Assembly (NCBI RefSeq): GCF_003860525.1
Contig: NZ_CP034161.1
Coordinates: forward strand, 1,798,001-1,862,000
Direction: 5' to 3'
Length of the DNA stretch: 64,000 nucleotides
Source: Epilithonimonas vandammei
GTDB lineage: Bacteria; Bacteroidota; Bacteroidia; Flavobacteriales; Weeksellaceae
In this document: positions 1-64,000 of the stretch, one piece after another
How positions within the stretch are numbered: the stretch's first letter is position 1
Layout: every line of letters begins with the position of its first letter
Made by a program: the position numbers and the translations under genes
Notes under the pieces: model-generated
Told to the model about the DNA's origin: nothing
Seen by the model: the letters and a program-made list of their open reading frames with translations, nothing else
The model's database searches: none

Positions 1-1
1 A

Positions 2-82
2 GTAGATCAGCGGCTTTACAGCAAATACAACCTTACTGAGGAAGAAATAGAATTTATAGAAGAATCAATAAAACCGATGTAA
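2..82 (+). CDS. C-terminal end of a type IIG-like DNA methyltransferase (partial)
   Basis: Only the last 26 residues are inside the window and the gene enters from the left edge. They contain a YNLTEEEIEFIEE segment. That matches the conserved tail (LYgLteeEi.iIe) closing many adenine-specific DNA methyltransferases of the Eco57I/type IIG restriction-modification kind, which methylate and sometimes cut DNA in one polypeptide. The stop lies 15 nt before the next gene, so it probably shares an operon with the helicase and the STAND nuclease downstream. The assignment rests on this short tail alone and no catalytic motif is visible. Confidence 0.55.
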   Translation, partial: VDQRLYSKYNLTEEEIEFIEESIKPM

Positions 83-97
83 AAATAAAAAACAACT

Positions 98-2246
98 TTG
101 GAAACAAAAACAGACCTAAGCGCATTAAACGATAAACAACGAGAAGCCGTAATTAGCGAAAAACAAAAGACTTTTGGTTTTAGCTGGAGCCGGCTCCGGA
201 AAAACAAAAACTTTACTTCAAAAACTTATTTATCTTATTGAAGAAAAAGGGGTAAGTCCGTCTAAAATTCTCGCTATTACATTTACAAAAAATGCGACGA
301 ATGAAATGTTGGATCGGCTGATTATTTCGGCAGATTCAACTGGAGAATACGAAAAACAACTTTTTGACAAAAGAAGAACAAAAATCGAGAAGGACAAAGA
401 ACGTTTTCTTCAACAAAAAAAACATAAATGGATTGATGGATTAACTGTTAAAACCTTCCACTCATTTTGTTATGGTGTTTTGAGAAATGATGGTGTAAAT
501 GAATTTGATAATAAATTCAGAATTATTGGAGATGAAAAAAAGGACGAGGAAGACGAGCTGTCAAAACATGTTGCACCTGAAACTGTTTTCGAAGTATTTC
601 ACAAAATATTAATAGAAAACTGTGAGAACACTGAATATTTACTAAAGCTAAAGCGGTATATTTTAGACTATATCGTAGATAAAATTCATCTTAAAAAAGA
701 TGATAATAACTTCTTTTCAAAAGATGGAAAACATTTTACCACTTTAGATGGCACAAAAGTTCGATCTAAGTCAGAACAGTTTATTGCCGATTGGTTTTAT
801 AGACATAGCATAAAATATGAGTATGAACCTGAGCTCAACGTAAAAGATTTTTCATTTCATCCAGATTTTTTCATTCCCGAAGCAAATTTGTATTTAGAAC
901 ACATCAGCGATTTAAGTTACCCTACCAAAGCAAAGGAAGAACAATTTCAGAAAGGTAAATTGCTTCTTGTAAAAACTTTCGATAGTATGACAAAGGATTC
1001 AGCACTTTTTAATCATACTTTGGATAAAGTTATTAAGAATAGATTGCCTTCGGATTATCAAAAAACTACTTTTCTAAATTATATAGAAGAATTCAACCAT
1101 TACCATTCTGATGTAAAGGATTTTATCCAACAGGTAATCAGAGTTACTGATATGATTAAAGTTGAAAACATTTCGATTGATACCGTTCTGCAAAGCGCAA
1201 TAAAAGATCAACACGAGAGAATTAGAAATTTTTATGAGTTGGCTATACCGATTGTGAAGGGCTTTATAGATTATTGTACAAATAAATCTTATTTAGATTT
1301 CGACGATTTAATTTCAAAAAGCACATCGTTATTTCTAAATCATGATGATGTAATTCAAAAATATCGAAATAAATTCGAATATATCTTGGTTGATGAATTT
1401 CAAGATGTAAACAATTTGCAGGTTGAATTAATAAAGCTTTTACTCACAAACAAAACACAACTTTTCTGCGTTGGTGATGATTGGCAAAGTATTTACGGTT
1501 TCAGAGGCTCTAATGTAAATTACATTGTTGAATTTGAAAAGCATTTTGATAATGCTGAAATTATAAAGCTAAATTTAAACTATCGAAGTACTCAGAATAT
1601 AGTTGGAGCAAGTAATGAAGTCATTAAACATAACAAATTTAAAGTTGATAAGGATGTTCAAGCTTCAAAAATGTCAGAACATAAAATTGTAGTTTTTTCA
1701 GGAAACAATCTTGAAGAAAATATCCAATTTTGTAGTGAAAAAGTGAACGAGCTACTGAAAGATGGTATTAATAATGATGAAATATTGTTTTTGTACAGGA
1801 GAAATAAAATGTTTAGTCCATATTTCAACTTTTTCAAGGGAGAAGGAACAAGAGTACAGTGGAAAACAATTCACGCTTCCAAAGGATTAGAAGCTAAGGT
1901 CGTTTTTATTATTGGTTTAACTGAAGGAAATGGTGGGTTTCCTGATATTTGGTTGGAAGACAGGATTTTCCAGATTATCAAAAAAGCTAACCATGATATT
2001 TTGATGGAAGAGGAAAGGCGACTGTTTTATGTTGCAATAACAAGAGCGAAAGACAAGTTATTTCTGATAACCGAAAAAGGAAATGAATCAAGTTTTCTAA
2101 AAGAAATCCCAGATGTTTTTACAGTAAGAACTGTCAATCAAATGACGTCAGTTGTAGAGAAGATTGAAACCTGCAATAAATGTTTTAGTCAGTTGGAAAA
2201 GTTATGGGTTGTTTGTCCTTATTGTGGAGAGATAATTGAAAAGTAA
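98..2246 (+). CDS. UvrD/Rep-like superfamily 1 helicase with nuclease-like insertion, frameshifted near its start
   Basis: This is an ATP-dependent DNA helicase of the UvrD/Rep class. From the in-frame TTG at 174 the protein has Walker A AGAGSGKT (residues 4-11), Walker B VDEFQD (D407, E408), the later helicase motifs (GDDWQSIYGFRG, LNYRST, IHASKGLEAKVV, VAITRAK) and a C-terminal zinc ribbon (C667/C670, C681/C684). Between the helicase motifs lies an insert with E201, HPDF (D231) and LEH (E242), resembling the Vsr/PD-(D/E)xK-like domain of some UvrD relatives. The expected Q motif (ALNDKQREAV) is encoded just upstream in another frame from a TTG at 98. A +1 shift near 165-173 is needed to join it, so the gene is either broken or misread there. 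The next gene starts 20 nt downstream. A role in defence is inferred from context. Confidence 0.8.
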
Positions 2247-2266
2247 TTCTCTAATATTATGTAAAA

Positions 2267-5200
2267 ATGCTATCCAGAAAGCGCATTAATCCCAATAGTT
2301 CTATTAGAAGTGGATATTCCTACGAAGATTTGTTCGTAATGAAGTTGTGTGCGGATTGGTTGAATAGTGCAGATAAATATTCTGAAATTAAAGTTCAATT
2401 TATACCAGAAGAAATAAGGGATACTCACTTTGCACTTGATGATATTGTTGCTCAACGAAAAAATGGTGACGCTGAATATTATCAAGTAAAACATGTTCAA
2501 AATCCTGATTTAGATTTATGGGATTCCGAAAAAATTGTAAGTAAGGGTCTTGAAAAATGGGTGAAATCATTTTTCGCACTGAAAAGTGCTAAAAAAGAAT
2601 GTGTTTTATTCACAAATGCAAAATTACACTGTTCTTTAGAAGAGTGTTATCGGGATTATAAATTTGATATTCAAAAATTAAAATCCTCCAATGTTGAGTT
2701 TTACAATTGTTTATTAGCAAATGGATATAGAGAAAAAGAGCTAAAGACTTTTTTTGAATCATTTGAATTTCGATTTAATCAACCTAACAAGAAAACATTA
2801 GAGGAAGAACTTCGGAATCATTTTTATCAAAAACTCAAAGTTACCGTCGCTGGTGTTGATAGGTTGCTTTTATATATTAATGAGCAAGGATCAGAAAAAG
2901 AACCAAAATCTATCACTCTTCAAGAGATACGATCTAAATTATCCTGGGACAATCCAAGACCACTAAATCAAAATTTTTTTGTCCCAGGAGACTTTGAATT
3001 TTTTGACAAAAAAACTCATGAGGATATTCTTGAAGATTTATCCAATGTTGATGGTGGGATCAAGGTTTTTACTGGCAAGCCAGGATCTGGTAAAAGTACT
3101 TATCTATCTAAGTTATACAACATCCTTCAGAAAAAGGGATATTTAGTTTTTAGACATCATTATCATCTAAATCCAAAAGATACAACTTTCTATGACAGAT
3201 TGAATTCAAAACGTGTCGTGGAAGGACTTAAAGCTGAATTCAAAAAACAGAAAAATTCTGTTTTAGATGGATTGGCAGAACAAAATACTGCGCAGATTCA
3301 ACTTAAAGTATTCATAGATACGCTTTCAAGCTATAGCGTAACTTCAAAAGTGCCTTTCATCTTAATTATAGATGGACTTGATCATGTAATACGAGAAGGA
3401 AATAGTCAAAGAGAACTTATTGATTTTCTTAACGAGATACTATTTCCTCAAACAGGATATTGGCTAATAATTGGAACACAGGAGATCGCTACGGATAGCT
3501 TCCCAAATGCAATCCATGATTATGCCCCAAAAGACAAATGGATTGAAATAAAAGGATTGAATCGCCAAAGTATTAAATCCATTATTAACAAAGCATTTCC
3601 TAAAAAAGAAAGGGATCATGGCGTTTATGACGAGAAAATTATATCTAAAATTTATGCCTTAACGCAAGGAAATCCATTGCACCTACGATATGTTCTTTCT
3701 GAAATCACAAATCAGAAAATGCATTTATCCTCGTACGACTTAGATAAGATACCTCCATATAACGGTGAAATTGAAGGTTATTACACAGCTCTCTGGAGAA
3801 GACTTTCGCCACTCTCAAAAACAATTTCTTTTGCATTAACTTCACTTGATTTTAAGCTACAGGAAGAACAACTTTTTTCATTATTTAATGATTTGGAAGT
3901 GAAACCGTATGAAATAGGTGATAGTTTTTTACAAATTCGTCACTTATTTAGATTTGATTTACAAGGTATTTCTACGTTTCACAATAGTTTTTTAGTATTC
4001 GTGCTTAATCAACCTGAGTTAGAAATGCAAAAAAGCATACTTTATAAAGTACTTGAGAACTGGTTAAGAAAAGATTCACAGAAAGAATTAGCATGGTCAG
4101 AATTACCTAAAATCGAATACTACTTAGGAAAACCAGAATTATTATTATCAATTAACAATGATTGGATAATAGATAATTATATTCAAGGTAAAAGTGAGCA
4201 ATTGATTGAAAGCACAATTTATATTGCTTCAAAAGCATCTTTTGAACTAAAGAGGTTTGATAAAGTTATATATTTTTCTACGGTTTTGGGTGCATTTAGG
4301 AATCGAGAATTCAATTTAGGTGATACTTTAGCAGAAATTTGGGTAACCGCATTTAAGATTAATAAGGGTTACAATATTCTATATCCAGATTTTTCAACTT
4401 TAACTGGCTACCAAATAAAAGAAATCTTAATAGCATTGCATAAGAATGGTATTGTTGATAAAATTCCTAATGAGGCAATTGATCGGATTAATGACTTATT
4501 ACAAAGCAATGACGAAGATTATCTAACATTAGTAAAATACTGGCTTGAAGTACTTTCGCAAATCGAAACTAAAAATATAAAAAGAGTTTTTGATTTCATA
4601 AAACAGTTTAGAAAAGAAAATAAATCTGGTGATTTATTCTTTCATTATATAGGTGAAATTCTTAATTCGAGTCAAGCTGAAGAAATAATTGAGGATATTG
4701 TAAAATTAAGATTAGATGCCGAGGAAAAAACAGCTGTTGGAAAGCGCCTTATGATCGATGATTTAGAGAAAAATAGATCACAATTTGAAAAGTATATTCT
4801 AAAATTATTGCCTAAGCATCACCACTTTAGAAGTCTCTATTGCAAATTGAGAAATAATACTTATACTACTGAAATTCAAATAATACCACTTAATGATTTT
4901 CCTTCCAAAGTAAGTTTTTATTCTTATGAAATAGATTCTGTTTCCGAATTATTTGAAAAAAATCTTTTCGCTTCTTTTATTAATGATGGTAGTTCCTCAT
5001 TTATAACCAACACAGACCTCGGAGAAGAAAAATGGCTAGCAGATTTGTATAATGCTGTCTTGGAGATGGGAGATATAATAAAACAACATCATAAAAACAA
5101 GCAAACGTTAAACGCAAAAATCGTATTAAAACCATTAATTGAATTACCAAATTTAGATTTTATAGAGCATAGAGATTTGTATGATTATCAGAGAGTTTCA

Positions 5201-8101
5201 ATTCGCAAAATAGTTGACAATGTCCTTTGGTTTGCATCAATTATCAACAAAACATTTGACAAGCTTTTAATATTGAGTTTTGATGATTTATGTTTTCTGA
5301 ATAATTGGAATTTCTACAACCGTCAATCTTTGCACAGTATAGTTAAATTGCCATCAATTAAAATTAATGAAAAAGATCTAAAGCATTTTATAGATTTAGA
5401 GGAACAATATACTTTAGAACATATAATACCCTTCAATGAAAAAGCTCAAAGATTAATAGAATTATCAATTTTGGCATTTAACAATGGCGACCACGAGAAA
5501 GCTCAACAGTTAAATACTAAATCAGCACAGAATATTTTAGCCTATAGTCACCATAAAGATATGTTGCTTTATCAAATTTTGGAAAGTATTAGTATTATTA
5601 ATTCTGCGAGTTCAAAGAGAGCGAAGGAATTCATAAGAAAAATATTTCCTTATGTCTTCAATATTGAAAAACTTACTGATGGTGATGAAACGAGGCACTT
5701 TATGGGCAAACTTTGTAGTTTATTACCTAAAATTGATCGTGAGTTGTTATTCAATCAATACTTTCAGTACATTGAACAACGCGAATATTACGATATAGAA
5801 AATTGCTTCGATGATATTCTTGCGTCATTAGATTATAAAGATCCAGTCGCAAAAGCTATTGGCGGAACTGCAATTGAACCACATTACTCAACTTTGAAAA
5901 AAAACTCAAAAGATGATCCCGCTGCGCATGTAGTCTTATCTGAATTACAAGAGAGATTTAATTATTCCGATAAACCTGAAGAGAAGGAATTCGAAAGAAC
6001 TAAGATTAATAGAGACCCTAATTTGAGCAATGTTTTACCAGAAAAATTAATCGGATATATCGAAAACAAATTGGGTCATAAAATAAAGTTTGTTGATTAC
6101 GAAGTTTCCAGTTTTTTATTAGATTGGTTTAAAGCTAAAGCAGATAGCAGATTAACTGAACAGGAAAAAAAGATTAAGATTATTAAAAAGATCCTTAATA
6201 ATGATTTTTCAAAAGTTTCAAGTGAATTACTTGATGGCATTTATCCTACAGCATATAAATTTGACAAAAATTTTGCATTTGATTGCATTTGTTGGGCTCA
6301 TTCAAACGGTGGCGGATGGTCTATGTTTACCCAAAACCTTGAAGAATCACGTAATAGATGGACTAGAGTAATGAGGGATTTTCCTGAAAGATTGGATGAA
6401 TTTTATTTCAAAACTGTATCAAATGTAGGTCTTCGATATGGTCGGGAAAAAGATTATTCTGTACCAATTCCCAACTCAGTGCAATTCTTTTATGACATTG
6501 GAGAAGTTTCAACTGCTGAAATAATAATAGAGCATTATTTAGATATGCTCCCCAATATATTTCCAACTGTAAGCTTAGAGATTCCTCAACATCTTACTAA
6601 TCCAGCCAAGATTTCAGATTTCGACATTTTACTCACGAGATTACATTGGATTAGTCCTATCGTAAGATCGCGAGCTGCAGAGAAAATTTCGGAATTATTA
6701 ATTCACGATGTTTCTGGAGAATATCATGACTGTTTTCTAAATTATTTATTCCATGAAGATTTAGAAAGTAGGGTTTGTGAAGGTTTATTGATTTTAATAA
6801 AATCACTTCAAAATAAATCTTCATCTTCATACAAGCATCTTAATCAATCAGTTTTAGATAATTTATTATCAATAAGATGTATGGCTACTGATTTAATCAT
6901 GATGAAGATTTCAGACTTATTAAATATCAAACTAAACTTTCATCATCCAATGGTTTTAACTCTTACTTCTGCTGAGACAAAATTATCAGAGGATAAGTTT
7001 ATGCAATTAGTAGGAAGAAATCTTCCAATGATATATGTTAATCATGTTGAATCATTTGAGTCCAAATTAAGTGGAAATCTAAAAGCATGGGAAATATGGT
7101 GTGGAATGTATGAAGAAGAATGTAAATTTAGAAATCTTAAGTACAACAAAAATCTGGATGAAGATTTTAAAAATTCTCATCATAATCATATGACTGGACG
7201 TTGTACAATTTTTGGAGATATTCTCAAATCAACTTTTTTTCGATTAATTGACTTTATTTATCAATTTGGTGAAATAAAATTCATTGATTTTTGGCAGCTC
7301 ACAATTAAAAACTTACCAGTAGATTATTCGATTTGGGGAATAGAAACTATTAAGAAGCCGAAGAATTGGCAAGAATTTACTGTAAATAAATTAGGAGAAA
7401 TAGAAAATTTATCACAAGTAATTTCATCTTTCTATGATAACAAGGATAAAAATGTTCCTATATATTATTACTACAGTTTTCCTCTAAATCATAATGATTC
7501 TAATTGTAATTCTCGTTTTTTTGAAATTGAATTTACACTATTTGGGTATGATGAACAATTTGACATCGATATTGAAGCTGAAGATATTTATCGGAAGCTT
7601 TCAAATTTTGCTTTTTGGTATAATCCAGTTACACAACCATTTCGCTTTGGCATTTTAGATTGTGAGCTAGCTTTTCATCAAACTAAAAGTCCACATAGTG
7701 GATTTTTCCCACTTGCCGTACCGATATCAAATCAAACAAATAATATGTGGCAATATTTTAGAATGAAAAATAATATTAATTTATTGTCAGAATCACTTAG
7801 TTCAGGACTAATCTTAGAGAATTCATCAGGGATTTTACAATATAAAAATAATGATAAAGTTGTAGCTTTTTATCATGACTTTTTGGATGATTTTAAAGAT
7901 GTATATCGCTATGATGAACCTTTCGGGTATGGTAATTTTTTGAATATTGATAAATCTTATTTAGATAAATATATTGAAAAAAAAGAGCTGGACATTGCAG
8001 TGTTAGTTAAGCAGACTTTAATAACTAAAAATTCTGCAAGTCGCCATGATGAGTATGAGAAGGAAATAAAATATCAAAAGATTTTGGTGAAAATTATTTG
8101 A
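2267..8101 (+). CDS. Giant Cap4/DUF4297-like nuclease fused to a STAND NTPase, candidate antiphage protein
   Basis: The product has 1944 residues. The N-terminus (about 15-130) resembles a Cap4/DUF4297-type PD-(D/E)xK DNA endonuclease: a SGYSYEDLF entry helix, LDDIV (D58/D59), then E70-Y-Y-Q73-V-K75. A STAND/NACHT-type P-loop NTPase follows, with Walker A GKPGSGKS (270-277) and Walker B ILIIDGLD (D369, D372). The remaining roughly 1400 residues look largely helical, carry no motif I can name, and may form the sensor region typical of STAND proteins. Nuclease-STAND-long sensor is the plan of the Avs antiviral proteins, which cut DNA after binding a phage protein, but I cannot place it in a known Avs type. 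It sits 20 nt after the helicase gene, probably in one transcript, and its DNA is markedly AT-rich, consistent with horizontal transfer. Confidence 0.75.
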   Translation: MLSRKRINPNSSIRSGYSYEDLFVMKLCADWLNSADKYSEIKVQFIPEEIRDTHFALDDIVAQRKNGDAEYYQVKHVQNPDLDLWDSEKIVSKGLEKWVKSFFALKSAKKECVLFTNAKLHCSLEECYRDYKFDIQKLKSSNVEFYNCLLANGYREKELKTFFESFEFRFNQPNKKTLEEELRNHFYQKLKVTVAGVDRLLLYINEQGSEKEPKSITLQEIRSKLSWDNPRPLNQNFFVPGDFEFFDKKTHEDILEDLSNVDGGIKVFTGKPGSGKSTYLSKLYNILQKKGYLVFRHHYHLNPKDTTFYDRLNSKRVVEGLKAEFKKQKNSVLDGLAEQNTAQIQLKVFIDTLSSYSVTSKVPFILIIDGLDHVIREGNSQRELIDFLNEILFPQTGYWLIIGTQEIATDSFPNAIHDYAPKDKWIEIKGLNRQSIKSIINKAFPKKERDHGVYDEKIISKIYALTQGNPLHLRYVLSEITNQKMHLSSYDLDKIPPYNGEIEGYYTALWRRLSPLSKTISFALTSLDFKLQEEQLFSLFNDLEVKPYEIGDSFLQIRHLFRFDLQGISTFHNSFLVFVLNQPELEMQKSILYKVLENWLRKDSQKELAWSELPKIEYYLGKPELLLSINNDWIIDNYIQGKSEQLIESTIYIASKASFELKRFDKVIYFSTVLGAFRNREFNLGDTLAEIWVTAFKINKGYNILYPDFSTLTGYQIKEILIALHKNGIVDKIPNEAIDRINDLLQSNDEDYLTLVKYWLEVLSQIETKNIKRVFDFIKQFRKENKSGDLFFHYIGEILNSSQAEEIIEDIVKLRLDAEEKTAVGKRLMIDDLEKNRSQFEKYILKLLPKHHHFRSLYCKLRNNTYTTEIQIIPLNDFPSKVSFYSYEIDSVSELFEKNLFASFINDGSSSFITNTDLGEEKWLADLYNAVLEMGDIIKQHHKNKQTLNAKIVLKPLIELPNLDFIEHRDLYDYQRVSIRKIVDNVLWFASIINKTFDKLLILSFDDLCFLNNWNFYNRQSLHSIVKLPSIKINEKDLKHFIDLEEQYTLEHIIPFNEKAQRLIELSILAFNNGDHEKAQQLNTKSAQNILAYSHHKDMLLYQILESISIINSASSKRAKEFIRKIFPYVFNIEKLTDGDETRHFMGKLCSLLPKIDRELLFNQYFQYIEQREYYDIENCFDDILASLDYKDPVAKAIGGTAIEPHYSTLKKNSKDDPAAHVVLSELQERFNYSDKPEEKEFERTKINRDPNLSNVLPEKLIGYIENKLGHKIKFVDYEVSSFLLDWFKAKADSRLTEQEKKIKIIKKILNNDFSKVSSELLDGIYPTAYKFDKNFAFDCICWAHSNGGGWSMFTQNLEESRNRWTRVMRDFPERLDEFYFKTVSNVGLRYGREKDYSVPIPNSVQFFYDIGEVSTAEIIIEHYLDMLPNIFPTVSLEIPQHLTNPAKISDFDILLTRLHWISPIVRSRAAEKISELLIHDVSGEYHDCFLNYLFHEDLESRVCEGLLILIKSLQNKSSSSYKHLNQSVLDNLLSIRCMATDLIMMKISDLLNIKLNFHHPMVLTLTSAETKLSEDKFMQLVGRNLPMIYVNHVESFESKLSGNLKAWEIWCGMYEEECKFRNLKYNKNLDEDFKNSHHNHMTGRCTIFGDILKSTFFRLIDFIYQFGEIKFIDFWQLTIKNLPVDYSIWGIETIKKPKNWQEFTVNKLGEIENLSQVISSFYDNKDKNVPIYYYYSFPLNHNDSNCNSRFFEIEFTLFGYDEQFDIDIEAEDIYRKLSNFAFWYNPVTQPFRFGILDCELAFHQTKSPHSGFFPLAVPISNQTNNMWQYFRMKNNINLLSESLSSGLILENSSGILQYKNNDKVVAFYHDFLDDFKDVYRYDEPFGYGNFLNIDKSYLDKYIEKKELDIAVLVKQTLITKNSASRHDEYEKEIKYQKILVKII

Positions 8102-8109
8102 TAATTTAA

Positions 8110-8394
8110 AAATTAGATTTACAAAGATTGGCTCAGAATGGAAATCTTTGGTTTGCAGGTGATTTAAATATTTCATTTTCTGGTCACCCCTACCCAAGTA
8201 AAGCTGTTCAGAATGATTTTAGAGATTTTTGTGAAGCTGAAGACCTTGAAATTATTACTCAAGACATCGCTAATTCCGCACTTCATATTGTTTTGAGTAA
8301 AAATTTATTGTTTGGAAAATCTGTAAAAATTATCGAAAAGCCAATTGAAAACCGGATATCCGATCACAACTTAATTCTGGCAGAAATTAATTAG
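8110..8394 (+). pseudogene. C-terminal remnant of an endonuclease/exonuclease/phosphatase family protein
   Basis: The frame opens after a stop at 8107 and has no ATG; a TTG at 8128 is the only plausible start. It encodes FAGDLNISFS near the front and SDHNLILAEIN at the end, which match the conserved GDfN and sDH.l..ei motifs of the last third of endonuclease/exonuclease/phosphatase domains. Full family members exceed 200 residues and begin with motifs absent here, so this is a truncated relic. It directly follows the giant nuclease gene, so an insertion or deletion at the edge of the defence island is a likely cause. Confidence 0.55.
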
Positions 8395-8572
8395 AATTTC
8401 AACATATGCAATGGAAATGATAAAATGACACCTCTTGCGAAAACCATGTTTGATAGTATTTTTGTTTCAAATCTATTATGTTCTTAACATTGGTAAAACG
8501 AGTTTGTTAAATTGGACTTAATTTAAAACTATGTTTGCTTGAAAGATTTACTTCAATAAAAATTTTGCATGT

Positions 8573-8595
8573 ATAATCGGATTATTTCCGATTAT
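8573..8595. promoter_or_regulatory. Inverted repeat upstream of hipBA
   Basis: Arms ataatcgg (8573-8580) and ccgattat (8588-8595) are perfect complements around a 7-nt centre. The element lies about 40 bp upstream of a TAAATTTG promoter box, so it could be a distal HipB operator or a small hairpin. Its function is inferred from position only. Confidence 0.35.
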
Positions 8596-8633
8596 CCATG
8601 TTCATATTTACAATATTATCAAAAATATTTTCG

Positions 8634-8641
8634 TAAATTTG
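8634..8641 (+). promoter_or_regulatory. Predicted -7 promoter box (TAAATTTG) of hipBA
   Basis: TAAATTTG matches the Bacteroidota -7 consensus TAnnTTTG and lies about 50 nt upstream of the hipB ATG. The gap from 8395 to 8692 holds this box, the two inverted repeats and no other recognisable gene. Confidence 0.5.
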
Positions 8642-8652
8642 TGATACAATGA

Positions 8653-8674
8653 TATTAATTGTATTCAATTAATA
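8653..8674. promoter_or_regulatory. Perfect palindromic operator candidate for HipB
   Basis: Arms tattaattg (8653-8661) and caattaata (8666-8674) are exact reverse complements around tatt. The site begins 11 nt after the TAAATTTG box, over the expected start of transcription and 18 nt before the hipB ATG. That is where an autoregulating antitoxin would bind. HipB-type repressors are known to bind paired palindromes upstream of their own operon; binding here is inferred. Confidence 0.5.
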
Positions 8675-8692
8675 CGTTTAAATACCCTTATA

Positions 8693-8998
8693 ATGTTACT
8701 TATATCACTTTCCAAAGCCCAAAAAACCTTAGTTCAAAATATCCGTGAACGAAGATTACAGATGGATCTTACTCAAGAAGGTTTAGCAGAAAGATCGGGC
8801 GTTCCTTTATCCACTTTGAGAAAATTTGAACAAACCGGAATGATTTCTTTAGAATCTTTTCTGAAAATTCTTTCTATTGTTGGTGGATTAGAAGAGATGA
8901 TTGAAGGATTAAAGCCAAATACACCTGCTTTTAAATCGATTGATGAAGTCATAAAAATTGACAAAAAAACCGTTAAAAAAAGAGGAAGTAAGAAATGA
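8693..8998 (+). CDS. hipB: HipB-like XRE-family antitoxin/repressor
   Basis: This 101-residue protein has an XRE/Cro helix-turn-helix at about residues 10-65 (VQNIRERRLQMDLTQEGLAE, then SGVPLSTLRKFEQTG). A lysine-rich tail follows (IDKKTVKKRGSKK). HipB antitoxins bind the HipA kinase, neutralise it, and repress the operon together with it. The stop overlaps the hipA start in an ATGA junction, indicating translational coupling. A palindrome lies just upstream of the gene. Identification is firm from the HTH and the neighbour. Confidence 0.85.
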   Translation: MLLISLSKAQKTLVQNIRERRLQMDLTQEGLAERSGVPLSTLRKFEQTGMISLESFLKILSIVGGLEEMIEGLKPNTPAFKSIDEVIKIDKKTVKKRGSKK

Positions 8999-10224
8999 GA
9001 ACATCAATCAAAGAGTTAAAAGTAGGATTGAATTTTGGATCAGAAATTCAAAAAGTAGGACGATTAGCGATTCGTGATGGAATCATCTATTTTGAATACG
9101 ACAATGCTTTTCTTGAAACTAATTTAGAAATTTCACCAATAAAACTTCCACTACAACGTGGAGTAATAGAACTTCCTAGAACACCTTTTGAAGGATTGGC
9201 AGGAGTTTTCAATGACAGTTTGCCCGACGGTTGGGGAAGATTACTTTTTGACAGGATGTTGAGAGCTGAAGGGATTTTACCGAATGAAGTTACTGCTTTA
9301 GATCGCTTAGCGTACGTTGGATTAAATGGAATGGGAGCTTTGGTTTATGAACCAGATGAAAGTCCTAACCATTACGATGAAAAAATTAACCTTGACGTTT
9401 TGGCTTCGCAAACTGAGCGAGTTTTGGAAGGCGAATCTGGAGAAGTCATCAATGAACTTTTGGCATTGAACGGATCTTCTGCCGGAGCGAGACCAAAAGC
9501 AATGATTGGTGTTGATTCAGAAAGAAAAAATATTTCGCACAGTGCAGGTGATTTGAAAGATGAATTTGAACATTGGATTGTGAAATTTCCGAACACGCAA
9601 GATGGTAATGATTCAGGAGTTGTTGAATATATTTACTCGATAATGGCAGAAAATGCAGGATTAGAAATGCCTGCAACACACTTATTTCCTTCACAAAAAG
9701 GTAGTGGATATTTTGCCGTAAAAAGATTTGACAGAGATAAAAATAAGCGCTTCCACATGCATACAGTGAGTGGATTGATCCATAGTAATTTCAGGTTTCC
9801 ATCTCATGATTATGAAGACTTGTTAGCAATAACCAATGTGATTACCAAAGATATTCGAGAGGTTGAAAAAATGTTTCGACTAGCAGTTTTCAATGTCATG
9901 GCACACAATCGAGACGACCATGCAAAAAATTTCAGCTTCTTAATGGATGGATTTGGCGAATGGAAATTGTCACCAGCTTACGATCTCACTTTTTCCAATG
10001 GACCAGGTGGAGAACAAAGTGCGATGGTGATGGGAGAAGGACGGAATATTAAAAGAAGACACCTTGAAAAATTAGGTTTGGAAGCAAAACTGTCAAAAGA
10101 GTTTATTGAAGAAGTTATCCAACAGACGAACTTGGCTTTGGGGAATTGGAAAAACTTGGCGAAGGAATACGATGTTAACAAAGAAAACATTCAGATGATT
10201 GAGAAACGTATTTCGAAGTTTTAA
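8995..10224 (+). CDS. hipA: HipA-family serine/threonine kinase toxin
   Basis: This 409-residue protein has the usual length for the HipA family. Visible parts are the N-terminal HipA_N-like domain (to about residue 120, ending in the ...VFNDSLPDGWGRLL block), a glycine-rich loop around LNGSSAGARPKAMIG, the lysine-containing strand FAVKRFDRD, the catalytic loop HNRDDHAKN (H304; catalytic Asp expected at D307) and the metal-binding LSPAYDLT (D330). HipA kinases phosphorylate a translation factor, GltX in E. coli, and halt growth. All catalytic motifs are present, so the toxin is probably active. It is translationally coupled to hipB. The pair sits at the end of the defence island and may stabilise it. 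Confidence 0.88.
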   Translation: MRTSIKELKVGLNFGSEIQKVGRLAIRDGIIYFEYDNAFLETNLEISPIKLPLQRGVIELPRTPFEGLAGVFNDSLPDGWGRLLFDRMLRAEGILPNEVTALDRLAYVGLNGMGALVYEPDESPNHYDEKINLDVLASQTERVLEGESGEVINELLALNGSSAGARPKAMIGVDSERKNISHSAGDLKDEFEHWIVKFPNTQDGNDSGVVEYIYSIMAENAGLEMPATHLFPSQKGSGYFAVKRFDRDKNKRFHMHTVSGLIHSNFRFPSHDYEDLLAITNVITKDIREVEKMFRLAVFNVMAHNRDDHAKNFSFLMDGFGEWKLSPAYDLTFSNGPGGEQSAMVMGEGRNIKRRHLEKLGLEAKLSKEFIEEVIQQTNLALGNWKNLAKEYDVNKENIQMIEKRISKF

Positions 10225-10718
10225 GGATTTCATAATATTTAAAGAGGAAAAATTGCTAATTTTGGAACTAATTCGTCGGGAAGTATTAATTTCAAAAGTT
10301 GGTCAGGAAGTGTCATCTAACTGATTATTAGGGTAATAGATACATTTTCTAGTACAAACGTTGTACAAAAGTGTTAAAATTTTCAATTATTTGACTACTC
10401 CAAAAATGAAAAACTCTTTATTCATGGTGCTTTTCGAAGACGAAAATGTTGACGGGATCTATACTCAAAAGATGTTGCAGCACCTTGGAAATGTACTACT
10501 TTAGTACTACGTAATTTAACGTAAAAGCCTATTGATAAAGAAAAGTTAAGATACTGTATCGGCAAATAAATATGCTTCCTCTAGTTTAATGCCCCATTTT
10601 TTTAAAAGCACAAAATTTGGAATAATTAATTGGAACTGAAATTTACTCAAAGGTTATCATTTAATAATCTCATTCTATAAAATAAGTATTATTATTGATC
10701 TAATTGGTATTAAACCAA
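10225..10718. other. 494-bp intergenic region with no recognised gene
   Basis: This AT-rich spacer lies between hipA and the convergent marR-type gene. A 32-codon open frame at 10406-10504 (beginning MKNSLFMVLFEDENVDG) has no clear ribosome-binding site or family match, and I do not call it a gene. No strong terminator hairpin was seen. The spacer probably marks the edge of the transferred island. Confidence 0.4.
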
Positions 10719-11369
10719 TTAACTAGCGGAAATTTCAAGAATTTCATCAATGTTAAAGCGTTTGTACTCAGAGTAAACGTGCGAGTGGAAATCATTCAGC
10801 TTTCTGAGTAATTCCAATAGTTCGGCTTTTTCATTATTTTCGAGTTTTCCGGCAAGAATTCGAGACGTCATATTCACTTTTTCAACGGAACGGTGGAAAT
10901 AATCTTCACCTTTTTCGGTGAGGTTCAAACGCTTACTTCTTTTATCTTCGCTGTCGTTCTTTTCTTCAATTAAGCCATATTCCAAAAGACGCTTGATGAT
11001 TTGAGTTCCGGTTTGTTTTTCGTGACCGTTTCTTTCGATTAACTGAATTTTAGTCAGATTAGGTTCGTCCTTCAATCGGTAAAGGTAGGTGAATTCTTCA
11101 TTGGCCAATTCAGGGAAATCATTCAAGCCCTTTCTAATCAGTTGTTTAGAATATCGTCCCAAAAGCAGAACCTGTTTGCAGATTTCATTTTCTGTAAAAG
11201 AAACCTGATGCTGTTCATTTTTAAAAAGTTTGGTTGGGCTCTCTTTTCGGTATTTTTTATCATTCAGCCAAAGACGGAAATCCTCAACATTAGAGTGAGG
11301 TTTATAAGCTTCGGAATTTTCAAATTCTTTAACCTGATGAAGCAGATCAATGAAAAAATCAGTATTCAT
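10719..11369 (-). CDS. MarR-family transcriptional regulator
   Basis: This 216-residue protein has a winged helix-turn-helix at about residues 70-165. LTKIQLIERNGHEKQTGTQIIKRLLEYGLIEE forms the recognition region, and the wing reads DSEDKRSKRLNLTEKGEDYF, the typical MarR wing with a D.R....LT.kG pattern. It has about 60 more N-terminal residues than a minimal MarR protein. MarR regulators repress genes and release DNA on binding small molecules. The target is unknown; the SDR gene about 100 bp downstream on the same strand is the nearest candidate. Confidence 0.8.
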   Translation of the reverse strand: MNTDFFIDLLHQVKEFENSEAYKPHSNVEDFRLWLNDKKYRKESPTKLFKNEQHQVSFTENEICKQVLLLGRYSKQLIRKGLNDFPELANEEFTYLYRLKDEPNLTKIQLIERNGHEKQTGTQIIKRLLEYGLIEEKNDSEDKRSKRLNLTEKGEDYFHRSVEKVNMTSRILAGKLENNEKAELLELLRKLNDFHSHVYSEYKRFNIDEILEISAS

Positions 11370-11468
11370 AGCGCAAATTTAATCTAAGTATTTTAAATAT
11401 TTTTTATAATCTAATAAAGAGGTAGAAGAATCTAAACCCTTCAATGCTCCAATTCTCAAACCCACCAA

Positions 11469-12167
11469 CTAAAGCTTAACACTTCCCATTCCGCCATCAA
11501 TTCCAAAAATCTGCCCTGTAATCCACGACGATTTATCTGAAACGAGGAAAGCTGTCATTTCCGCAATTTCTTCAGCCGTTCCCACTCTTTGCAGCGGATG
11601 TCTTTTCGCGGAAGCTTCTCTTTTCTCAGGCGTTGCCAAAAGTTGTGATGCCAAATTCGTGTCCGTTAAAGAAGGTGCAATCGCATTAACCCTGATTTTC
11701 TGAGCCGAAAATTCCGCCGCCAGACTTTTTGTAAGACCTTCCACCGCATTTTTACTCGCCGCAATCGAAGCGTGAAAAGGCATTCCCAGTTTTGCCGCCA
11801 CGGAACTGAAAAGCACAACGGACGCACTTTCCGACTTTTTGAGATTCGGCAACAGTTTCTGAATAATTTTTACCGCTCCCAAAACATTGATCTCAAAATC
11901 ATTCTTAAAATCATCCACAGAAAGTCGGTTAAACGGTTTTAAATTAATGCTTCCCGGTGCATAAACCAGCCCGTCCACGACTTCCGGAAAGCTGATTTCA
12001 TCTAAGTTTCCCGAAAGAATATCCATTGTGTGGAATTCAATATTCGGATGATTCAGTTCGTGATTTACCGTTCTGGAAATTCCGATGATTTTGTTTTGTT
12101 CTGCGATAATCTTTGCTGTTGCTAATCCGATTCCTTTTCCGCAACCGATGATGACGATATTTTTCAT
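11469..12167 (-). CDS. Short-chain dehydrogenase/reductase lacking the canonical catalytic tyrosine
   Basis: The frame is open back to 12218, but the natural start is the ATG at 12167, which gives MKNIVIIGCGKGIGLATA directly at the Rossmann nucleotide-binding loop (GxxxGIG). The product is about 232 residues with the SDR features NAPG-like YAPGSINL, VLFSSVAAKLG (catalytic serine region), and the C-terminal RVNAIAPSLTDT and ITGQIFGIDGGMGS. At the active site the usual YxxxK reads I-A-A-S-K (HASIAASKNAVEG): the lysine is kept but tyrosine is replaced by isoleucine. The enzyme may therefore not be a standard oxidoreductase. I recall relatives with the same HASIAA motif, so this may be a subfamily trait rather than a lesion. 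Confidence 0.8.
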   Translation of the reverse strand: MKNIVIIGCGKGIGLATAKIIAEQNKIIGISRTVNHELNHPNIEFHTMDILSGNLDEISFPEVVDGLVYAPGSINLKPFNRLSVDDFKNDFEINVLGAVKIIQKLLPNLKKSESASVVLFSSVAAKLGMPFHASIAASKNAVEGLTKSLAAEFSAQKIRVNAIAPSLTDTNLASQLLATPEKREASAKRHPLQRVGTAEEIAEMTAFLVSDKSSWITGQIFGIDGGMGSVKL

Positions 12168-12393
12168 AATTTTCATTTTTTTGAATATGAGGTTCACAAG
12201 GTTTTTATTTTGAGACACTTCGACAAGCTCAGTGTGACATCTCTAATACTATTCGTTTAATTATCTTTTAATTGTAAGGATGAGCTTAGTTTATGATGAT
12301 TCTGACGAAATAAAGTGTCTATTTACAAAGCCTTTTTGCTCTTTTAAAGCACTCTATCTTCAAACAATTCTTTTGTGTCTTTTGTGGTAAAAT

Positions 12394-12675
12394 TTATCTT
12401 TTAGAAATTTTATTATTGCTGATCACTCTTTGTCTGCTGCATTTAAAGCGTTTAATTTCTTCGCTTCTCTTTTTCAAATGTTTCTGGCTCACTCCCGAAT
12501 TCACTCTTTTTCGCCAAAGTTTGAAACTCGATTCCTTCAGTTCGGAACGCATCAGTTCAATGACTTCCGATTCACTGATTCCGAACTGAAAATGTATGGC
12601 TTCAAACGGCGTTCGGTCTTCCCACGCCATTTCAATGATTCTGTCGATTTGCTGTATGTTGAGGTTTTTATTCAT
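12394..12675 (-). CDS. TIGR03643/DUF2805-type small DNA-binding-like protein
   Basis: The product is about 93 residues from the ATG at 12675 (MNKNLNIQQIDRIIEMAWED); an in-frame start at 12702 would add nine residues. The sequence IIEMAWEDRTPFEAIHFQFGISESEVIELMR followed by WRKRV is characteristic of the TIGR03643/DUF2805 family. That family is predicted to contain a helix-turn-helix, is basic, and is often found next to cryptochrome/photolyase genes. Here it is about 250 bp downstream of one, on the same strand. The biochemical role is unknown. Confidence 0.75.
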   Translation of the reverse strand: MNKNLNIQQIDRIIEMAWEDRTPFEAIHFQFGISESEVIELMRSELKESSFKLWRKRVNSGVSQKHLKKRSEEIKRFKCSRQRVISNNKISKR

Positions 12676-12708
12676 TTTTAATTTTGATAAATATTCTATC
12701 AATTGCGT

Positions 12709-12785
12709 CGGGCTTTAGCCCGATGTTGAAGTTTAATTTACAAAAGGCTTTAGCCGAAATATATTTTTAAGTTTAGGCTAAAGCC
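12709..12785. repeat. Cluster of short GGCTTTAGCC palindromes
   Basis: Three related short inverted repeats occur within 80 bp: cgggctttagcccg (12709-12722), ggctttagcc (12746-12755) and ggctaaagcc (12776-12785). A similar gctttagccc motif recurs near 41050. They lie between the TIGR03643 gene and the photolyase gene and look like REP-type intergenic palindromes. Confidence 0.55.
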
Positions 12786-12924
12786 AATCATTCTATTCTT
12801 TTTGAAAGCTAATTTTTTTTTTGCTTTGCTGAGTGAAATAAAAGATTCGATGTAATCAAACGCCTTTGCGAACCTAAAAGCAGTTAGTATTTTAAAAAAA
12901 ATCTTTGCGAGCTTTGCGTTAAAA

Positions 12925-14235
12925 TCACAAACTTTCAATAAATTCCTTCGCCGTCTTAAAATGCTGTTTTCGTTTTTCTTCCGGCATTTTCTCCAGTGTT
13001 CTCAGCATCATTCCCAATCTTGGATTTTTAGCAAAAAAATCTTTATTGTCATTAATAAAATTCCAAAACAGCGCATCCCATTTTTCATTCCATTCTCCAT
13101 CAGGAAAATCACTCATTTTCTTAATATAATTGCTTCCGCTGATGTACGGTTTCGTGCTCATCTTCCCGCCGTCCGAAAAACTGCTCATTCCATACACATT
13201 CGGAACCATTACCCAATCGTAGGAATCGATAAACATTTCCATAAACCACTGATAGACTTCATCAGGATTGAACTGACAGAGATTCATAAAGTTGGCAAAA
13301 ATCATCAGTCGTTCGATGTGATACGCATACCCGGTTTTCAGGATTTTCTGAAGCGAACTGTCAATTGGGCGGATTCCTGTTTTGGCGGTGTAAAAAGATT
13401 CCGGAAGCTTTTTATCGTGTTTCCAATAATTTTTATTCCGCTGATATGTTCCCTGATACACATAAACCCCACGTACAAATTCGCGCCAACCCAAAATCTG
13501 GCGGACAAAACCTTCCAGAGAATTCACCGGAATATCGTTTTCTTTTGCAAACGAAATGGCTTTTTCCAACACATTTTCAGGTGTTAAAAGTCCGACATTC
13601 ATTAACGGAGAAAGCACGCTGTGATGCAGAAAATGCTCCTTTTCCACGATGCTGTCTTCGTAAACGCCAAATTCCAGAAAACGGTTTTCCAGAAACTGTT
13701 CCAGCCATTGTTTGGCTTCCTTAAAAGTAGTCGGATAGAGCTGTTCATCTGCAATCGTTCCGTAATTCTTGGCAAAATGATTTTCGGTGTAATCTTTTGC
13801 TTCCTCGTAAAATTCATTTTTTTTTGGAAAATGAATGGCGGGTGCTTTTTTATTTTTCGGATATTTTTTTCGGTTTTCCGTGTCGTAGGTCCATTTCCCG
13901 CCCAAGGGTTTTCCGCCTTTCATCAGAATATTTCGGGTGATTCTCTGCTGTTTGTAAAAATCAGTTTGATGATAGGCTTTTTTACCCTCAAAATAATCTT
14001 TCAGGTCATCTTTGGTATTGATGAAAAGCGGACTGTCTAAAATTTCGAGTGCTAATTTGGTTTCCTTTAATCTTTTTTCCAGCCAGTTGTCGCAAACATC
14101 CGTTGTTTTTATCGTTGTAAAATTTTCTTTTTCAAGCTTTTGAATTAAATTTCGGATGTCGCTGAATTTCGATGAACTTTCAATGTATTCAACTTCAAAA
14201 CCTGCCTTTTTTAGTTCACTTTCGTAAAATTTCAT
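12925..14235 (-). CDS. Cryptochrome/photolyase family protein, N-terminally truncated
   Basis: From the ATG at 14235 this encodes 436 residues of a PhrB-like cryptochrome/photolyase, including the FAD-binding helical core (PVNSLEGFVRQILGWREFVRG, GYAYHIERLMIFANFMNLC, DWVMVPNVYGMSSFSDGG). Members normally have about 60-70 more N-terminal residues forming the Rossmann fold. Here the frame continues upstream as FHKQKIAFHRAT and then hits TAA (14274-14272). Beyond the stop the sequence belongs to a different photolyase start (INIVWFTKDLRTRDSESL). Several cysteines expected for the iron-sulfur cluster of PhrB are absent in the region MSDFPDGEWNEKWDALFW. The gene has probably lost DNA repair function. 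Confidence 0.8.
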   Translation of the reverse strand: MKFYESELKKAGFEVEYIESSSKFSDIRNLIQKLEKENFTTIKTTDVCDNWLEKRLKETKLALEILDSPLFINTKDDLKDYFEGKKAYHQTDFYKQQRITRNILMKGGKPLGGKWTYDTENRKKYPKNKKAPAIHFPKKNEFYEEAKDYTENHFAKNYGTIADEQLYPTTFKEAKQWLEQFLENRFLEFGVYEDSIVEKEHFLHHSVLSPLMNVGLLTPENVLEKAISFAKENDIPVNSLEGFVRQILGWREFVRGVYVYQGTYQRNKNYWKHDKKLPESFYTAKTGIRPIDSSLQKILKTGYAYHIERLMIFANFMNLCQFNPDEVYQWFMEMFIDSYDWVMVPNVYGMSSFSDGGKMSTKPYISGSNYIKKMSDFPDGEWNEKWDALFWNFINDNKDFFAKNPRLGMMLRTLEKMPEEKRKQHFKTAKEFIESL

Positions 14236-14271
14236 TGTTGCGCGGTGAAACGCAATCTTCTGTTTGTGAAA

Positions 14272-14331
14272 TTATAAGGATTCTGAATCTCTCGTTCTTA
14301 AATCTTTGGTGAACCAGACAATGTTGATTTT
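14272..14331 (-). pseudogene. N-terminal remnant of a second photolyase, fused to the truncated one
   Basis: In the frame of the downstream photolyase, 14331-14275 encodes KINIVWFTKDLRTRDSESL and is followed by TAA and then FHKQKIAFHR. The KINIVWF.KDLR segment is the opening of an ordinary class I/DASH-type photolyase or cryptochrome (first beta strand and RDLR motif), not of the PhrB-like family that follows. The simplest reading is that two neighbouring photolyase genes were joined by an internal deletion, with a nonsense codon at the joint. Confidence 0.55.
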
Positions 14332-14453
14332 TTGTTTTTCCGGAATCTTTCGCTGCAATATTTTACTTCGTCCCAGTTTTTTTTCCACTTTTTCCGCCAG
14401 TTGAAAGGCAGTCCGCAGACTTCACAGATTTTTGACGGTAATCCAGAAGGCAT
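14298..14453 (-). CDS. DUF2256 small zinc-finger-like protein with one missing ligand
   Basis: This 51-residue frame from the ATG at 14453 begins MPSGLPSKICEVCGLPFNWR and continues KKWKKNWDEVKYCSERFRKN. The pattern CxxCgrPF.WRKKW...W.eVkYCSerCR is diagnostic of DUF2256, a short family usually encoded beside photolyase genes. Here the fourth expected cysteine is phenylalanine (CSERF), so zinc binding may be lost. Its 3' end overlaps the photolyase N-terminal remnant in another frame. The defect fits with decay of the whole locus. Confidence 0.75.
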   Translation of the reverse strand: MPSGLPSKICEVCGLPFNWRKKWKKNWDEVKYCSERFRKNKKSTLSGSPKI

Positions 14454-14491
14454 ATTTTTCATATTAACTTTAATTCAAATACAATTGTAAT

Positions 14492-14646
14492 ATTAGCAGG
14501 TCGCTCCTACGGAGCTTCCTTTTTACGGCTTTCTGTTTTCTATTAACAGTACATTCCTACGGAATTTTATAATGCTCCGATAGGAGCTGACTGTTAATAG
14601 CTAACATTTTTATAAGATATGAGCTCCGTAGGAGCGACCTGTTAAT
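14492..14646. repeat. Nested inverted repeat with CTCCTACGGAG arms
   Basis: Outer arms aggtcgctcctacggagct (14498-14516) and its exact complement (14622-14640) enclose inner arms ctattaacag (14540-14549) and ctgttaatag (14591-14600). Two further ctccgatagg/attcctacgga-like motifs lie inside. It is a compact 150-bp foldable unit in a gene-free spacer and shares its core with the palindromes at 16171-16341. The rest of the gap (14454-14763) shows no gene. Confidence 0.7.
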
Positions 14647-14763
14647 GATTCATTTATTCCCACAAAATCGTTTTCAAACCTTTCGGCTCTTTTAATAACC
14701 TGTAATTCATCAAAATCTTTTGTGACTTTTGACTCCGTCGAATCTTCGATTTGCGGTTAAATG

Positions 14764-16080
14764 TCACTTACAATAATTTTTAAAATGATTAATCGCCACA
14801 TCTTTCGCTTTCAGATCGTGCATCATATTATACAATCCGAAAAATGTACGGTTCAGGTAAATAAAATGTCGGGAACCACGGTTGGTATTCATTCCTTTCA
14901 TATCACTTACTTTCGCATATTTCTGTCCCAGATCGGCAATTTCCTGAAAGAATGATTCATCTGAAAAATCGAATTTTCCCTGATTAAACGGTCTCGTAAA
15001 CAATTCCAGTAATTCGTAGAATAATTTGGCAAAAAACTCTTTTTCTTTTTCTGAATCTTCTGTTCGAAGAATCTCCAAGGTGAATAATTTTTCACGGAAA
15101 ATTTCAGGATTTTTTAGATTTTCTTCTTTCGCCAATTCGAAATACGGAATGTAGAAATCTTCCGGAATCTCTTTGATACAGCCAAAATCGATGACCAATA
15201 ATTCATTGTTTTCCGAAATCAGGAAATTTCCCGGATGCGGATCGGCGTGAACTTTTTTCAGAATATGCATCTGATACATATAAAAATCCCAAAGTGTCTG
15301 TCCAATTTTATTCAAATCCTCCTGAGAATTCTGTTTTTTGGTAAATTCCGAAAAATGAATTCCCGACATCCATTCCATTGTGATGATTTTCTCACACGAA
15401 TATTCCGGATAATAATGAGGGAATTTCACATTCGGAAGATGTCTGCATTCTTCAGCAAAATGCTGACTTCGTTTCAGTTCCAGATTATAGTCAGTTTCTT
15501 CAAATAATTTGTCTTCCACTTCCTGAAAATAAGATTCTGAACCTTCTTGTTTGATGTTGAACATCTTCATCGCAATCGGTTTTACCATTTTCAGGTCGCT
15601 CGAAATGCTTTCTCTTACACCGGGATATTGTATTTTCACAGCCAGTTTTTTGTCGTCTTTTTTTGCAGTATGAACCTGTCCGATACTCGCGGCATTAACC
15701 GATTCGGCGGAAAATTCATCAAAAATATCTTCCGGATTTTTCCCGAAATATTTTCTGAATGTTTTCTTCACCAAAGCACCAGACAAAGGCGGAACGGAAA
15801 ACTGCGAAAGCGAAAATTTCTCCACATATTCCACCGGAAGAATGTTTTTTTCCATACTCAGCATTTGGGCAACTTTCAGCGCAGAACCTTTTAATTCTTT
15901 TAACGAATCGTAAATATCTGCAGCATTGTCTTCGTGCAGAATTTTGCGTGCCTCCTCTTCATCTTTCGTGATTTTGTTTCCGTAATATTTCAGGTAGTTG
16001 ACACCGACTTTTGCTCCCGCTTTTAGCAGGCTGCTTGTCCGTTCAATTTTTCCTGTAGGAATTTTATCTAATGTTTTCAT
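14764..16080 (-). CDS. ABC1/UbiB (AarF/COQ8) family atypical kinase
   Basis: This 438-residue protein has the ABC1 hallmarks. A KxGQ-like motif sits in ELKGSALKVAQMLS (here A-Q), followed by the ASIGQVHTA alanine-rich loop, LAVKIQYPGV (catalytic lysine), EETDYNLEL, the catalytic loop VHADPHPGNFLI and the metal-binding VIDFGC. Family members are ATPases/kinases that support ubiquinone or menaquinone and other lipid pathways. The upstream TetR-type gene on the same strand is separated by about 480 bp of repeats. Length and motifs are complete, so it is probably functional. Confidence 0.88.
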   Translation of the reverse strand: MKTLDKIPTGKIERTSSLLKAGAKVGVNYLKYYGNKITKDEEEARKILHEDNAADIYDSLKELKGSALKVAQMLSMEKNILPVEYVEKFSLSQFSVPPLSGALVKKTFRKYFGKNPEDIFDEFSAESVNAASIGQVHTAKKDDKKLAVKIQYPGVRESISSDLKMVKPIAMKMFNIKQEGSESYFQEVEDKLFEETDYNLELKRSQHFAEECRHLPNVKFPHYYPEYSCEKIITMEWMSGIHFSEFTKKQNSQEDLNKIGQTLWDFYMYQMHILKKVHADPHPGNFLISENNELLVIDFGCIKEIPEDFYIPYFELAKEENLKNPEIFREKLFTLEILRTEDSEKEKEFFAKLFYELLELFTRPFNQGKFDFSDESFFQEIADLGQKYAKVSDMKGMNTNRGSRHFIYLNRTFFGLYNMMHDLKAKDVAINHFKNYCK

Positions 16081-16170
16081 TTTTAAATTTTGTCTGTCAA
16101 ATGTTTTTAACGCACTGTCGCAATGGTTATTTAATTGCTAAATGTTTTAAGTTCGCAAGGGTCTTGTATT

Positions 16171-16341
16171 AAGCTCCTTTAGGAGCTTTATCTGTGTAGC
16201 TTAAAGCATTTGTTTTTGGCGGCACTCCGTAGGAGTGCTATTTTTAATTCATCTTTTAATTTTCAGATTGAACTCCTACGGAGTTCTCTTTAACACAATT
16301 ATTCGTAATTTCTACACAGATTCCGCACCTACGGAGCGGAA
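16171..16341. repeat. Four short palindromes sharing CTCCTACGGAG-like cores
   Basis: Palindromes occur at 16171-16188 (aagctcctttaggagctt), 16222-16238 (gcactccgtaggagtgc), 16270-16286 (gaactcctacggagttc) and 16321-16341 (ttccgc...gcggaa around cctacgga). The core is the same as in the nested repeat at 14492-14646. These are REP-like intergenic units. No gene is seen in the spacer 16081-16564. Confidence 0.65.
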
Positions 16342-16421
16342 CATTCTCCCGTTTTCTCTTTAATTTTCGCAACTGAAGTACCTAATTCTTTTAAATTTAA
16401 ATTTTGAATCGGCGAATTTCG

Positions 16422-16510
16422 CAGCCCGACCTGAACGGAGCTCTTTTTGTAAGACTGGGAAAATCATTGGCACAAAAAAGCGGGAGTGGAGGGCGGAAAT
16501 AGCTGCCCAA
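16422..16510 (+). repeat. Dispersed hairpin repeat, copy 1 (GCAGCCCGACCTGA...GGGCGGA type)
   Basis: This copy begins with gcagcccgacctgaacggag and ends with gcgggagtggagggcgga...agctgccca. The same element occurs in inverse orientation at 19911-20010, and looser relatives are at 30537-30632 and 38956-39084. All four lie in spacers between operons. Confidence 0.6.
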
Positions 16511-16564
16511 ATAAATATTAGCTTATTAGAAACCAAAAGCAGTTGCCAATCGCTATTCATCAAC

Positions 16565-17218
16565 TCATTTAAAATTTTCCTTCCACAGAAATTTTCCAAG
16601 GTCGAAAACTTTTCTCAATGGCTCGTTGTCCATCAGTTCAAAACCGGTATCGACGGTTTTTTCGATGAAAATATCCGTTTTTTCAAAATCGGGAGAAGTG
16701 TCTTTTTTCCAAAAATCAATGGCGGAAACCAAATGGAGCCAAAGTGCTTCCTGTCTTGATTTTTCGTTGAATTTTCGGATGTCTTCCTTCGCTTTTTCAA
16801 TCATTTCCCACTCTTTGAAATCGAGCGTATTAACAAATTGTTTATGGGTTTCTCTGAGATTCTGAAGCGTTTTGATATTCTGGATTTTATTGCTTCCCAA
16901 AATAGATAAAACTAAAGAACGGTTCATCGTCATATTTTCAAAGAAAATGTAATACACATTCAGTAGTTTTTCTTTGGTTGTCAATTTGTTCGAGGAATTC
17001 ACTTCCGAAGCAAGTTCCAGAGATTTCGTGAAAAGATGATTCAATATTTCTCTTTCGATTTGCTCGAATCCTGAGAAATAGTGGTAAAACTCTTTCTCCT
17101 CAAAATTATTTTCTTTCGAAAAAAGGTAAACGTTTTTCGGTTTTTCTCCGTGATTCAAAATATAATCTCCGTATAATTCAAATATTTTTTCCTGCGTGAT
17201 ATGGGCTTGTTCTTGCAT
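16565..17218 (-). CDS. TetR-like transcriptional regulator
   Basis: This 217-residue protein has an N-terminal segment, ITQEKIFELYGDYILNHGEKPKNVYLFSKENNFEEKEFYHYFSGFEQIEREIL, that fits a TetR helix-turn-helix (sFskennfeEkeFYhyF as the recognition part). The helical ligand/dimer domain is of the type annotated as TetR C-terminal in Bacteroidota. It probably controls itself and the ABC1 kinase on the same strand. The ABC1 kinase and this regulator commonly neighbour each other in this group, as far as I recall. The promoter box is at 17238-17245. Confidence 0.65.
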   Translation of the reverse strand: MQEQAHITQEKIFELYGDYILNHGEKPKNVYLFSKENNFEEKEFYHYFSGFEQIEREILNHLFTKSLELASEVNSSNKLTTKEKLLNVYYIFFENMTMNRSLVLSILGSNKIQNIKTLQNLRETHKQFVNTLDFKEWEMIEKAKEDIRKFNEKSRQEALWLHLVSAIDFWKKDTSPDFEKTDIFIEKTVDTGFELMDNEPLRKVFDLGKFLWKENFK

Positions 17219-17237
17219 AATAGAATTTATTTATTGA

Positions 17238-17245
17238 CAAAATTA
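17238..17245 (-). promoter_or_regulatory. Predicted -7 box (TAATTTTG) for the TetR-like gene
   Basis: Read on the minus strand, TAATTTTG matches TAnnTTTG and lies about 20 nt upstream of the ATG at 17218. A divergent box for ribA is 34 bp away. Confidence 0.45.
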
Positions 17246-17278
17246 GTAAATAATTTTACAATCAATTAAAATAAAGTA

Positions 17279-17286
17279 TAAGTTTG
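17279..17286 (+). promoter_or_regulatory. Predicted -7 box (TAAGTTTG) for ribA
   Basis: TAAGTTTG matches TAnnTTTG and lies 29 nt before the ribA ATG. It is arranged divergently with the box of the TetR-like gene, so one regulator could act on both. Confidence 0.45.
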
Positions 17287-17315
17287 TACTATATAAACCA
17301 TTTAATTTTTGAATT

Positions 17316-17904
17316 ATGTTGACAATACAGGCACAATCGAATATACCAACAGATTTTGGGATGTTTACTGTTTATGCATTCTCAGAATACGAAGAAGACT
17401 GGAATCCGCACTTGGTTTGGGTGGCAGAAAATACAGATTTCAGCAAAACGGTAAACGTGCGTTTTCACTCTGAATGTATCACAGGCGAGATTTTTCATTC
17501 TAAAAAATGCGAATGCGGACAGCAATTGGACGCTGCAATGAAATATATGTCGGAAAATGGCGGAATGATTATTTACCTTCGGCAGGAAGGCAGAAATATC
17601 GGAATCATCAATAAATTGAGAGCTTACGCGCTTCAGGAAAAAGGTTTTGATACGGTGGAAGCGAATTTAAAATTAGGATTGCCTGCAGACGGGAGAAATT
17701 TTGATGTAGCGGTGGAAATGCTTAAACTTCTGAATGTAAAGGAAATTAATGCTGACGAACAATCCTGATAAGCTTAAATCTCTGAAAAACAGCGGAATTA
17801 TTCTGCATCACAGAGTTCCGTTGGAAATAGAATCGAATGACGTGAATGAAAGTTATCTTTCAAAAAAGAAAGATTATTTCGGGCATCTTTTAGAAAAGGT
17901 ATAA
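17316..17904 (+). pseudogene. ribA: GTP cyclohydrolase II, interrupted by a frameshift
   Basis: GTP cyclohydrolase II opens the GTP ring in riboflavin synthesis. Residues 1-147 are intact and carry the zinc site (ECITGEIFHSKKCECGQQL), the RQEGRNIGI substrate loop and NVKEIN. After that the frame runs into a stop at 17768. The missing end, LTNNPDKLKSLKNSGI and onward to FGHLLEKV, is encoded from 17752 in the next frame up to a TAA at 17902-17904. Family members normally read IxLLTNNPxK here, so about two bases are missing (or one extra) at 17750. It is a real mutation or a sequencing error. The gene lacks a fused DHBP synthase domain, as some ribA genes do. Confidence 0.82.
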
Positions 17905-17950
17905 TTTTTCTCATTAACTGAAGTAATTTCCACTTACCAAATCCTAACTT

Positions 17951-19384
17951 ATGAAAAAAATTCTTCTTACCGGAGCTACCGGATACATCGGAAAACGAAT
18001 GATAAATGTAATCGCGGCACAAGGTTATCAGGTAATTTGCTGTTGCAGGGATAAAGACCGTTTTTCCAAAAGTGTGGATATTGATGATGCCCAGATTGAA
18101 GTGGTGGAAGTGGATTTTCTGAAACCCGAAACGCTGGAAAATATTCCGAAAGATATTTCCGGAGCATATTATCTGATGCATTCAATGAGCAACAGTAACG
18201 ATTATGCGGAAAGTGAAAGACAATGCGCCATTAATTTTTCAAATTATATTGAAAAAACCGACTGCAAACACATCATCTATCTTTCGGGTTTGGCTAATGA
18301 AAAAGAATTATCTGAACATCTCAGTTCAAGATTTGAAGTTGAAAAAATCCTGATGAAATGTGCAGTTCCGGCCACAGTTTTGAGAGCGGGAATTATCATT
18401 GGTTCAGGAAGTGCATCGTTCGAAATAATCAGAGATTTGGTAGAAAAATTACCAGTAATGGTGGCTCCGAAATGGCTTCACACCAAATGTCAGCCGATTG
18501 GAATTGCCAATGTTTTGGATTTTCTGATTTTTACTTTATTTAAAGAACAGGCATATCACAGAAATTTTGATATCGGATGTAATGATGTTTTGACCTACAA
18601 AGAAATGCTTTTGGAGTTTGCCAAAATAAGAGGATTGAAAAGAAAGATTTTTACCGTTCCTGTAATGACGCCGAAATTGTCTTCGTATTGGCTGTATTTT
18701 ATTACCTCGACATCGTATAATTTAGCTTCTGCTTTAGTCGGAAGTATGAAGATTGAAGTGGTTTGCAGACCGGAAAGTCTTTCGGAAATCAAACAGATTA
18801 CCGGAGTTCAGCCTTTTTCTTATGATACGGCTTTAAGAAGAACGCTGGCTAAAATTCAGGACAATGAAATTGCTTCGAGTTGGAAAGACAGTTTTATCAG
18901 CAGCAGAAGCGATTCCAGCCTGAAAGATTATCTTGACGTTCCGAAATACGGTTGCTTTGTTGATTTAAGATCAGAAAAATATGATGACCGCGAAAAATGT
19001 ATGAGCAGGGTTTTTTCTTTAGGCGGCGCAAACGGATGGTACGGTCAAAGTCTCTGGAGGGTGCGTGGATTTATGGATTTATTGGTTGGCGGACCTGGAT
19101 TGAGACGAGGAAGAACACATCCTGCAAATCTCCACGAAGGTGATGCCCTCGATTTCTGGAGAGTACTGTATGCCAATAAAGAAGAAGGAAAACTCATTCT
19201 TTTTGCAGAAATGAAACTTCCTGGAGAAGCTTGGCTGATGTTTAAAGTTTACAAAGGAAAGCTTTGGCAAAAAGCGGTTTTTCGGCCTCACGGATTAACG
19301 GGAAGACTCTATTGGTATTCTGTTTTACCGTTCCACGGAATTATTTTTAAAGGAATGGTGAGAAGGTTGGCAAAAGGTGTTTAA
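17951..19384 (+). CDS. NAD(P)-binding SDR-like protein with C-terminal DUF2867 domain
   Basis: This 477-residue protein opens with the extended/atypical SDR nucleotide motif LLTGATGYIGKRM and contains YYLMHSM and IIYLSGLANE, as in YbjT-like NAD(P)-binding proteins (about residues 1-230). The second half (about 310-477), with RVRGFMDLLVGGPGLRRGRTHP, EGDALDFWRV and YWYSVLPFHGIIFKGM, matches DUF2867. The exact substrate is unknown. It follows the broken ribA by 47 bp on the same strand, which may be a transcriptional link but implies no clear shared pathway. Confidence 0.8.
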   Translation: MKKILLTGATGYIGKRMINVIAAQGYQVICCCRDKDRFSKSVDIDDAQIEVVEVDFLKPETLENIPKDISGAYYLMHSMSNSNDYAESERQCAINFSNYIEKTDCKHIIYLSGLANEKELSEHLSSRFEVEKILMKCAVPATVLRAGIIIGSGSASFEIIRDLVEKLPVMVAPKWLHTKCQPIGIANVLDFLIFTLFKEQAYHRNFDIGCNDVLTYKEMLLEFAKIRGLKRKIFTVPVMTPKLSSYWLYFITSTSYNLASALVGSMKIEVVCRPESLSEIKQITGVQPFSYDTALRRTLAKIQDNEIASSWKDSFISSRSDSSLKDYLDVPKYGCFVDLRSEKYDDREKCMSRVFSLGGANGWYGQSLWRVRGFMDLLVGGPGLRRGRTHPANLHEGDALDFWRVLYANKEEGKLILFAEMKLPGEAWLMFKVYKGKLWQKAVFRPHGLTGRLYWYSVLPFHGIIFKGMVRRLAKGV

Positions 19385-19433
19385 GATTTTTTGAAATGAT
19401 GTAATATAGATTCATTCTTAACGAAACATTTTA

Positions 19434-19441
19434 TAATTTTG
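19434..19441 (+). promoter_or_regulatory. -7 box (TAATTTTG) ending 5 nt before a GTG start
   Basis: TAATTTTG fits TAnnTTTG. Only cagaa separates it from the GTG at 19447, so transcription would begin at or next to the start codon, implying a leaderless mRNA. The same spacing recurs at 27157, 27648 and 44943. Confidence 0.5.
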
Positions 19442-19446
19442 CAGAA

Positions 19447-19830
19447 GTGAAAAAACTGATTTCAATACTATTGCTTAGTTTATACTTGGTTTCTACAACC
19501 GAGCTGTATCAGTTTTTGAAAGTTCCGGTTCTTATAGAGCATTATCTGGAACACAAAGAGCAGAATCCGAAACTCACTATTGGGTCATTCTTCAAAATTC
19601 ATTATGATAATCCGGTAAAAGATTCAGATTATACCACAGATCAGAAGTTGCCGTTCGTTTCCCACGAAGCGCATCTTATCATCGTATGTACACCTGCGAC
19701 ACACTTTACGTTTCAGTTGTCCGACAAAGAATCCAATACGATTATTGTATCCAAACAGACTTTTTATAAAAGCATCTTTTACAACAAAGATATTCTCAAT
19801 TCCATCTGGCAGCCGCCAAAATCTTGTTGA
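19447..19830 (+). CDS. Small secreted protein of unknown function at the head of the metal-efflux operon
   Basis: The product has 127 residues and starts with GTG. It has an N-terminal hydrophobic segment (MKKLISILLLSLYLVSTTEL) that looks like a signal peptide or anchor, then ELYQFLKVPVLIEHYLEHKEQNP, HYDNPVKDSDYTTDQKLPF and a histidine-bearing stretch, SHEAHLIIVCTPATHF. A truncated paralogue lies at 27170-27400. I do not recognise a named family, but its place just before cusA suggests a periplasmic role in metal handling. The GTG start is supported by the signal sequence and by the promoter box 5 nt upstream. Confidence 0.65.
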   Translation: MKKLISILLLSLYLVSTTELYQFLKVPVLIEHYLEHKEQNPKLTIGSFFKIHYDNPVKDSDYTTDQKLPFVSHEAHLIIVCTPATHFTFQLSDKESNTIIVSKQTFYKSIFYNKDILNSIWQPPKSC

Positions 19831-19910
19831 TTTTTTTCTGAATTTCTCTCAAAATATCACTTTGGGAGATTTCTGATACTTATTGGTAAATTTTTATACA
19901 GTTTTTTTTA

Positions 19911-20010
19911 TTTGGGCAGCTTGATCCGCCCTCCGTTCCCGCTTTTTGTAATTTTGCCAAAGCTTTTCCAACCGAAAAATTACAAAAGAGCTCCACTCAG
20001 GTCGGGCTGC
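19911..20010 (-). repeat. Dispersed hairpin repeat, copy 2 (inverse orientation)
   Basis: This is the inverse of the 16422-16510 unit. It starts tgggcagc..ccgccctccg..cccgc, holds complementary arms cttttgtaatttt/aaaaattacaaaa around a loop, and ends ggagctcc..tcaggtcgggctgc. It lies between the small secreted gene and cusA. Confidence 0.6.
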
Positions 20011-20099
20011 AAACCAGTATAAATTCCAGCGCTTAAAACAGGCATTAATTGGTATCAGACCATTACCTTATTTATTCATAATAAGCTCAACAAAACATT

Positions 20100-23000
20100 A
20101 TGCTTACAAAAATCATTGAGTTTTCTGTAAAGAATAAACTTATCATTGCGCTGTTGGTTTTGGGATTGATAGGCATTGGTTCCTATCAGGTCACCAAACT
20201 TCCGATAGACGCCGTTCCCGATATCACCAATAATCAGGTTCAGGTCATCACCATTGCTCCTTCATTTGGAGCAACAGACATCGAAAGACTCGTGACATTT
20301 CCCATAGAACAGGCGAACAATAACATTTCAGGATTAAAAGAAATCCGCAGTTTTTCCCGTTTCGGTTTATCGCTCGTTACCATCGTCTTTGAGGATGATG
20401 TAGATATTTACTGGGCAAGACAGCAGGTTGCAGAAAGGCTGCAGCAGGTTCAGAGCCAGATTCCGCAGGGAATCGGAACTCCCGAATTAGGTCCTATTTC
20501 CACAGGTTTAGGAGAAATTTTCCAGTACGTGATCCGTCCCGAAAAAGGCTACGAGAAAAAATACGACATCACAGAACTCCGCACCATTCAGGACTGGATC
20601 GTGAGAAGGCAGCTTCTCGGTGTAAAAGGCGTTGCCGAAGTCAGCAGTTTCGGAGGAAAACTGAAACAATATGAAATTGCTGTAAATCCCGACAGATTAA
20701 ACGCTTACGGAATCACCATCAACGATGTTTTCGATGCGTTAAACACCAATAACCAGAACACAGGAGGAGCTTATATTGAAAAAGGTCCCACCGTTTTATA
20801 CATCCGAAGCGAAGGTCTCATCGGAAATATTGAAGACATCAAAAATATTGCAATTGCTTCCAAAACCAATGAAATCCCACTGTTCATAAGAGATGTTGCA
20901 GAGGTGAAAACCAGCTTTGCCACAAGATACGGTGCAATGACGTTCAACGATCAGGGAGAAGTTTCCGGAGCAGTGGTGATGATGCTGAAAGGCGAAAACA
21001 GCAATCAGGTTATTAAAAATGTAAAAGAAAAAATCGCACAGATCCAGAAAACCCTTCCGAAAGGAGTCGTAATAGAACCGTTTCTTGATCGTACCAAAAT
21101 GGTAAACAACGCCATCGGAACCGTAGAAAAAAACCTTACAGAAGGCGCATTAATCGTTGTTTTTGTACTAGTCTTATTCCTCGGAAATGTACGAGCAGGA
21201 TTGCTTGTGGCGTCCGTAATTCCCCTCGCAATGCTTTTTGCCATCTGTATGATGAATCTTTTCGGAGTCAGCGGAAACCTGATGAGTCTCGGTGCATTGG
21301 ATTTTGGTCTGATAATCGACGGTGCAGTCATTATTGTAGAATCCGTCCTGCATCAGTTCAGTCATAATTCAAAATTCAAAAAAATATTCTCCGTCGGAAA
21401 AGAAGAAATGGACACCATTGTTACCGATTCTGCCGGAAAAATGATGAACAGTGCTGTCTTCGGTCAGATCATCATCCTGATTGTTTATCTTCCCATTCTT
21501 ACCTTACAGGGAATTGAAGGAAAAATGTTCAAACCGATGGCTCAGACGGTGGCTTTTGCTTTATTAGGAGCATTTTTATTGTCGTTAACCTACATTCCGA
21601 TGATGAGTTCTTTACTTTTGAGAAAAAGAAGCTCAAAACCGAGTTTATCCGACCGGATGATGAAAAAAGTAGAGAAAATCTATCTGAAAACATTGCTTAA
21701 AATCTTAAGAGTTCCAAAAATGGTATTCTCTATCGTGGCTGTACTTTTCGTATTGGCAATTTTCATTCTCAGCAGAATGGGAGGAGAATTTATTCCTTCC
21801 CTTGAAGAAGGAGATTTTGCGGTAGAAACCAGAGTTTTGCCGGGAAGTAATCTGAATACAACCATTGAAAGTACACAGAAGGCAGCTCACATCCTGAAAT
21901 CAAGATTTCCTGAAGTACAAAAAGTCGTGACAAAAATAGGAAGCGGGGAAGTTCCTACAGATCCTATGCCGATGGATGCCGCCGATTTAATGGTGATTCT
22001 GAAAGATAAAAAAGAATGGACTTCCGCATCCACATTTGCGGAACTGGCGGATAAAATGACCAAAGAATTACAGGACGTTCCCGGGGTAACGGTAAGTTTT
22101 CAGTTTCCGGTGCAGATGCGTTTCAATGAACTGATGACGGGAGCAAGACAGGATGTCGTGGTGAAGATTTTCGGAGATGATCTGGACGTTCTTTCCCAAA
22201 ATGCCCAAAAACTGGGGAAAATTATTGAAACTGTTGACGGAGCGCAAAATCTTTACATCGAGCCGATTGCAGGAATGCCGCAGGTAACCATAGAATACAA
22301 CCGTCCTGTTATTGCACAATATCATTTATCGATTTCCGACATCAACCGGATTGTGAATGCTGCATTCGCAGGGCAGAGTACAGGTCTCGTTTTCGAAGGC
22401 GAAAAACGTTTCGATATGGTTGTTCGTCTCGATTCCAAAGTCCGTAAAAATGTGGATGATATTAAAAATCTGCTTGTTCCGACACCTTTCGGAAACCAGA
22501 TTCCCCTTTCTCAGCTTGCAAAAGTTGAGGTAAAAAACGGACCTAACCAAATACAGAGAGAAAATGCACAACGAAGAATTGTGGTTGGATTCAACATCAA
22601 AGGAAGAGACGTTCAGAGCATCGTGGAAGAACTTCAGACTAAAGTGAACAAAGAGATAAAACTTCCGACAGGTTATTATATGACTTACGGAGGTTCTTTT
22701 GAAAACCTGAACAATGCAAAACAGCGTCTGATGATTGCCGTTCCGGTAGCTTTGGCGCTTATTTTCGTGATGTTGTTCTTAGCATTCGGCTCGGTGAAAG
22801 AAAGTCTGCTGATTTACACCGCAATTCCACTTTCAATTATTGGCGGCGTATTTCTTCTGGCTTTGAGAGGAATGCCTTTCAGCATCAGTGCAGGCGTTGG
22901 ATTCATCGCCCTTTTCGGAGTGGCGGTTCTCAACGGAATCGTTCTCATCTCAGAATTCAACAGATTATACAAAAGCGGAATCCGTAATATCGTAAGAATT

Positions 23001-23474
23001 GTAATTGATGGCGGAGAATCCAGACTTCGTCCGGTTCTGATGACGGCTTTCGTGGCATCTTTAGGATTTATTCCGATGGCGCTTAGCAACGGAGCAGGAG
23101 CAGAAGTTCAGCGTCCGTTGGCAACTGTGGTAATAGGAGGTCTGCTCGTGGCAACCTTCCTTACGCTTTTTGTACTGCCGCTTCTTTATGTAACCATTGA
23201 AAAAGGATTTAAAATGGAAAATAATCACAAAAATATAACGGCTGTATTCATTTTGCTATTCAGCTTTGCAGGATTCGGATTGAAAGCGCAAACGCCAATC
23301 GATCTTCAGACAGCGATCAATACCGCACTGGAAAACAACAGAAATCTTAAAAACGAAAAACTGAAATCGGAATATTCCAAAGCTTTAACCCAAATCACGC
23401 AGTTGAAATTTTTTGAGATAAGTCTATGGGGTAATCCCAAATTCCGACGAACCATTTTCTGCGTTTTTTGGTGA
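20100..23474 (+). CDS. cusA: CusA/CzcA heavy-metal RND pump fused to the start of a TolC domain, cut by IS1380
   Basis: Residues 1 to about 1035 form a complete heavy-metal efflux RND permease: the first transmembrane segment KLIIALLVLGLIGIGSYQV, KLPIDAVPDITNNQVQV, the metal-RND signature FGLIIDGAVIIVES in TM4, and the second-half GVAVLNGIVLISEFN. It exports metal cations such as Cu(I)/Ag or Co/Zn/Cd across the envelope using proton flow. The frame then continues into a TolC-type outer-membrane factor (a signal-like NITAVFILLFSFAG, then TPIDLQTAINTALENN), a fusion known in Bacteroidota. True gene sequence ends at 23388, where the IS begins; the last 28 codons are IS DNA. The pump half may still work. 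Exclusion of the IS restores the frame into 24787-25842. Confidence 0.88.
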   Translation: MLTKIIEFSVKNKLIIALLVLGLIGIGSYQVTKLPIDAVPDITNNQVQVITIAPSFGATDIERLVTFPIEQANNNISGLKEIRSFSRFGLSLVTIVFEDDVDIYWARQQVAERLQQVQSQIPQGIGTPELGPISTGLGEIFQYVIRPEKGYEKKYDITELRTIQDWIVRRQLLGVKGVAEVSSFGGKLKQYEIAVNPDRLNAYGITINDVFDALNTNNQNTGGAYIEKGPTVLYIRSEGLIGNIEDIKNIAIASKTNEIPLFIRDVAEVKTSFATRYGAMTFNDQGEVSGAVVMMLKGENSNQVIKNVKEKIAQIQKTLPKGVVIEPFLDRTKMVNNAIGTVEKNLTEGALIVVFVLVLFLGNVRAGLLVASVIPLAMLFAICMMNLFGVSGNLMSLGALDFGLIIDGAVIIVESVLHQFSHNSKFKKIFSVGKEEMDTIVTDSAGKMMNSAVFGQIIILIVYLPILTLQGIEGKMFKPMAQTVAFALLGAFLLSLTYIPMMSSLLLRKRSSKPSLSDRMMKKVEKIYLKTLLKILRVPKMVFSIVAVLFVLAIFILSRMGGEFIPSLEEGDFAVETRVLPGSNLNTTIESTQKAAHILKSRFPEVQKVVTKIGSGEVPTDPMPMDAADLMVILKDKKEWTSASTFAELADKMTKELQDVPGVTVSFQFPVQMRFNELMTGARQDVVVKIFGDDLDVLSQNAQKLGKIIETVDGAQNLYIEPIAGMPQVTIEYNRPVIAQYHLSISDINRIVNAAFAGQSTGLVFEGEKRFDMVVRLDSKVRKNVDDIKNLLVPTPFGNQIPLSQLAKVEVKNGPNQIQRENAQRRIVVGFNIKGRDVQSIVEELQTKVNKEIKLPTGYYMTYGGSFENLNNAKQRLMIAVPVALALIFVMLFLAFGSVKESLLIYTAIPLSIIGGVFLLALRGMPFSISAGVGFIALFGVAVLNGIVLISEFNRLYKSGIRNIVRIVIDGGESRLRPVLMTAFVASLGFIPMALSNGAGAEVQRPLATVVIGGLLVATFLTLFVLPLLYVTIEKGFKMENNHKNITAVFILLFSFAGFGLKAQTPIDLQTAINTALENNRNLKNEKLKSEYSKALTQITQLKFFEISLWGNPKFRRTIFCVFW

Positions 23475-24786
23475 GTGCAATCTTCAGTTTGAGTGTGTCA
23501 CCTACTTTTTCAAAATAAGCTCCAATAGCAAAGGTTCTATATCGTAGTGTAGATAATGTTTTCTGCGTTTTTTCTTGAAGAACAAACAGTCTGAAAATTG
23601 ACATCAGATTATAAGCAATCATCGAAAATATAAGTGCAGCTTCTGTAGGGAAAAAGCCTTTAAGGTTAAAACTTTCGGCTCCAAAATCTGCCTTTAATTC
23701 CTTGATTCTATTCTCTGCATCGCCTCTGTTTCGGTACGTTCTCCAAACATCTGTTGCCGATTGTTCTTGGTTGGTAATATAGGCTGAATAGCGATAATTT
23801 CTATGAATTTCATCTTCCGGAAACAGGCTTAATATTCGGCCTGCCGCATTCGGCCGTTGTGCTATTTTTTGCCTTACAATGACTATCCTTCTTGGCTTTT
23901 CCCAGTTTTTTGCTTGATAATATTTGTCGCAAATTTCGATGCCCTCATCAACTTTTATCCAAAAATCTTGCTGGTCTATCAAGTGTTGAATGGGGTGAGT
24001 AAATTTTGCAGCGATGATGTATTGGAGTGTTTTTAATTCAAGATAATCCATAATGTCTTTCTGGAAAAAACCACTATCCAAACGAACTAATCCTACTTTT
24101 TTATCCCCAAAATTTAAGAGTGTTTCTTCTAAAAATCCTACAAAATTATTTGCCGAAGAAGTATCACCGCTCCTGAGCCAAAAATTAGCGACCATCTTTA
24201 CATCGTTCACAAATGCAATGATAGGATGATGGCTGTTTCTTCCTTTTTTCTTAGGATTGTAGCCTTTTTTTGCTCCCTCTTGCTCTCCGTATCGAGTAAT
24301 TACAGATGAATCAATGTCTAACGTAAAATAATTGAGGTTCAAATTCTGAAAAAACCAACTGAAAAAATGATGCCCAACTTGCTGGTTGATGTGTTGTGTA
24401 AACTTGCCAAAATAGCGTTTATATGCGTCCTGAGCAGGGGTTTTCCGCCAGTCAAATATTTCCCCAAGAGCCTTATCTGCACGGGTAATTTCTGTGTGCA
24501 AAAAACGATTGGCGCCACACCAAATACTCGTAATAAAAGATTCAAGCAAAACTTCTTTTTTATAAGAATTATTGGAAAGTGACACAGGTAAAGATTCGCA
24601 TTTTTCAATTTGCTCTCTAAAGCCGATTTTGTCCAACATTTGCTTTAAAAACACCATTCCTCCCCAAGGCGTAATCTCTTTATTGGTAAAGGATAGATCG
24701 AATTTCATCGCTTATTTTTTTCTACTGCTACGCAGTTGGATATTAGAATACTAAAATACTATTTTTTTTCTATTGCGGAATTTGGG
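23389..24786 (-). mobile_element. IS1380-family insertion sequence (1398 bp) with 5-bp target duplication
   Basis: The element begins cccaaatcacgca and ends tgcggaatttggg, giving imperfect terminal inverted repeats matching at 11 of 13 positions. TTTAA flanks it on both sides (23384-23388 and 24787-24791). Deleting the element plus one TTTAA restores the reading frame as KAL-IKSAND-IPQTG, which proves the boundaries. The insertion splits the TolC half of the cusA-tolC gene, with the transposase antisense to the host gene. Confidence 0.92.
23395..24708 (-). CDS. IS1380-family DDE transposase
   Basis: This 437-residue protein contains the IS1380-type N-terminus (TPWGGMVFLKQMLDKIGF), a first catalytic Asp in LNYFTLDIDSSV, the second in VGLVRLDSGFF, and the C-terminal Y-R-N-R-G-D-A-E-N-R-I-KELKADF region with the catalytic Glu. 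The frame is intact and nearly fills the element, so it is potentially active. The stop lies only 6 bp from the element end. Confidence 0.88.
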   Translation of the reverse strand: MKFDLSFTNKEITPWGGMVFLKQMLDKIGFREQIEKCESLPVSLSNNSYKKEVLLESFITSIWCGANRFLHTEITRADKALGEIFDWRKTPAQDAYKRYFGKFTQHINQQVGHHFFSWFFQNLNLNYFTLDIDSSVITRYGEQEGAKKGYNPKKKGRNSHHPIIAFVNDVKMVANFWLRSGDTSSANNFVGFLEETLLNFGDKKVGLVRLDSGFFQKDIMDYLELKTLQYIIAAKFTHPIQHLIDQQDFWIKVDEGIEICDKYYQAKNWEKPRRIVIVRQKIAQRPNAAGRILSLFPEDEIHRNYRYSAYITNQEQSATDVWRTYRNRGDAENRIKELKADFGAESFNLKGFFPTEAALIFSMIAYNLMSIFRLFVLQEKTQKTLSTLRYRTFAIGAYFEKVGDTLKLKIALTKKRRKWFVGIWDYPIDLSQKISTA

Positions 24787-25842
24787 TTTAATAAAATCGG
24801 CTAATGATATTCCGCAGACTGGTGTGACGTTCGATTACGGACAGATCAACAGTGCATACAACGATATGAAATTTGGCGTTTCCCAAAACATTGCTTTTCC
24901 GACAGTGTATAAAAAACAGAAAAATGTTTACACCGAAGAATGGAAAAAATCCCTGCTGAATGTTTCCCTGGAAGAATATGAACTTAAAAAAGCAGTCAGT
25001 CTTACCTTTTACAACATTCTGTATTGGAAAGAAAAAGAAAAACTGCTGAATGAAATCCTGAAACTGTACACCGACTTTTCAGACAAAGCGAACCTCAGAC
25101 TGAAAGCAGGGGAGAGCAATATTCTGGAAAAAACAACCGCTTCCAGCCAGAAATCGGCAATAGAAATTCAGTTAAAACAATTGCAACAGGAATTAGCCGT
25201 TTTAAAAATTCAGTTTCAGTGGCTTTTGAATACGGAAACCGATTTCATTCCCGAAGATTCAAAATCGTTTTCCAATTCTTTAAACGAAAAACTGGCGGAT
25301 CATCCTTTGCTGAAAATCTGGGAACAGCAGAAAAATATTTCCGCAGAACAGATCGCGCTGGAAAAAGCAAAAATGCTTCCCGATCTGCAATTGGCGTATA
25401 ACCTGAACGGTTTTAAAGGATTAGGTCCGGATGATAAACTCTACAATGCAACACCCCAGTTTCATTCGGTGCAGGTCGGTGTTTCGCTTCCGATATTTAC
25501 AGGAGGCCAGAAAGCGAGAATTGAAGCCGCAAAAGTTGCGCAGTCTGTTGCAGAAAGTGAGCTGAAAAATCGGAATTCAACCTTCAGAATCAGCTTAAAA
25601 AAGCCAGAGAAATCTATCAGTCCAATCTGGAAATTGTTTCAAAATATGAAAGTTCCGACCTTAAAAATGCAGACGTCATTACCGAAACGGCAAAAAGACA
25701 GTTTATCGGCGGAGAAATCAATTACCTTGAATTTGTGATCCTCGTGAATCAGGCAGTACAGCTTAAAAACAATTACACCGATGCAGTCTGGAAACTTAAC
25801 CAAAGCACCATTGAACTGGAATACCTTACTTTAAATCCGTAA
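24787..25842 (+). pseudogene. TolC-like second part of the interrupted cusA-tolC gene, with an extra frameshift
   Basis: This is the remainder of the outer-membrane factor domain after the IS. It reads IKSANDIPQTGVTFDYGQINSAYND, the long coiled-coil hairpin (YEWKKSL-like to LEKTTASSQKSAIEIQLKQLQQEL) and QVGVSLPIFTGGQKARIEAAK. The frame from the IS edge breaks near 25580: one frame ends at 25738, while the expected end (NLQNQLKKAREIYQSNLEIV through ELEYLTLNP) is encoded in the next frame to the TAA at 25840-25842. The gene therefore has two separate lesions, the IS and an indel. Four bp separate it from the adaptor gene. Confidence 0.8.
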
Positions 25843-25846
25843 AAAA

Positions 25847-26983
25847 ATGAAATCAATTTCAATATATACCTTATTAATCAGCTTTTTTATATTCATTCAA
25901 TGTAAAAAAGAAGAAGCTCCTAAACAGGAAAATAGCCTCCCGAAAGACGAAAATATAGTCACTTTAACCGATGCTCAGTTAAGAAATGCACCGATAGAAA
26001 CAACGATGCTTTCATTACAAAATATCGCTTCCACCCTGAAATTAAACGGAATGATCGATGTTCCGCCACAAAATCTGGTTTCTGTAAGCATTCCGCTTGG
26101 TGGCTATCTAAAATCTAGCAATCTTCTTTCGGGAATGCCGGTTTCCAGAGGTCAGGTGATCGCAGTGATTGAAAATCCACAGTTCATTCAGCTTCAGCAG
26201 GATTATCTGATGGCAAGATCCAAAGCACATTTTGCAGAACTGGATTACAACCGTCAGAAAACCCTCAACCAAAGTCAGGCAAGTAGCGACAAAGCAATGC
26301 AGCTCGCCCAATCTGAAATGAACAGCCAAAGAATTCTGATGAATTCACTGGCACAGCAGCTTAGACTCATCAATATCAATCCGGAATCATTAAAGTCTGG
26401 AAGCATTACGAAAAGCGTTCCCGTGTACAGCTCTATCAACGGTTTTGTAAGCAAAGTGAATGTGAATATTGGGAAATATGTAAATCCTTCGGATGTACTT
26501 TTTGAGCTCATCAATCCCGACGATATTCACCTGAATCTTAAAGTGTACGAAAAAGACCTGGAAAACCTTAAAAAAGGGCAGCGTTTTGCAGCGTACACCA
26601 ATGCAGATCCAGGCAAAAAATATTATGGGGAAATCCTTCTCATCAGCAAAGATATCATGGGCGGTTTGGCGGAAGTTCACTGCCATTTCGATCAATACGA
26701 TCACAGTCTCGTTCCGGGAATGTATATGAATGCGGAAATTGAAACCAGCACCTCTTTTTCCAATGCGGTTCCGGAAGAAAGCATCGTGAATTTTGAAGGC
26801 AAAGACTTTGTGTTTGTTGAGGTTAAAAAACAAACGTACCGATTGAGTCCGGTGACTTTGGGAGAAACGGAAAACGGATTTACTCAGATTCTCAATTTTG
26901 ATGATTTTAAGAATAAAAAGATCGTGACCAAAAATGCCTATACGCTTTTGATGAAGCTTAAAAATACGGAGGAAGAAGAATAA
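25847..26983 (+). CDS. CusB-like periplasmic adaptor (membrane fusion) protein of the metal pump
   Basis: This 378-residue protein starts MKSISIYTLLISFFIFIQCKKEEAP, a lipoprotein signal with the lipobox cysteine at about 19. Next come the barrel/lipoyl half (GGYLKSSNLLSGMPVSRGQVIAVIENPQFIQLQQDY), a helical hairpin, the second lipoyl half (VPVYSSINGFVSKVNVNIGKYV) and a beta-barrel region (GQRFAAYTNADPGKKYYGEI). Adaptors of this family link CusA/CzcA pumps to the outer-membrane channel. It starts 4 bp after the TolC part ends, so it is cotranscribed. The gene is intact. Confidence 0.88.
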   Translation: MKSISIYTLLISFFIFIQCKKEEAPKQENSLPKDENIVTLTDAQLRNAPIETTMLSLQNIASTLKLNGMIDVPPQNLVSVSIPLGGYLKSSNLLSGMPVSRGQVIAVIENPQFIQLQQDYLMARSKAHFAELDYNRQKTLNQSQASSDKAMQLAQSEMNSQRILMNSLAQQLRLININPESLKSGSITKSVPVYSSINGFVSKVNVNIGKYVNPSDVLFELINPDDIHLNLKVYEKDLENLKKGQRFAAYTNADPGKKYYGEILLISKDIMGGLAEVHCHFDQYDHSLVPGMYMNAEIETSTSFSNAVPEESIVNFEGKDFVFVEVKKQTYRLSPVTLGETENGFTQILNFDDFKNKKIVTKNAYTLLMKLKNTEEEE

Positions 26984-27156
26984 AATATTAAGTTTAAAGT
27001 AATTTGATATAATTAATCGCCAGTTAAAAAATGTAAAGTCTGTGTAGACTAATTTTCAGAATTAATTTAAACAATAAAACAAGCTGAACAATTTATTGAA
27101 CATTTTAGCGTTATAATCCGGATTAATTTAAAAGTCATTTTTAAAAGAAGATTTTA

Positions 27157-27164
27157 TACCTTTG
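27157..27164 (+). promoter_or_regulatory. -7 box (TACCTTTG) ending 5 nt before a GTG start
   Basis: TACCTTTG fits TAnnTTTG and is followed by attgg and the GTG at 27170, the same geometry as its paralogue at 19434-19447. Confidence 0.5.
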
Positions 27165-27169
27165 ATTGG

Positions 27170-27400
27170 GTGAAAAAGTTGATTTCCATATTATTACTGT
27201 CCTTATTCTTGGTTTCTACAACCGAGTTGTATCAGCTTTGGAAGATACCTACTCTTGTGGAACATTACTGGGAGCACAAACAACTTAACCCGGAAATGCC
27301 GCTGATTGCGTTTTTCAAAGCACATTACGATCATCCTGCAAAAGACGGAGATTATGGCAAAGACAGACAACTACCGTTTGTAATTTATTATTTTAAATGA
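27170..27400 (+). CDS. Truncated paralogue of the small secreted protein at 19447
   Basis: The product has 76 residues. The first 71 align almost residue for residue with the 19447-19830 product (MKKLISILLLSL, LVSTTELYQ, VEHYWEHKQLNPEM, HYDHPAKDGDYG, RQLPFV). The frame then changes to IYYFK and stops where the paralogue continues with a further 50 residues. It has probably lost its C-terminal half by deletion, since the following 170 bp encode the tail of an unrelated outer-membrane-like protein. It has the same GTG start and close promoter box. Function is unknown. Confidence 0.6.
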   Translation: MKKLISILLLSLFLVSTTELYQLWKIPTLVEHYWEHKQLNPEMPLIAFFKAHYDHPAKDGDYGKDRQLPFVIYYFK

Positions 27401-27574
27401 AAAAAAATAATCATAAGTGTTGTTCATTTTTACGGAGCAGGAATCAGAATCAGTCCGAAGAACGGTTTATTTGGCGTAGAAAGACTGAATATGCTGGAAA
27501 TAAGATACGGACATTACACGAAATCCATCGGGATGAAATCTGATATTATTTCGTTAAATTTAAGGTTTAAATAA
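27401..27574 (+). pseudogene. Tail of an outer-membrane beta-barrel-like protein
   Basis: In the same frame as the preceding truncated gene, directly after its TGA, the sequence reads HFYGAGIRISPKNGLFG, then VERLNMLEIRYGHYTKSIG, then SDIISLNLRFK and a stop. Alternating hydrophobic and polar residues and a C-terminal aromatic strand resemble the last strands of an outer-membrane barrel. There is no start and no upstream part, so this is a deletion remnant. Confidence 0.45.
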
Positions 27575-27590
27575 AAAAATCAGTAGGATA

Positions 27591-27626
27591 AATGCCTGTC
27601 GAAAATTATTCGGCGGGCATTTTTAA
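27591..27626 (+). terminator. Imperfect hairpin followed by T-rich run
   Basis: Arms aatgcctgtcg (27591-27601) and cggcgggcatt (27611-27621) pair with two G-T pairs and lead into ttttt. It separates the remnant region from the Crp gene. Confidence 0.5.
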
Positions 27627-27647
27627 TATTATTAATAGCTTTGTGTT

Positions 27648-27655
27648 TATATTTG
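27648..27655 (+). promoter_or_regulatory. -7 box (TATATTTG) ending 4 nt before the crp-type ATG
   Basis: TATATTTG matches TAnnTTTG; only cttt separates it from the ATG at 27660. Transcription would start at the initiation codon, a further leaderless candidate. Confidence 0.5.
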
Positions 27656-27659
27656 CTTT

Positions 27660-28268
27660 ATGAATTTTCAAAAAATATCTGACCCCGAATTCCGAAAAGA
27701 AATTGAAGCAAGCAAAGCTTTAAAATTGTTTCCTGCGGGTAGCGTAATTCTAGATATTAATTCTTACATCAATTATATTCCGCTGGTGCTTTCAGGAAGT
27801 ATAAAAGTAATACGTACTGATGAAGACGGACGGGAAATTCTTCTTTATTATCTAACACCTGGCGAAAGCTGTATTTCTTCTATACTTTCCGGGCTTACTC
27901 GGGATACTTCAAAAGTGAAAGTTGTAGTAGAAGAGAACGCCGAGATTCTTATGATTTCCCTTCAGCAGGCGAAAGACTGGCTCAGGAAATATCCGGAATG
28001 GACGGATTTCATCTTTGGACTTTACCAAAGAAGATTTGAAGACTTATTAGAAGTCGTAAATGCAGTTGCTTTTCAGAAAGCAGATGCAAGATTATTACAT
28101 CTTTTAAACCAAAAATCGCAGCTTTATAAATCCAAAGAACTTTCTGTAACCCATCAGCAACTAGCAGATGAACTTGGAATCACTCGCGAAGCGGTAAGCC
28201 GTGTTCTGAAACAAATCGAAACCGAAGGCAAGATAAAACTTTCCAGAAATAAAATTACGCTATTGTAA
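27660..28268 (+). CDS. Crp/Fnr-family transcriptional regulator
   Basis: This 202-residue protein has an N-terminal cyclic-nucleotide-binding-like barrel (FPAGSVILDINSYINYIPLVLSGSIKVIRTDEDGREILLYYLTPGESCISS) and a C-terminal HTH_Crp domain with recognition helix LADELGITREAVSRVLKQIE. Residues for cAMP contact are not clearly kept and there is no Fnr-type iron-sulfur cysteine set, though a Cys occurs in the GESC position. It heads a same-strand run of rhodanese, OsmC and RND genes and likely regulates them. Related regulators respond to oxidative, sulfur or nitric oxide signals, but the ligand here is unknown. Confidence 0.85.
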   Translation: MNFQKISDPEFRKEIEASKALKLFPAGSVILDINSYINYIPLVLSGSIKVIRTDEDGREILLYYLTPGESCISSILSGLTRDTSKVKVVVEENAEILMISLQQAKDWLRKYPEWTDFIFGLYQRRFEDLLEVVNAVAFQKADARLLHLLNQKSQLYKSKELSVTHQQLADELGITREAVSRVLKQIETEGKIKLSRNKITLL

Positions 28269-28300
28269 CTTACATCACTGACGGATATTATTCCTGAAGG

Positions 28301-28308
28301 TAAATTTG
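28301..28308 (+). promoter_or_regulatory. Predicted -7 box (TAAATTTG) for the rhodanese operon
   Basis: TAAATTTG matches TAnnTTTG and sits 26 nt upstream of the ATG at 28335. It is a plausible target promoter for the Crp-type regulator encoded just before it. Confidence 0.45.
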
Positions 28309-28334
28309 CATTATCAATTTAAACAATCATTAAA

Positions 28335-28646
28335 ATGTTAGATGCAATAAAAAACCTTTTCGGGATGGATAAAACCGATTACGCAGAACTTGTGAAAAAA
28401 GGAGCTCTGATTTTAGACGTAAGAAGCAAAAGTGAATATGACGGAGGACATATCAAAGATTCCATTAATATTCCTGTAGATCAGCTTCAGAAAAATCTCT
28501 CGAAATTAAAAGACAAGGACAAAACAATAATCACTTGTTGCGCTTCCGGAATGAGAAGTGCTTCTGCTAAAAGTATTTTGCAGAATAATGGCTATAAAAA
28601 TGTTTACAATGGTGGTGGCTGGTCAAGTTTAAACAATAAAATCTAA
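28335..28646 (+). CDS. Single-domain rhodanese-like sulfurtransferase
   Basis: This 103-residue cytosolic protein contains LILDVRSKSEYDGGHIKDSINIPVDQL and the active-site loop TCCASGMRSASA, with the sulfur-carrying cysteine followed by GMRS, as expected for PspE/GlpE-like rhodaneses. It transfers sulfane sulfur from persulfides or thiosulfate. It lies 5 bp upstream of an OsmC gene and downstream of a Crp regulator, suggesting a persulfide-stress response. Confidence 0.88.
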   Translation: MLDAIKNLFGMDKTDYAELVKKGALILDVRSKSEYDGGHIKDSINIPVDQLQKNLSKLKDKDKTIITCCASGMRSASAKSILQNNGYKNVYNGGGWSSLNNKI

Positions 28647-28651
28647 TACTG

Positions 28652-29086
28652 ATGGAAGCACATTTTTATAACGTAAATATTTCCTGGAAACAGGACAGGA
28701 AAGGCGAAATGTTTTCACCGGAGCTTTCTCAATCTGTAGAAATCGCAACACCTCCGCAGTTTCCGAAAGGATTAGAAGATATCTGGTCGCCCGAACATCT
28801 TTTCACCGCAGCAGTAAGCAGTTGTCTGATGACGACTTTTCTGGCAATTGCAGAAAATTCTAAATTGGATTTTGTCAATTTTGAATGCAGTTCTAAAGGA
28901 AAATTAGAACAGATTGATGGAAAATTCCTGATGACAGAAGTGATTCTCGAACCTGTAGTTACTATTAAAAATGAATCTGAAAGAGAAAAAGCAGAAAAAG
29001 TTCTTCAGAAATCTGAAGCCAATTGTTTGATATCCAATTCCGTAAAATCTAAAATTACAATGATTTCTGAGATCAAATTAGCATAA
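28652..29086 (+). CDS. OsmC family protein
   Basis: This 144-residue protein matches the OsmC/YhfA fold: SPEHLFTAAVSSCLMTTFLAIAE carries the first conserved cysteine and AEKVLQKSEANCLISNSVKSK the second, the pair used for thiol peroxidase or persulfide chemistry. Family members reduce organic hydroperoxides or persulfides. It forms an operon with the rhodanese (5-bp gap). A terminator follows at 29113-29136. Confidence 0.87.
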   Translation: MEAHFYNVNISWKQDRKGEMFSPELSQSVEIATPPQFPKGLEDIWSPEHLFTAAVSSCLMTTFLAIAENSKLDFVNFECSSKGKLEQIDGKFLMTEVILEPVVTIKNESEREKAEKVLQKSEANCLISNSVKSKITMISEIKLA

Positions 29087-29112
29087 ATGTTTCCATGTAC
29101 TTTTCAATTAAT

Positions 29113-29136
29113 ACCGCCGCTATGGCGGTTTTTTTG
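29113..29136 (+). terminator. Rho-independent terminator after the OsmC gene
   Basis: Stem accgcc/ggcggt with a 5-nt loop is followed by seven T residues. Confidence 0.8.
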
Positions 29137-29222
29137 TCAAGTTTCAGGAAATGTTTCTTTATGTGATAAAGGTTACGGTGCAGCATTTTGCGTCATCCTA
29201 TTTTTGCTTTAAAATTAGAGAA

Positions 29223-30530
29223 ATGAGAAAAATAGGCCTACTTATTTTATTATTGACAACCTATTCAGAAGTTTTTTCACAAGAGGTTGTTCCTATTTCA
29301 AAAACAGATCTGGAAAGTAAAATAATCGACAATAATCTTCAGGTAAAAATGGCAAAAAAAGAAGCCGAGCTTGCCCAAGCCGAACTTTTGGGAACCAGAG
29401 CAATGTATCTTCCGAATGTGACGGCATCTTACACCTTTACCAATACCAATAACCCTTTAATGGCGTTTGGCTCGAAGCTCAATCAGGCAAGGATCACAGC
29501 AATGGATTTCAATCCGGATAACCTTAATAACCCTAAAAGCATCTCCAATTTTGCGACAAAAATAGAAGTTCAGCAACCAATCATCAATATGGATGCGGTG
29601 TATCAAAAAAAAGCCGGACAAGTAAAAGTTGATGCGCTCAACATCAAAACAGAAAGAACCAGAGAATACGTTCAGTTTGAGCTGAAAAAATACTATATGA
29701 TGCTTCAGCTGGCTTATAAAATGCTCGAAACCCTTGAAAATGCTAAGCAAACTACACTTGCCAATAAAAAAGTAATCGGCAATTATTACAAAAACGGTAT
29801 GATTCAGAAATCTGAAGTGTTGTATATGGATGTAAGGATCAGCGAGATAGAAAGTCAGATTCAGACAGCAAAATCCAATGTAAAAAATGCTTCGGATTAC
29901 CTTTATTTTTTACTGGATGAAAACTCTGATAATAAAGTGCTAAAGCCCACAGAATCTTTGCAATACACAGAATATATCGTGGAATCTAATCTGAGAGTAA
30001 ACGACAATAGAAAGGATTTACAAGCTTATCAAAAATCTCTAGAAGCTTACGACTGGATGATAAAATCATCAAAAGCCAAGTTTCTCCCAAAACTCAATGC
30101 GTTTGGAAGTTTTGAAATGTATGACAACAAACTTGCCCAATTCAATGCCAACGGTTATCTCGCAGGAATTCAGCTTTCCTGGAATGTCTTTGACGGACTC
30201 AAATCGAAAAGCGAACAGGAAAAATATAAAGCAGAGCGTTCCAAGGCAGAAACGGAAATTGAGCAATATACCAAACAAAGTCAGCTAGAACTCAGTAAAG
30301 CCAATCGCCAGATAGAAGACGCACAAACGAAGGTCAGTTTTACAAAGCAAGCTTGGGAACAAAGCAAAGAAGCCTACAGAATCCGCAAAAATCGCTACGA
30401 TCAAGGTTTGGAAAAATCCGCAGATTTGCTTTCCGCAGAAACATTGATGTCCCAAAAAGAGTTAGAATACGAACAAGCAATTTTTGAGTATAACACCGCC
30501 TGGGAATATCAAAAATTCTTGAAACAATAA
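29223..30530 (+). CDS. TolC-family outer-membrane channel of an RND efflux system
   Basis: The start at ATG 29223 gives a signal peptide, MRKIGLLILLLTTYSEVFSQ; an in-frame upstream ATG at 29151 would precede it and is less likely. The 435-residue product has the TolC pattern of two long coiled-coil hairpins, with conserved TRAMYLPNVTASYTFTNTNNPL and, in the second repeat, KFLPKLNAFGSFEMYD and LAGIQLSWNVFDGLKS. It acts as the outer-membrane exit duct with the adaptor and permease encoded next. About 250 bp separate it from the adaptor, including a repeat. Confidence 0.87.
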   Translation: MRKIGLLILLLTTYSEVFSQEVVPISKTDLESKIIDNNLQVKMAKKEAELAQAELLGTRAMYLPNVTASYTFTNTNNPLMAFGSKLNQARITAMDFNPDNLNNPKSISNFATKIEVQQPIINMDAVYQKKAGQVKVDALNIKTERTREYVQFELKKYYMMLQLAYKMLETLENAKQTTLANKKVIGNYYKNGMIQKSEVLYMDVRISEIESQIQTAKSNVKNASDYLYFLLDENSDNKVLKPTESLQYTEYIVESNLRVNDNRKDLQAYQKSLEAYDWMIKSSKAKFLPKLNAFGSFEMYDNKLAQFNANGYLAGIQLSWNVFDGLKSKSEQEKYKAERSKAETEIEQYTKQSQLELSKANRQIEDAQTKVSFTKQAWEQSKEAYRIRKNRYDQGLEKSADLLSAETLMSQKELEYEQAIFEYNTAWEYQKFLKQ

Positions 30531-30536
30531 ATTTTA

Positions 30537-30632
30537 GGAGCTATTTCCCGCTGTCCACTGTATCTTTTTCTTTTTTGCCAAAGCTTTTTGCCATTTCAAA
30601 AAAGAAAAAGGATGCCGTTTCCATCGGGGCTA
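30537..30632. repeat. Dispersed hairpin repeat, copy 3
   Basis: Perfect 14-bp arms ctttttcttttttg (30564-30577) and caaaaaagaaaaag (30597-30610) are bordered by ggagctatttcccgct and gccgtttccatcggggct. It is a relative of the units at 16422, 19911 and 38956. It interrupts the tolC-adaptor spacer and could attenuate transcription. Confidence 0.55.
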
Positions 30633-30778
30633 GTGAGCATATTCTGTTAAAAATTATAATTCTAAATCAATAAAAATAACATCTATTTTATGAAATCGCC
30701 CTTAACAATTCTGTAAACAAAAAACTACAAAGATGGGCGATTGCATATGACCGATGAAAAACAATTAAATGTCTACTT

Positions 30779-31867
30779 ATGAAAATATACCTTTATTCAA
30801 CCTTGATTCTCAGCGCACTTCTGATGGGGAGCTGCTCCTCAGACGAAAAAAAATCCGCACAGAATTCCGATGCGCCAATTTCTGTTACAGTCAGTCACAG
30901 CACATCAGGCCCGGAAGGTTCATCTGCCACAGCGAGTGGAAAACTGGTGGCAAAAAATTCAGTCAATATTTCTACCCGAGTGATGGGTTATATCACTTCA
31001 ATGAAAGCTGAAGTCGGACAGAACGTTCAGGCAGGACAACTTTTGGTGAGTATCAATGCCACAGATATTCAGGCAAAAGGCGGACAAGCCAGTGCGCAGA
31101 TTTCCCAAGCTCAGGCCAATTATAATTTGGCTAAAAAAGATTACGAGAGATTTCAGAATTTATATAAATCTCAAAGTGCTTCCCAAAAAGAACTCGATGA
31201 TATGAGAGCCCGCTATGAAATGGCAAGTGCAGGTTTACAGGCGGCGCAACAGATGAAAAACGAGGTGAATGCTCAGTACCGTTACACCAATGTTACGGCG
31301 CCCATTTCCGGAACCATTACCGCAAAATTTGCAGAACAGGGCGATATGGCAAGTCCCGGAATGCCTTTACTGACTATAGAATCGCCGTCATCTTTGCAGG
31401 CTCAGGTTTTGGTTTCTGAGCAGAATATCACGATGATTTCCAACGGAATGCCGGTTGATGTCACCTTAAAATCAATGAACAGAACCGTTTCCGGAACAGT
31501 ATCAGAAATCAGTAAATCAGCAACGAACACAGGTGGACAATATATGGTGAAAATCAACATTCATAATGCTTCTGATTTGCTTCCGGGAATGTTTGTGAAT
31601 GTGCAATTCCCTTTCAAAACATCAGGAAAAATAAATCAGGATTTTAATGAAACAATGATGATTCCTACTACAGCTTTGGTAGAAAACGGTCAGCTTACAG
31701 GCGTTTATGTGGTTAGTTCTCAAAATACAGCCGTTCTTAGATGGATAAGAATAGGAAAAACATTAGGCGATCAAGTAGAGGTTTTGTCCGGTTTGAAATC
31801 TAAGGAAACCTACATTGTTTCTTCAACAGGAAAATTGTATAACGGAGTAAAAGTTCAAGTAAAGTAA
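30779..31867 (+). CDS. RND efflux periplasmic adaptor lipoprotein
   Basis: This 362-residue protein begins with a lipoprotein signal, STLILSALLMGSCSSDE (lipobox LMGSC). The lipoyl halves are NSVNISTRVMGYITSMKAEVGQNVQAGQLLVSI and APISGTITAKFAEQGDMASPG, with a helical hairpin between them and a beta-barrel/membrane-proximal domain after. It links the permease 31940-35167 with the TolC protein. The gene is intact. The 72-bp gap to the permease holds an AT-rich direct repeat of tcaaagttcaggattta type. Confidence 0.88.
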   Translation: MKIYLYSTLILSALLMGSCSSDEKKSAQNSDAPISVTVSHSTSGPEGSSATASGKLVAKNSVNISTRVMGYITSMKAEVGQNVQAGQLLVSINATDIQAKGGQASAQISQAQANYNLAKKDYERFQNLYKSQSASQKELDDMRARYEMASAGLQAAQQMKNEVNAQYRYTNVTAPISGTITAKFAEQGDMASPGMPLLTIESPSSLQAQVLVSEQNITMISNGMPVDVTLKSMNRTVSGTVSEISKSATNTGGQYMVKINIHNASDLLPGMFVNVQFPFKTSGKINQDFNETMMIPTTALVENGQLTGVYVVSSQNTAVLRWIRIGKTLGDQVEVLSGLKSKETYIVSSTGKLYNGVKVQVK

Positions 31868-31939
31868 TTCAAAGTTCAGGATTTAGAGTTCAAAGTCAAT
31901 AATACTGAACTTTAAACATAGAACCTTAAACCTAAAATT

Positions 31940-34900
31940 ATGGAAAAAGGATTCGCAGGACGTATCGCCGAGTTTTTCATCAATTCAAAATTGACCATTC
32001 TGTTGATGATTGCTTTGATGATTATTGGCGTTTATAGTTCGACATTAATACCAAGAGAAGAAGAACCGCAGATTATTATTCCGATGGCTGATGTTATGGT
32101 CGGTTATCCAGGAGCAAACCCGAAGGAAGTGGAAAGCCGCATCGTAAAACCTATGGAAAAGATTATTTCCAACATCAAAGGTGTAGAACACATCCATTCT
32201 ATGGCGATGAACGGACAGGCTATGATTATCGTCCAGTTTTATGTTGGCGAAGATACGGAACGTTCTTATGTAAAGCTTTATGATGAACTGATGAAGAATA
32301 AAAACATCTTTCCGAAAGGTGTGATGGAACCAATGGTGAAAACCCGTTCCATTGATGATGTCCCGATGCTCGGCTTGACTTTGTGGAGTGACAATGCTAA
32401 TTACAATGACTTTCAGCTTCGTCAGATCGGAGAAGAATTATCTTCCGAAATCAAAAAAATAAAAGATGTTTCCCTTACCAAAACCATAGGCGGAAGAAAC
32501 CGTCAGTTACAAGTTGTTTTAGATAAAGATAAAATGGCGGAACTGAACGTCGATGCACTTTCTGTAATGCAGATGATTCAAGCCAATAACGGAAGTTCAC
32601 AATCAGGAAAGTTTGATTCAGGGGATTCTGAATATCTTTTAACAACGGGGCAGTTTCTCAATTCTGCAGAAGATGTGGAAAATCTGGTTATCGGAACTTC
32701 TCAGAATATGCCTGTGTATCTGAAACAGGTCGCAACAATAAAAGACGGCGCTTCCGATCCTGCCAATTATGTAAGTTTTGGCTATGGAAATGCAGTAGAA
32801 AGCGGCAAAAAATTCAAATCGGAATATCCTGCCGTTACGGTTTCTGTTTCCAAAGTGAAAGGTGCCGATGCGATGCAAATATCGCAGCAGATTCTTACCA
32901 AAGTAGATGAGCTGAAGAAAAATCTGATTCCAAATGATGTACACGTAGAAGTGACCAGAAATTATGGAGAAACAGCTTCTCATAAAGTTTCAGAATTATT
33001 GATGCACCTTGGCGTTGCGATTTTGGCAGTAACAATTCTTGTGATGCTAGCAATGGGCTGGAGAGGTGGATTGGTGGTTTTCTTTTCAGTTCCATTGACG
33101 TTTGCTTTAACCTTATTCAGCTATTATATCTTAGGATATACATTGAATAGAATCACGCTTTTTGCATTGGTTTTTGTAGTAGGAATTGTGGTAGACGATA
33201 GTATCATCATAGCAGAAAATATGCACAGGCATTTTCATATGAGGAAATTACCGTTCAAACAAGCGGCAATTTATGCTATTAATGAAGTCGGGAATCCAAC
33301 AATTTTAGCAACGTTCACCGTCATTGCTGCAATTTTGCCAATGGCATTCGTATCAGGAATGATGGGACCCTATATGTCACCAATGCCAATTGGAGCTTCG
33401 ATTGCGATGATGCTTTCCCTTTTTGTGGCATTAACGGTGACACCGTATCTCGGTTATCATTTATTAAAGGTCAAAGATGAGCAACATCATAAAGAAGAAC
33501 AAGGTCTGGAAACAGGAAGAATATATAAGATCTATAAAAAAATCGAACAACCGCTTCTGGATTCCAAATCAAAAAGATGGACGATGATGGGGGTAACTGC
33601 GGTTTTACTGTTGATTTCTGTGGCAGCGTTTTTTACCAAATGGGTAGCGGTAAAAATGCTTCCGTTTGACAACAAAAACGAAATTCAGGTGGTTATCGAT
33701 ATGCCGGAAGGAACAACGCTGGAAAGAACCTCTGCAGTTACTCAAGACATTGCGCAATACCTGAAGACAGTTCCGGAGGTGGTCAATTATCAGAATTACG
33801 TGGGCTCTTCTGCACCAATAACTTTTAATGGTTTGGTTCGTCATTACGATGTGCGTGGAAGTAGTAATACGGCAGATATTCAGGTCAATCTTTTGCACAA
33901 AGAAGGCCGTGATAAACAAAGCCACGATGTTGCTAAAAATATTCGTCCGGAAATTCAGAAAATAGCGGCCAAATACGGAGCTAATGTAAAAGTGGTGGAA
34001 GTTCCGCCGGGGCCACCGGTTCTTTCAACAATTGTAGCAGAAATCTACGGCCCTGATTATGAAGGACAAATAAAAGTAGCGAAACAGGTGGAAGATATTC
34101 TGAAAAAAAACGATGATGTAGTGGATATCGATTGGATGGTAGAAGCGCCACAGAAAGAATTTAAGCTAGTTCCGGATAAAGAAAAGGCTATGTTGAACGG
34201 TGTTGCACCACAGCAGATTGTAGGCAATATGACCTATCTGATGGGAGAGTATCCAATTGGAAATCTTTACGATGAAAAATCGAGTGATCCTGTAGATATT
34301 GTAATGAAATTGAAAAATGCCGATAAATCTAATATTCAGGATATTATAGGACTAAAAGTAAAAGGGCAAATGGGAATGGTTCATGTGGGCGATTTAGTAA
34401 GAGTAGAGGAGAAAGAACTGGACAAAACCATTTACAGAAAAGACCAGAAAAGGGTAGTGTACGTCCTTGCTGATATGGCAGGAAAACTGGAAAGCCCGGC
34501 TTATGCCATTCTCGGAATGGATGAGAAACTAAAAAAAATCCAATTACCAAATGGCTATTCGATGAATGAACTTTATATGAATCAACCAGAAGATGAAAGC
34601 AACTATACCGTAAAATGGGACGGAGAATGGCAAATCACTTTGGAAGTTTTCCGTGATCTGGGAACTGCTTTCGCCGTCGTAATTATCGTTATTTATATGC
34701 TGATTGTCGGCTGGTTCCAAAATTTCAAAACACCTATTGTGATGATGGTTGCGATTCCGCTCTCTTTGATTGGAATTGTGCTGGGACATTGGTTGTTAGG
34801 CGCATTTTTTACGGCAACATCCTTTATCGGAATGATTGCATTAGCGGGTGTAATGGTGAGAAATTCAGTTCTTTTAATCGATTTTATAGAAATCCGTCTC

Positions 34901-35167
34901 AAAGAAGGAATTCCTATGAAGCAGGCGATCATTGAAGCCGGAGCAGTAAGAACAACTCCTATTTTACTGACAACTGGAGCAGTCGTAATTGGAGCAGTAA
35001 TAATTCTTTTTGACCCTATTTTTCAGGGATTGGCTATTTCGCTGGTGTTTGGGGCGATCGTTTCTACATTGCTTACATTGGTTGTTGTGCCATTGGTTTA
35101 TTATGCTACTGAAAGAAAAAAATGGGAGAAAAAAAACGAATCTGATGACAAGTTTTTTGAAGTATAA
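31940..35167 (+). CDS. RND efflux permease (HAE-1-like family)
   Basis: This 1075-residue inner-membrane protein shows the RND plan of two repeats, each with a transmembrane bundle and a periplasmic loop: FINSKLTILLMIALMIIGVYSSTLIPREEEPQI, the TM4 charged motif VVGIVVDDSIIIAENM (two Asp for proton relay), and GVMVRNSVLLIDF in the second half. The EEEPQI stretch is typical of the hydrophobe/drug or small-molecule branch rather than the CusA metal branch. The substrate is unknown. With sulfur-transfer genes and a Crp regulator upstream it may export a reactive sulfur species or another toxic compound, which is inference. Confidence 0.87.
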   Translation: MEKGFAGRIAEFFINSKLTILLMIALMIIGVYSSTLIPREEEPQIIIPMADVMVGYPGANPKEVESRIVKPMEKIISNIKGVEHIHSMAMNGQAMIIVQFYVGEDTERSYVKLYDELMKNKNIFPKGVMEPMVKTRSIDDVPMLGLTLWSDNANYNDFQLRQIGEELSSEIKKIKDVSLTKTIGGRNRQLQVVLDKDKMAELNVDALSVMQMIQANNGSSQSGKFDSGDSEYLLTTGQFLNSAEDVENLVIGTSQNMPVYLKQVATIKDGASDPANYVSFGYGNAVESGKKFKSEYPAVTVSVSKVKGADAMQISQQILTKVDELKKNLIPNDVHVEVTRNYGETASHKVSELLMHLGVAILAVTILVMLAMGWRGGLVVFFSVPLTFALTLFSYYILGYTLNRITLFALVFVVGIVVDDSIIIAENMHRHFHMRKLPFKQAAIYAINEVGNPTILATFTVIAAILPMAFVSGMMGPYMSPMPIGASIAMMLSLFVALTVTPYLGYHLLKVKDEQHHKEEQGLETGRIYKIYKKIEQPLLDSKSKRWTMMGVTAVLLLISVAAFFTKWVAVKMLPFDNKNEIQVVIDMPEGTTLERTSAVTQDIAQYLKTVPEVVNYQNYVGSSAPITFNGLVRHYDVRGSSNTADIQVNLLHKEGRDKQSHDVAKNIRPEIQKIAAKYGANVKVVEVPPGPPVLSTIVAEIYGPDYEGQIKVAKQVEDILKKNDDVVDIDWMVEAPQKEFKLVPDKEKAMLNGVAPQQIVGNMTYLMGEYPIGNLYDEKSSDPVDIVMKLKNADKSNIQDIIGLKVKGQMGMVHVGDLVRVEEKELDKTIYRKDQKRVVYVLADMAGKLESPAYAILGMDEKLKKIQLPNGYSMNELYMNQPEDESNYTVKWDGEWQITLEVFRDLGTAFAVVIIVIYMLIVGWFQNFKTPIVMMVAIPLSLIGIVLGHWLLGAFFTATSFIGMIALAGVMVRNSVLLIDFIEIRLKEGIPMKQAIIEAGAVRTTPILLTTGAVVIGAVIILFDPIFQGLAISLVFGAIVSTLLTLVVVPLVYYATERKKWEKKNESDDKFFEV

Positions 35168-35203
35168 CACTTTTAAGTTGTCAATAATTAAATATTTTAT
35201 TTT

Positions 35204-35509
35204 ATGAAATTATTATTAATCACAGCAATTGAAGAATTTGAAAAAGATGTTATTAACATTCTTAAAAATTCGCGATTAAAAGCTTTCTCTTATCAATCTG
35301 TAAAAGGTTTTAAAAACGATAAAAACGAAATGAAAAACTGGTTCGGAAAAGATGATATTGCTGTAGATTCTCTTCTTTTCACGGTTTTTTCAGAGTATAA
35401 CTGTGTGGATAGCATTTATAAAAATATAAATGAATTCAACTCCATGCAGCAAACTGTTCCCCATATTCACATTGTAACAATTAATTTAGAAGATGAAAAT
35501 TTTAGGTAA
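35204..35509 (+). CDS. Small PII-like protein of unknown function
   Basis: This 101-residue cytosolic protein runs MKLLLITAIEEFEKDVINIL, SRLKAFSYQSVKGFK, DSLLFTVFSEYNCVDSIYKNINEFN and then HIHIVTINLE. The beta-alpha-beta-beta-alpha-beta order suggests a ferredoxin/PII-like fold, and I recall similar proteins beside RND pumps in Bacteroidota. It starts 37 bp after the permease and overlaps the next gene by 17 nt, so it belongs to the operon. A sensor role is possible but not shown. Confidence 0.6.
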   Translation: MKLLLITAIEEFEKDVINILKNSRLKAFSYQSVKGFKNDKNEMKNWFGKDDIAVDSLLFTVFSEYNCVDSIYKNINEFNSMQQTVPHIHIVTINLEDENFR

Positions 35510-35684
35510 AAAGAGAGTGCCATCGCTTATCGGAGCACTAGTAGGAGCCATTGCAGGATATCTGTATTATTACTTCATTGGTTGCGTTACAGGAAGCTGT
35601 GCAATCACTTCCAATCCTTTTAATAGTTCTATTTATGGATTAGTAATGGGCTATCTCCTGGTATCAGTTTTTGATAATAAGTAA
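35493..35684 (+). CDS. DUF6132-type small membrane protein
   Basis: This 63-residue protein has two hydrophobic segments (PSLIGALVGAIAGYLYYYFIG and GLVMGYLLVSVF) and a conserved loop, GCVTGSCAITSNPF. The Gxx GxCxItSNP pattern is that of the DUF6132 family, which resembles short sulfur- or thiol-transport membrane proteins. Two cysteines in the loop may carry thiol chemistry. It overlaps the PII-like gene, which implies translational coupling. Confidence 0.7.
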   Translation: MKILGKKRVPSLIGALVGAIAGYLYYYFIGCVTGSCAITSNPFNSSIYGLVMGYLLVSVFDNK

Positions 35685-35701
35685 AAAAATAATAAAATGA
35701 T

Positions 35702-35917
35702 ATGCAAACAAGAGTAGTACACGCAGTCGCTGGAACTTTCATTTTGGGAAGTCTGCTTTTAGGGATTTATGTAAGCTCAAACTGGTTTTGGCTTACTGGC
35801 TTTGTAGGAATTAATATGTGGATACACGCTCTCACCAACTGGTGTCTGATGTATTGGATGTTAGATAAACTAGGAGTCAGCAATGCAAAAACAGACTGTA
35901 GTAAATTACATAGCTAA
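35702..35917 (+). CDS. DUF2892/YgaP-like transmembrane protein
   Basis: This 71-residue protein starts MQTRVVHAVAGTFILGSLLLG and has two membrane helices and LTGFVGINMWIHALTNWCLMYWML, matching the DUF2892 domain. The membrane part of the rhodanese YgaP belongs to the same group, so its place in an operon begun by a rhodanese is suggestive of sulfane-sulfur handling. It is the last gene before a strong terminator. Confidence 0.72.
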   Translation: MQTRVVHAVAGTFILGSLLLGIYVSSNWFWLTGFVGINMWIHALTNWCLMYWMLDKLGVSNAKTDCSKLHS

Positions 35918-35924
35918 ACTACTT

Positions 35925-35954
35925 AAAAACCGGAACAGTTGTTCCGGTTTTTTT
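35925..35954 (+). terminator. Strong Rho-independent terminator
   Basis: Arms aaaaaccggaac (35925-35936) and gttccggttttt (35941-35952) pair perfectly and end in a T run. This marks the end of the RND/DUF operon. Confidence 0.85.
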
Positions 35955-36115
35955 ATTTTGAAATTAGCAAATTCGTTTTATATGTTGATTGAATGCCTGT
36001 GGGTAATAGTGTTTGGATAAGTCGAAGTTTAATTATTAAATCTGTTTATTTTTATTTGGCATATAAATTGAGTTTATTGATTTATTATTGAAATTAATCA
36101 TTAAAAATAAAAATT

Positions 36116-36700
36116 ATGGCAACTACTAAAACAACAACAGCCTCAAAAACGAAAACGGCTACAAAAAGTACAGCTTCGGCTAAAAAAACACCTGCAAAGA
36201 AAGATGCAGCAAAAAATCTGAATGACCTTTTCGAAGACAGTTTGAAAGATATCTATTGGGCAGAAAAAGCGTTGGTAAAGGCATTGCCTAAAATGATAAA
36301 AAATGCAACCAATGAAAAGCTGAAAGCTGCCATTGAAAAACATCTTGCCGAAACAGAAAATCAGGTGACCCGGCTAGAGGACTGTTTCAAAGCGATCGGT
36401 AAAAAAGCCCAAGCTAAAAAATGTGATGCAATGCAGGGAATTTTAGATGAAGGCGACAGCGTTATTCAGGAAACAGAAGCCGGAACAGTGAGAGATGCAG
36501 GCATAATTGCCGCCTCACAAAAAGTAGAACATTATGAGATTGCCACTTACGGAACTTTGGCTGCCTATGCAAAAATTCTCCAGGAATCAGAAGCTTTAAA
36601 GATTCTTTTACAAACATTGGAAGAGGAGAAAAAATGCGATGAGCTGCTGACTCAATTGGCAGATACCAACCTTAACTCCAAGGCAGCAAAAGAAAAATAA
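36116..36700 (+). CDS. YciE/DUF892 ferritin-like stress protein with a basic N-terminal tail
   Basis: This 194-residue protein begins with about 35 residues of almost only Lys, Thr, Ala and Ser (ATTKTTTASKTKTATKST, then ASAKKTPAKKDAAKN), like a histone H1 or Hc1 tail. A DUF892/YciE four-helix ferritin-like domain follows (LNDLFEDSLKDIYWAEKALVKALPKM, HLAETENQV, EHYEIATYGTLAAYAKIL). YciE-like proteins are induced by stress and have a possible metal site. The basic tail could bind DNA or RNA. The gene is single, with its own terminator at 36797-36821. Confidence 0.87.
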   Translation: MATTKTTTASKTKTATKSTASAKKTPAKKDAAKNLNDLFEDSLKDIYWAEKALVKALPKMIKNATNEKLKAAIEKHLAETENQVTRLEDCFKAIGKKAQAKKCDAMQGILDEGDSVIQETEAGTVRDAGIIAASQKVEHYEIATYGTLAAYAKILQESEALKILLQTLEEEKKCDELLTQLADTNLNSKAAKEK

Positions 36701-36796
36701 GTCTAACTTATCAGTGATTTTCATAAACTCAGACTTTATAATCTTTCTCAGTATTAAAGTGACTTATAGAAATTACTGGAAAAGAAATGAAATTGA

Positions 36797-36821
36797 AGAG
36801 CAGTTAGCTGCTCTTTTTTTT
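36797..36821 (+). terminator. Rho-independent terminator after YciE
   Basis: Stem gagcag/ctgctc around ttag is followed by nine T residues. Confidence 0.75.
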
Positions 36822-36893
36822 ATGAGTGAGATCATAAAAAAACGGAACATAGTTTTATAAATTGAAAGTGTCGTAAAATCTAACTATATAACA

Positions 36894-37505
36894 ATGGAAG
36901 CAAAGCATATACCTGGAGTTCCTGTCCAGAAAAAAGGCGCTTTTCACGATACCGAAAGTAAGAGAAGCTTTGAGTCTGCAGAACTTGTTGCAAACCATTT
37001 TGAGATTCTGAAAAATCGTTTTTTTTCTATCAATCGGTGGAAAGAATATGGTGGCGATTTATCCGCAGATTTCAGGCTATTCGATTGCGATGGATCTTAT
37101 GTGGAAAGGATGCCCAGAAAAGGAGATTATATCAGGATTGATATTCCCGGTCCTGGAGATATCAAAGCCAAAGGTTATGATTGGGTAGAAGTGATGCAGA
37201 TAGATGACAGATGTTATGGTGATGAGCTGGAAAGGTATCTCCTGGTCTGTCGTCCGTCAGCGGTTCCACAGAGTAATAAAGAACATATTGCACATTTTTA
37301 TTCCAGAGAATCATCCTCTTCATTTATCATCTCCAGAGGTATAGATTATATAAAAGCAGGAATCTATGGTCGTAATGAAGTTCCTAACATTTCCAGAACT
37401 GGATTCTTTGGCAGGATTAGAAATTTATTGGTGTCAATAGGCGGTTTTTTTCAGCTGACCAAAATACAATGGAAAACGCTGGCAGACGGATTTCTTGATT
37501 TTTAA
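36894..37505 (+). CDS. Conserved hypothetical protein of unknown function
   Basis: This 203-residue soluble protein begins MEAKHIPGVPVQKKGAFHDTE and has no signal peptide. The middle is acidic and strand-rich (YVERMPRKGDYIRIDIPGPGDIKAKGYDWVEVMQIDDR), and the tail is basic and hydrophobic (ISRTGFFGRIRNLLVSIGGFFQ, then KIQWKTLADGFLDF). I recall similar proteins in other flavobacteria without known function. A clear ATG and good coding character make it a real gene. It stands alone between YciE and VIT1. Confidence 0.6.
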   Translation: MEAKHIPGVPVQKKGAFHDTESKRSFESAELVANHFEILKNRFFSINRWKEYGGDLSADFRLFDCDGSYVERMPRKGDYIRIDIPGPGDIKAKGYDWVEVMQIDDRCYGDELERYLLVCRPSAVPQSNKEHIAHFYSRESSSSFIISRGIDYIKAGIYGRNEVPNISRTGFFGRIRNLLVSIGGFFQLTKIQWKTLADGFLDF

Positions 37506-37819
37506 AATTAAAAACTTAAATGCTATGAATGTTGTATTCATTGCTAAATCAGAAGCTGGAATTACTATGACATCACTAATAGTAATCTCTTGTCCTTTGG
37601 CAACTTTTCTTGGCGACACCGAAAACAATTAACTTAAGAAATATATCAAGTAAATAAGCAAATTATCATATCGTCTTAGAATAATAACGGAATAAAAGTA
37701 ATAATCTAAACCTTAGTTAGTGATACTTCCAGAAGTGCATTAATTTGTAATCACTACAAATAAACATCGGCTTTTTAATCATAAAATTTATCTAACTTTA
37801 TGTTTCTAAATAGAAGATT
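37506..37819. other. 314-bp gap without a recognised gene
   Basis: The stretch is AT-rich and contains only short open frames with no family match and no clear promoter pair. Nothing further could be supported. Confidence 0.4.
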
Positions 37820-38515
37820 ATGCACCACCAATTGGAAAAACATTATGTCAATAGAGTAGGCTGGCTCAGAGCATCGGTCTTGGGAGCCAATGATGGCTTG
37901 CTTTCTACCACCAGTATTGTCATTGGTGTGGCAGCTGCTTCTCCGGATAGGAATACCATCATTCTTGCGGCACTTGCCGGGATGATTGCTGGAGCAATGT
38001 CTATGGCTGCCGGCGAATATGTATCCGTAAGTTCACAGGAAGATACCGAAAATGCAGATATTTTGAGGGAAAAACGAGAGTTGGAAGAGATGCCGGAAAT
38101 CGAACTTCAGGAGCTTGCAAAGATCTATGAGAAGCGCGGCGTCAGTAAAGAAACTGCTTTGCAGGTGGCAACAGAACTCACAGCACACGATGCTCTGGCT
38201 GCGCATGCACGCGATGAGCTGGGAATCAATGAGATCAGTCAGGCAAAACCTTTGCAGGCTGCTCTGGCATCATTCGGATCTTTTGCTTTGGGTGCGTTGT
38301 TGCCGTTTGGTGTTTCACTTTTGGCGCCTATTAAGCAGATGGTCTATTTTCAGTATGGCTTTTCGATAGTTTTTCTGATGATATTAGGCGCTGTTTCCGC
38401 AAGAACAGGCGGTTCTAAAATTGGGATTGCCGTACTCAGAATTTGTTTCTGGGGAACCGTAGCTATGGGCATCACAGCTTTTGTCGGACATTTATTTGGA
38501 GTCAGCGTATCTTGA
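37820..38515 (+). CDS. VIT1/CCC1-family iron/manganese transporter
   Basis: This 231-residue inner-membrane protein contains VGWLRASVLGANDGLLSTTSIVIGVA (the DG..s motif of the first helix), GMIAGAMSMAAGEYVSVSSQED and LREKRELEEMPEIE with a metal-binding-type cytosolic helix. Two more pairs of membrane helices follow in the C-terminal half. VIT1/CCC1 proteins move Fe2+ or Mn2+. Length and helix number fit the family. Confidence 0.88.
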   Translation: MHHQLEKHYVNRVGWLRASVLGANDGLLSTTSIVIGVAAASPDRNTIILAALAGMIAGAMSMAAGEYVSVSSQEDTENADILREKRELEEMPEIELQELAKIYEKRGVSKETALQVATELTAHDALAAHARDELGINEISQAKPLQAALASFGSFALGALLPFGVSLLAPIKQMVYFQYGFSIVFLMILGAVSARTGGSKIGIAVLRICFWGTVAMGITAFVGHLFGVSVS

Positions 38516-38557
38516 TGGGCTGACAATTATCACTACTATCCTGCTTTTGCAATTCAT

Positions 38558-38565
38558 TATATTTG
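38558..38565 (+). promoter_or_regulatory. Predicted -7 box (TATATTTG) for the CNGKC protein gene
   Basis: TATATTTG matches TAnnTTTG and sits 18 nt before the TTG start at 38584, so the leader would be about 12-14 nt, short but not absent. Confidence 0.45.
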
Positions 38566-38583
38566 CAAAAATAATTTAGTCTT

Positions 38584-38943
38584 TTGAAGTTTACACTGCA
38601 CATTCTTCTGGCATTTTATCTGGTGCTGAAACCTCTGGCTCCTGTGCTGGATTATGCGGTGAACTATGATTATATTTCCAAAGTCCTTTGTATCAATAAG
38701 GATAAGCCACAGATCCATTGTAACGGTAAATGTTACGTGGGAAAAGAACTGGCAAAAAATGAATCCCAAAACGATTCTAAAACTAAGAACTCCGTACAGA
38801 AAGTGTTGGATTTTTATGTTCCGGAAGCTGTTACAAAGATAGCTGTGCTCGGAAAGCTGACTTTTGCACCACTTCATTTCAATTACCTAGCAGGGTATTC
38901 TTATTTGTTTCTATCACACATTTTCAGACCACCGGTTTTTTAA
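38584..38943 (+). CDS. Small membrane/secreted protein with CNGKC motif (copy 1)
   Basis: This 119-residue product starts with TTG. A hydrophobic N-terminus (MKFTLHILLAFYLVLKPLAPVLDYAVNYDYI) precedes LCINKDKPQIHCNGKCYVGKELAKN and a C-terminal HIFRPPVF. A second copy at 44956 shares the C-N-x4-P-x-CNGKCYxxK core and the FRPP end. I know no function. Two of the cysteines flank a possible metal site. Both copies stand upstream of copper-type operons: here MbnP/MbnH follow, after a repeat. Confidence 0.65.
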   Translation: MKFTLHILLAFYLVLKPLAPVLDYAVNYDYISKVLCINKDKPQIHCNGKCYVGKELAKNESQNDSKTKNSVQKVLDFYVPEAVTKIAVLGKLTFAPLHFNYLAGYSYLFLSHIFRPPVF

Positions 38944-38955
38944 TTTAATTTTTTT

Positions 38956-39084
38956 GGCAATCCCCTTTCCACCGCATATCCTGCGGCTCGGGTCGGGCTA
39001 TCCACTCATATCTTTTGCTTGCCTAGGCTTTTGTCCTTCGCTGTAAGCAAAAGGATAACCGTTGCTATCCCTATTGCGGGATAA
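38956..39084. repeat. Dispersed hairpin repeat, copy 4
   Basis: The unit contains cggctcgggtcgggctatccact, arms tatcttttgctt and aagcaaaaggata around a loop, and a closing ttgctatccctattgcggga. It resembles the other dispersed units and separates the CNGKC gene from mbnP. Confidence 0.5.
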
Positions 39085-39133
39085 AGCAACGTACCATTGT
39101 ACTTATAAAACTTTACAAATTAAAAAATCTAAA

Positions 39134-39964
39134 ATGAAAATCAATAAAATTTTATCTATACTACTCGTCGCTATCACATTTTTTACACTTTCATCGTGCC
39201 GGAATAATGATGATGAAAAAGACACCCAAGACACCACTCCGGGAAATCTTCAGGTCAAATTCGAAAACGGATTCAGCGGAATAGGAGATATTGTTCTGAA
39301 TCAGACTGTTCAAACGTCTGCAAACGGGCAGAAACACAGATTCTCTACTTTGAAATACATTGTGAGCAATATCGTCTTGATCGATGAGAACGGAAACGAA
39401 TTCAAATACAATTATAACAACCCGGACAAGGGCGCATTTATCATAGATCAATCCAAAGCTACAGGCGGAATCGTCGCAATTAATCTTTCCGATATTCCTA
39501 AGAACAACTATAAAAAAATAAAATTCGGACTCGGAGTCAGCCAGTCGGCTTATCTATTAGGTCAGGACGGACAGGGTATTTTTTGGCAAAAAGCAAAAGA
39601 ATCCGGAATGGCGTGGTCTTGGGCTGCCGGTTATATTTTTACAAAACTGGAAGGTTTATACGGAACTGCTGCTGCGGATAAAGAATTTATGAATCACGCT
39701 GGAAATATGGGAAATACAACAGCCAACGGAACAGCAGATCTTTACAGAGAAGTGACGCTGGATCTGCCTACAACTGCAAGGGTGAGCAAAGATATCACAC
39801 CATCTATCCATATTTTAGCAGATCTGAATCAGTATTTGAGTGGACAAAACAAACTGACCCTCACTGGAGACAATGATATGGATATGGGATCGGATCAGCA
39901 TCTGGTGAATGTTAGTGAAAATCTTATCAAGATGTTCAAAGTGGATCACGTACACAATGATTAA
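39134..39964 (+). CDS. MbnP-family periplasmic copper-binding lipoprotein
   Basis: From the ATG at 39134 (MKINKILSILLVAITFFTLSSC) the product is a lipoprotein of about 276 residues with lipobox LSSC. The body holds LKYIVSNIVLIDENGNEF, AYLLGQDGQGIFWQKAKESGMAWSWAAGYIFTKLEG and HILADLNQYLS, the hallmarks of the MbnP family. MbnP proteins bind copper through a site made by oxidising a tryptophan to kynurenine, a reaction carried out by the MauG-like partner MbnH, whose gene overlaps it by 8 nt. Several tryptophans lie in the middle of the protein. Confidence 0.86.
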   Translation: MKINKILSILLVAITFFTLSSCRNNDDEKDTQDTTPGNLQVKFENGFSGIGDIVLNQTVQTSANGQKHRFSTLKYIVSNIVLIDENGNEFKYNYNNPDKGAFIIDQSKATGGIVAINLSDIPKNNYKKIKFGLGVSQSAYLLGQDGQGIFWQKAKESGMAWSWAAGYIFTKLEGLYGTAAADKEFMNHAGNMGNTTANGTADLYREVTLDLPTTARVSKDITPSIHILADLNQYLSGQNKLTLTGDNDMDMGSDQHLVNVSENLIKMFKVDHVHND

Positions 39965-41033
39965 GAAAAATTTCAAATTCCGAAGTGTGCGTTTTTGCAT
40001 GCTTTGGATTTTTGCCGCTTTAGTGTGCAGAGTTTTTACAGGCTGTAAGGACGATTTTGAAGGTGAAGCATATATTGCAGATCAAGCCTATGATCTTGAG
40101 ATTCCCGCTGATTTCCCAGCATTAGCTTTTGACAGGGACAAGAATCCTGTCACGGTAAATGGTGTGGCTTTGGGGAAGAAGTTATTTTATGAGGGCAGAT
40201 TGTCCCGTAACAATTCTATTTCCTGCGGCTTTTGTCATATACAGGAAAATGCGTTTACACATCACGGTCATCCGGTTAGCCACGGCATTGATAACAGACT
40301 GGGGATGAGGAATGCGCCACCAATTCAGAATATGGCTTTTCTCCGCAATTATACTTGGGACGGCGTTAGCCACAATCTGGACGAACGCTCATTAGTTCCC
40401 ATCACTACGGATTTTGAAATGGACAGCTCAATGCCGGAAGTGGTAGGAAAACTAAATACAGATGCCAACTATAAAAAGCTTTTTAAGGCGGCTTTTGGTG
40501 ATGAGAATATTACGGGAGAGCGAGTTCTGAAAGCGATTTCCCAGTTTATGGCGACGATGGTTTCTGCAGATTCTAAATATGACCGTGTGCTGAAGGGGAA
40601 AACCGCTTTTACGGCAGAAGAAAATGAGGGTTATAAATTGTTCAGAAATAATTGTGCAAGTTGCCATTCCGGAGCTTTGTTTACAGATGAGAGTTTTCGG
40701 AATACCGGGATGTATCACAATGCTCAGTATAATGACAGAGGGCGATACCGTGTTACGCTGGATTGGAATGATAATATGAAGTTCCGTGTACCAAGCCTCA
40801 GAAATGTAGAATATACAGCGCCTTATATGCACGATGGCCGTTTCACTACTCTGGAAGCTGTTCTCAATTTTTATTCAGATCTAGTGGAAAATCAGCCGAA
40901 TCTTGATCCTTTGCTGAAAAAGGATGGTCATATCGGTATCAGAATGAACCCTTCGGAAAAACATTATATCATTGCTTTTCTGAAAACTCTTAGCGATCAG
41001 AATTTTATAACCAATAAAGCATTCGCAGAGTAA
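39957..41033 (+). CDS. MbnH/MauG-like di-heme cytochrome c peroxidase
   Basis: The best start is the ATG at 39957 (MIKKNFKFRSVRFCMLWIF). The 358-residue product has two c-type heme motifs, CGFCH (C90, H94) and CASCH (C233, H237), plus the CCP/MauG signatures LGKKLFYEGRLSRNNSISC, VPSLRNVEYTAPYMHDGRF and LTLSDQ-like IAFLKTLSD. In the paired system it oxidises a tryptophan on MbnP. It overlaps mbnP, so translation is coupled. An N-terminal hydrophobic stretch directs it to the periplasm. Confidence 0.87.
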   Translation: MIKKNFKFRSVRFCMLWIFAALVCRVFTGCKDDFEGEAYIADQAYDLEIPADFPALAFDRDKNPVTVNGVALGKKLFYEGRLSRNNSISCGFCHIQENAFTHHGHPVSHGIDNRLGMRNAPPIQNMAFLRNYTWDGVSHNLDERSLVPITTDFEMDSSMPEVVGKLNTDANYKKLFKAAFGDENITGERVLKAISQFMATMVSADSKYDRVLKGKTAFTAEENEGYKLFRNNCASCHSGALFTDESFRNTGMYHNAQYNDRGRYRVTLDWNDNMKFRVPSLRNVEYTAPYMHDGRFTTLEAVLNFYSDLVENQPNLDPLLKKDGHIGIRMNPSEKHYIIAFLKTLSDQNFITNKAFAE

Positions 41034-41111
41034 TTATCAATGGTGACGCGCTTTAGCCCGTGTTAAATAGAGAAGACTTTTCGGATTTATCTAAAATTTA
41101 ATTGTTAAAAA

Positions 41112-42074
41112 ATGAAATACTTTATATTATTCATCATTTCCTTGTTCACTTTTATCCCCATAAAATCAAAAAATATCACGGACAGTCTGTATGTGCCACG
41201 CTACGAATCCACATTCTTTACCTCTTCTAAGAGTCAGACCTTTTTTTGTGACGCTTGCGGATGTGCTGCAGGAAACGGGTCGTCAGGATTCGAATCTTTA
41301 CTGAATCCGCAATTTATCGGGATCAAATATTTTGCGCAGCATTATCAAGCCAAAGAAAATCTTTTTGTAGAGGATCTCACCCAGGATCAGTACTTCAATA
41401 CCGTTCAGCTTTGGGGGAAAATTCCGGTTACCAGAAAACTTAGCATCTACGGAAGTATTCCGTTTCAGTTTCATAGCAAAAAAACACTTCAGGGCGACAT
41501 CAGCATTAGTGGAATAGGGGATGCCAGTATTATGGGCATCTATGAATTGGTAAAATCTAAAAACTCGTTTCACCAGATTAACGCAGGATTGGGCGTTAAG
41601 ATTCCACTCGGAAAATTTGACGAAAAAGGAATTACAGGAGTCAATCCGAGTTTTCAGCTGGGAACAGGAAGTTGGGATTATCAGCTTGCAATGAACTATA
41701 AATTTCAGAAAGACCGTTTTGCAATGCTCATCAATACAGATTATACCATCAAAACTGAAAATAAAAAGCATTATCAGTTCGGAGATCAGTGGAACTACTC
41801 TGCTACAGCATTTTACAGACTTTGGAACAGCACGCAAAGTGTTTTGTCTGGCAAGATCGGTTTGCAGGGCGAGGTGTTCGACTGGAACCGCCAGTTCAGT
41901 GAGGTGATGCCAAAAACAGCAGGAAGCGCCCTGTATGGAAAAGCTGGTTTTGAAGTATCTTTGAATAAGTTAAGCCTCGGAACGGAACTGATGTTGCCAG
42001 CTTATACCAATCTGGCCGGTGGTGATGTTGAAGCCAAATCCAGATTCAGTTTGTTTGTTAATTTTGGTTTATAA
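41112..42074 (+). CDS. Outer-membrane beta-barrel protein with a CDACGCAAG motif
   Basis: This 320-residue protein has a signal peptide (MKYFILFIISLFTFIPIKS), then FFCDACGCAAGNGSSG with three close cysteines, and a long series of amphipathic strands ending in RFSLFVNFGL, with a terminal hydrophobic residue as in outer-membrane barrels. It resembles the transporter (OMP) proteins often found after mbnP and mbnH. The cysteine cluster may bind copper. It is followed by a terminator at 42082-42108, ending the operon. Confidence 0.7.
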   Translation: MKYFILFIISLFTFIPIKSKNITDSLYVPRYESTFFTSSKSQTFFCDACGCAAGNGSSGFESLLNPQFIGIKYFAQHYQAKENLFVEDLTQDQYFNTVQLWGKIPVTRKLSIYGSIPFQFHSKKTLQGDISISGIGDASIMGIYELVKSKNSFHQINAGLGVKIPLGKFDEKGITGVNPSFQLGTGSWDYQLAMNYKFQKDRFAMLINTDYTIKTENKKHYQFGDQWNYSATAFYRLWNSTQSVLSGKIGLQGEVFDWNRQFSEVMPKTAGSALYGKAGFEVSLNKLSLGTELMLPAYTNLAGGDVEAKSRFSLFVNFGL

Positions 42075-42081
42075 AATAATT

Positions 42082-42108
42082 AAGGAGGGCTTTTTTGCTC
42101 TCCTTTTT
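42082..42108 (+). terminator. Rho-independent terminator after the MbnP operon
   Basis: Arms aaggagggc and gctctcctt form a stem with one G-T pair and lead into a T run. Confidence 0.75.
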
Positions 42109-42518
42109 CAATTGTAATAGTCTCAATAGGATTTACAATCGTTTTTGTTCTGCTGTTTTTTCACCGGCTTTAGCATTTTTTATTTCTGATTGCCGAAATT
42201 GTAAGGCACCACTGTGTAAATAAGAATACTGTTTATAAAGTAGGATCTGCAGGCATTCGGGAAGTAGTAATTAGGACGATCTATGCGCTTAAGGTAAGAC
42301 AAGTCGTGCAAGCTTTTGGGTAGTTTTTCCACTATAATTTTGGCTGAGTATGCAGCATTGCAGATTTAATTAATTCTCTGTTAATTTCTTATTAATTGAG
42401 TGTGATTTTTATTTAATTAACAATCTGTAGTCCTTTACTTTTCATTAAATTAATAATTTATATATTAGCGACCCTTTAATAAAAAAGGGTTTTTTAATGA
42501 AATGATCCCATATTTAGT
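42109..42518. other. Gap of about 410 bp without a recognised gene
   Basis: No open frame with family character was found. A hairpin of accctt/aagggt type at about 42470-42495 lies just before the next gene. The 3' half is very AT-rich and probably contains that gene's promoter, but no full TAnnTTTG pair was clear. Confidence 0.4.
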
Positions 42519-43034
42519 ATGATGAAGAAAGGACAGATAGTGGAAATTCCTGCGGAATCAGAAATCTACCGAGCAGAAGCTCCGGCATTCCATTCCAAAC
42601 GGGCTGAGTTGGTCTCGAAATCCGCAAGGAGACAATATTCATTGTTTGATGGTTTTTTGGTAGGTGAGCACGATGGTGCAGACCGTTTCAGACTGGGGCA
42701 GAGGAAAGGAATCAATGTGGGCGGAAAAAAAGAACCCTTGTATGTGATTGGGATCGATGAAGGGGATAACAGGATTTTTGTAGGGGCAGGCAGTGAGCAT
42801 CCGGGCTTGCTGACGCAGGTCGTTCGCTTGGGGCATCAGACAGATAGCTTTGATGACTTCAGCGGTTCGGAGGATGCGTTGCAACACGGGGTGCAGATAT
42901 CATTTGTACCTGCAGCGGGTGACGGGGAGATTGCCGCCAGGCTTTACAAGTTCGATGGTGATTATTTTCTCGAATTCGACCGTTTGGTTCCGATCACTAT
43001 AGCCGAAAATCCTTTTGTTGTTCGTATAAAATAA
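42519..43034 (+). CDS. Stand-alone MnmA C-terminal (aminomethyltransferase beta-barrel) domain protein
   Basis: This 171-residue protein aligns with only the last part of tRNA 2-thiouridylase MnmA: KKGQIVEIPAESEIY, GFLVGEHDGADRFRLGQRKGINVGGKKEPLYVIGIDEGDNRIFVGAGSEHPGL and a final barrel ending in ENPFVVRIK. MnmA itself is near 390 residues, and the ATP-binding and catalytic-cysteine half is absent. The frame has no interruption and has its own ATG, so it may be a real free-standing domain rather than debris. Function would be tRNA binding at most. Confidence 0.75.
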   Translation: MMKKGQIVEIPAESEIYRAEAPAFHSKRAELVSKSARRQYSLFDGFLVGEHDGADRFRLGQRKGINVGGKKEPLYVIGIDEGDNRIFVGAGSEHPGLLTQVVRLGHQTDSFDDFSGSEDALQHGVQISFVPAAGDGEIAARLYKFDGDYFLEFDRLVPITIAENPFVVRIK

Positions 43035-43063
43035 GTATAAACAAAAAAAATAAATATTTTAAA

Positions 43064-44814
43064 ATGAAATTAAAACTTTCTTTTTTTGCTGGTATTGTGT
43101 CATTGTTTGCTTTTGCACAGTCGGCGCCATCTTATTATTCTGGTGTCAATTTCAGCAAGACAGGCAATGCGCTGAAAAGCGAGCTCGCCACACTAATCAC
43201 CAGCACCCACACCAAGACCATTTCTTACAGCGAGTTGCAAACGCTGATGAAATCCAGTGATGTGGATCCTCAGAACCCGGCAAATCTACTGTTGATTTAC
43301 GGCCCCAAAGTTCCGGTATTCATCAGAGAAGCCGTCCTGTAGGTGGTTCGTAGAACCGAGAGCACGTTTATGCCAAATCCAAAGGAACACCCAATCTTGG
43401 AACTTCCGGTCCTGGTGCAGACGGACATCACCTGCGTCCGGCAGATAATACGCTGAACAGCACCAGAGGAAGTCTTTTATTTGATGACGGAACAGGTGCT
43501 ACCGCTTATAAGACAAGCCGTGGCGGATGGTTTCCTGGTGATGAATGGAAAGGCGATGTTGCAAGGATTCTGATGTATATGTATGTCAGATACAACAGCA
43601 GATGTCTGCCGCTTAACATCACGATGAATCCTTCAACCTATTCTTCTGATTTCCCGGATATTCTTTTGAAATGGAATATCGAAGATCCTGTTTCCGATTT
43701 TGAAAAACAAAGAAATAGTGTGGTAGCTCAAACCCAGGGTAACAGAAACCCGTTTATAGATAACGCTTATCTTGCCACAGTGATCTGGAGAGGTCCAGCA
43801 GCGCAGAATACCTGGCCGGACACCTTCAGTGGAGGAACTACTTCGGATTCCGAAGAACCTTCTGCACCTGGGAATCTAACCGTTACAGGGGTAACGTCTA
43901 CTTCGGTGGCATTATCTTGGACAGCATCCACAGATAATGTAGCAATTAGCGGTTATGATGTTTATGTGGACAATGCATTCAAAACGTCTGTTACTTCTAC
44001 TTCTGCAGCCATCTCAGGTCTTGCACCTTCCACCACATACATGGTATATGTCGTAGCGAGAGATGCTGCGGGTAACAAATCCAATAGCAGCGCTACGGTT
44101 CAGGCTCAGACACTTGGTACAGATAATCCTGATGGTACACCAACCACCTGCGGAACTGAAGATTTTGAAAACATTCCGGCTACCAATTCTTCTTATTCGG
44201 AAAGAACGTGGGTAAACAAAGGCATTACCTGGACTGCTACCAATGCCAGAACAGATAAGCAGATCCACATCGATGGTGATAATAACAGAGCGATTTGTTT
44301 GAGAAAAGGAACGCTGACTTCTTCTACCATATCCGGAGGTATCGGATCATTAACGGTAAAAACTTACCTTCCGTTCAGCGATGCAGAAGGATCATACACA
44401 CTGAAGATAAATGGTGAGGTAAAAGGGCAGATTCCTTATTCTAAAACAGCTAAAAACTATACCATTAACGATATCAATGTAGATGGTAATGTAGTCATTG
44501 AGCTGGTGGATAACGCGACCAGTAACAGGGTTTCTTTTGATAACCTTTCCTGGACATGCTATACAAAAATGGCGGTAAGTGAGCAGATGTCTAAAAATAA
44601 CAGACTTACGGTTTATCCTAATCCTGTGAAGAATGGCGAATTGTTCATCAGTGGTATCAGGAACAATGAAGCGGTACAGATTTATAATGCAAACGGGCAG
44701 TTGGTGCAGACGGTTAATGCTACTGCCAATGAAAAAATAAATGTAAGAAAGCTGTCTAAAGGTGTTTATTTTGTAAAGACCAAGACAGGAAGCAGTAAAA
44801 TCATAGTGGACTAA
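43064..44814 (+). pseudogene. Secreted endonuclease I-type nuclease with FN3 and type IX secretion tail, disrupted
   Basis: The first piece (43064-43342) has a signal peptide, MKLKLSFFAGIVSLFAFAQS, and the start of an endonuclease I domain. The frame then shifts near 43310-43320 and hits TAG at 43351 where the family has W in WNREHV. The rest is encoded in one frame: NREHVYAKSKGTPNLG, GHHLRPADNTLNSTRG, an FN3 domain (PSAPGNLTVTGVTSTSVALSW), a galactose-binding-like region and a C-terminal sorting tail (RLTVYPNPVKNGELFISGI, VYFVKTKTGSSKIIVD) typical of T9SS cargo. It would cut extracellular DNA or RNA. Two lesions make this copy probably inactive. Confidence 0.8.
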
Positions 44815-44840
44815 GCCATTTGGTTTTAGAAAATAACCTT

Positions 44841-44872
44841 AAGGTCGGGAGCTTGCTTCCGGCCTTTTTTTT
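44841..44872 (+). terminator. Rho-independent terminator after the endonuclease gene
   Basis: Arms aaggtcgg.gagc and gcttccggcctt pair with G-T pairs around ttgc and are followed by a run of T residues. Confidence 0.7.
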
Positions 44873-44942
44873 ATCCAAACAGCATCTGATGATCATATCT
44901 GTTAAACTGTCAAATATCATTGCTTATTGCGTTTTAAAGCAA

Positions 44943-44950
44943 TACATTTG
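44943..44950 (+). promoter_or_regulatory. -7 box (TACATTTG) ending 5 nt before a TTG start
   Basis: TACATTTG fits TAnnTTTG and only ttaag separates it from the TTG at 44956, as at 19434 and 27157. Confidence 0.5.
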
Positions 44951-44955
44951 TTAAG

Positions 44956-45321
44956 TTGAAAGCATTATTTTCTATATGTATTGTACTCATTGTTGCACTT
45001 CGTCCGGTGCTGCCGTTGCTGGACTATACCATCAATTACACCTACATCAGAGAGAATATTTGTGAAAACAGAGCGAGACCGGAACTGAATTGTAACGGGA
45101 AATGTTACTTGGCAAAACAAATCTCCGGATCTTCTCAGAATTCTGACAAACAATCGGTGCTGAAGCTTTCTATCATTTCGGAAACATTCACAGCGGAAGA
45201 CATCTTAACGGTCCCGATTCCGGATTTAAAAGCTGGAGCGGATGATCCTTATGTTTGTGATGCCTCATTGTATCAGTACTTGGCTGTATCGGGTATTTTC
45301 CGCCCGCCACTCCCTTCATAG
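44956..45321 (+). CDS. Small membrane/secreted protein with CNGKC motif (copy 2)
   Basis: This 121-residue product with a TTG start opens MKALFSICIVLIVALRPVLPLLDYTINYTYI. It carries CENRARPELNCNGKCYLAKQI and ends GIFRPPLPS, parallel in order and spacing to copy 1 at 38584. Sequence outside the N-terminus, the CNGKC core and the FRPP end is divergent. It precedes YHS, SCO and superoxide dismutase genes. A copper- or redox-related periplasmic role is suggested by the two contexts. Confidence 0.65.
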   Translation: MKALFSICIVLIVALRPVLPLLDYTINYTYIRENICENRARPELNCNGKCYLAKQISGSSQNSDKQSVLKLSIISETFTAEDILTVPIPDLKAGADDPYVCDASLYQYLAVSGIFRPPLPS

Positions 45322-45546
45322 TTCCTCAGCTTGTTCATGCAATGAAATTAGTTGCACAAAATTATTCATTGGAACTATCCCTTAAGTGAATAGGATGACC
45401 ATCTAACCACGCTTTCTGTGAGCAGTGCTTCGGCAAGCTTAAGAAAAATCATCATTACACATCGTCTTATTACAGTATTGTCACATTTACACTGCAGACG
45501 CCGTTATAAAAGGGATCAGTCCGTTAATCATTCAATCAATTTTAAA

Positions 45547-45816
45547 ATGAAAATCAATTTAATCATATCCTTGCTTTTGGTATCCATATTGTCCTGTGCA
45601 CAGGAAACACCCAAAGTGAAGCATGTTTCTAAAAGGAAGCCTAAAACAGACCTGAGAGGCGTGAAAGTCATTAATGCAGACGATCCGGTCTGTCACATGA
45701 AAACTGCGGAATTTGTTAAAGATACAGCAGTTTATAAAAGAAAGATTTATGGCTTTTGCAGTGACTATTGTAAAGCCGAATTTAAAAAGAATCCGGTAAA
45801 GTACGCTGTAAAATGA
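45547..45816 (+). CDS. YHS-domain lipoprotein
   Basis: The start at ATG 45547 gives MKINLIISLLLVSILSCAQE, a lipoprotein signal with lipobox LSC. The 89-residue product ends in a YHS-type metal-binding domain (DDPVCHMKTAEFVKDTAVYKRKIYGFCSDYCKAEFKKNPVKY) with the DPVCHM and FCSDYC motifs expected to bind copper or heavy metal. Its stop overlaps the SCO gene start by 4 nt. It is thus in one operon with SCO, and probably hands metal to it or shields it. Confidence 0.83.
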   Translation: MKINLIISLLLVSILSCAQETPKVKHVSKRKPKTDLRGVKVINADDPVCHMKTAEFVKDTAVYKRKIYGFCSDYCKAEFKKNPVKYAVK

Positions 45817-46490
45817 AGCCTAAGAAAAAGTCTCTCAGCAAAAGCAAGCTCATAGCACCAATCATTGTCATTGCGGTATTATTTTTGGTGATAGGAATCG
45901 GAACCAGTTATTTCCGTAAAAGCCTTTATACGGTAATGAAGGTGCCGGATTTTCAACTGACAGATCAGAACGGACAAATGATTTCCAATAAAGATATGCT
46001 GGGCAAAGTTTACCTGGTTGAATTTTTCTACAGCCACTGTCCTACGATTTGTCCCGTAATGAATTCCAATATGAAATACATTATGACAGAGATCAACCGT
46101 CCGGATTTTGGAATCGTATCCATCAGTATAGATCCTACTCATGATACGCCAGAGGTGCTTAAAAATCACGCCAGAATGATCGGTGCAACATCCCAAAACT
46201 GGCATTTTGTATCTGGAGACCGGGATTATATAGGGAATCTGGCAGATCAGTTTGATATCTACGTTGGCGATAAAGAAGATCAGAGCGAGAGTCTGAACCA
46301 CAGCGGTATGATTGCACTGGTAGATCAAGACGGTAATCTGCGTTGCAGGTTTGATGAAAATAATATGCCGGTTCTGTACTATTCGGGGCTTAACTATGAC
46401 GATCCCGAAGGCACCAAAACCAGTCTGCGGGGCAAGTATCATCCGGACAGGGAAAAACTGATAGAAGATATTAAAAAACTGTTGCAGTAA
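45813..46490 (+). CDS. SCO1/SenC-family copper chaperone
   Basis: This 225-residue protein has an N-terminal membrane anchor (LIAPIIVIAVLFLVIGIGTSY), a thioredoxin-like domain with the copper-binding CPTICPVM (CxxxC) in VEFFYSHCPTICPVMNSN, SIDPTHDTPEVL, and the distal conserved His in LNHSGMIALVDQDG. SCO proteins load copper on cytochrome oxidase or act as thiol reductases at the periplasmic face. The gene is coupled to the YHS gene and precedes superoxide dismutase by about 50 bp. Confidence 0.88.
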   Translation: MKPKKKSLSKSKLIAPIIVIAVLFLVIGIGTSYFRKSLYTVMKVPDFQLTDQNGQMISNKDMLGKVYLVEFFYSHCPTICPVMNSNMKYIMTEINRPDFGIVSISIDPTHDTPEVLKNHARMIGATSQNWHFVSGDRDYIGNLADQFDIYVGDKEDQSESLNHSGMIALVDQDGNLRCRFDENNMPVLYYSGLNYDDPEGTKTSLRGKYHPDREKLIEDIKKLLQ

Positions 46491-46506
46491 GCCGCGGAAA
46501 CAAGAG

Positions 46507-46514
46507 TATATTTG
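46507..46514 (+). promoter_or_regulatory. Predicted -7 box (TATATTTG) of the superoxide dismutase gene
   Basis: TATATTTG matches TAnnTTTG and lies 27 nt upstream of the ATG at 46542. The gene may thus be transcribed on its own as well as from the operon. Confidence 0.45.
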
Positions 46515-46541
46515 AATAATTTAACAATAAATCAATTGGAT

Positions 46542-47210
46542 ATGAAAGTATTAAAAATAGCAGCAGCCAGCTTTTTCATGGCTGCACAGCTGGTGACGGC
46601 ACAGTTTAAGCAGACAGCGCTTCCTTACGCATACAATGCACTGGAAGGATCTATAGATGCGCAGACGATGGAAATCCATTACACCAAACATGCGGCAGGA
46701 TACGCAAGTAACCTGAACAAAGCCGTTGCAGGAACACCGCTGGAAAAAGAGAGCCTGGAAAAAATACTTTCCCACATCTCCAAAGAGAGCCCGGCAGTAC
46801 GAAATAATGCGGGTGGCCATTATAACCACGAGCTGTTCTGGACCATCCTCACACCTGAGAAAAATACAATGCCTTCCGCAAAACTGGCTAAAGCGATCAA
46901 TGATCACTTTGGAAGCCTGGATGCACTGAAGGAAAAACTGAGCAAAGCTGGCGCTGACCGTTTTGGATCCGGCTGGGCTTGGTTAGTGGTTACGGCAGAT
47001 AAGAAGCTGGCAGTGACATCTTCCCCGAATCAGGATAATCCGCTAATGGATGTGTCGGAGATAAAAGGCACGCCTGTCTTAGGAATAGATGTATGGGAAC
47101 ATGCCTACTACCTAAAATATCAGAATAAAAGAGCAGACTATCTGAACGCCTTCTGGAACGTTGTAAACTGGAAAGAAGTGAGCCGCCGGTATGAGCAGGC
47201 TGTTAAATAA
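46542..47210 (+). CDS. Secreted iron/manganese superoxide dismutase
   Basis: The start at ATG 46542 gives a signal peptide, [21 protein letters not shown], unusual for a family that is mostly cytosolic. The 222-residue product has the Fe/Mn-SOD ligands and motifs: [20 protein letters not shown] (first His pair region), [22 protein letters not shown] and [20 protein letters not shown] (D-x3-HAYY). It converts superoxide to peroxide and oxygen, in the periplasm or outside the cell. It directly follows the SCO gene. The gene ends shortly before IS1182 copy 1. Confidence 0.88.
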
Positions 47211-47232
47211 TCATTGATGCACCGCTAAAAAA

Positions 47233-48949
47233 GAATCCGTCTCACAACAAAATTTGAGGCGGATTTTTTATTTCAGTAAAATGTATATTATTTTGGAAAA
47301 TAGAAAAAGTTGTCCTCTTTAGGCAACTTTCTTTCTTAGATTGTGTGCTAAAGCGTGTAAACCGAACTCCAATTCTACTTTTTTCAGACCTTTGAGGGTA
47401 AACCGCTTAAAATTATTGCAATGTTTGAGATGTGCAAACACAGGTTCTACTTCAACCGAGCGTTGTTTTCTTTTTTTAATGCCTTTTTCACTGTTTAAAA
47501 GTTTTCGTATTTTCTCTTTGTAATCTTCCAAATGATGGTTCCGTTCGATGCTTCGGTTTTCTTTGGAACTGTGGCAAACGCCTCTAATTGGGCATCCATC
47601 GCAGTTTTTAGCCTGATAATGGGAGAGCTTTTGAGGATAACCGGTCTTGGTTTTGCGCGTGCTTTCGTGCGTTTTTTCCATCTTTTGTCCCATCGGACAA
47701 ACGTAAAAATCGTCTTCCCCGTTGTAATGCAGATTTTCTTTGCTGAAAATCTTGTGTTTCGCCTGATAACGGGCATTCTGCTCTTTGTCGAAAGTATTGT
47801 ATTTTACAAATGGTGTAATATTGTTCTGTTCCAATAATTCGTAGTTCTGCTCGCTTCCGTACCCCGCATCAGCAGTGAGTTCTTCCAACTCTTCCATTCT
47901 TTTTTTACCAAACAATTTCTCAAAATTTTCCAAATGGCGCTCCAAAGTATTGATATCATTGGTTTGCTGATGGATGGTATAATTGACGATGATTTGATTC
48001 TCTGTGGAAATCTGTGCATTATAAGCCGGTTTGAGCTGTCCATTCATCATGTGATCGTCCTTCATTCTCATGAAAGTAGCATCTTCATCGGTCTTGCTGT
48101 AGGAATTCCGCTCTGCTAAAATAGCTTCCTGAGCTTCGTATTTATCGAGGTTTTTCTCAAAATTTTTTTTAATGTAATTCAGTTTGGCTTTGGCTTTTTT
48201 GTCGGAATCGGTTTTACCCCCGCTGCCTTTTAATTTGGCATTGATATTTTCTGCCGTTTGCCGGATTTTTTCTTTGCTGATCTCTTTGAACCCCGGCGGT
48301 TCAGGGTCTTTATCTTCTTCCTTTGCCACACTTTGAGCGTATTTCCAGAGCTCTTCCAGCTGACGAAGCATTTTTTCTTTGTTGGTTTTGATGGCATTTG
48401 CCCAGACAAAAGTGTAGCGACCCGCCTGTGCTTCAATTTTGGTTCCGTCTACAAACACCTGTTTCAGGCTCACCAAACCTTCTTCTGCCAAAAGCAAAAC
48501 CACCTGTGAGAAAATATTTTTGAAGGCGGCTTCAAGTTTATGGGTACGAAAACGGTTCACGGTATTGTGATCCACGATGCTCATGTTGGAGAGCCACATG
48601 AAGTTGATGTTTTCACGAAGCGCTTTTTCGATTTTCCGCGATGAATAAATATTGTTCATATACGCAAAAACCATCACCTTGAGCATCATCACGGGATGAT
48701 AACTGGGATTTCCTTCTTTGCTGTAAGCTTTCAGGAGCGGGTCAATGTTTACCTTCTCCAAAATATCATTAACGATCCGAACAGGATGATTTTCGGGAAT
48801 CAAATCCTCAAAACTATAAGGAAACAAAACCAACTGATTTTGATTGTAATGCTTAAAATTCATAAACAACTGTCTGATTATCAGATATAAATATACGAAA
48901 ACCCTCAATAATAACCAAAAAAAATCCGCCTCAGTTGTGAGACGGATTC
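47233..48949 (-). mobile_element. IS1182-family insertion sequence, copy 1 (1717 bp)
   Basis: The element runs from gaatccgtctcacaac to its inverse gttgtgagacggattc at 48934-48949. It is the same length as copy 2 (60363-62079), with the same orientation and about five visible base differences. Both ends contain a hairpin of aatccgyctc...gaggcggatt type with T runs. No direct target repeat is seen at the edges. Flanks are aaaaaa on the left and ttttt on the right. Confidence 0.9.
47319..48863 (-). CDS. IS1182-family DDE transposase (copy 1)
   Basis: The product begins at MNFKHYNQNQLVLFPYSFEDLIPENHPVR (about 48863) and has about 514 residues. Longer starts up to 48986 leave the element and are artefacts. 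Features of IS1182 transposases are HPVRIVNDILEKVN, WLSNMSIVDHNTVNRFR, VFVDGTKIEAQAGRYTFVW (first Asp), ADAGYGSEQNYELLE (second), a zinc-like CPMGQKM...CDGCPIRGVC segment and SVEVEPVFAHLKHCNNFKRF (catalytic Glu). It is uninterrupted and reads the same as copy 2, so it may be active. Confidence 0.88.
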   Translation of the reverse strand: MNFKHYNQNQLVLFPYSFEDLIPENHPVRIVNDILEKVNIDPLLKAYSKEGNPSYHPVMMLKVMVFAYMNNIYSSRKIEKALRENINFMWLSNMSIVDHNTVNRFRTHKLEAAFKNIFSQVVLLLAEEGLVSLKQVFVDGTKIEAQAGRYTFVWANAIKTNKEKMLRQLEELWKYAQSVAKEEDKDPEPPGFKEISKEKIRQTAENINAKLKGSGGKTDSDKKAKAKLNYIKKNFEKNLDKYEAQEAILAERNSYSKTDEDATFMRMKDDHMMNGQLKPAYNAQISTENQIIVNYTIHQQTNDINTLERHLENFEKLFGKKRMEELEELTADAGYGSEQNYELLEQNNITPFVKYNTFDKEQNARYQAKHKIFSKENLHYNGEDDFYVCPMGQKMEKTHESTRKTKTGYPQKLSHYQAKNCDGCPIRGVCHSSKENRSIERNHHLEDYKEKIRKLLNSEKGIKKRKQRSVEVEPVFAHLKHCNNFKRFTLKGLKKVELEFGLHALAHNLRKKVA

Positions 48950-49144
48950 TTTTTATTACATAGCTTATCACTTCACAGGGCATCACATCGTAGGGTACCG
49001 CGTGTGGTACTTTTGCCTGACATCAGACCTCCACGGGCTAGGGTGGTATGGATTGATATCACCCTTCAGCACTATTCTTAATGGTGATGGTTTACATATA
49101 AAAGAAGTTTATTATCTTTATATCACAAACTAATTAATATCATT

Positions 49145-49432
49145 ATGAAATCCAACTTAAACCCCGAAGACGAGAATCTATTGATGCTGATAGCCCAATA
49201 TTTAGAATTCAACAGCCAGCAAATGCAGTTGCTCACCAATTGGCTAAAAACAAATGAAAAATCTTTCAAAAATAACCTCATAGACAGTGCCGAACTCAAG
49301 CAGCAGTACCACATCAGCGACAGCACCATTTATCGCCTCAGGAAAAAGGGTAAGCTGAGTTTTACTAAATTAGGTAACAAGTATATGTACTCCCGCAGTG
49401 CTATTGAAAACCTGATGGAGCAAGAGCCTTAA
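49145..49432 (+). CDS. Excisionase-like helix-turn-helix (HTH_17) protein
   Basis: This 95-residue protein has an N-terminal helical part (DENLLMLIAQYLEFNSQQMQLL) and a C-terminal MerR-type HTH (IDSAELKQQYHISDSTIYRLRKKGKLSFTKLGNKYMYSRSAIENLM), as in excisionase and HTH_17 proteins of Bacteroidota. Such proteins are common as accessory genes in mobile elements, where they act as excision or copy-control factors. No integrase gene is seen nearby. It lies just inside IS1182 copy 1. Confidence 0.72.
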   Translation: MKSNLNPEDENLLMLIAQYLEFNSQQMQLLTNWLKTNEKSFKNNLIDSAELKQQYHISDSTIYRLRKKGKLSFTKLGNKYMYSRSAIENLMEQEP

Positions 49433-49874
49433 AAGCCACCGTTTCATTTCAATGCATTACCCCGTCCTTATTGGGACGGGGGTGTATTGCTTTGGCCCCA
49501 ACGCTATCTGGCGGTAATAAGATTTTAAAGTCAAAAAATATCGGTGTTGCCCGCCTCATCTGCGAGAACACTAAGCTCAAAAGTTACTACGCTTGTCAAA
49601 AGGTTTACCATACTGCTAAATATAGCGGAGGTCATGCTCAGACGCATTCTATTTTCTCCCATTGTTCTCCCACAATCCTTCGGGTCTTCTTCGGAAAAAA
49701 CATCTTTTTTCCGAAGAAGACCCGAAGAAACCCCGGTGATGACCCGAAGAAAGCCCGAAGCTATCCGGTCAAAATCAGTCAGAACCAGTCAAAACCAGTC
49801 ACAACCGGTCACGGGTGTACAAGCTGCCATTTTCTGTTTTAACTTCGTGTCATTAACCAATAAAATTATTTGTT
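49433..49874. other. 442-bp gap with strong hairpins and no recognised gene
   Basis: A gc-rich terminator-like hairpin (ccccgtcc..ttatt..gggacgggg) lies near 49460-49485. A perfect 20-bp inverted repeat is at 49681-49724, and tandem aaccagtca/aaccggtca repeats are at about 49770-49815. The region lies between the HTH gene and the DUF6266 gene and may carry a promoter or regulatory leader for the latter. ORFs here are shadows. Confidence 0.5.
49681..49724. repeat. Perfect 20-bp inverted repeat with 4-nt loop
   Basis: Arms cgggtcttcttcggaaaaaa (49681-49700) and ttttttccgaagaagacccg (49705-49724) are exactly complementary around catc. It is a very stable hairpin without a T run suited to simple termination in either sense. 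It is followed by further cccgaagaa/agcccgaag motifs. Confidence 0.75.
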
Positions 49875-50516
49875 ATGGCAACATTAAGCAAAGGAATCCT
49901 AGGAGGATTCTCAGGTAAAGTAGGACCGGTAGTAGGCGCCACCTGGCGTGGTATGGACGTCATCCGCAGCCGTCCTAAGAGCTCCAAACGCACCCCTTCG
50001 GAAAAGCAGCTGGAGCAGCAGCTGAAGTTCAAGCTGGCCATCAGCTTTCTGCAACCGATTAAAAACATCCAGTCCCGCTTCTTCGGTTCGGGAAGTGGGG
50101 TGAAATCTCGGGTGAACCTGGCGGTGTCTTACACCATCAGCGAGGCCATCCAGATGGTGGCAGGTCTCCCGGAACTGATCTACAACAAAGTGCTGATCAC
50201 CCGTGGCGAACTCACCAGTTTCCAGAATGCCGTGCTTACCACACAGCCCGGCGGCGTGCTGCACCTGGAGTGGGAGGACAACAGCACGCAGGGTGATGCC
50301 GCTCCCAAAGACCAGGTCAGCATTGTGTGTTACTGCGCAGAGCTGAATAACTGGGAGATCTACGAGGGCATTGTGATGCGCTCCGACCTGATGGCCGATG
50401 TCACGCTGCCAGCCTACTGTCTCGGCAAAACAATGGAGGTCTATGCCTTCCTGAATAACGAGAAACAGACGGCAGCCTCCACCAGTCTCTACCTCGGGCA
50501 GCACGTGGTCAATTAA
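49875..50516 (+). CDS. DUF6266-family protein, GC-rich relative to neighbours
   Basis: This 213-residue protein begins MATLSKGILGGFSGKVGPVVGATWRGMDVIRSRPKSSKRTPSEKQ, the diagnostic N-terminus of DUF6266, followed by a beta-rich body (LHLEWEDNSTQGDAAPKDQVSIVCYC, LMADVTLPAYCLGKTMEVYAFLNNEK). Function is unknown; the family is linked to mobile regions of Bacteroidota and resembles virion or surface components. Codons are far more GC-rich than those of neighbouring genes, a mark of recent acquisition or strong expression. A terminator follows at 50523-50551. Confidence 0.78.
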   Translation: MATLSKGILGGFSGKVGPVVGATWRGMDVIRSRPKSSKRTPSEKQLEQQLKFKLAISFLQPIKNIQSRFFGSGSGVKSRVNLAVSYTISEAIQMVAGLPELIYNKVLITRGELTSFQNAVLTTQPGGVLHLEWEDNSTQGDAAPKDQVSIVCYCAELNNWEIYEGIVMRSDLMADVTLPAYCLGKTMEVYAFLNNEKQTAASTSLYLGQHVVN

Positions 50517-50522
50517 CCACAG

Positions 50523-50551
50523 AATCCACTCCGCAAGAGTGGATTTTTTTT
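50523..50551 (+). terminator. Rho-independent terminator after DUF6266
   Basis: Arms aatccactc and gagtggatt around cgcaa lead directly into eight T residues. Confidence 0.85.
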
Positions 50552-50575
50552 GTGATAATGAGGATTTCCGTAATT

Positions 50576-50603
50576 GTTGCGTTTGGAAAATTTTATATAT
50601 TTG
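50576..50603 (+). promoter_or_regulatory. Predicted promoter upstream of the type I R-M locus
   Basis: TTG at 50576-50578 and TATATTTG at 50596-50603 are separated by 17 nt and fit the Bacteroidota -33/-7 arrangement. They lie about 200 nt before hsdM. The long leader in between contains a 17-codon frame at 50641 with no support as a gene. Confidence 0.45.
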
Positions 50604-50810
50604 AAATAATAAAAAACTAATTGCTTAATGATAATTCATAATGAAAACTTGTAATCAATTTCGTCGGCATATACGCACTATGCAAACAATGTGAAAAACA
50701 GTGGGGCAACCTTGTTTTTTATTTGAAAATTTCCTTAGAATAAATCATTAAACAAAAAAGTAATAAAATAGAATAGTTAGATTCTGCTTTTTTATTGATA
50801 AAAGACTTAA

Positions 50811-52376
50811 ATGGCAACGAAAACAACTGCAAAAACAAAAAGTACCGAAGAAATCCTGTGGGATTCTGCCAATAAATTAAGAGGTTCTGTAGAGCCTTCC
50901 GAATATAAACACGTGGTATTGAGCCTCATCTTCCTAAAGTTTGCAAATGACAAATTTTTGAGAAGAAGACAGGAACTCATCAACGAACACAAAGAAGCAT
51001 TTCTGGATATTCCCGAATTCTATCAGGCGGAAAATGTCTTTTACCTGCCGGAAGAATCCCGATGGACTTTCATTATGGAAAATGCCAAGCAGGAAAATAT
51101 TACCCTGATTGTAGATTCTGCCCTGAAAACCATTGAGCGTACCAACAAATCTCTGGAAGGTGCTTTGCCTGATAATTATTTTTCACGTCTAGGGCTGGAT
51201 CAGTCTAAGTTCTCGGCTTTGCTGGATACGATTAACAATATTGATACCCTGAAAGACGAAGCCCACGATATTGTAGGACGTGTGTACGAATATTTCCTGA
51301 GCAAATTTGCCATTGCCGAAGGGAAAGGAAAAGGAGAATTCTATACCCCGAAATCGATTGTTAATCTGATTGCTGAAATGATAGAGCCTTACAAAGGGAA
51401 AATATATGACCCTTCCTGTGGTTCGGGCGGGATGTTTGTACAGTCGCTGAAGTTTATTGAAAAGCATAAGGGCAACAAAAAAGATGTTTCTATCTATGGT
51501 CAGGAGCTGACCAATACGACCTATAAACTCGCCAAGATGAATCTCGCTATCCGTGGGATTTCTTCTAATCTGGGAAACAAAGCGGCAGATACTTTTGGCG
51601 ACGACCAGCACAAAGATCTGAAAGCCGACTATATAATGGCGAACCCACCTTTTAATTTAAAAGACTGGCGTGCGGAAAATGAACTGACCACCGACCCAAG
51701 ATGGGCAGGCTATGAAGTGCCTCCAAAATCCAATGCCAATTATGCGTGGATCTTGAATATGATCTCCAAGCTTTCTCAGAATGGGGTTGCTGGATTTATT
51801 TTGGCGAACGGTGCTTTGAGTGGTGGTGGCGAAGAATATAAAATTCGGAAGCAGATTATTGAAAATGATTTGGTAGAAGCGGTGGTGATTTTACCACAAG
51901 ATATGTTTTATTCGACCAATATTTCGGTGACACTTTGGATTCTAAACCGCAATAAAAATGAAAGAACTTTTGAAGTGAACGACGGGATCAAAAATTACCG
52001 TAACCGAAAGGGCGAAGTTCTGTTTATGGATTTGCGTCAGAAAGGTGAACCATTTGAAAAGAAATTTATTCAGTTTGGCGAAGAAGAGATTACTGCGATA
52101 GCGACTCATTATCACAATTGGCAACAAAGCAATTGGAAAGAAACGTATCAGGATATTCCTGAATATTCTTACAGTGCGAGTCTGGAAGACATCCGTAAAA
52201 AAGATTATTCTTTGGTACCGAGTAAATATATTGAATTCGTCAACCGTGATGAAAGTCTGGATTATGATGAGCAGATGCAAAGTTTACAGACTGATTTGAA
52301 ACACTTATTTGAGCAGGAAAGCCAATTGAAAGAGGAGGTTTCCAATGTTTTTAAAACTTTGGGTTATGAGTTATAG
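50811..52376 (+). CDS. hsdM: Type I restriction-modification DNA methyltransferase subunit
   Basis: This 521-residue protein has the HsdM N-terminal helical domain (ILWDSANKLRGSVEPSEYKHVVLSLIFLKF), the SAM-binding DPSCGSGG (200-207) and the N6-adenine catalytic NPPF (278-281). With HsdS it methylates adenine in the recognition sequence and protects host DNA. The ATG at 50811 is well placed. The 3' end overlaps hsdS by 11 nt (ATGAGTTATAG), so the subunits are translationally coupled. Confidence 0.93.
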   Translation: MATKTTAKTKSTEEILWDSANKLRGSVEPSEYKHVVLSLIFLKFANDKFLRRRQELINEHKEAFLDIPEFYQAENVFYLPEESRWTFIMENAKQENITLIVDSALKTIERTNKSLEGALPDNYFSRLGLDQSKFSALLDTINNIDTLKDEAHDIVGRVYEYFLSKFAIAEGKGKGEFYTPKSIVNLIAEMIEPYKGKIYDPSCGSGGMFVQSLKFIEKHKGNKKDVSIYGQELTNTTYKLAKMNLAIRGISSNLGNKAADTFGDDQHKDLKADYIMANPPFNLKDWRAENELTTDPRWAGYEVPPKSNANYAWILNMISKLSQNGVAGFILANGALSGGGEEYKIRKQIIENDLVEAVVILPQDMFYSTNISVTLWILNRNKNERTFEVNDGIKNYRNRKGEVLFMDLRQKGEPFEKKFIQFGEEEITAIATHYHNWQQSNWKETYQDIPEYSYSASLEDIRKKDYSLVPSKYIEFVNRDESLDYDEQMQSLQTDLKHLFEQESQLKEEVSNVFKTLGYEL

Positions 52377-53475
52377 AAAAATTGGAGATTTGATTCAAGT
52401 TGTAGATCAGCGGAACAGAGATTTGGCGGTTACACATCTTGTGGGATTAACGATTAATAAAAAGTTTATTCCGTCTGTTGCAAATATTATTGGGACGGAT
52501 ATGGCAAATTATAAATTAATAAGAAAGAATCAGTTTGCTTGTAGTACAATGCAGGTTCGCAGGGATAAAAAAATGCCAATTGCTTTACTAAAGGAATTTG
52601 AAATCGCTATTATTTCGCAAGCATATCCGGTTTTTGAAGTCATTGATGAGAATTTGATTTTGCCTGATTATCTGATGTTGTGGTTTTCCCGTTCTGAATT
52701 TGACAGAGAAGCTTGTTTTCACGCAGTTGGTGGTGTGAGGGGAAGTCTTGAATGGGAAGATTTTTGTGGAATGCAACTTCCGGTTCCTTCCACCGAAGAA
52801 CAGCGACAGATTGTTGCGCAATACCAAAGCATAACCAACAAAATAAAAGTCAACGAACAGATTTGCGAAAAGTTGGAAGCTACTGCGCAGGCTTTGTATA
52901 AACATTGGTTTGTGGATAATAAATCAGATGATTGGGAAATGAAAAAAATTGGCGAAGTTTCAGAAATAAAAGCGGGAGGTGACCGACCAAAAGTTTATTC
53001 AGAGATAGAGACAGAAAAATGTTTTGTTCCAATTTTTTCAAATGGTGTTACAAATGAAGGCTTATATGGTTTTACTGATAAAGCAATTTATCCCGAAAAA
53101 AGTATTACAATATCTGCACGAGGAACTATTGGTTACTGTGTACTAAGAAATAAACCTTTTGTAGGAATAGTACGATTATTAGTGGTTACACCTTTCAATA
53201 AATTCGAATCAACATATCTTTTCGAATTTTTGAAAAGAATTGAATTTGATAATTCGGGCTCAGTTCAAAATCAACTTACTATACCACAGATTTCAACCTT
53301 AGAAATTATAATGCCACCAGAACAAACATTAAGAAAGTACGATGAAAGCGTTATGAAACTTAATAATTTGATTGAAATGAAAATGCAAGAAAATAAAAAA
53401 CTCACCCAACTGCAAAGTTTGTTGTTGTCGCGGTTGGCGGTTGGGGAGGAAGAAAAGAGAAAGATAATGGTATAA
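52366..53475 (+). CDS. hsdS: Type I restriction-modification specificity subunit
   Basis: The start at ATG 52366 gives MSYRKIGDLIQVVDQRN; the longer frame from 52345 lies inside hsdM. The about 369-residue product has two target-recognition domains with conserved helical spacers: TRD1 to about 150, spacer ITNKIKVNEQICEKLEATAQALYKHW, TRD2 (GEVSEIKAGGDRPKVY onward to MPPEQTLRK), then the C-terminal coiled coil (LIEMKMQENKKLTQLQSLLLSRLA). The TRDs set the DNA target, which cannot be read from sequence alone. No spare hsdS copies or invertase were seen. Confidence 0.9.
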   Translation: MSYRKIGDLIQVVDQRNRDLAVTHLVGLTINKKFIPSVANIIGTDMANYKLIRKNQFACSTMQVRRDKKMPIALLKEFEIAIISQAYPVFEVIDENLILPDYLMLWFSRSEFDREACFHAVGGVRGSLEWEDFCGMQLPVPSTEEQRQIVAQYQSITNKIKVNEQICEKLEATAQALYKHWFVDNKSDDWEMKKIGEVSEIKAGGDRPKVYSEIETEKCFVPIFSNGVTNEGLYGFTDKAIYPEKSITISARGTIGYCVLRNKPFVGIVRLLVVTPFNKFESTYLFEFLKRIEFDNSGSVQNQLTIPQISTLEIIMPPEQTLRKYDESVMKLNNLIEMKMQENKKLTQLQSLLLSRLAVGEEEKRKIMV

Positions 53476-53501
53476 GGGCGAATAGTAAGTGCAGATAGTA
53501 A

Positions 53502-53521
53502 GGGCGAATTGCGATTCGCCC
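53502..53521. repeat. REP palindrome gggcgaattgcgattcgccc (copy A)
   Basis: A palindrome with one mismatch at the centre relative to its relatives lies between hsdS and the AAA ATPase gene, followed by ccgaccgacccctaacgg. It is one of four REPs around and inside the RAYT gene. Confidence 0.75.
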
Positions 53522-53574
53522 CGACCGACCCCTAACGGAAAATAAAACTAATAACTATTGAAAACCAAAATATT

Positions 53575-55113
53575 ATGAAACTACACTCAATCAAACTTAA
53601 AAACTTTAGAAGCTATAAAGAAGAAACGGAAATCAAGATAAATGATTTAACCGTTTTTGTTGGGAAAAACGATATTGGTAAATCAACAATATTGGAAGCT
53701 TTGGATGTTTTTTTTAATGAGGGAAAGGGTAATGGTGTTATAAAGTTGGATAAAGATGATATTAATAAGTCTGCTCTTGCAGAAGGAGATAATGTCATTT
53801 CTATTACGGCTGTATTTTCTGAATTACCTAATCCTATTGTTATAGATACGACTAATGAAACTTCTTTTGAAGCAGAATATCTTTTGAATTCGGATGGTAA
53901 ATTAGAAATTATAAAAAAATATCCCAATGCAGGATCTGCAAAAGTTTATATAAAAGCAAATCATCCTACTAATGCAGATTGTGCAGATTTATTATTAAAG
54001 AAAATAACCGATTACAGGAGGATTATTCAACAGCATAATATTGAATGTGAAAACAATACAATCAATGCAGTAATGAGAAGCGCTATTTGGAATCATTTTT
54101 CGACTGATTTACAATTGCAGGAAATTGAAATAGATACATCTAAAGAAGATGCTAAGAATATCTGGGAAAAGATACAGCAATACCTTCCTCAATATTGTTT
54201 ATTTCAATCTGACCGAAAAAATAGTGATAATGATAGTGAGGTTCAGGATCCTTTGAAAAAAGCAGTTGCGCAGATTCTTGCAGATCAAGAAATAACAGCG
54301 ATGTTTGAAGATATTGCCCAACGAGTTTCGCAAAGACTGACAGAAGTTTCGGATTCTACATTAGAAAAACTAAGAGAAATGAATCCTGATATTGCGAGTA
54401 GTTTAAATCCAATTATCCCAGTTGCAAGTGCTTTGAAATGGGTTGATGTTTTTAAAAGTGTTTCTATTACTGGAGATGAGAATATACCTGTAAATAAAAG
54501 GGGAAGTGGCGTTAAAAGACTTATTCTATTAAATTTTTTCCGAGCTGAAGCCGAAAGAAGAATGACTACTGGGAATTCTCAATCTATTATTTATGCTATT
54601 GAAGAACCCGAAACATCTCAGCACACAGACCATCAAAAAATACTTATCAGAGCATTTTTAGAACTTTCACAAGCAAACAGGACACAAGTTCTTTTAACAA
54701 CTCATAGCTCAACAGTAGTTAAAGGATTATCTTTTGATCATTTGCGTTTGGTTTCTAAAAACGAGCACGGTCATAAACTTATTGAGCAGGTAATTCCACA
54801 TCAACTTCCATATCCATCGTTAAATGAAATTAATTTTGTAGCGTTCCGTGATTTAACGGAAGAATATCATAATGAATTGCACGGTTATATTGAGGCAGAG
54901 GAATTATGGAACGATTATAAAAATGGAAAAACGACTATCACTTACAATAAAACATTTAGAGGTAATACAAGCGTACATCAAATAATCTTAACGGAATATA
55001 TTAGACATCAAATTCATCATCCAGAGAATACTTTGAATCCAAGATTCACTTTTGAACAATTGGAGGATTCAGTTAATTTAATGAGAGATTTTATTCTTAG
55101 TCAAAGAAATTAA
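53575..55113 (+). CDS. OLD/RecF-like AAA ATPase embedded in the R-M locus
   Basis: This 512-residue protein has Walker A GKNDIGKS (30-37), an ABC-type signature-like region (KRGSGVKRLILLNFF), Walker B IIYAIEEPETSQH (E343, E344) and TTHSS. It thus belongs to the SMC/RecF/OLD ATPase group. It is too short for, and lacks, a Toprim nuclease domain. The C-terminus contains EYIRHQIHHPENTLNPRFTFEQLEDSV, a motif I recall from defence-type ATPases such as those of Septu (PtuA) but cannot prove. It lies between hsdS and the RAYT gene. Role: probably defence or DNA-end sensing. Confidence 0.75.
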   Translation: MKLHSIKLKNFRSYKEETEIKINDLTVFVGKNDIGKSTILEALDVFFNEGKGNGVIKLDKDDINKSALAEGDNVISITAVFSELPNPIVIDTTNETSFEAEYLLNSDGKLEIIKKYPNAGSAKVYIKANHPTNADCADLLLKKITDYRRIIQQHNIECENNTINAVMRSAIWNHFSTDLQLQEIEIDTSKEDAKNIWEKIQQYLPQYCLFQSDRKNSDNDSEVQDPLKKAVAQILADQEITAMFEDIAQRVSQRLTEVSDSTLEKLREMNPDIASSLNPIIPVASALKWVDVFKSVSITGDENIPVNKRGSGVKRLILLNFFRAEAERRMTTGNSQSIIYAIEEPETSQHTDHQKILIRAFLELSQANRTQVLLTTHSSTVVKGLSFDHLRLVSKNEHGHKLIEQVIPHQLPYPSLNEINFVAFRDLTEEYHNELHGYIEAEELWNDYKNGKTTITYNKTFRGNTSVHQIILTEYIRHQIHHPENTLNPRFTFEQLEDSVNLMRDFILSQRN

Positions 55114-55119
55114 TATTTT

Positions 55120-55139
55120 GGGCGAATTGCAATTCGCCC
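55120..55139. repeat. REP palindrome gggcgaattgcaattcgccc (copy B)
   Basis: A perfect palindrome just after the AAA ATPase stop and about 30 bp before the RAYT start, followed by caaccgccccaacgg. Confidence 0.8.
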
Positions 55140-55167
55140 CAACCGCCCCAACGGAAAATTAAATAAT

Positions 55168-55785
55168 ATGAATAAATACAATCCCCAAAAACACCATCGC
55201 CGATCGATACGTTTACAAGGTTATGATTATAGCCAGGAAGGATTGTATTTTATTACAATCTGTTGTCAGGATAGGACGCATTTGTTTGGGGAGATTGTAG
55301 ATGGAAAGATGATATTGAACAGCTATGGAGAAATAGCACAAAAGGAGTGGCGAAATACAAGTGCAATTAGAGATAATGTTTTGTTGCACGAATTTGTTGT
55401 AATGCCTAATCATTTTCATTCAATCATAGAAATAAAATTTCAAAAGGGTAATAATGAGATTGGAAAATTTCAATCGCCATCGCAAACGGTGGGCGCTATT
55501 ATTAGAGGATATAAAATAGCAACGATAAAAAAAATAAAAGATTTTATGCTTTTTTCAGAAAGAGATAATTTTAGTACGGGCGAATTGCAATTCGCCCCAA
55601 CCGCCCCAACCGCCCCAACCGCCCCAACCGCCCCAACCGAGAAGATAAAAGAATTAGATTTTAAAATTTGGCAAAGGAATTATTATGAGCATATCATTAG
55701 AAACGAAGAGGCTTACGAAAGAATATCAGACTATATTAGAAATAATCCGAAACGCTGGAATGAGGATAAATTTTATGGAATATAA
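55168..55785 (+). CDS. REP-associated tyrosine transposase (RAYT)
   Basis: This 205-residue protein is of the Y1/HUH type. It contains the opening HHRRSIRLQGYDYSQEGLYFITICCQDR, the HUH motif in VVMPNHFHSIIE, and a C-terminal YYEHIIRNEEAYERISDYIRNNPKRW with the candidate catalytic tyrosine. RAYTs are domesticated IS200/IS605-like transposases that process REP palindromes. Palindromes flank the gene on both sides and a third copy lies inside the frame (55578-55597), where it reads GELQF followed by five APT repeats (about residues 137-156). That insertion keeps the reading frame and may act as a linker. Confidence 0.88.
   Translation: MNKYNPQKHHRRSIRLQGYDYSQEGLYFITICCQDRTHLFGEIVDGKMILNSYGEIAQKEWRNTSAIRDNVLLHEFVVMPNHFHSIIEIKFQKGNNEIGKFQSPSQTVGAIIRGYKIATIKKIKDFMLFSERDNFSTGELQFAPTAPTAPTAPTAPTEKIKELDFKIWQRNYYEHIIRNEEAYERISDYIRNNPKRWNEDKFYGI
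55578..55640. repeat. REP palindrome with tandem ccgccccaa units inside the RAYT gene (copy C)
   Basis: gggcgaattgcaattcgccc (55578-55597) is followed by about five 9-bp ccgccccaa units. It is in frame within the RAYT coding sequence, encoding FAPTAPTAPTAPTAPTE. Confidence 0.8.
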
Positions 55786-55799
55786 TAATTTCGTAGTAC

Positions 55800-55850
55800 G
55801 GGCGAATTGCAATTCGCCCCAACGATTCGCCCCAACGATTCGCCCCAATT
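55800..55850. repeat. REP palindrome with cgattcgccccaa units (copy D)
   Basis: gggcgaattgcaattcgccc (55800-55819) is followed by two cgattcgccccaa units before the hsdR start. Copies C and D are both preceded by tagtac. Confidence 0.8.
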
Positions 55851-55864
55851 AATAAAATAAAACA

Positions 55865-58800
55865 ATGAAATACACCGAATCCCAATTAGAAAAATCATTC
55901 ATCCATCTTCTGAAAGAGGAAGGCTATGAGTATGTGAATGGCAATGACGTAGTTCGGGCATCGCATCAGGAGGTTTTGATTCGGGAAGATCTGAGTGATT
56001 TTCTGTTGTTGCGTTATCCCGATTTGGAAGCGATTGAGCTGGAAACTCTTATCAATGAACTGGCGTATCAACCAGCTTCCAATCTCTATGACAGCAATAA
56101 ATACATTGGGAAACTCTTGGCAGACGGACTAATTTTTAAGAGAAACAATCCGGCTAAAAAAGATTTGCACATCCGTTATATTGATCTAGATTCAAACAGT
56201 CTTTTGGAAACCAATCGCTTTAAGATTGTAAACCAGCTGGAGATTCAGGGAAAAGAACTGCGGATTCCGGATTTGATTCTGTACATCAACGGGATTCCGG
56301 TGGTGGTTTTTGAGTTTAAAACAACGATAGAAGAAGAGATTACTATTTATGATGCTTATAAACAACTGAGCATCCGCTACCGAAGAGATATTCCTGAACT
56401 GATGAAATACAATGCGTTCTGCATTATCAGCGACGGTGTGAACAACAAAGCGGGTTCGCTGTTTGCGCCTTACGATTTCTTCTACGGTTGGCATAAAATA
56501 ACAGGCGAAGAAAAGAAAGCACTGACGGGAATTCATACCGCCACATCCATTGTCCACGGAATGCTGAACAAGCAAAGGCTTTGTGATATTCTGCATCATT
56601 TTATTTGGTTTCCTGATACTACTAAAAAAGAAGAAAAAATCCTGTGCCGTTATCCGCAGTATTATGCTGCCAACAAGCTTTTTGACAATATCCAAAAGCA
56701 CCGCAAACCGGAAGGCGATGGAAAAGGCGGAACCTATTTCGGAGCAACAGGTTGCGGGAAAAGTTATACGATGCTTTATCTGTCGAGACTGCTGATGCGT
56801 TCCACACAATTGGCAAGTCCGACCATCATTATTATCTCCGACCGTACCGATCTGGACGATCAGTTGTCGAGAGATTTTACCAATGCCAAGGATTTTATTG
56901 GCGATGAAAATATTATCAACATAGAATCGAGAGCTGATCTTCGTGCAAGACTGAGAGGCAGAGAAAGTGGTGGTGTTTTTCTGACGACGGTACAGAAATT
57001 TGCGGAAGACAGCGAGATTTTGAGCGACCGCAACAATATCATCTGTATTTCCGACGAAGCCCACCGCTCGCAGGTGAATCTGGATTTGAAAGTCCGCATC
57101 GATGAAGATGGTGTAAAGAAATCGTATGGTTTTGCAAAATACCTGCACGACTCACTTCCGAATGCGACGTATGTAGGCTTTACAGGAACACCGATTGATA
57201 AGACTCTGGATGTATTTGGTCCTGTGGTAGATTCCTACACGATGTTTGAATCGGTGGTGGATGAAATTACTGTTCGTCTGGTGTATGAAGGCCGTGCTGC
57301 AAAAGTCAATCTGAACCATTCCAAAGTGGTTGAAATTGAACAGTATTATCAAAACGCGGTTGCAGAAGGCGCTTCGGAATACCACGTGGAAGCCAGCCAA
57401 AAAGCCATTGCCAGAATGGAAGTGATTTTGGGTGACCCGGGGAGAATTGAAGCGATTGCACAGGATTTTATTACGCATTATGAAAAACGGATTGAGGAGA
57501 AAGCGACAGTTGCCGGAAAGGTAATGTTTGTCTGTGCTTCCCGAGAAATAGCCTATAAATTATTTAAAGAAATCATCAGGCTACGACCGGAATGGAATGA
57601 GAAAAGCCTTGCGGAAAATCTGAGCGATAAAGAGCAGAAAGAAATCAAGCCCATCGAGCGCATCAAAATGGTAATGACCCGAAGCAAAGATGATGAAGAA
57701 AGCCTTTGGAATCTGCTCGGAACGAAAGAAGACCGAAAAGAACTGGACAGACAGTTTAAACAGATTCACTCGAACTTTAAAATAGCAGTGGTAGTGGATA
57801 TGTGGCTGACGGGTTTTGATGTTCCTTTTCTTGATACTATTTATATAGATAAACCTTTGCAGACACATAATCTGATACAGACGATTTCCCGTGTGAACCG
57901 AAAGTTTGAAGGGAAAGACAAAGGCTTGGTGGTCGATTATATTGGCATCAAGAAAAACCTGAACCACGCTTTAGGATTATTCAACAATACCACGGCAGCC
58001 GATGACTTTGAAGACCTTGATAAAGCGGTGATTATTGTGAGAGACCAGCTGGATTTATTGCGACAGTTTTTCTATGAGTTTGATACCAGTGATTATTTCA
58101 AAGGATCACCCGTTGAGCAGCTGCATTGTCTGAATCGTGCTTCTGAATTGGTTTTGCTGACCGAAAAGTCGGAAAAGTTCTTTGTTGATGTCACGAAAAA
58201 ACTGAAGGCAGCTTATAACTTAACTTGTGGTTCGGAAATCTTTAATGACAAAGAAACTGATGAGATTCATTTTTACTTTGCGATTAAATCAATTGTCGTA
58301 AAACTGACCAAAGGCGAGACACCCGACACCGCACAGATGAATGCCAAAGTGAGCAAGATGGTGGAAGATGCTATTGTCTCGGAAGGCGTGGAAGAAATCT
58401 TTAAACTGGATGATAACAAAGCCAATGCGATTGATCTGTTTAATGATAAGTTTCTGGAGAAAATAGATGCGCTTGAACTCCCAAATACGAAAATCAAAAT
58501 CCTTGAAAGACTGCTGAAACAAGCCATCTCAGATTTCAAAAAAGTAAACAAAGTAAAAGGCATTGAGTTCTCTGAAAGGCTTCAGAAAATCATTAACAGC
58601 TACAACGAACGCAACGAAGCCGATTTGCTGGATTATGACGGTATTCAAGCCGATACTTCGGAACAGATTCTAGATTTGATTTTGAAACTGCGTACTGAAA
58701 TGGCATCGTTTGAAGATTTAGGAATCGATTATGAAGAAAAAGCCTTCTACGATATTCTGGATATGGTTTGCAAGCAATACGGTTTTGAATTCGACAAAGA

Positions 58801-59008
58801 CAAAATGCTGGAACTTGCCAGAGAAATCAAAAAGATTGTAGATGACACCGCCAAGTTCCCGGACTGGAGTGACAGAGACGATATCAAGGCTCAGCTGAAA
58901 ATGGAAATTATTGTGAAGCTTCATCAGTTCGGTTATCCGCCGATTACACAAGATGAGGTTTATAAGAATGTGCTGGAGCAGGCGGAAAATTTTAAGAGGA
59001 ATAGATAA
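55865..59008 (+). CDS. hsdR: Type I restriction endonuclease subunit R
   Basis: This 1047-residue protein has an N-terminal PD-(D/E)xK nuclease with D136...E150-F-K152 (IPDLILYINGIPVVVFEFK), a superfamily 2 translocase with Walker A GATGCGKS (293-300), the DEAH box ISDEAHRSQ (D397-H400) and downstream motif VI (LIQTISRVNRK). A helical C-terminus is thought to bind the MTase core. It translocates DNA and cuts away from unmethylated targets. It is intact and about 55 bp after the REP copy D; the RAYT and AAA genes split it from hsdMS. Confidence 0.92.
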   Translation: MKYTESQLEKSFIHLLKEEGYEYVNGNDVVRASHQEVLIREDLSDFLLLRYPDLEAIELETLINELAYQPASNLYDSNKYIGKLLADGLIFKRNNPAKKDLHIRYIDLDSNSLLETNRFKIVNQLEIQGKELRIPDLILYINGIPVVVFEFKTTIEEEITIYDAYKQLSIRYRRDIPELMKYNAFCIISDGVNNKAGSLFAPYDFFYGWHKITGEEKKALTGIHTATSIVHGMLNKQRLCDILHHFIWFPDTTKKEEKILCRYPQYYAANKLFDNIQKHRKPEGDGKGGTYFGATGCGKSYTMLYLSRLLMRSTQLASPTIIIISDRTDLDDQLSRDFTNAKDFIGDENIINIESRADLRARLRGRESGGVFLTTVQKFAEDSEILSDRNNIICISDEAHRSQVNLDLKVRIDEDGVKKSYGFAKYLHDSLPNATYVGFTGTPIDKTLDVFGPVVDSYTMFESVVDEITVRLVYEGRAAKVNLNHSKVVEIEQYYQNAVAEGASEYHVEASQKAIARMEVILGDPGRIEAIAQDFITHYEKRIEEKATVAGKVMFVCASREIAYKLFKEIIRLRPEWNEKSLAENLSDKEQKEIKPIERIKMVMTRSKDDEESLWNLLGTKEDRKELDRQFKQIHSNFKIAVVVDMWLTGFDVPFLDTIYIDKPLQTHNLIQTISRVNRKFEGKDKGLVVDYIGIKKNLNHALGLFNNTTAADDFEDLDKAVIIVRDQLDLLRQFFYEFDTSDYFKGSPVEQLHCLNRASELVLLTEKSEKFFVDVTKKLKAAYNLTCGSEIFNDKETDEIHFYFAIKSIVVKLTKGETPDTAQMNAKVSKMVEDAIVSEGVEEIFKLDDNKANAIDLFNDKFLEKIDALELPNTKIKILERLLKQAISDFKKVNKVKGIEFSERLQKIINSYNERNEADLLDYDGIQADTSEQILDLILKLRTEMASFEDLGIDYEEKAFYDILDMVCKQYGFEFDKDKMLELAREIKKIVDDTAKFPDWSDRDDIKAQLKMEIIVKLHQFGYPPITQDEVYKNVLEQAENFKRNR

Positions 59009-59013
59009 ATACA

Positions 59014-59304
59014 ATGATAAAAACAAACCCCATAATAGAATTCAAGCAGTTTCTGTCTTTGGTAAAAGGATTGAAAGAGTTTAAAAGTAAAACAGGAAAA
59101 AGATACAAAGTTATTTCTTTAGATGGCTCTATTTTAAGCTTTCTGAGGGAAACTGGTGAGGAATGGAAACTGGATCTTAGAAAAGCACATCAGGCTTATC
59201 TTGAACTACAGTATTTTAAGACGATAGATTTTAAACCTTATGTTCCAAGGAGGCAATCGCCGGCTTTGGGACTTCTTTTAACTGTTGGACTTTTAAAAAA
59301 CTAA
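59014..59304 (+). CDS. Small unknown protein following hsdR
   Basis: This 96-residue protein starts 5 bp after hsdR, so it belongs to the operon. It contains MIKTNPIIEFKQFLSLVKGLKEFKSKTGKRYKVISLDGSILSFLRETGEEWKLDLRKAHQAYLEL and a C-terminal hydrophobic tail, ALGLLLTVGLLKN. The lysine-rich core suggests nucleic-acid contact, but I recognise no family. It could be an accessory to the restriction locus or a chance neighbour. Confidence 0.55.
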   Translation: MIKTNPIIEFKQFLSLVKGLKEFKSKTGKRYKVISLDGSILSFLRETGEEWKLDLRKAHQAYLELQYFKTIDFKPYVPRRQSPALGLLLTVGLLKN

Positions 59305-59358
59305 AACTTAGAAGGATTCAAATTATAATTTCTTAGTTCAAATGATAAAGAAACTACG

Positions 59359-59781
59359 ATGGAGAAAAAATATTATATGATTAATATGCAGAAGCTCCTA
59401 CATTTGGCAGGAGAACTTCACAGAAAAGGCTACACAGGATTACAAGTGATTCCGTCGCTTTCGCCATCGTGTGTGTATTGGCGATGCGATTTTACAAATG
59501 CTGATTCCAGTGAAAGACTATCGGTTTCTAATTGGTTGCAGGAGAATTTTGACATTAAAGAAAAGGAAGCCAGCACAACAGAGATTGTGAAACGTTTCGA
59601 AGAAGATTATAATCATTTTCTATTAGGTAGTCAGGGTAAGGATGAATATTACAGCCAATGGTTTTCTGAAATGTTGAAACAACTTGAAGAAGGCGAATTG
59701 CCTTACGCCTTTTCGGATTATTATAATGATCCCAACTATTGGGAGACCAGCAATGGAAAAAAAATAAAAACCTTACATTAA
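59359..59781 (+). CDS. Small unknown protein with T-R-type acidic helical content
   Basis: This 140-residue soluble protein (start MEKKYYMINMQKLLHLAGELHRKGYTGLQVIPSL) continues SPSCVYWRCDFTN and EIVKRFEEDYNHFLLGSQGKDEYYSQWFSEMLKQLEEGELPYAFSDYYNDPNYW. It is acidic and rich in Tyr and Trp. Similar proteins occur near restriction loci as far as I recall, but no function is known. It ends 5 bp before the next gene, which fits an operon. Confidence 0.55.
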   Translation: MEKKYYMINMQKLLHLAGELHRKGYTGLQVIPSLSPSCVYWRCDFTNADSSERLSVSNWLQENFDIKEKEASTTEIVKRFEEDYNHFLLGSQGKDEYYSQWFSEMLKQLEEGELPYAFSDYYNDPNYWETSNGKKIKTLH

Positions 59782-59785
59782 TACA

Positions 59786-60184
59786 ATGTGCCAGATCTCA
59801 TCTCATTTAAAACTTTGTACCTGTAGCAAGAACAAGATTTTTTCGTCGAACAGTTATTGGATTCTTTACCGTTGGAAAAAGAGTGATGAGGTAATTGTAG
59901 GAGAGCCTATCTTTCCAGATAATAATTTTATTGATCCGGCTGACGAACTGAATAATCAAGAAAAATTAATAACAATCCTGAATCAAGATAACTGTTTTGA
60001 TTTTGAATTGCAGTTAGAAGATAAAGATTCGCTTGAAATCAATATCCAATGCCTGAGAGAAAACGGACGGTCTATCAACTTGATATATGCATTTGTTTTT
60101 CTTGATGGTATTTGGAAATCTATGACATACGATCCTTTTGATATGGAAAGGCAAGAGAAAAAGTATGGTGTCATAGAAATGTAG
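59786..60184 (+). CDS. Small unknown protein with N-terminal cysteine cluster
   Basis: This 132-residue product starts MCQISSHLKLCTCSKNKIFSSNSYWILYRWKKSDEVIVGEP, with C2, H7, C11 and C13 near the front, suggesting a metal site. The rest is acidic and mixed alpha/beta (LELEIN-like DSLEINIQCLRENGRSINLIYAFVFLDGIWKSMTYDPFDMERQ). I recall a family with a similar MCQ..SHLKLCTC start in Bacteroidota but no function. It closes the presumed operon 5 bp after the preceding gene. Confidence 0.55.
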   Translation: MCQISSHLKLCTCSKNKIFSSNSYWILYRWKKSDEVIVGEPIFPDNNFIDPADELNNQEKLITILNQDNCFDFELQLEDKDSLEINIQCLRENGRSINLIYAFVFLDGIWKSMTYDPFDMERQEKKYGVIEM

Positions 60185-60362
60185 ATTGGAAACAGCCGCA
60201 GACATCTCGCAAACTATTATTAATCATGGTAATGTACTGAAAAATAGTTGGTGGATTTTAGAAAATTAATGTTTAGATTCCGCCTGTTAATCCGAAGAGG
60301 AAAAAGGCAATGGTGGAGACCAACCTTTCAGCAATAGGATTAATGTTCAAAACGATAGTTTG

Positions 60363-62079
60363 GAATCCGTCTCACAACAAAATTTGAGGCGGATTTTTTA
60401 TTTCAGTAAAATGTATATTATTTTGGAAAATAGAAAAAGTTGTCCTCTTTAGGCAACTTTCTTTCTTAGATTGTGTGCTAAAGCGTGTAAACCGAACTCC
60501 AATTCTACTTTTTTCAGACCTTTGAGGGTAAACCGCTTAAAATTATTGCAATGTTTGAGATGTGCAAACACAGGTTCTACTTCAACCGAGCGTTGTTTTC
60601 TTTTTTTAATGCCTTTTTCACTGTTTAAAAGTTTTCGTATTTTCTCTTTGTAATCTTCCAAATGATGGTTCCGTTCGATGCTTCGGTTTTCTTTGGAACT
60701 GTGGCAAACGCCTCTAATTGGGCATCCATCGCAGTTTTTAGCCTGATAATGGGAGAGCTTTTGAGGATAACCGGTCTTGGTTTTGCGCGTGCTTTCGTGC
60801 GTTTTTTCCATCTTTTGTCCCATCGGACAAACGTAAAAATCGTCTTCCCCGTTGTAATGCAGATTTTCTTTGCTGAAAATCTTGTGTTTCGCCTGATAAC
60901 GGGCATTCTGCTCTTTGTCGAAAGTATTGTATTTTACAAATGGTGTAATATTGTTCTGTTCCAATAATTCGTAGTTCTGCTCGCTTCCGTACCCCGCATC
61001 AGCAGTGAGTTCTTCCAACTCTTCCATTCTTTTTTTACCAAACAATTTCTCAAAATTTTCCAAATGACGCTCCAAAGTATTGATATCATTGGTTTGCTGA
61101 TGGATGGTATAATTGACGATGATTTGATTCTCTGTGGAAATCTGTGCATTATAAGCCGGTTTGAGCTGTCCATTCATCATGTGATCGTCCTTCATTCTCA
61201 TGAAAGTAGCATCTTCATCGGTCTTGCTGTAGGAATTCCGCTCTGCTAAAATAGCTTCCTGAGCTTCGTATTTATCGAGGTTTTTCTCAAAATTTTTTTT
61301 AATGTAATTCAGTTTGGCTTTGGCTTTTTTGTCGGAATCGGTTTTACCCCCGCTGCCTTTTAATTTGGCATTGATATTTTCTGCCGTTTGCCGGATTTTT
61401 TCTTTGCTGATCTCTTTGAACCCCGGCGGTTCAGGGTCTTTATCTTCTTCCTTTGCCACACTTTGAGCGTATTTCCAGAGCTCTTCCAGCTGACGAAGCA
61501 TTTTTTCTTTGTTGGTTTTGATGGCATTTGCCCAGACAAAAGTGTAGCGACCCGCCTGTGCTTCAATTTTGGTTCCGTCTACAAACACCTGTTTCAGGCT
61601 CACCAAACCTTCTTCTGCCAAAAGCAAAACCACCTGTGAGAAAATATTTTTGAAGGCGGCTTCAAGTTTATGGGTACGAAAACGGTTCACGGTATTGTGA
61701 TCCACGATGCTCATGTTGGAGAGCCACATGAAGTTGATGTTTTCACGAAGCGCTTTTTCGATTTTCCGCGATGAATAAATATTGTTCATATACGCAAAAA
61801 CCATCACCTTGAGCATCATCACAGGATGATAACTGGGATTTCCTTCTTTGCTGTAAGCTTTCAGGAGTGGGTCAATGTTTACCTTCTCCAAAATATCATT
61901 AACGATCCGAACAGGATGATTTTCGGGAATCAAATCCTCAAAACTATAAGGAAACAAAACCAACTGATTTTGATTGTAATGCTTAAAATTCATAAACAAC
62001 TGTCTGATTATCAGATATAAATATACAAAAACTCTCAATAATAACCAAAAAAAATCCGCCTCAGTTGTGAGACGGATTC
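60363..62079 (-). mobile_element. IS1182-family insertion sequence, copy 2 (1717 bp)
   Basis: The element has exactly the same length, ends and orientation as copy 1, starting gaatccgtctcacaac and closing gacggattc. Visible differences are about five bases (for example ggcgc/gacgc, gggat/aggat, gcggg/gtggg, acgaaaacc/acaaaaact). The left flank cgatagttt and right flank aaattatcg form an imperfect inverted pair, suggesting insertion into a palindrome. With copy 1 it encloses 48950-60362. Confidence 0.9.
60449..61993 (-). CDS. IS1182-family DDE transposase (copy 2)
   Basis: The coding sequence is almost identical to copy 1, with the natural start MNFKHYNQNQLVLF at about 61993. All motifs described for copy 1 are present (VFVDGTKIEAQAG, ADAGYGSEQNYEL, SVEVEPVFAHLKH). 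It is uninterrupted. Identical function and near identity of both copies mean that recombination between them could delete or excise the 11.4-kb intervening segment. Confidence 0.88.
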   Translation of the reverse strand: MNFKHYNQNQLVLFPYSFEDLIPENHPVRIVNDILEKVNIDPLLKAYSKEGNPSYHPVMMLKVMVFAYMNNIYSSRKIEKALRENINFMWLSNMSIVDHNTVNRFRTHKLEAAFKNIFSQVVLLLAEEGLVSLKQVFVDGTKIEAQAGRYTFVWANAIKTNKEKMLRQLEELWKYAQSVAKEEDKDPEPPGFKEISKEKIRQTAENINAKLKGSGGKTDSDKKAKAKLNYIKKNFEKNLDKYEAQEAILAERNSYSKTDEDATFMRMKDDHMMNGQLKPAYNAQISTENQIIVNYTIHQQTNDINTLERHLENFEKLFGKKRMEELEELTADAGYGSEQNYELLEQNNITPFVKYNTFDKEQNARYQAKHKIFSKENLHYNGEDDFYVCPMGQKMEKTHESTRKTKTGYPQKLSHYQAKNCDGCPIRGVCHSSKENRSIERNHHLEDYKEKIRKLLNSEKGIKKRKQRSVEVEPVFAHLKHCNNFKRFTLKGLKKVELEFGLHALAHNLRKKVA

Positions 62080-62117
62080 TTTTAAATTATCGGATGAACC
62101 TTATTGCTAAAAAAACT

Positions 62118-63082
62118 CTATTTTTCGTTAGAAAAATAAATGTACCATTTGATGAAGTTAATTCTGTTTTTCAGCGTTAATCCTCTGTGCAGATCCAGGT
62201 GGTTTTTCAGATGACTGAAGTACCCTTCGATTCCGTTGGTTGTTTTTGGAATTTTTGGATTATCCAAATAATGAAACATATTGGGAAGCGCCCTTTTTAT
62301 AGTAAAATATGATCTTCTCAATAGTTTGTGGGTGTACCAATACCGTTCTGTTTCTGTGTTAATAGTTTTTTCATTGATATAGTCTTTATGCCGCTCATAC
62401 CACTCTTTCAACTCCTGTGTCCACCAGATTCGATCGTTATGCGTTTCGATTTTCAGCAATAAAAGAACGTGTTTTCTCAACTCTTGACCTGCAATATGTT
62501 TAGGGAATTTGGTTAGCCAAATCAGGCACATTCTCTGGATATGGACCAAACATCTTTGGATGATGATGTTCCTGTCGGTTTTTTTGATCGCCTTCAAAAT
62601 ACTTTTATCACCATCAGAAGTGATGCTTTCAAGCCTCACTCCCAACAACAAAAGATTGGCCAGGTCTTCTTTGATCTCCTCGTAATGTTCTCCGTCTGTG
62701 AAGCGGATTAATTGAGTGTAACCGTCGAGATCGTCTTGATAAGCCACCAAACAAAACTGTGCAAAGTAAGTGGCATCCATTCTTAAGTTGACTTTTTCCC
62801 GTTTGATGATTTTTAGTACTGGAGAGCTTTCCAGAATTTGATAAAAAGTCCTTTGCAGCGTATCCTTGGAGTATCCACTGTCTCGGCAAAGAGTCTTATA
62901 AGTCTGTCTTTCCAGCACCCATTTCCTAAACCACACAAACCTGTTTCTTAATCTTTGTTCTGGACGATTATTTGTGAAAAAAATTCCGCAGCTTTTGCAT
63001 TTAAACCTCTGTTTTCCCGCTTGACTTCCCCAACGGATAACATCCAAACTTTTGCAAGCCCAGCATCGCTTTTTTTAGTCAT
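62118..63082 (-). pseudogene. IS256-family transposase, variant zinc-binding type, with a poly-A frameshift
   Basis: A frame of 309 residues (62118-63047) contains the typical zinc-binding front ...RFKCKSCGIFF, the DDE core (VNLRMDATYF, ESITSDGDKSILKAIKK, IIIQRCLVHIQRMC, NGIEGYFSHLKNHLDLHRGLT) and ends YIYFSNEK. The natural start MTKKRCWACKSLDVIRWG would use the ATG at 63082, but the run of seven A is one short, so the frame hits a stop. With one more A the ORF would be complete. The gene is therefore frameshifted or misread. Its exact element boundaries were not found. Confidence 0.75.
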
Positions 63083-63097
63083 TTTTCACACAAAGAA

Positions 63098-63129
63098 AAA
63101 GTTTTATGAAACACGTTTCATAAAACTTT
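63098..63129. repeat. 15-bp perfect inverted repeat near the IS256-variant gene
   Basis: Arms aaagttttatgaaac (63098-63112) and gtttcataaaacttt (63115-63129) are exact complements around ac. It lies about 16 bp upstream of the transposase ATG and may be part of the element end or a regulatory hairpin. Confidence 0.65.
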
Positions 63130-63343
63130 CTTCTATGCCTTTATCCATCGTTGATATAATGAATTTTACCAACTATTTTTCAGTATTAAGCCTTAATCAT
63201 TTAAAAATAAAATCACTCCACAACAAAACGCTGCTAACATCAAGAATCGAAACAAAGAAACTTCCGGAACCAACAGACAAACGACAAAAACCAAAGCAAC
63301 AGAGGACAACAGCTGAACCCTAATCGTAAAAAATAATTAAAAG

Positions 63344-63367
63344 CCTGAGAATAATCTCAGGTTTTTT
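63344..63367 (+). terminator. Rho-independent terminator
   Basis: Stem cctgaga/tctcagg around ataa is followed by six T residues. The transcript it ends is likely the truncated frame upstream. Confidence 0.7.
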
Positions 63368-63401
63368 GATTTTGTAGATCTAAAATAATCGCTGAAGGTT
63401 G

Positions 63402-63824
<423 letters not shown>

Positions 63825-63924
63825 TCAATCGGAAACTTTTAACAAATTTTAAAACTTGCTACAGTAGTGTGCGGCATCATTTTTTCTTATTGACATACAT
63901 ATTAACACTAAAAAATAAAATATT

Positions 63925-64000
63925 ATGTCAAAGAAAGTAGCCATACTGGCAACCGACGGATTCGAAGAAAGTGAATTGAGTTCTCCAAAAGAACATCTGG
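63925..64000 (+). CDS. PfpI/DJ-1-family protein, start only
   Basis: The ATG at 63925 begins MSKKVAILATDGFEESEL, the opening strand and DGFEE motif of DJ-1/PfpI-type glutamine-amidotransferase-fold proteins (type 1 glutaminase-like or general stress protein 18 kind). The gene runs off the right edge after 25 codons. Function as a glyoxalase or protein deglycase is known in relatives but cannot be assigned here. Confidence 0.8.
   Translation, partial: MSKKVAILATDGFEESELSSPKEHL

What the first reader, a model, noticed from the sequence alone, without database searches (positions are those of the whole stretch)
2267..8101. A 1944-residue Cap4-like nuclease/STAND protein with an unassigned 1400-residue sensor region
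Nuclease (D58/D59, E70, K75) and P-loop (K276) motifs are intact, so an active effector and switch are likely. The long C-terminal part shows no repeat or domain that I can name. It may recognise an unknown phage protein, as Avs proteins do.
Basis: partly seen in the sequence, partly recalled or inferred. Interest (0 to 1): 0.65.

Follow-up and report, generated by a model that had tools for sequence, protein, structure and literature searches.

The report
Distant cousin of Avs3 phage sensor
This gene on a mobile DNA element encodes a large bacterial immune-type protein, a DNA-cutting enzyme joined to a molecular switch and a long sensor; the sensor, which looked unassignable, has the predicted shape of the known phage sensor Avs3, but the two defence catalogues searched do not cover this family, and in many relatives the protein is made from two separate genes.

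Summary
The ORF is real (1944 aa, window 2267-8101), and the nuclease and P-loop calls hold. The nuclease is Cap4-type; its conserved set is D58/D59-Q73-K75, and E70 is not conserved. The NACHT/STAND switch is intact.

The 'unassigned' region is not foldless. A model of residues 745-1944 (pLDDT 83) gives a helical solenoid plus a C-terminal beta-rich domain. Its best PDB match, end to end, is Avs3 bound to phage terminase (8dgc; Foldseek E 8.9e-10, next unrelated hit 3.5e-3). Residues 1-640 hit the same entry (E 1.9e-14).

By sequence it is not Avs3: no Avs3a-model hit, no Avs3b partner, and no significant profile match of the sensor. It belongs to a separate family, sporadic over six phylum-level groups.

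Unexpectedly, the family exists fused and split. In 14 of 14 split loci read, the last ~490 residues are a second gene in the same relative frame. The tree needs at least four fused/split changes at one boundary.

The gene is probably cargo of a ~27-kb integrative element with restriction genes.

Most likely it works like Avs3: a phage protein triggers oligomerisation and DNA cleavage. The trigger is unknown; the large terminase is the first candidate.

The parts
2267..8101 (+). CDS of the 1944-aa Cap4-type nuclease / NACHT-STAND / Avs3-fold sensor protein
   Evidence: ORF; end-to-end homologues
2267..2950 (+). Cap4-type (PD-(D/E)xK) nuclease domain, residues 1-228
   Evidence: Fold match to Cap4 7yib Z 17.2 over 206 residues; Pfam Cap4_nuclease in 4 of 9 relatives, best E 7.5e-4, not in the window protein itself; PADLOC Cap4 'Effector' in 19 of 20 at E up to 1, window protein E 0.0013
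2438..2443 (+). Active-site residues D58, D59
   Evidence: Invariant in 20 of 20 sequences of A2
2483..2491 (+). Active-site motif Q73-V-K75
   Evidence: Invariant Q73 and K75; aligned to QIK of Cap4 7yib
2984..4186 (+). NACHT/STAND NTPase with winged-helix region, residues ~240-640
   Evidence: Pfam NACHT 29.2 bits, above its 26.7 cut-off; AF2 mean pLDDT 85; fold matches to STAND and Apaf-1 structures
3074..3100 (+). Walker A GKPGSGKST, residues 270-278
   Evidence: G270, P272, G273, G275, K276, S277, T278 conserved
3362..3385 (+). Walker B region LIIDGLDH, residues 366-373
   Evidence: D369-H373 invariant in A2
4499..7336 (+). Helical solenoid, residues ~745-1690 (part of the sensor)
   Evidence: AF2 model, mean pLDDT 83, nearly all helix there
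4517..5386 (+). Hypervariable part of the solenoid, residues 751-1040
   Evidence: No column conserved in 85% or more of 21 loci
5387..6586 (+). Conserved core of the sensor, residues 1041-1440, with HHKD (1095-1098) and TDGDETR (1137-1143)
   Evidence: T1137 and T1142 in 20 of 21 loci, D1138 19, G1139 18, K1097 19, D1098 18, W1351 20
6596..6613 (+). Boundary, residues ~1444-1449, at which the split relatives divide into two genes
   Evidence: A subunits end at window residue 1443-1448 in 9 of 9 aligned; junctions of 14 split loci read
6611..8098 (+). C-terminal module, residues 1449-1944, equivalent to the separate B subunit of split relatives
   Evidence: Alignment A5; BLAST of B subunits to fused proteins
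7409..8098 (+). C-terminal beta-rich domain, residues ~1715-1944
   Evidence: Strands in the AF2 model
10555..10569 (+). Probable right end of the integrative element: 15-bp copy of the mnmE 3' end
   Evidence: Exact match TGTATCGGCAAATAA (one search found no shared word of 16 or more there); the left copy ends mnmE beside a tyrosine integrase

Best explanation
The gene encodes a single-protein, NLR-like defence protein that is built and most likely works like Avs3, but belongs to a separate, unnamed sister family. SHOWN here: a Cap4-type nuclease with an intact D-D/QxK site; a NACHT/STAND NTPase with intact Walker motifs; a ~1200-residue C-terminal stretch whose predicted fold matches the sensor half of Avs3; no hit of the Avs3 sequence model and no Avs3b partner; a family that is fused or split in two at one fixed boundary; a place on a probable integrative element with restriction genes. 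INFERRED: in the resting cell the sensor holds the protein inactive. During infection the solenoid and C-terminal module bind a phage protein made inside the cell (first candidate the large terminase subunit, because that is the ligand in the matching Avs3 structure). The NACHT module then oligomerises with ATP and brings the nuclease domains together, which cut DNA and stop the infection. In split relatives the B subunit would complete the sensor as a second polypeptide.
For: Nuclease: VIA Z 17.2 to Cap4 7yib (206 residues, 3.1 A), with HerA-DUF4297 and LmuA also listed; profile match to Cap4 in PDB sequences (E 0.0095); PADLOC Cap4 'Effector' in 19 of 20 members at E up to 1, best 3.2e-16. 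Switch: Pfam NACHT over its cut-off; STAND folds. Whole-protein likeness to Avs3: residues 1-640 best Foldseek hit 8dgc_B, E 1.9e-14 (next 3.8e-8); residues 745-1944 best hits 8dgc_A and _B, E 8.9e-10 and 1.2e-9 (next 3.5e-3); VIA Z 11.0 with 884 residues aligned, model 1-1200 on chain 766-2075. Sequence profiles: nuclease against Avs3a E 6.9e-9 and residues 12-820 against 9-844 of Avs3a E 1.4e-12. Context: Eco57I/ResIII-type and GmrSD-type restriction genes in the same element; HamA (Hachiman) directly upstream in one relative (L020). The Avs logic (nuclease effectors of Avs1-Avs4, terminase and portal recognition) is from passages of PMC12931631.
Against: No function was tested. The C-terminal match is a predicted model against one solved structure at 10% identity and 9.7 A rmsd, TM-score by query length only 0.43 (0.32 for residues 1-640); for helical repeats the tool warns that Z below about 13 can be a common arrangement. 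Profile comparison of the C-terminal region with Avs3a is not significant (E 0.037; reversed control 0.29). The NACHT domain is nearer to Avs1b-type proteins (E 4.7e-21) than to Avs3a (2.6e-5), so the protein is not simply a drifted Avs3. Terminase as trigger rests on fold analogy alone; other Avs types see other proteins (portal, Ksap1, JADA). Oligomerisation is untested.
Confidence: 0.7

Rival explanations
1. It is an ordinary divergent Avs3 (AVAST type 3) that the models miss.
For: Same predicted fold along the whole length and an Avs3-like nuclease by profile (E 6.9e-9).
Against: The NCBIfam Avs3a model has no hit in G000 or in the protein at E up to 1, while it matches 10 of 385 Bacteroidota genomes, 4 over the cut-off and some of the rest partial. 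Avs3b is absent from G000 and from five other genomes with family members, but present in 4 of 4 Avs3a genomes searched, 3 over its cut-off. The NACHT sequence is nearer Avs1b. Members occur as two-gene versions.
Confidence: 0.15
2. It is a cell-death or DNA-damage switch, or a defence against plasmids, whose trigger is not a phage protein.
For: Several relatives lie on plasmids, some near umuDC-type genes; the element carries HipA-type genes.
Against: Fold likeness to a terminase-binding sensor; restriction and Hachiman-type neighbours; no shared partner gene among the 12 Bacteroidota loci compared.
Confidence: 0.1
3. The helical C-terminal region is a generic repeat scaffold, and the Avs3 match reflects only common solenoid shape; the ligand and geometry are unrelated to Avs3.
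For: 10% identity, 9.7 A rmsd, TM 0.43, C-terminal profile E 0.037.
Against: The match spans solenoid and beta-rich domain end to end and stands over six orders of magnitude in E-value above the unrelated solenoids; the separate model of the N-terminal half picks the same entry. Weak profile sub-alignments to Avs3a lie on one collinear diagonal (1005-1188 to 1064-1243; 1449-1501 to 1558-1609; 1854-1917 to 1998-2060), though none is significant alone.
Confidence: 0.15

Closest known systems
Avs3 / AVAST type 3 (NCBIfam Avs3a NF041816 with Avs3b NF041817; PDB 8dgc)
   Same: Cap4-type nuclease, STAND NTPase, ~2000 aa; predicted fold matches along the whole length; nuclease profile E 6.9e-9.
   Different: No hit to the Avs3a model; no Avs3b; sensor sequence not significantly similar; NACHT of another subgroup; exists also as a two-gene version.
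Avs1b / AVAST type 1 (NF041810, PDLC02159)
   Same: Closest catalogued NACHT/winged-helix by sequence (NCBIfam 1e-10; PADLOC 4.6e-16 on residues 255-586; profile E 4.7e-21).
   Different: 39.5 bits against a cut-off of 1500; Cap4-type nuclease at the N terminus, where the Avs1b record is named a protease; sensor not significantly similar (E 0.082, reversed 0.24).
Cap4 of CBASS (7yib, 7yia, 6wam) and HerA-DUF4297 (9c1m)
   Same: Nuclease fold and QxK motif.
   Different: No SAVED-domain hit and no CD-NTase among the 14 neighbours scanned; here the nuclease is fused to a NACHT switch.
bNACHT25-type bacterial NLR-related proteins (clade 6)
   Same: N-terminal PD-(D/E)XK nuclease plus NACHT (PMC12169576, passages).
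   Different: They carry a C-terminal NCH1 helical domain; here ~1300 residues with an Avs3-like fold. No sequence comparison with bNACHT25 was made.
Unnamed sister families seen here: L057/L058/L059 (2048-2161 aa), L087 (2005 aa), L088 (1887 aa)
   Same: For the L057 group NACHT E 9.6e-26 and C-terminal profile E 2.5e-10 (global 4e-17; reversed controls 0.45 and 0.022); L087 BLAST match over residues 16-1190 to L020.
   Different: Separate branches in the tree, some of them long and unsure; weaker nuclease similarity (E 2.9e-4).

Membership tests
STAND/NACHT NTPase | NACHT domain with Walker A and B | tested here: met
   PF05729 29.2 bits, cut-off 26.7; Walker residues conserved
Cap4-type nuclease | PD-(D/E)xK-type fold with D...QxK site | tested here: met
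   7yib Z 17.2, 206 residues, 3.1 A; D58/D59/Q73/K75 invariant
Avs3 (AVAST type 3) | Match to the curated Avs3a model (cut-off 2800 bits) | tested here: not met
   No match in G000; none at E up to 1 for the protein
Avs3 (AVAST type 3) | Avs3b partner gene | tested here: not met
   Absent from G000; present in 4 of 4 Avs3a genomes searched, 3 over the cut-off
Avs3 (AVAST type 3) | Avs3 overall fold including the sensor | tested here: met
   Foldseek E 1.9e-14 and 8.9e-10; VIA Z 11.0 over 884 residues, 9.7 A; predicted models only
Avs3 (AVAST type 3) | Recognition of phage large terminase | not testable with these tools
   Needs co-expression or a complex structure
Avs1 (AVAST type 1) | Avs1b model at its cut-off (1500 bits) | tested here: not met
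   39.5 bits, residues 349-581 only
Avs2, Avs4, Avs5 | Curated NCBIfam models NF041813, NF041815, NF041814 | tested here: not met
   No hit of the protein at E up to 1; no match in G000 (in 106 and 108 only two first-look candidates of G000 were scored)
CBASS Cap4 | SAVED domain and CD-NTase neighbour | tested here: not met
   PADLOC SAVED_PDDEXK matches only residues 11-79 and Pfam shows no SAVED hit; no CD-NTase among the 14 neighbour proteins scanned
[quoted passage not shown]
   No NCH1 model or sequence was looked up

The most novel reading that the evidence does not exclude
A further AVAST type, beyond Avs1-Avs5, with a two-part sensor: the last ~490 residues (a helical stretch plus a beta-rich domain) form a separable reader subunit that has been fused and split repeatedly at one boundary. 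In split systems it may be exchanged or recruited as its own polypeptide to set the ligand, making these bacterial NLR-like proteins two-component receptors.
Probability: 0.3. Interest if true: 0.7.

Novelty: new variant of a known kind. Interest (0 to 1): 0.5.

Why it matters
It turns an 'unassigned sensor' into a testable prediction (an Avs3-like ligand, first candidate the large terminase) and suggests that the Avs3 plan is wider than the catalogued types: the Avs models met here in NCBIfam and PADLOC are of Avs1-Avs5, while members of this family on plasmids are mostly labelled 'ATP-binding protein'. The repeated fusion and fission at one boundary marks a natural cut for testing which part of an NLR-like sensor reads the ligand.

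Tried and rejected
Conserved operon partner: a BLAST of ORFs of 80 aa or more from window 1-20000 against those of 12 loci around Bacteroidota relatives found nothing shared except the protein itself, so the upstream UvrD-like helicase is not a conserved partner there; neighbours of the proteobacterial relatives were not compared in this way. Programmed -1 frameshifting between the split genes: a heptamer of the form XXXYYYZ (Y = A or T) occurs within 150 nt of the A stop in 3 of 14 loci, at differing places and in one of the three out of phase, so plain start/stop overlap is preferred. Type I restriction context of relatives, first guessed from ORF sizes: rejected after Pfam; L020 has HamA (E 1.3e-61) with a DEAD/ResIII helicase, L021 and L022 carry DEAD/ResIII helicases, L018's two neighbours neither. 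Metallo-beta-lactamase beside the Avs1b-type L026: no Pfam hit at E 1e-4. B subunit as Avs3b: no (E 0.067). Relatives in phages or viral contigs: none in 'phages' or in one viral-contig scan (600 stretches matched a pattern, none a relative). The sensor in predicted viral proteins: none at E under 0.001. Tenascin and pentatricopeptide PDB sequence hits are taken as chance. Global profile alignments are not reliable at low scores: one reversed control reached E 0.004 (against Avs2). PDB 9n00 ('AAA family ATPase', 1523 aa) matches the nuclease by profile (E 0.0024, 0.0011); no held paper names it. Searches for this family or an 'Avs6' in print found nothing relevant (open-licence papers only, listings seen; the original AVAST and bNACHT papers are not held, and are recalled). 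PADLOC Avs2 models PDLC02161, 02163 and 02166: the one hit (E 9.7e-4) lies elsewhere in the genome.

Full report
OBSERVATION. The ORF at 2267-8101 is open for 1944 codons from an ATG. It is a real gene: five unbroken relatives from other genomes of the same family cover it end to end at 45-58% identity, a Pedobacter copy at 39%, and whole-gene dN/dS is 0.10-0.22 in 5 of 5 pairs compared. A search of 320 genomes of the family gave matches in 12; only up to two first-look candidates per genome were scored, so this is a lower bound. Nine of the 12, own included, are this family; three (G025, G097, G166) match only around the NACHT region. Of the nine, six (own included) are intact, one is interrupted by an insertion with an integrase-core transposase (G258), one is broken into 557- and 1390-aa frames (G030), and one has an in-frame stop near a contig end (G095). 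No other genome of the window's genus matched. A profile of residues 745-1944 matched 3 of 385 Bacteroidota genomes drawn evenly: the window's own, and two with short matches (about 105-126 profile positions) in other large proteins. Carriage is sporadic.

EFFECTOR. AlphaFold2 of residues 1-640 gave mean pLDDT 85 and pTM 0.68. VIA-align places the nuclease on Enterobacter cloacae Cap4 7yib at Z 17.2, 3.1 A, 206 residues; it also lists the K74A entry 7yia, HerA-DUF4297 and LmuA. A nuclease-only profile aligns QVKF with QIKF of 7yib (E 0.0095). Pfam's Cap4_nuclease hits 4 of 9 relatives, not the window protein itself.

SWITCH. Pfam NACHT passes its cut-off. By profile the domain is nearest to the L057 group (E 9.6e-26) and to Avs1b-type proteins (E 4.7e-21), then far behind to Avs3a (2.6e-5) and Avs2 (5.3e-5). 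Avs1b-type here means L026-L028; of these L026 was tested and hit NCBIfam Avs1b at 876 bits, under its cut-off of 1500.

SENSOR. AlphaFold2 of residues 745-1944, with 30 rows, gave mean pLDDT 83 and pTM 0.76: helices to about residue 1690, then a beta-rich domain. Foldseek against the PDB returned two rows at E under 0.001, both Avs3 bound to PhiV-1 terminase (8dgc_A 8.9e-10, 8dgc_B 1.2e-9; TM by query length 0.43 and 0.39); the next, unrelated, was 3.5e-3. VIA-align gave Z 11.0 with 884 residues aligned, model 1-1200 on chain 766-2075, rmsd 9.7 A, 10% identity; the next row was Z 8.7 over 117 residues. The tool's note that helical models can reach Z 13 by common arrangement applies. The full span, the gap to the other solenoids and the same top entry for the N-terminal half (E 1.9e-14, TM 0.32) are why I accept it. 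By sequence the sensor is not significantly similar to Avs3a (E 0.037, reversed control 0.29), although three weak pieces lie on one diagonal. At a threshold of 85% of 21 loci, conserved columns in the sensor lie mainly in 1041-1440 (HHKD, TDGDETR, W1351) and 1449-1700, and none in 751-1040. The C-terminal stretch 1701-1944 has the highest or second-highest dN/dS of the regions in four of five pairs and the third in the fifth; region 641-750 gave no estimate in three pairs. In the three pairs among L031, L044 and L053, residues 1501-1600 differ by 22-25% in nucleotides against 1-19% in the other blocks, which looks like local exchange; the other three pairs do not show it there.

FUSED AND SPLIT FORMS. 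Of 28 loci placed on a tree, plasmid records included, 15 are fused and 13 split; a fourteenth split locus (L054) was left out because its A gene is broken. In split loci A (1416-1481 aa) ends at window residue 1443-1448 (9 of 9 aligned) and B (455-499 aa; L041's longest frame 589) begins at the homologous next residues. The relative frame is the same in 14 of 14, mostly with overlaps of 1-19 nt; the longest frames of L041 and L055 overlap more, and L032's B is annotated from a later start. The tree forces at least four fused/split changes by starred branches, bootstrap range 4-4, against a shuffled mean of 9.5; it carries warnings of long branches (L056 among the members) and of uneven amino-acid make-up in 18 rows. 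Members on the tree come from Bacteroidota, Pseudomonadota, Nitrospirota, Chloroflexota, Kiritimatiellota and Candidatus Melainabacteria; the sister group also from Planctomycetota. In plasmids 46 records match, none covering 80% of the query in one place; many of the 40 listed match only around the NACHT part.

CONTEXT. Upstream of the window the genome carries mnmE, then directly a tyrosine integrase (read by eye from the ORFs), and by Pfam a VapE-like protein, a Toprim protein, NikA-like and relaxase genes, an Eco57I/ResIII restriction enzyme and a GmrSD-type enzyme. A 15-bp exact copy of the mnmE 3' end lies at window 10555-10569, after the HipB/HipA-like pair at 8693-10224. The repeat alone is weak evidence (an 18-mer with up to 3 mismatches is expected 0.29 times in the window; no shared word of 16 or more was found there; no tRNA), but it is where the integrase predicts an end. 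The element would be about 27 kb (genome ~1781373 to 1808569).

KNOWN KIND OR NOT. NCBIfam has no Avs2-Avs5 hit for the protein at E up to 1, and the models of Avs2, Avs3a, Avs4 and Avs5 have no match in this genome. Avs3b is absent here and in five other genomes holding members, and present in 4 of 4 Avs3a genomes searched. PADLOC recognises mainly Avs1b-like NACHT and Cap4-like nuclease pieces. So it works, most likely, like Avs3, but is not a member by the tested sequence criteria. Passages of PMC12931631 give the Avs1-Avs4 nuclease mode and known ligands; passages of PMC12169576 give the bNACHT25 architecture. No held paper describing this family was found (listings seen).

VERDICT. A real, intact gene of a distinct Avs3-like family; new variant of a known kind. 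Predicted trigger: a phage protein, terminase first. The split form is the most interesting feature.

Noticed in passing
window 174-2246 and L002 15100-15200: A UvrD-like helicase gene lies 20 nt upstream of the STAND gene. By eye its reading frame breaks between a Q-motif-like start and Walker A, so it may be inactive or start at an alternative codon; an insert resembling a nuclease domain was judged by eye only.
   Followed up: partly
window 8128-8394: An 88-aa ORF ending in SDHNLILAEI looks by eye like the tail of an endonuclease/exonuclease/phosphatase; Pfam gives nothing significant. Probably a remnant.
   Followed up: partly
window 8693-10224: HipB/HipA-like pair at the right end of the element; a second HipA-like gene lies at L002 19-1266 nearer the left end.
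   Followed up: partly
L057 8620-14766, L058 405-6890, L059 8263-14415: A second family (2048-2161 aa) with NACHT and sensor related to this one; L057 and L058 hit only Avs1b-like NACHT among Avs models in PADLOC and NCBIfam, and L057 has no PDB sequence match to Avs3.
   Followed up: partly
L087 4443-10460; L088 5320-10983: Further Bacteroidota proteins of 2005 and 1887 aa sharing part of the conserved sensor core; possible additional Avs3-like types.
   Followed up: partly
G613:C4:182361-185261 (L089): A 978-aa open frame matches only the C-terminal part (1118-2082) of Avs3a, so Avs3 itself may have split or broken copies.
   Followed up: no
L019 6090-13253: Relative interrupted near residue 195 by an insertion carrying an integrase-core transposase.
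   Followed up: partly
L032 11470-12846; L033 11404-12846: The B subunit is annotated in these plasmid records as 'multidrug DMT transporter permease', in L034 and L036 as hypothetical protein; the alignment to the sensor module argues against a transporter.
   Followed up: yes
window residues 1095-1098 and 1137-1143 (5549-5560, 5675-5695): HHKD and TDGDETR motifs in the sensor are nearly invariant across the loci although the solenoid before them varies; role unknown.
   Followed up: no
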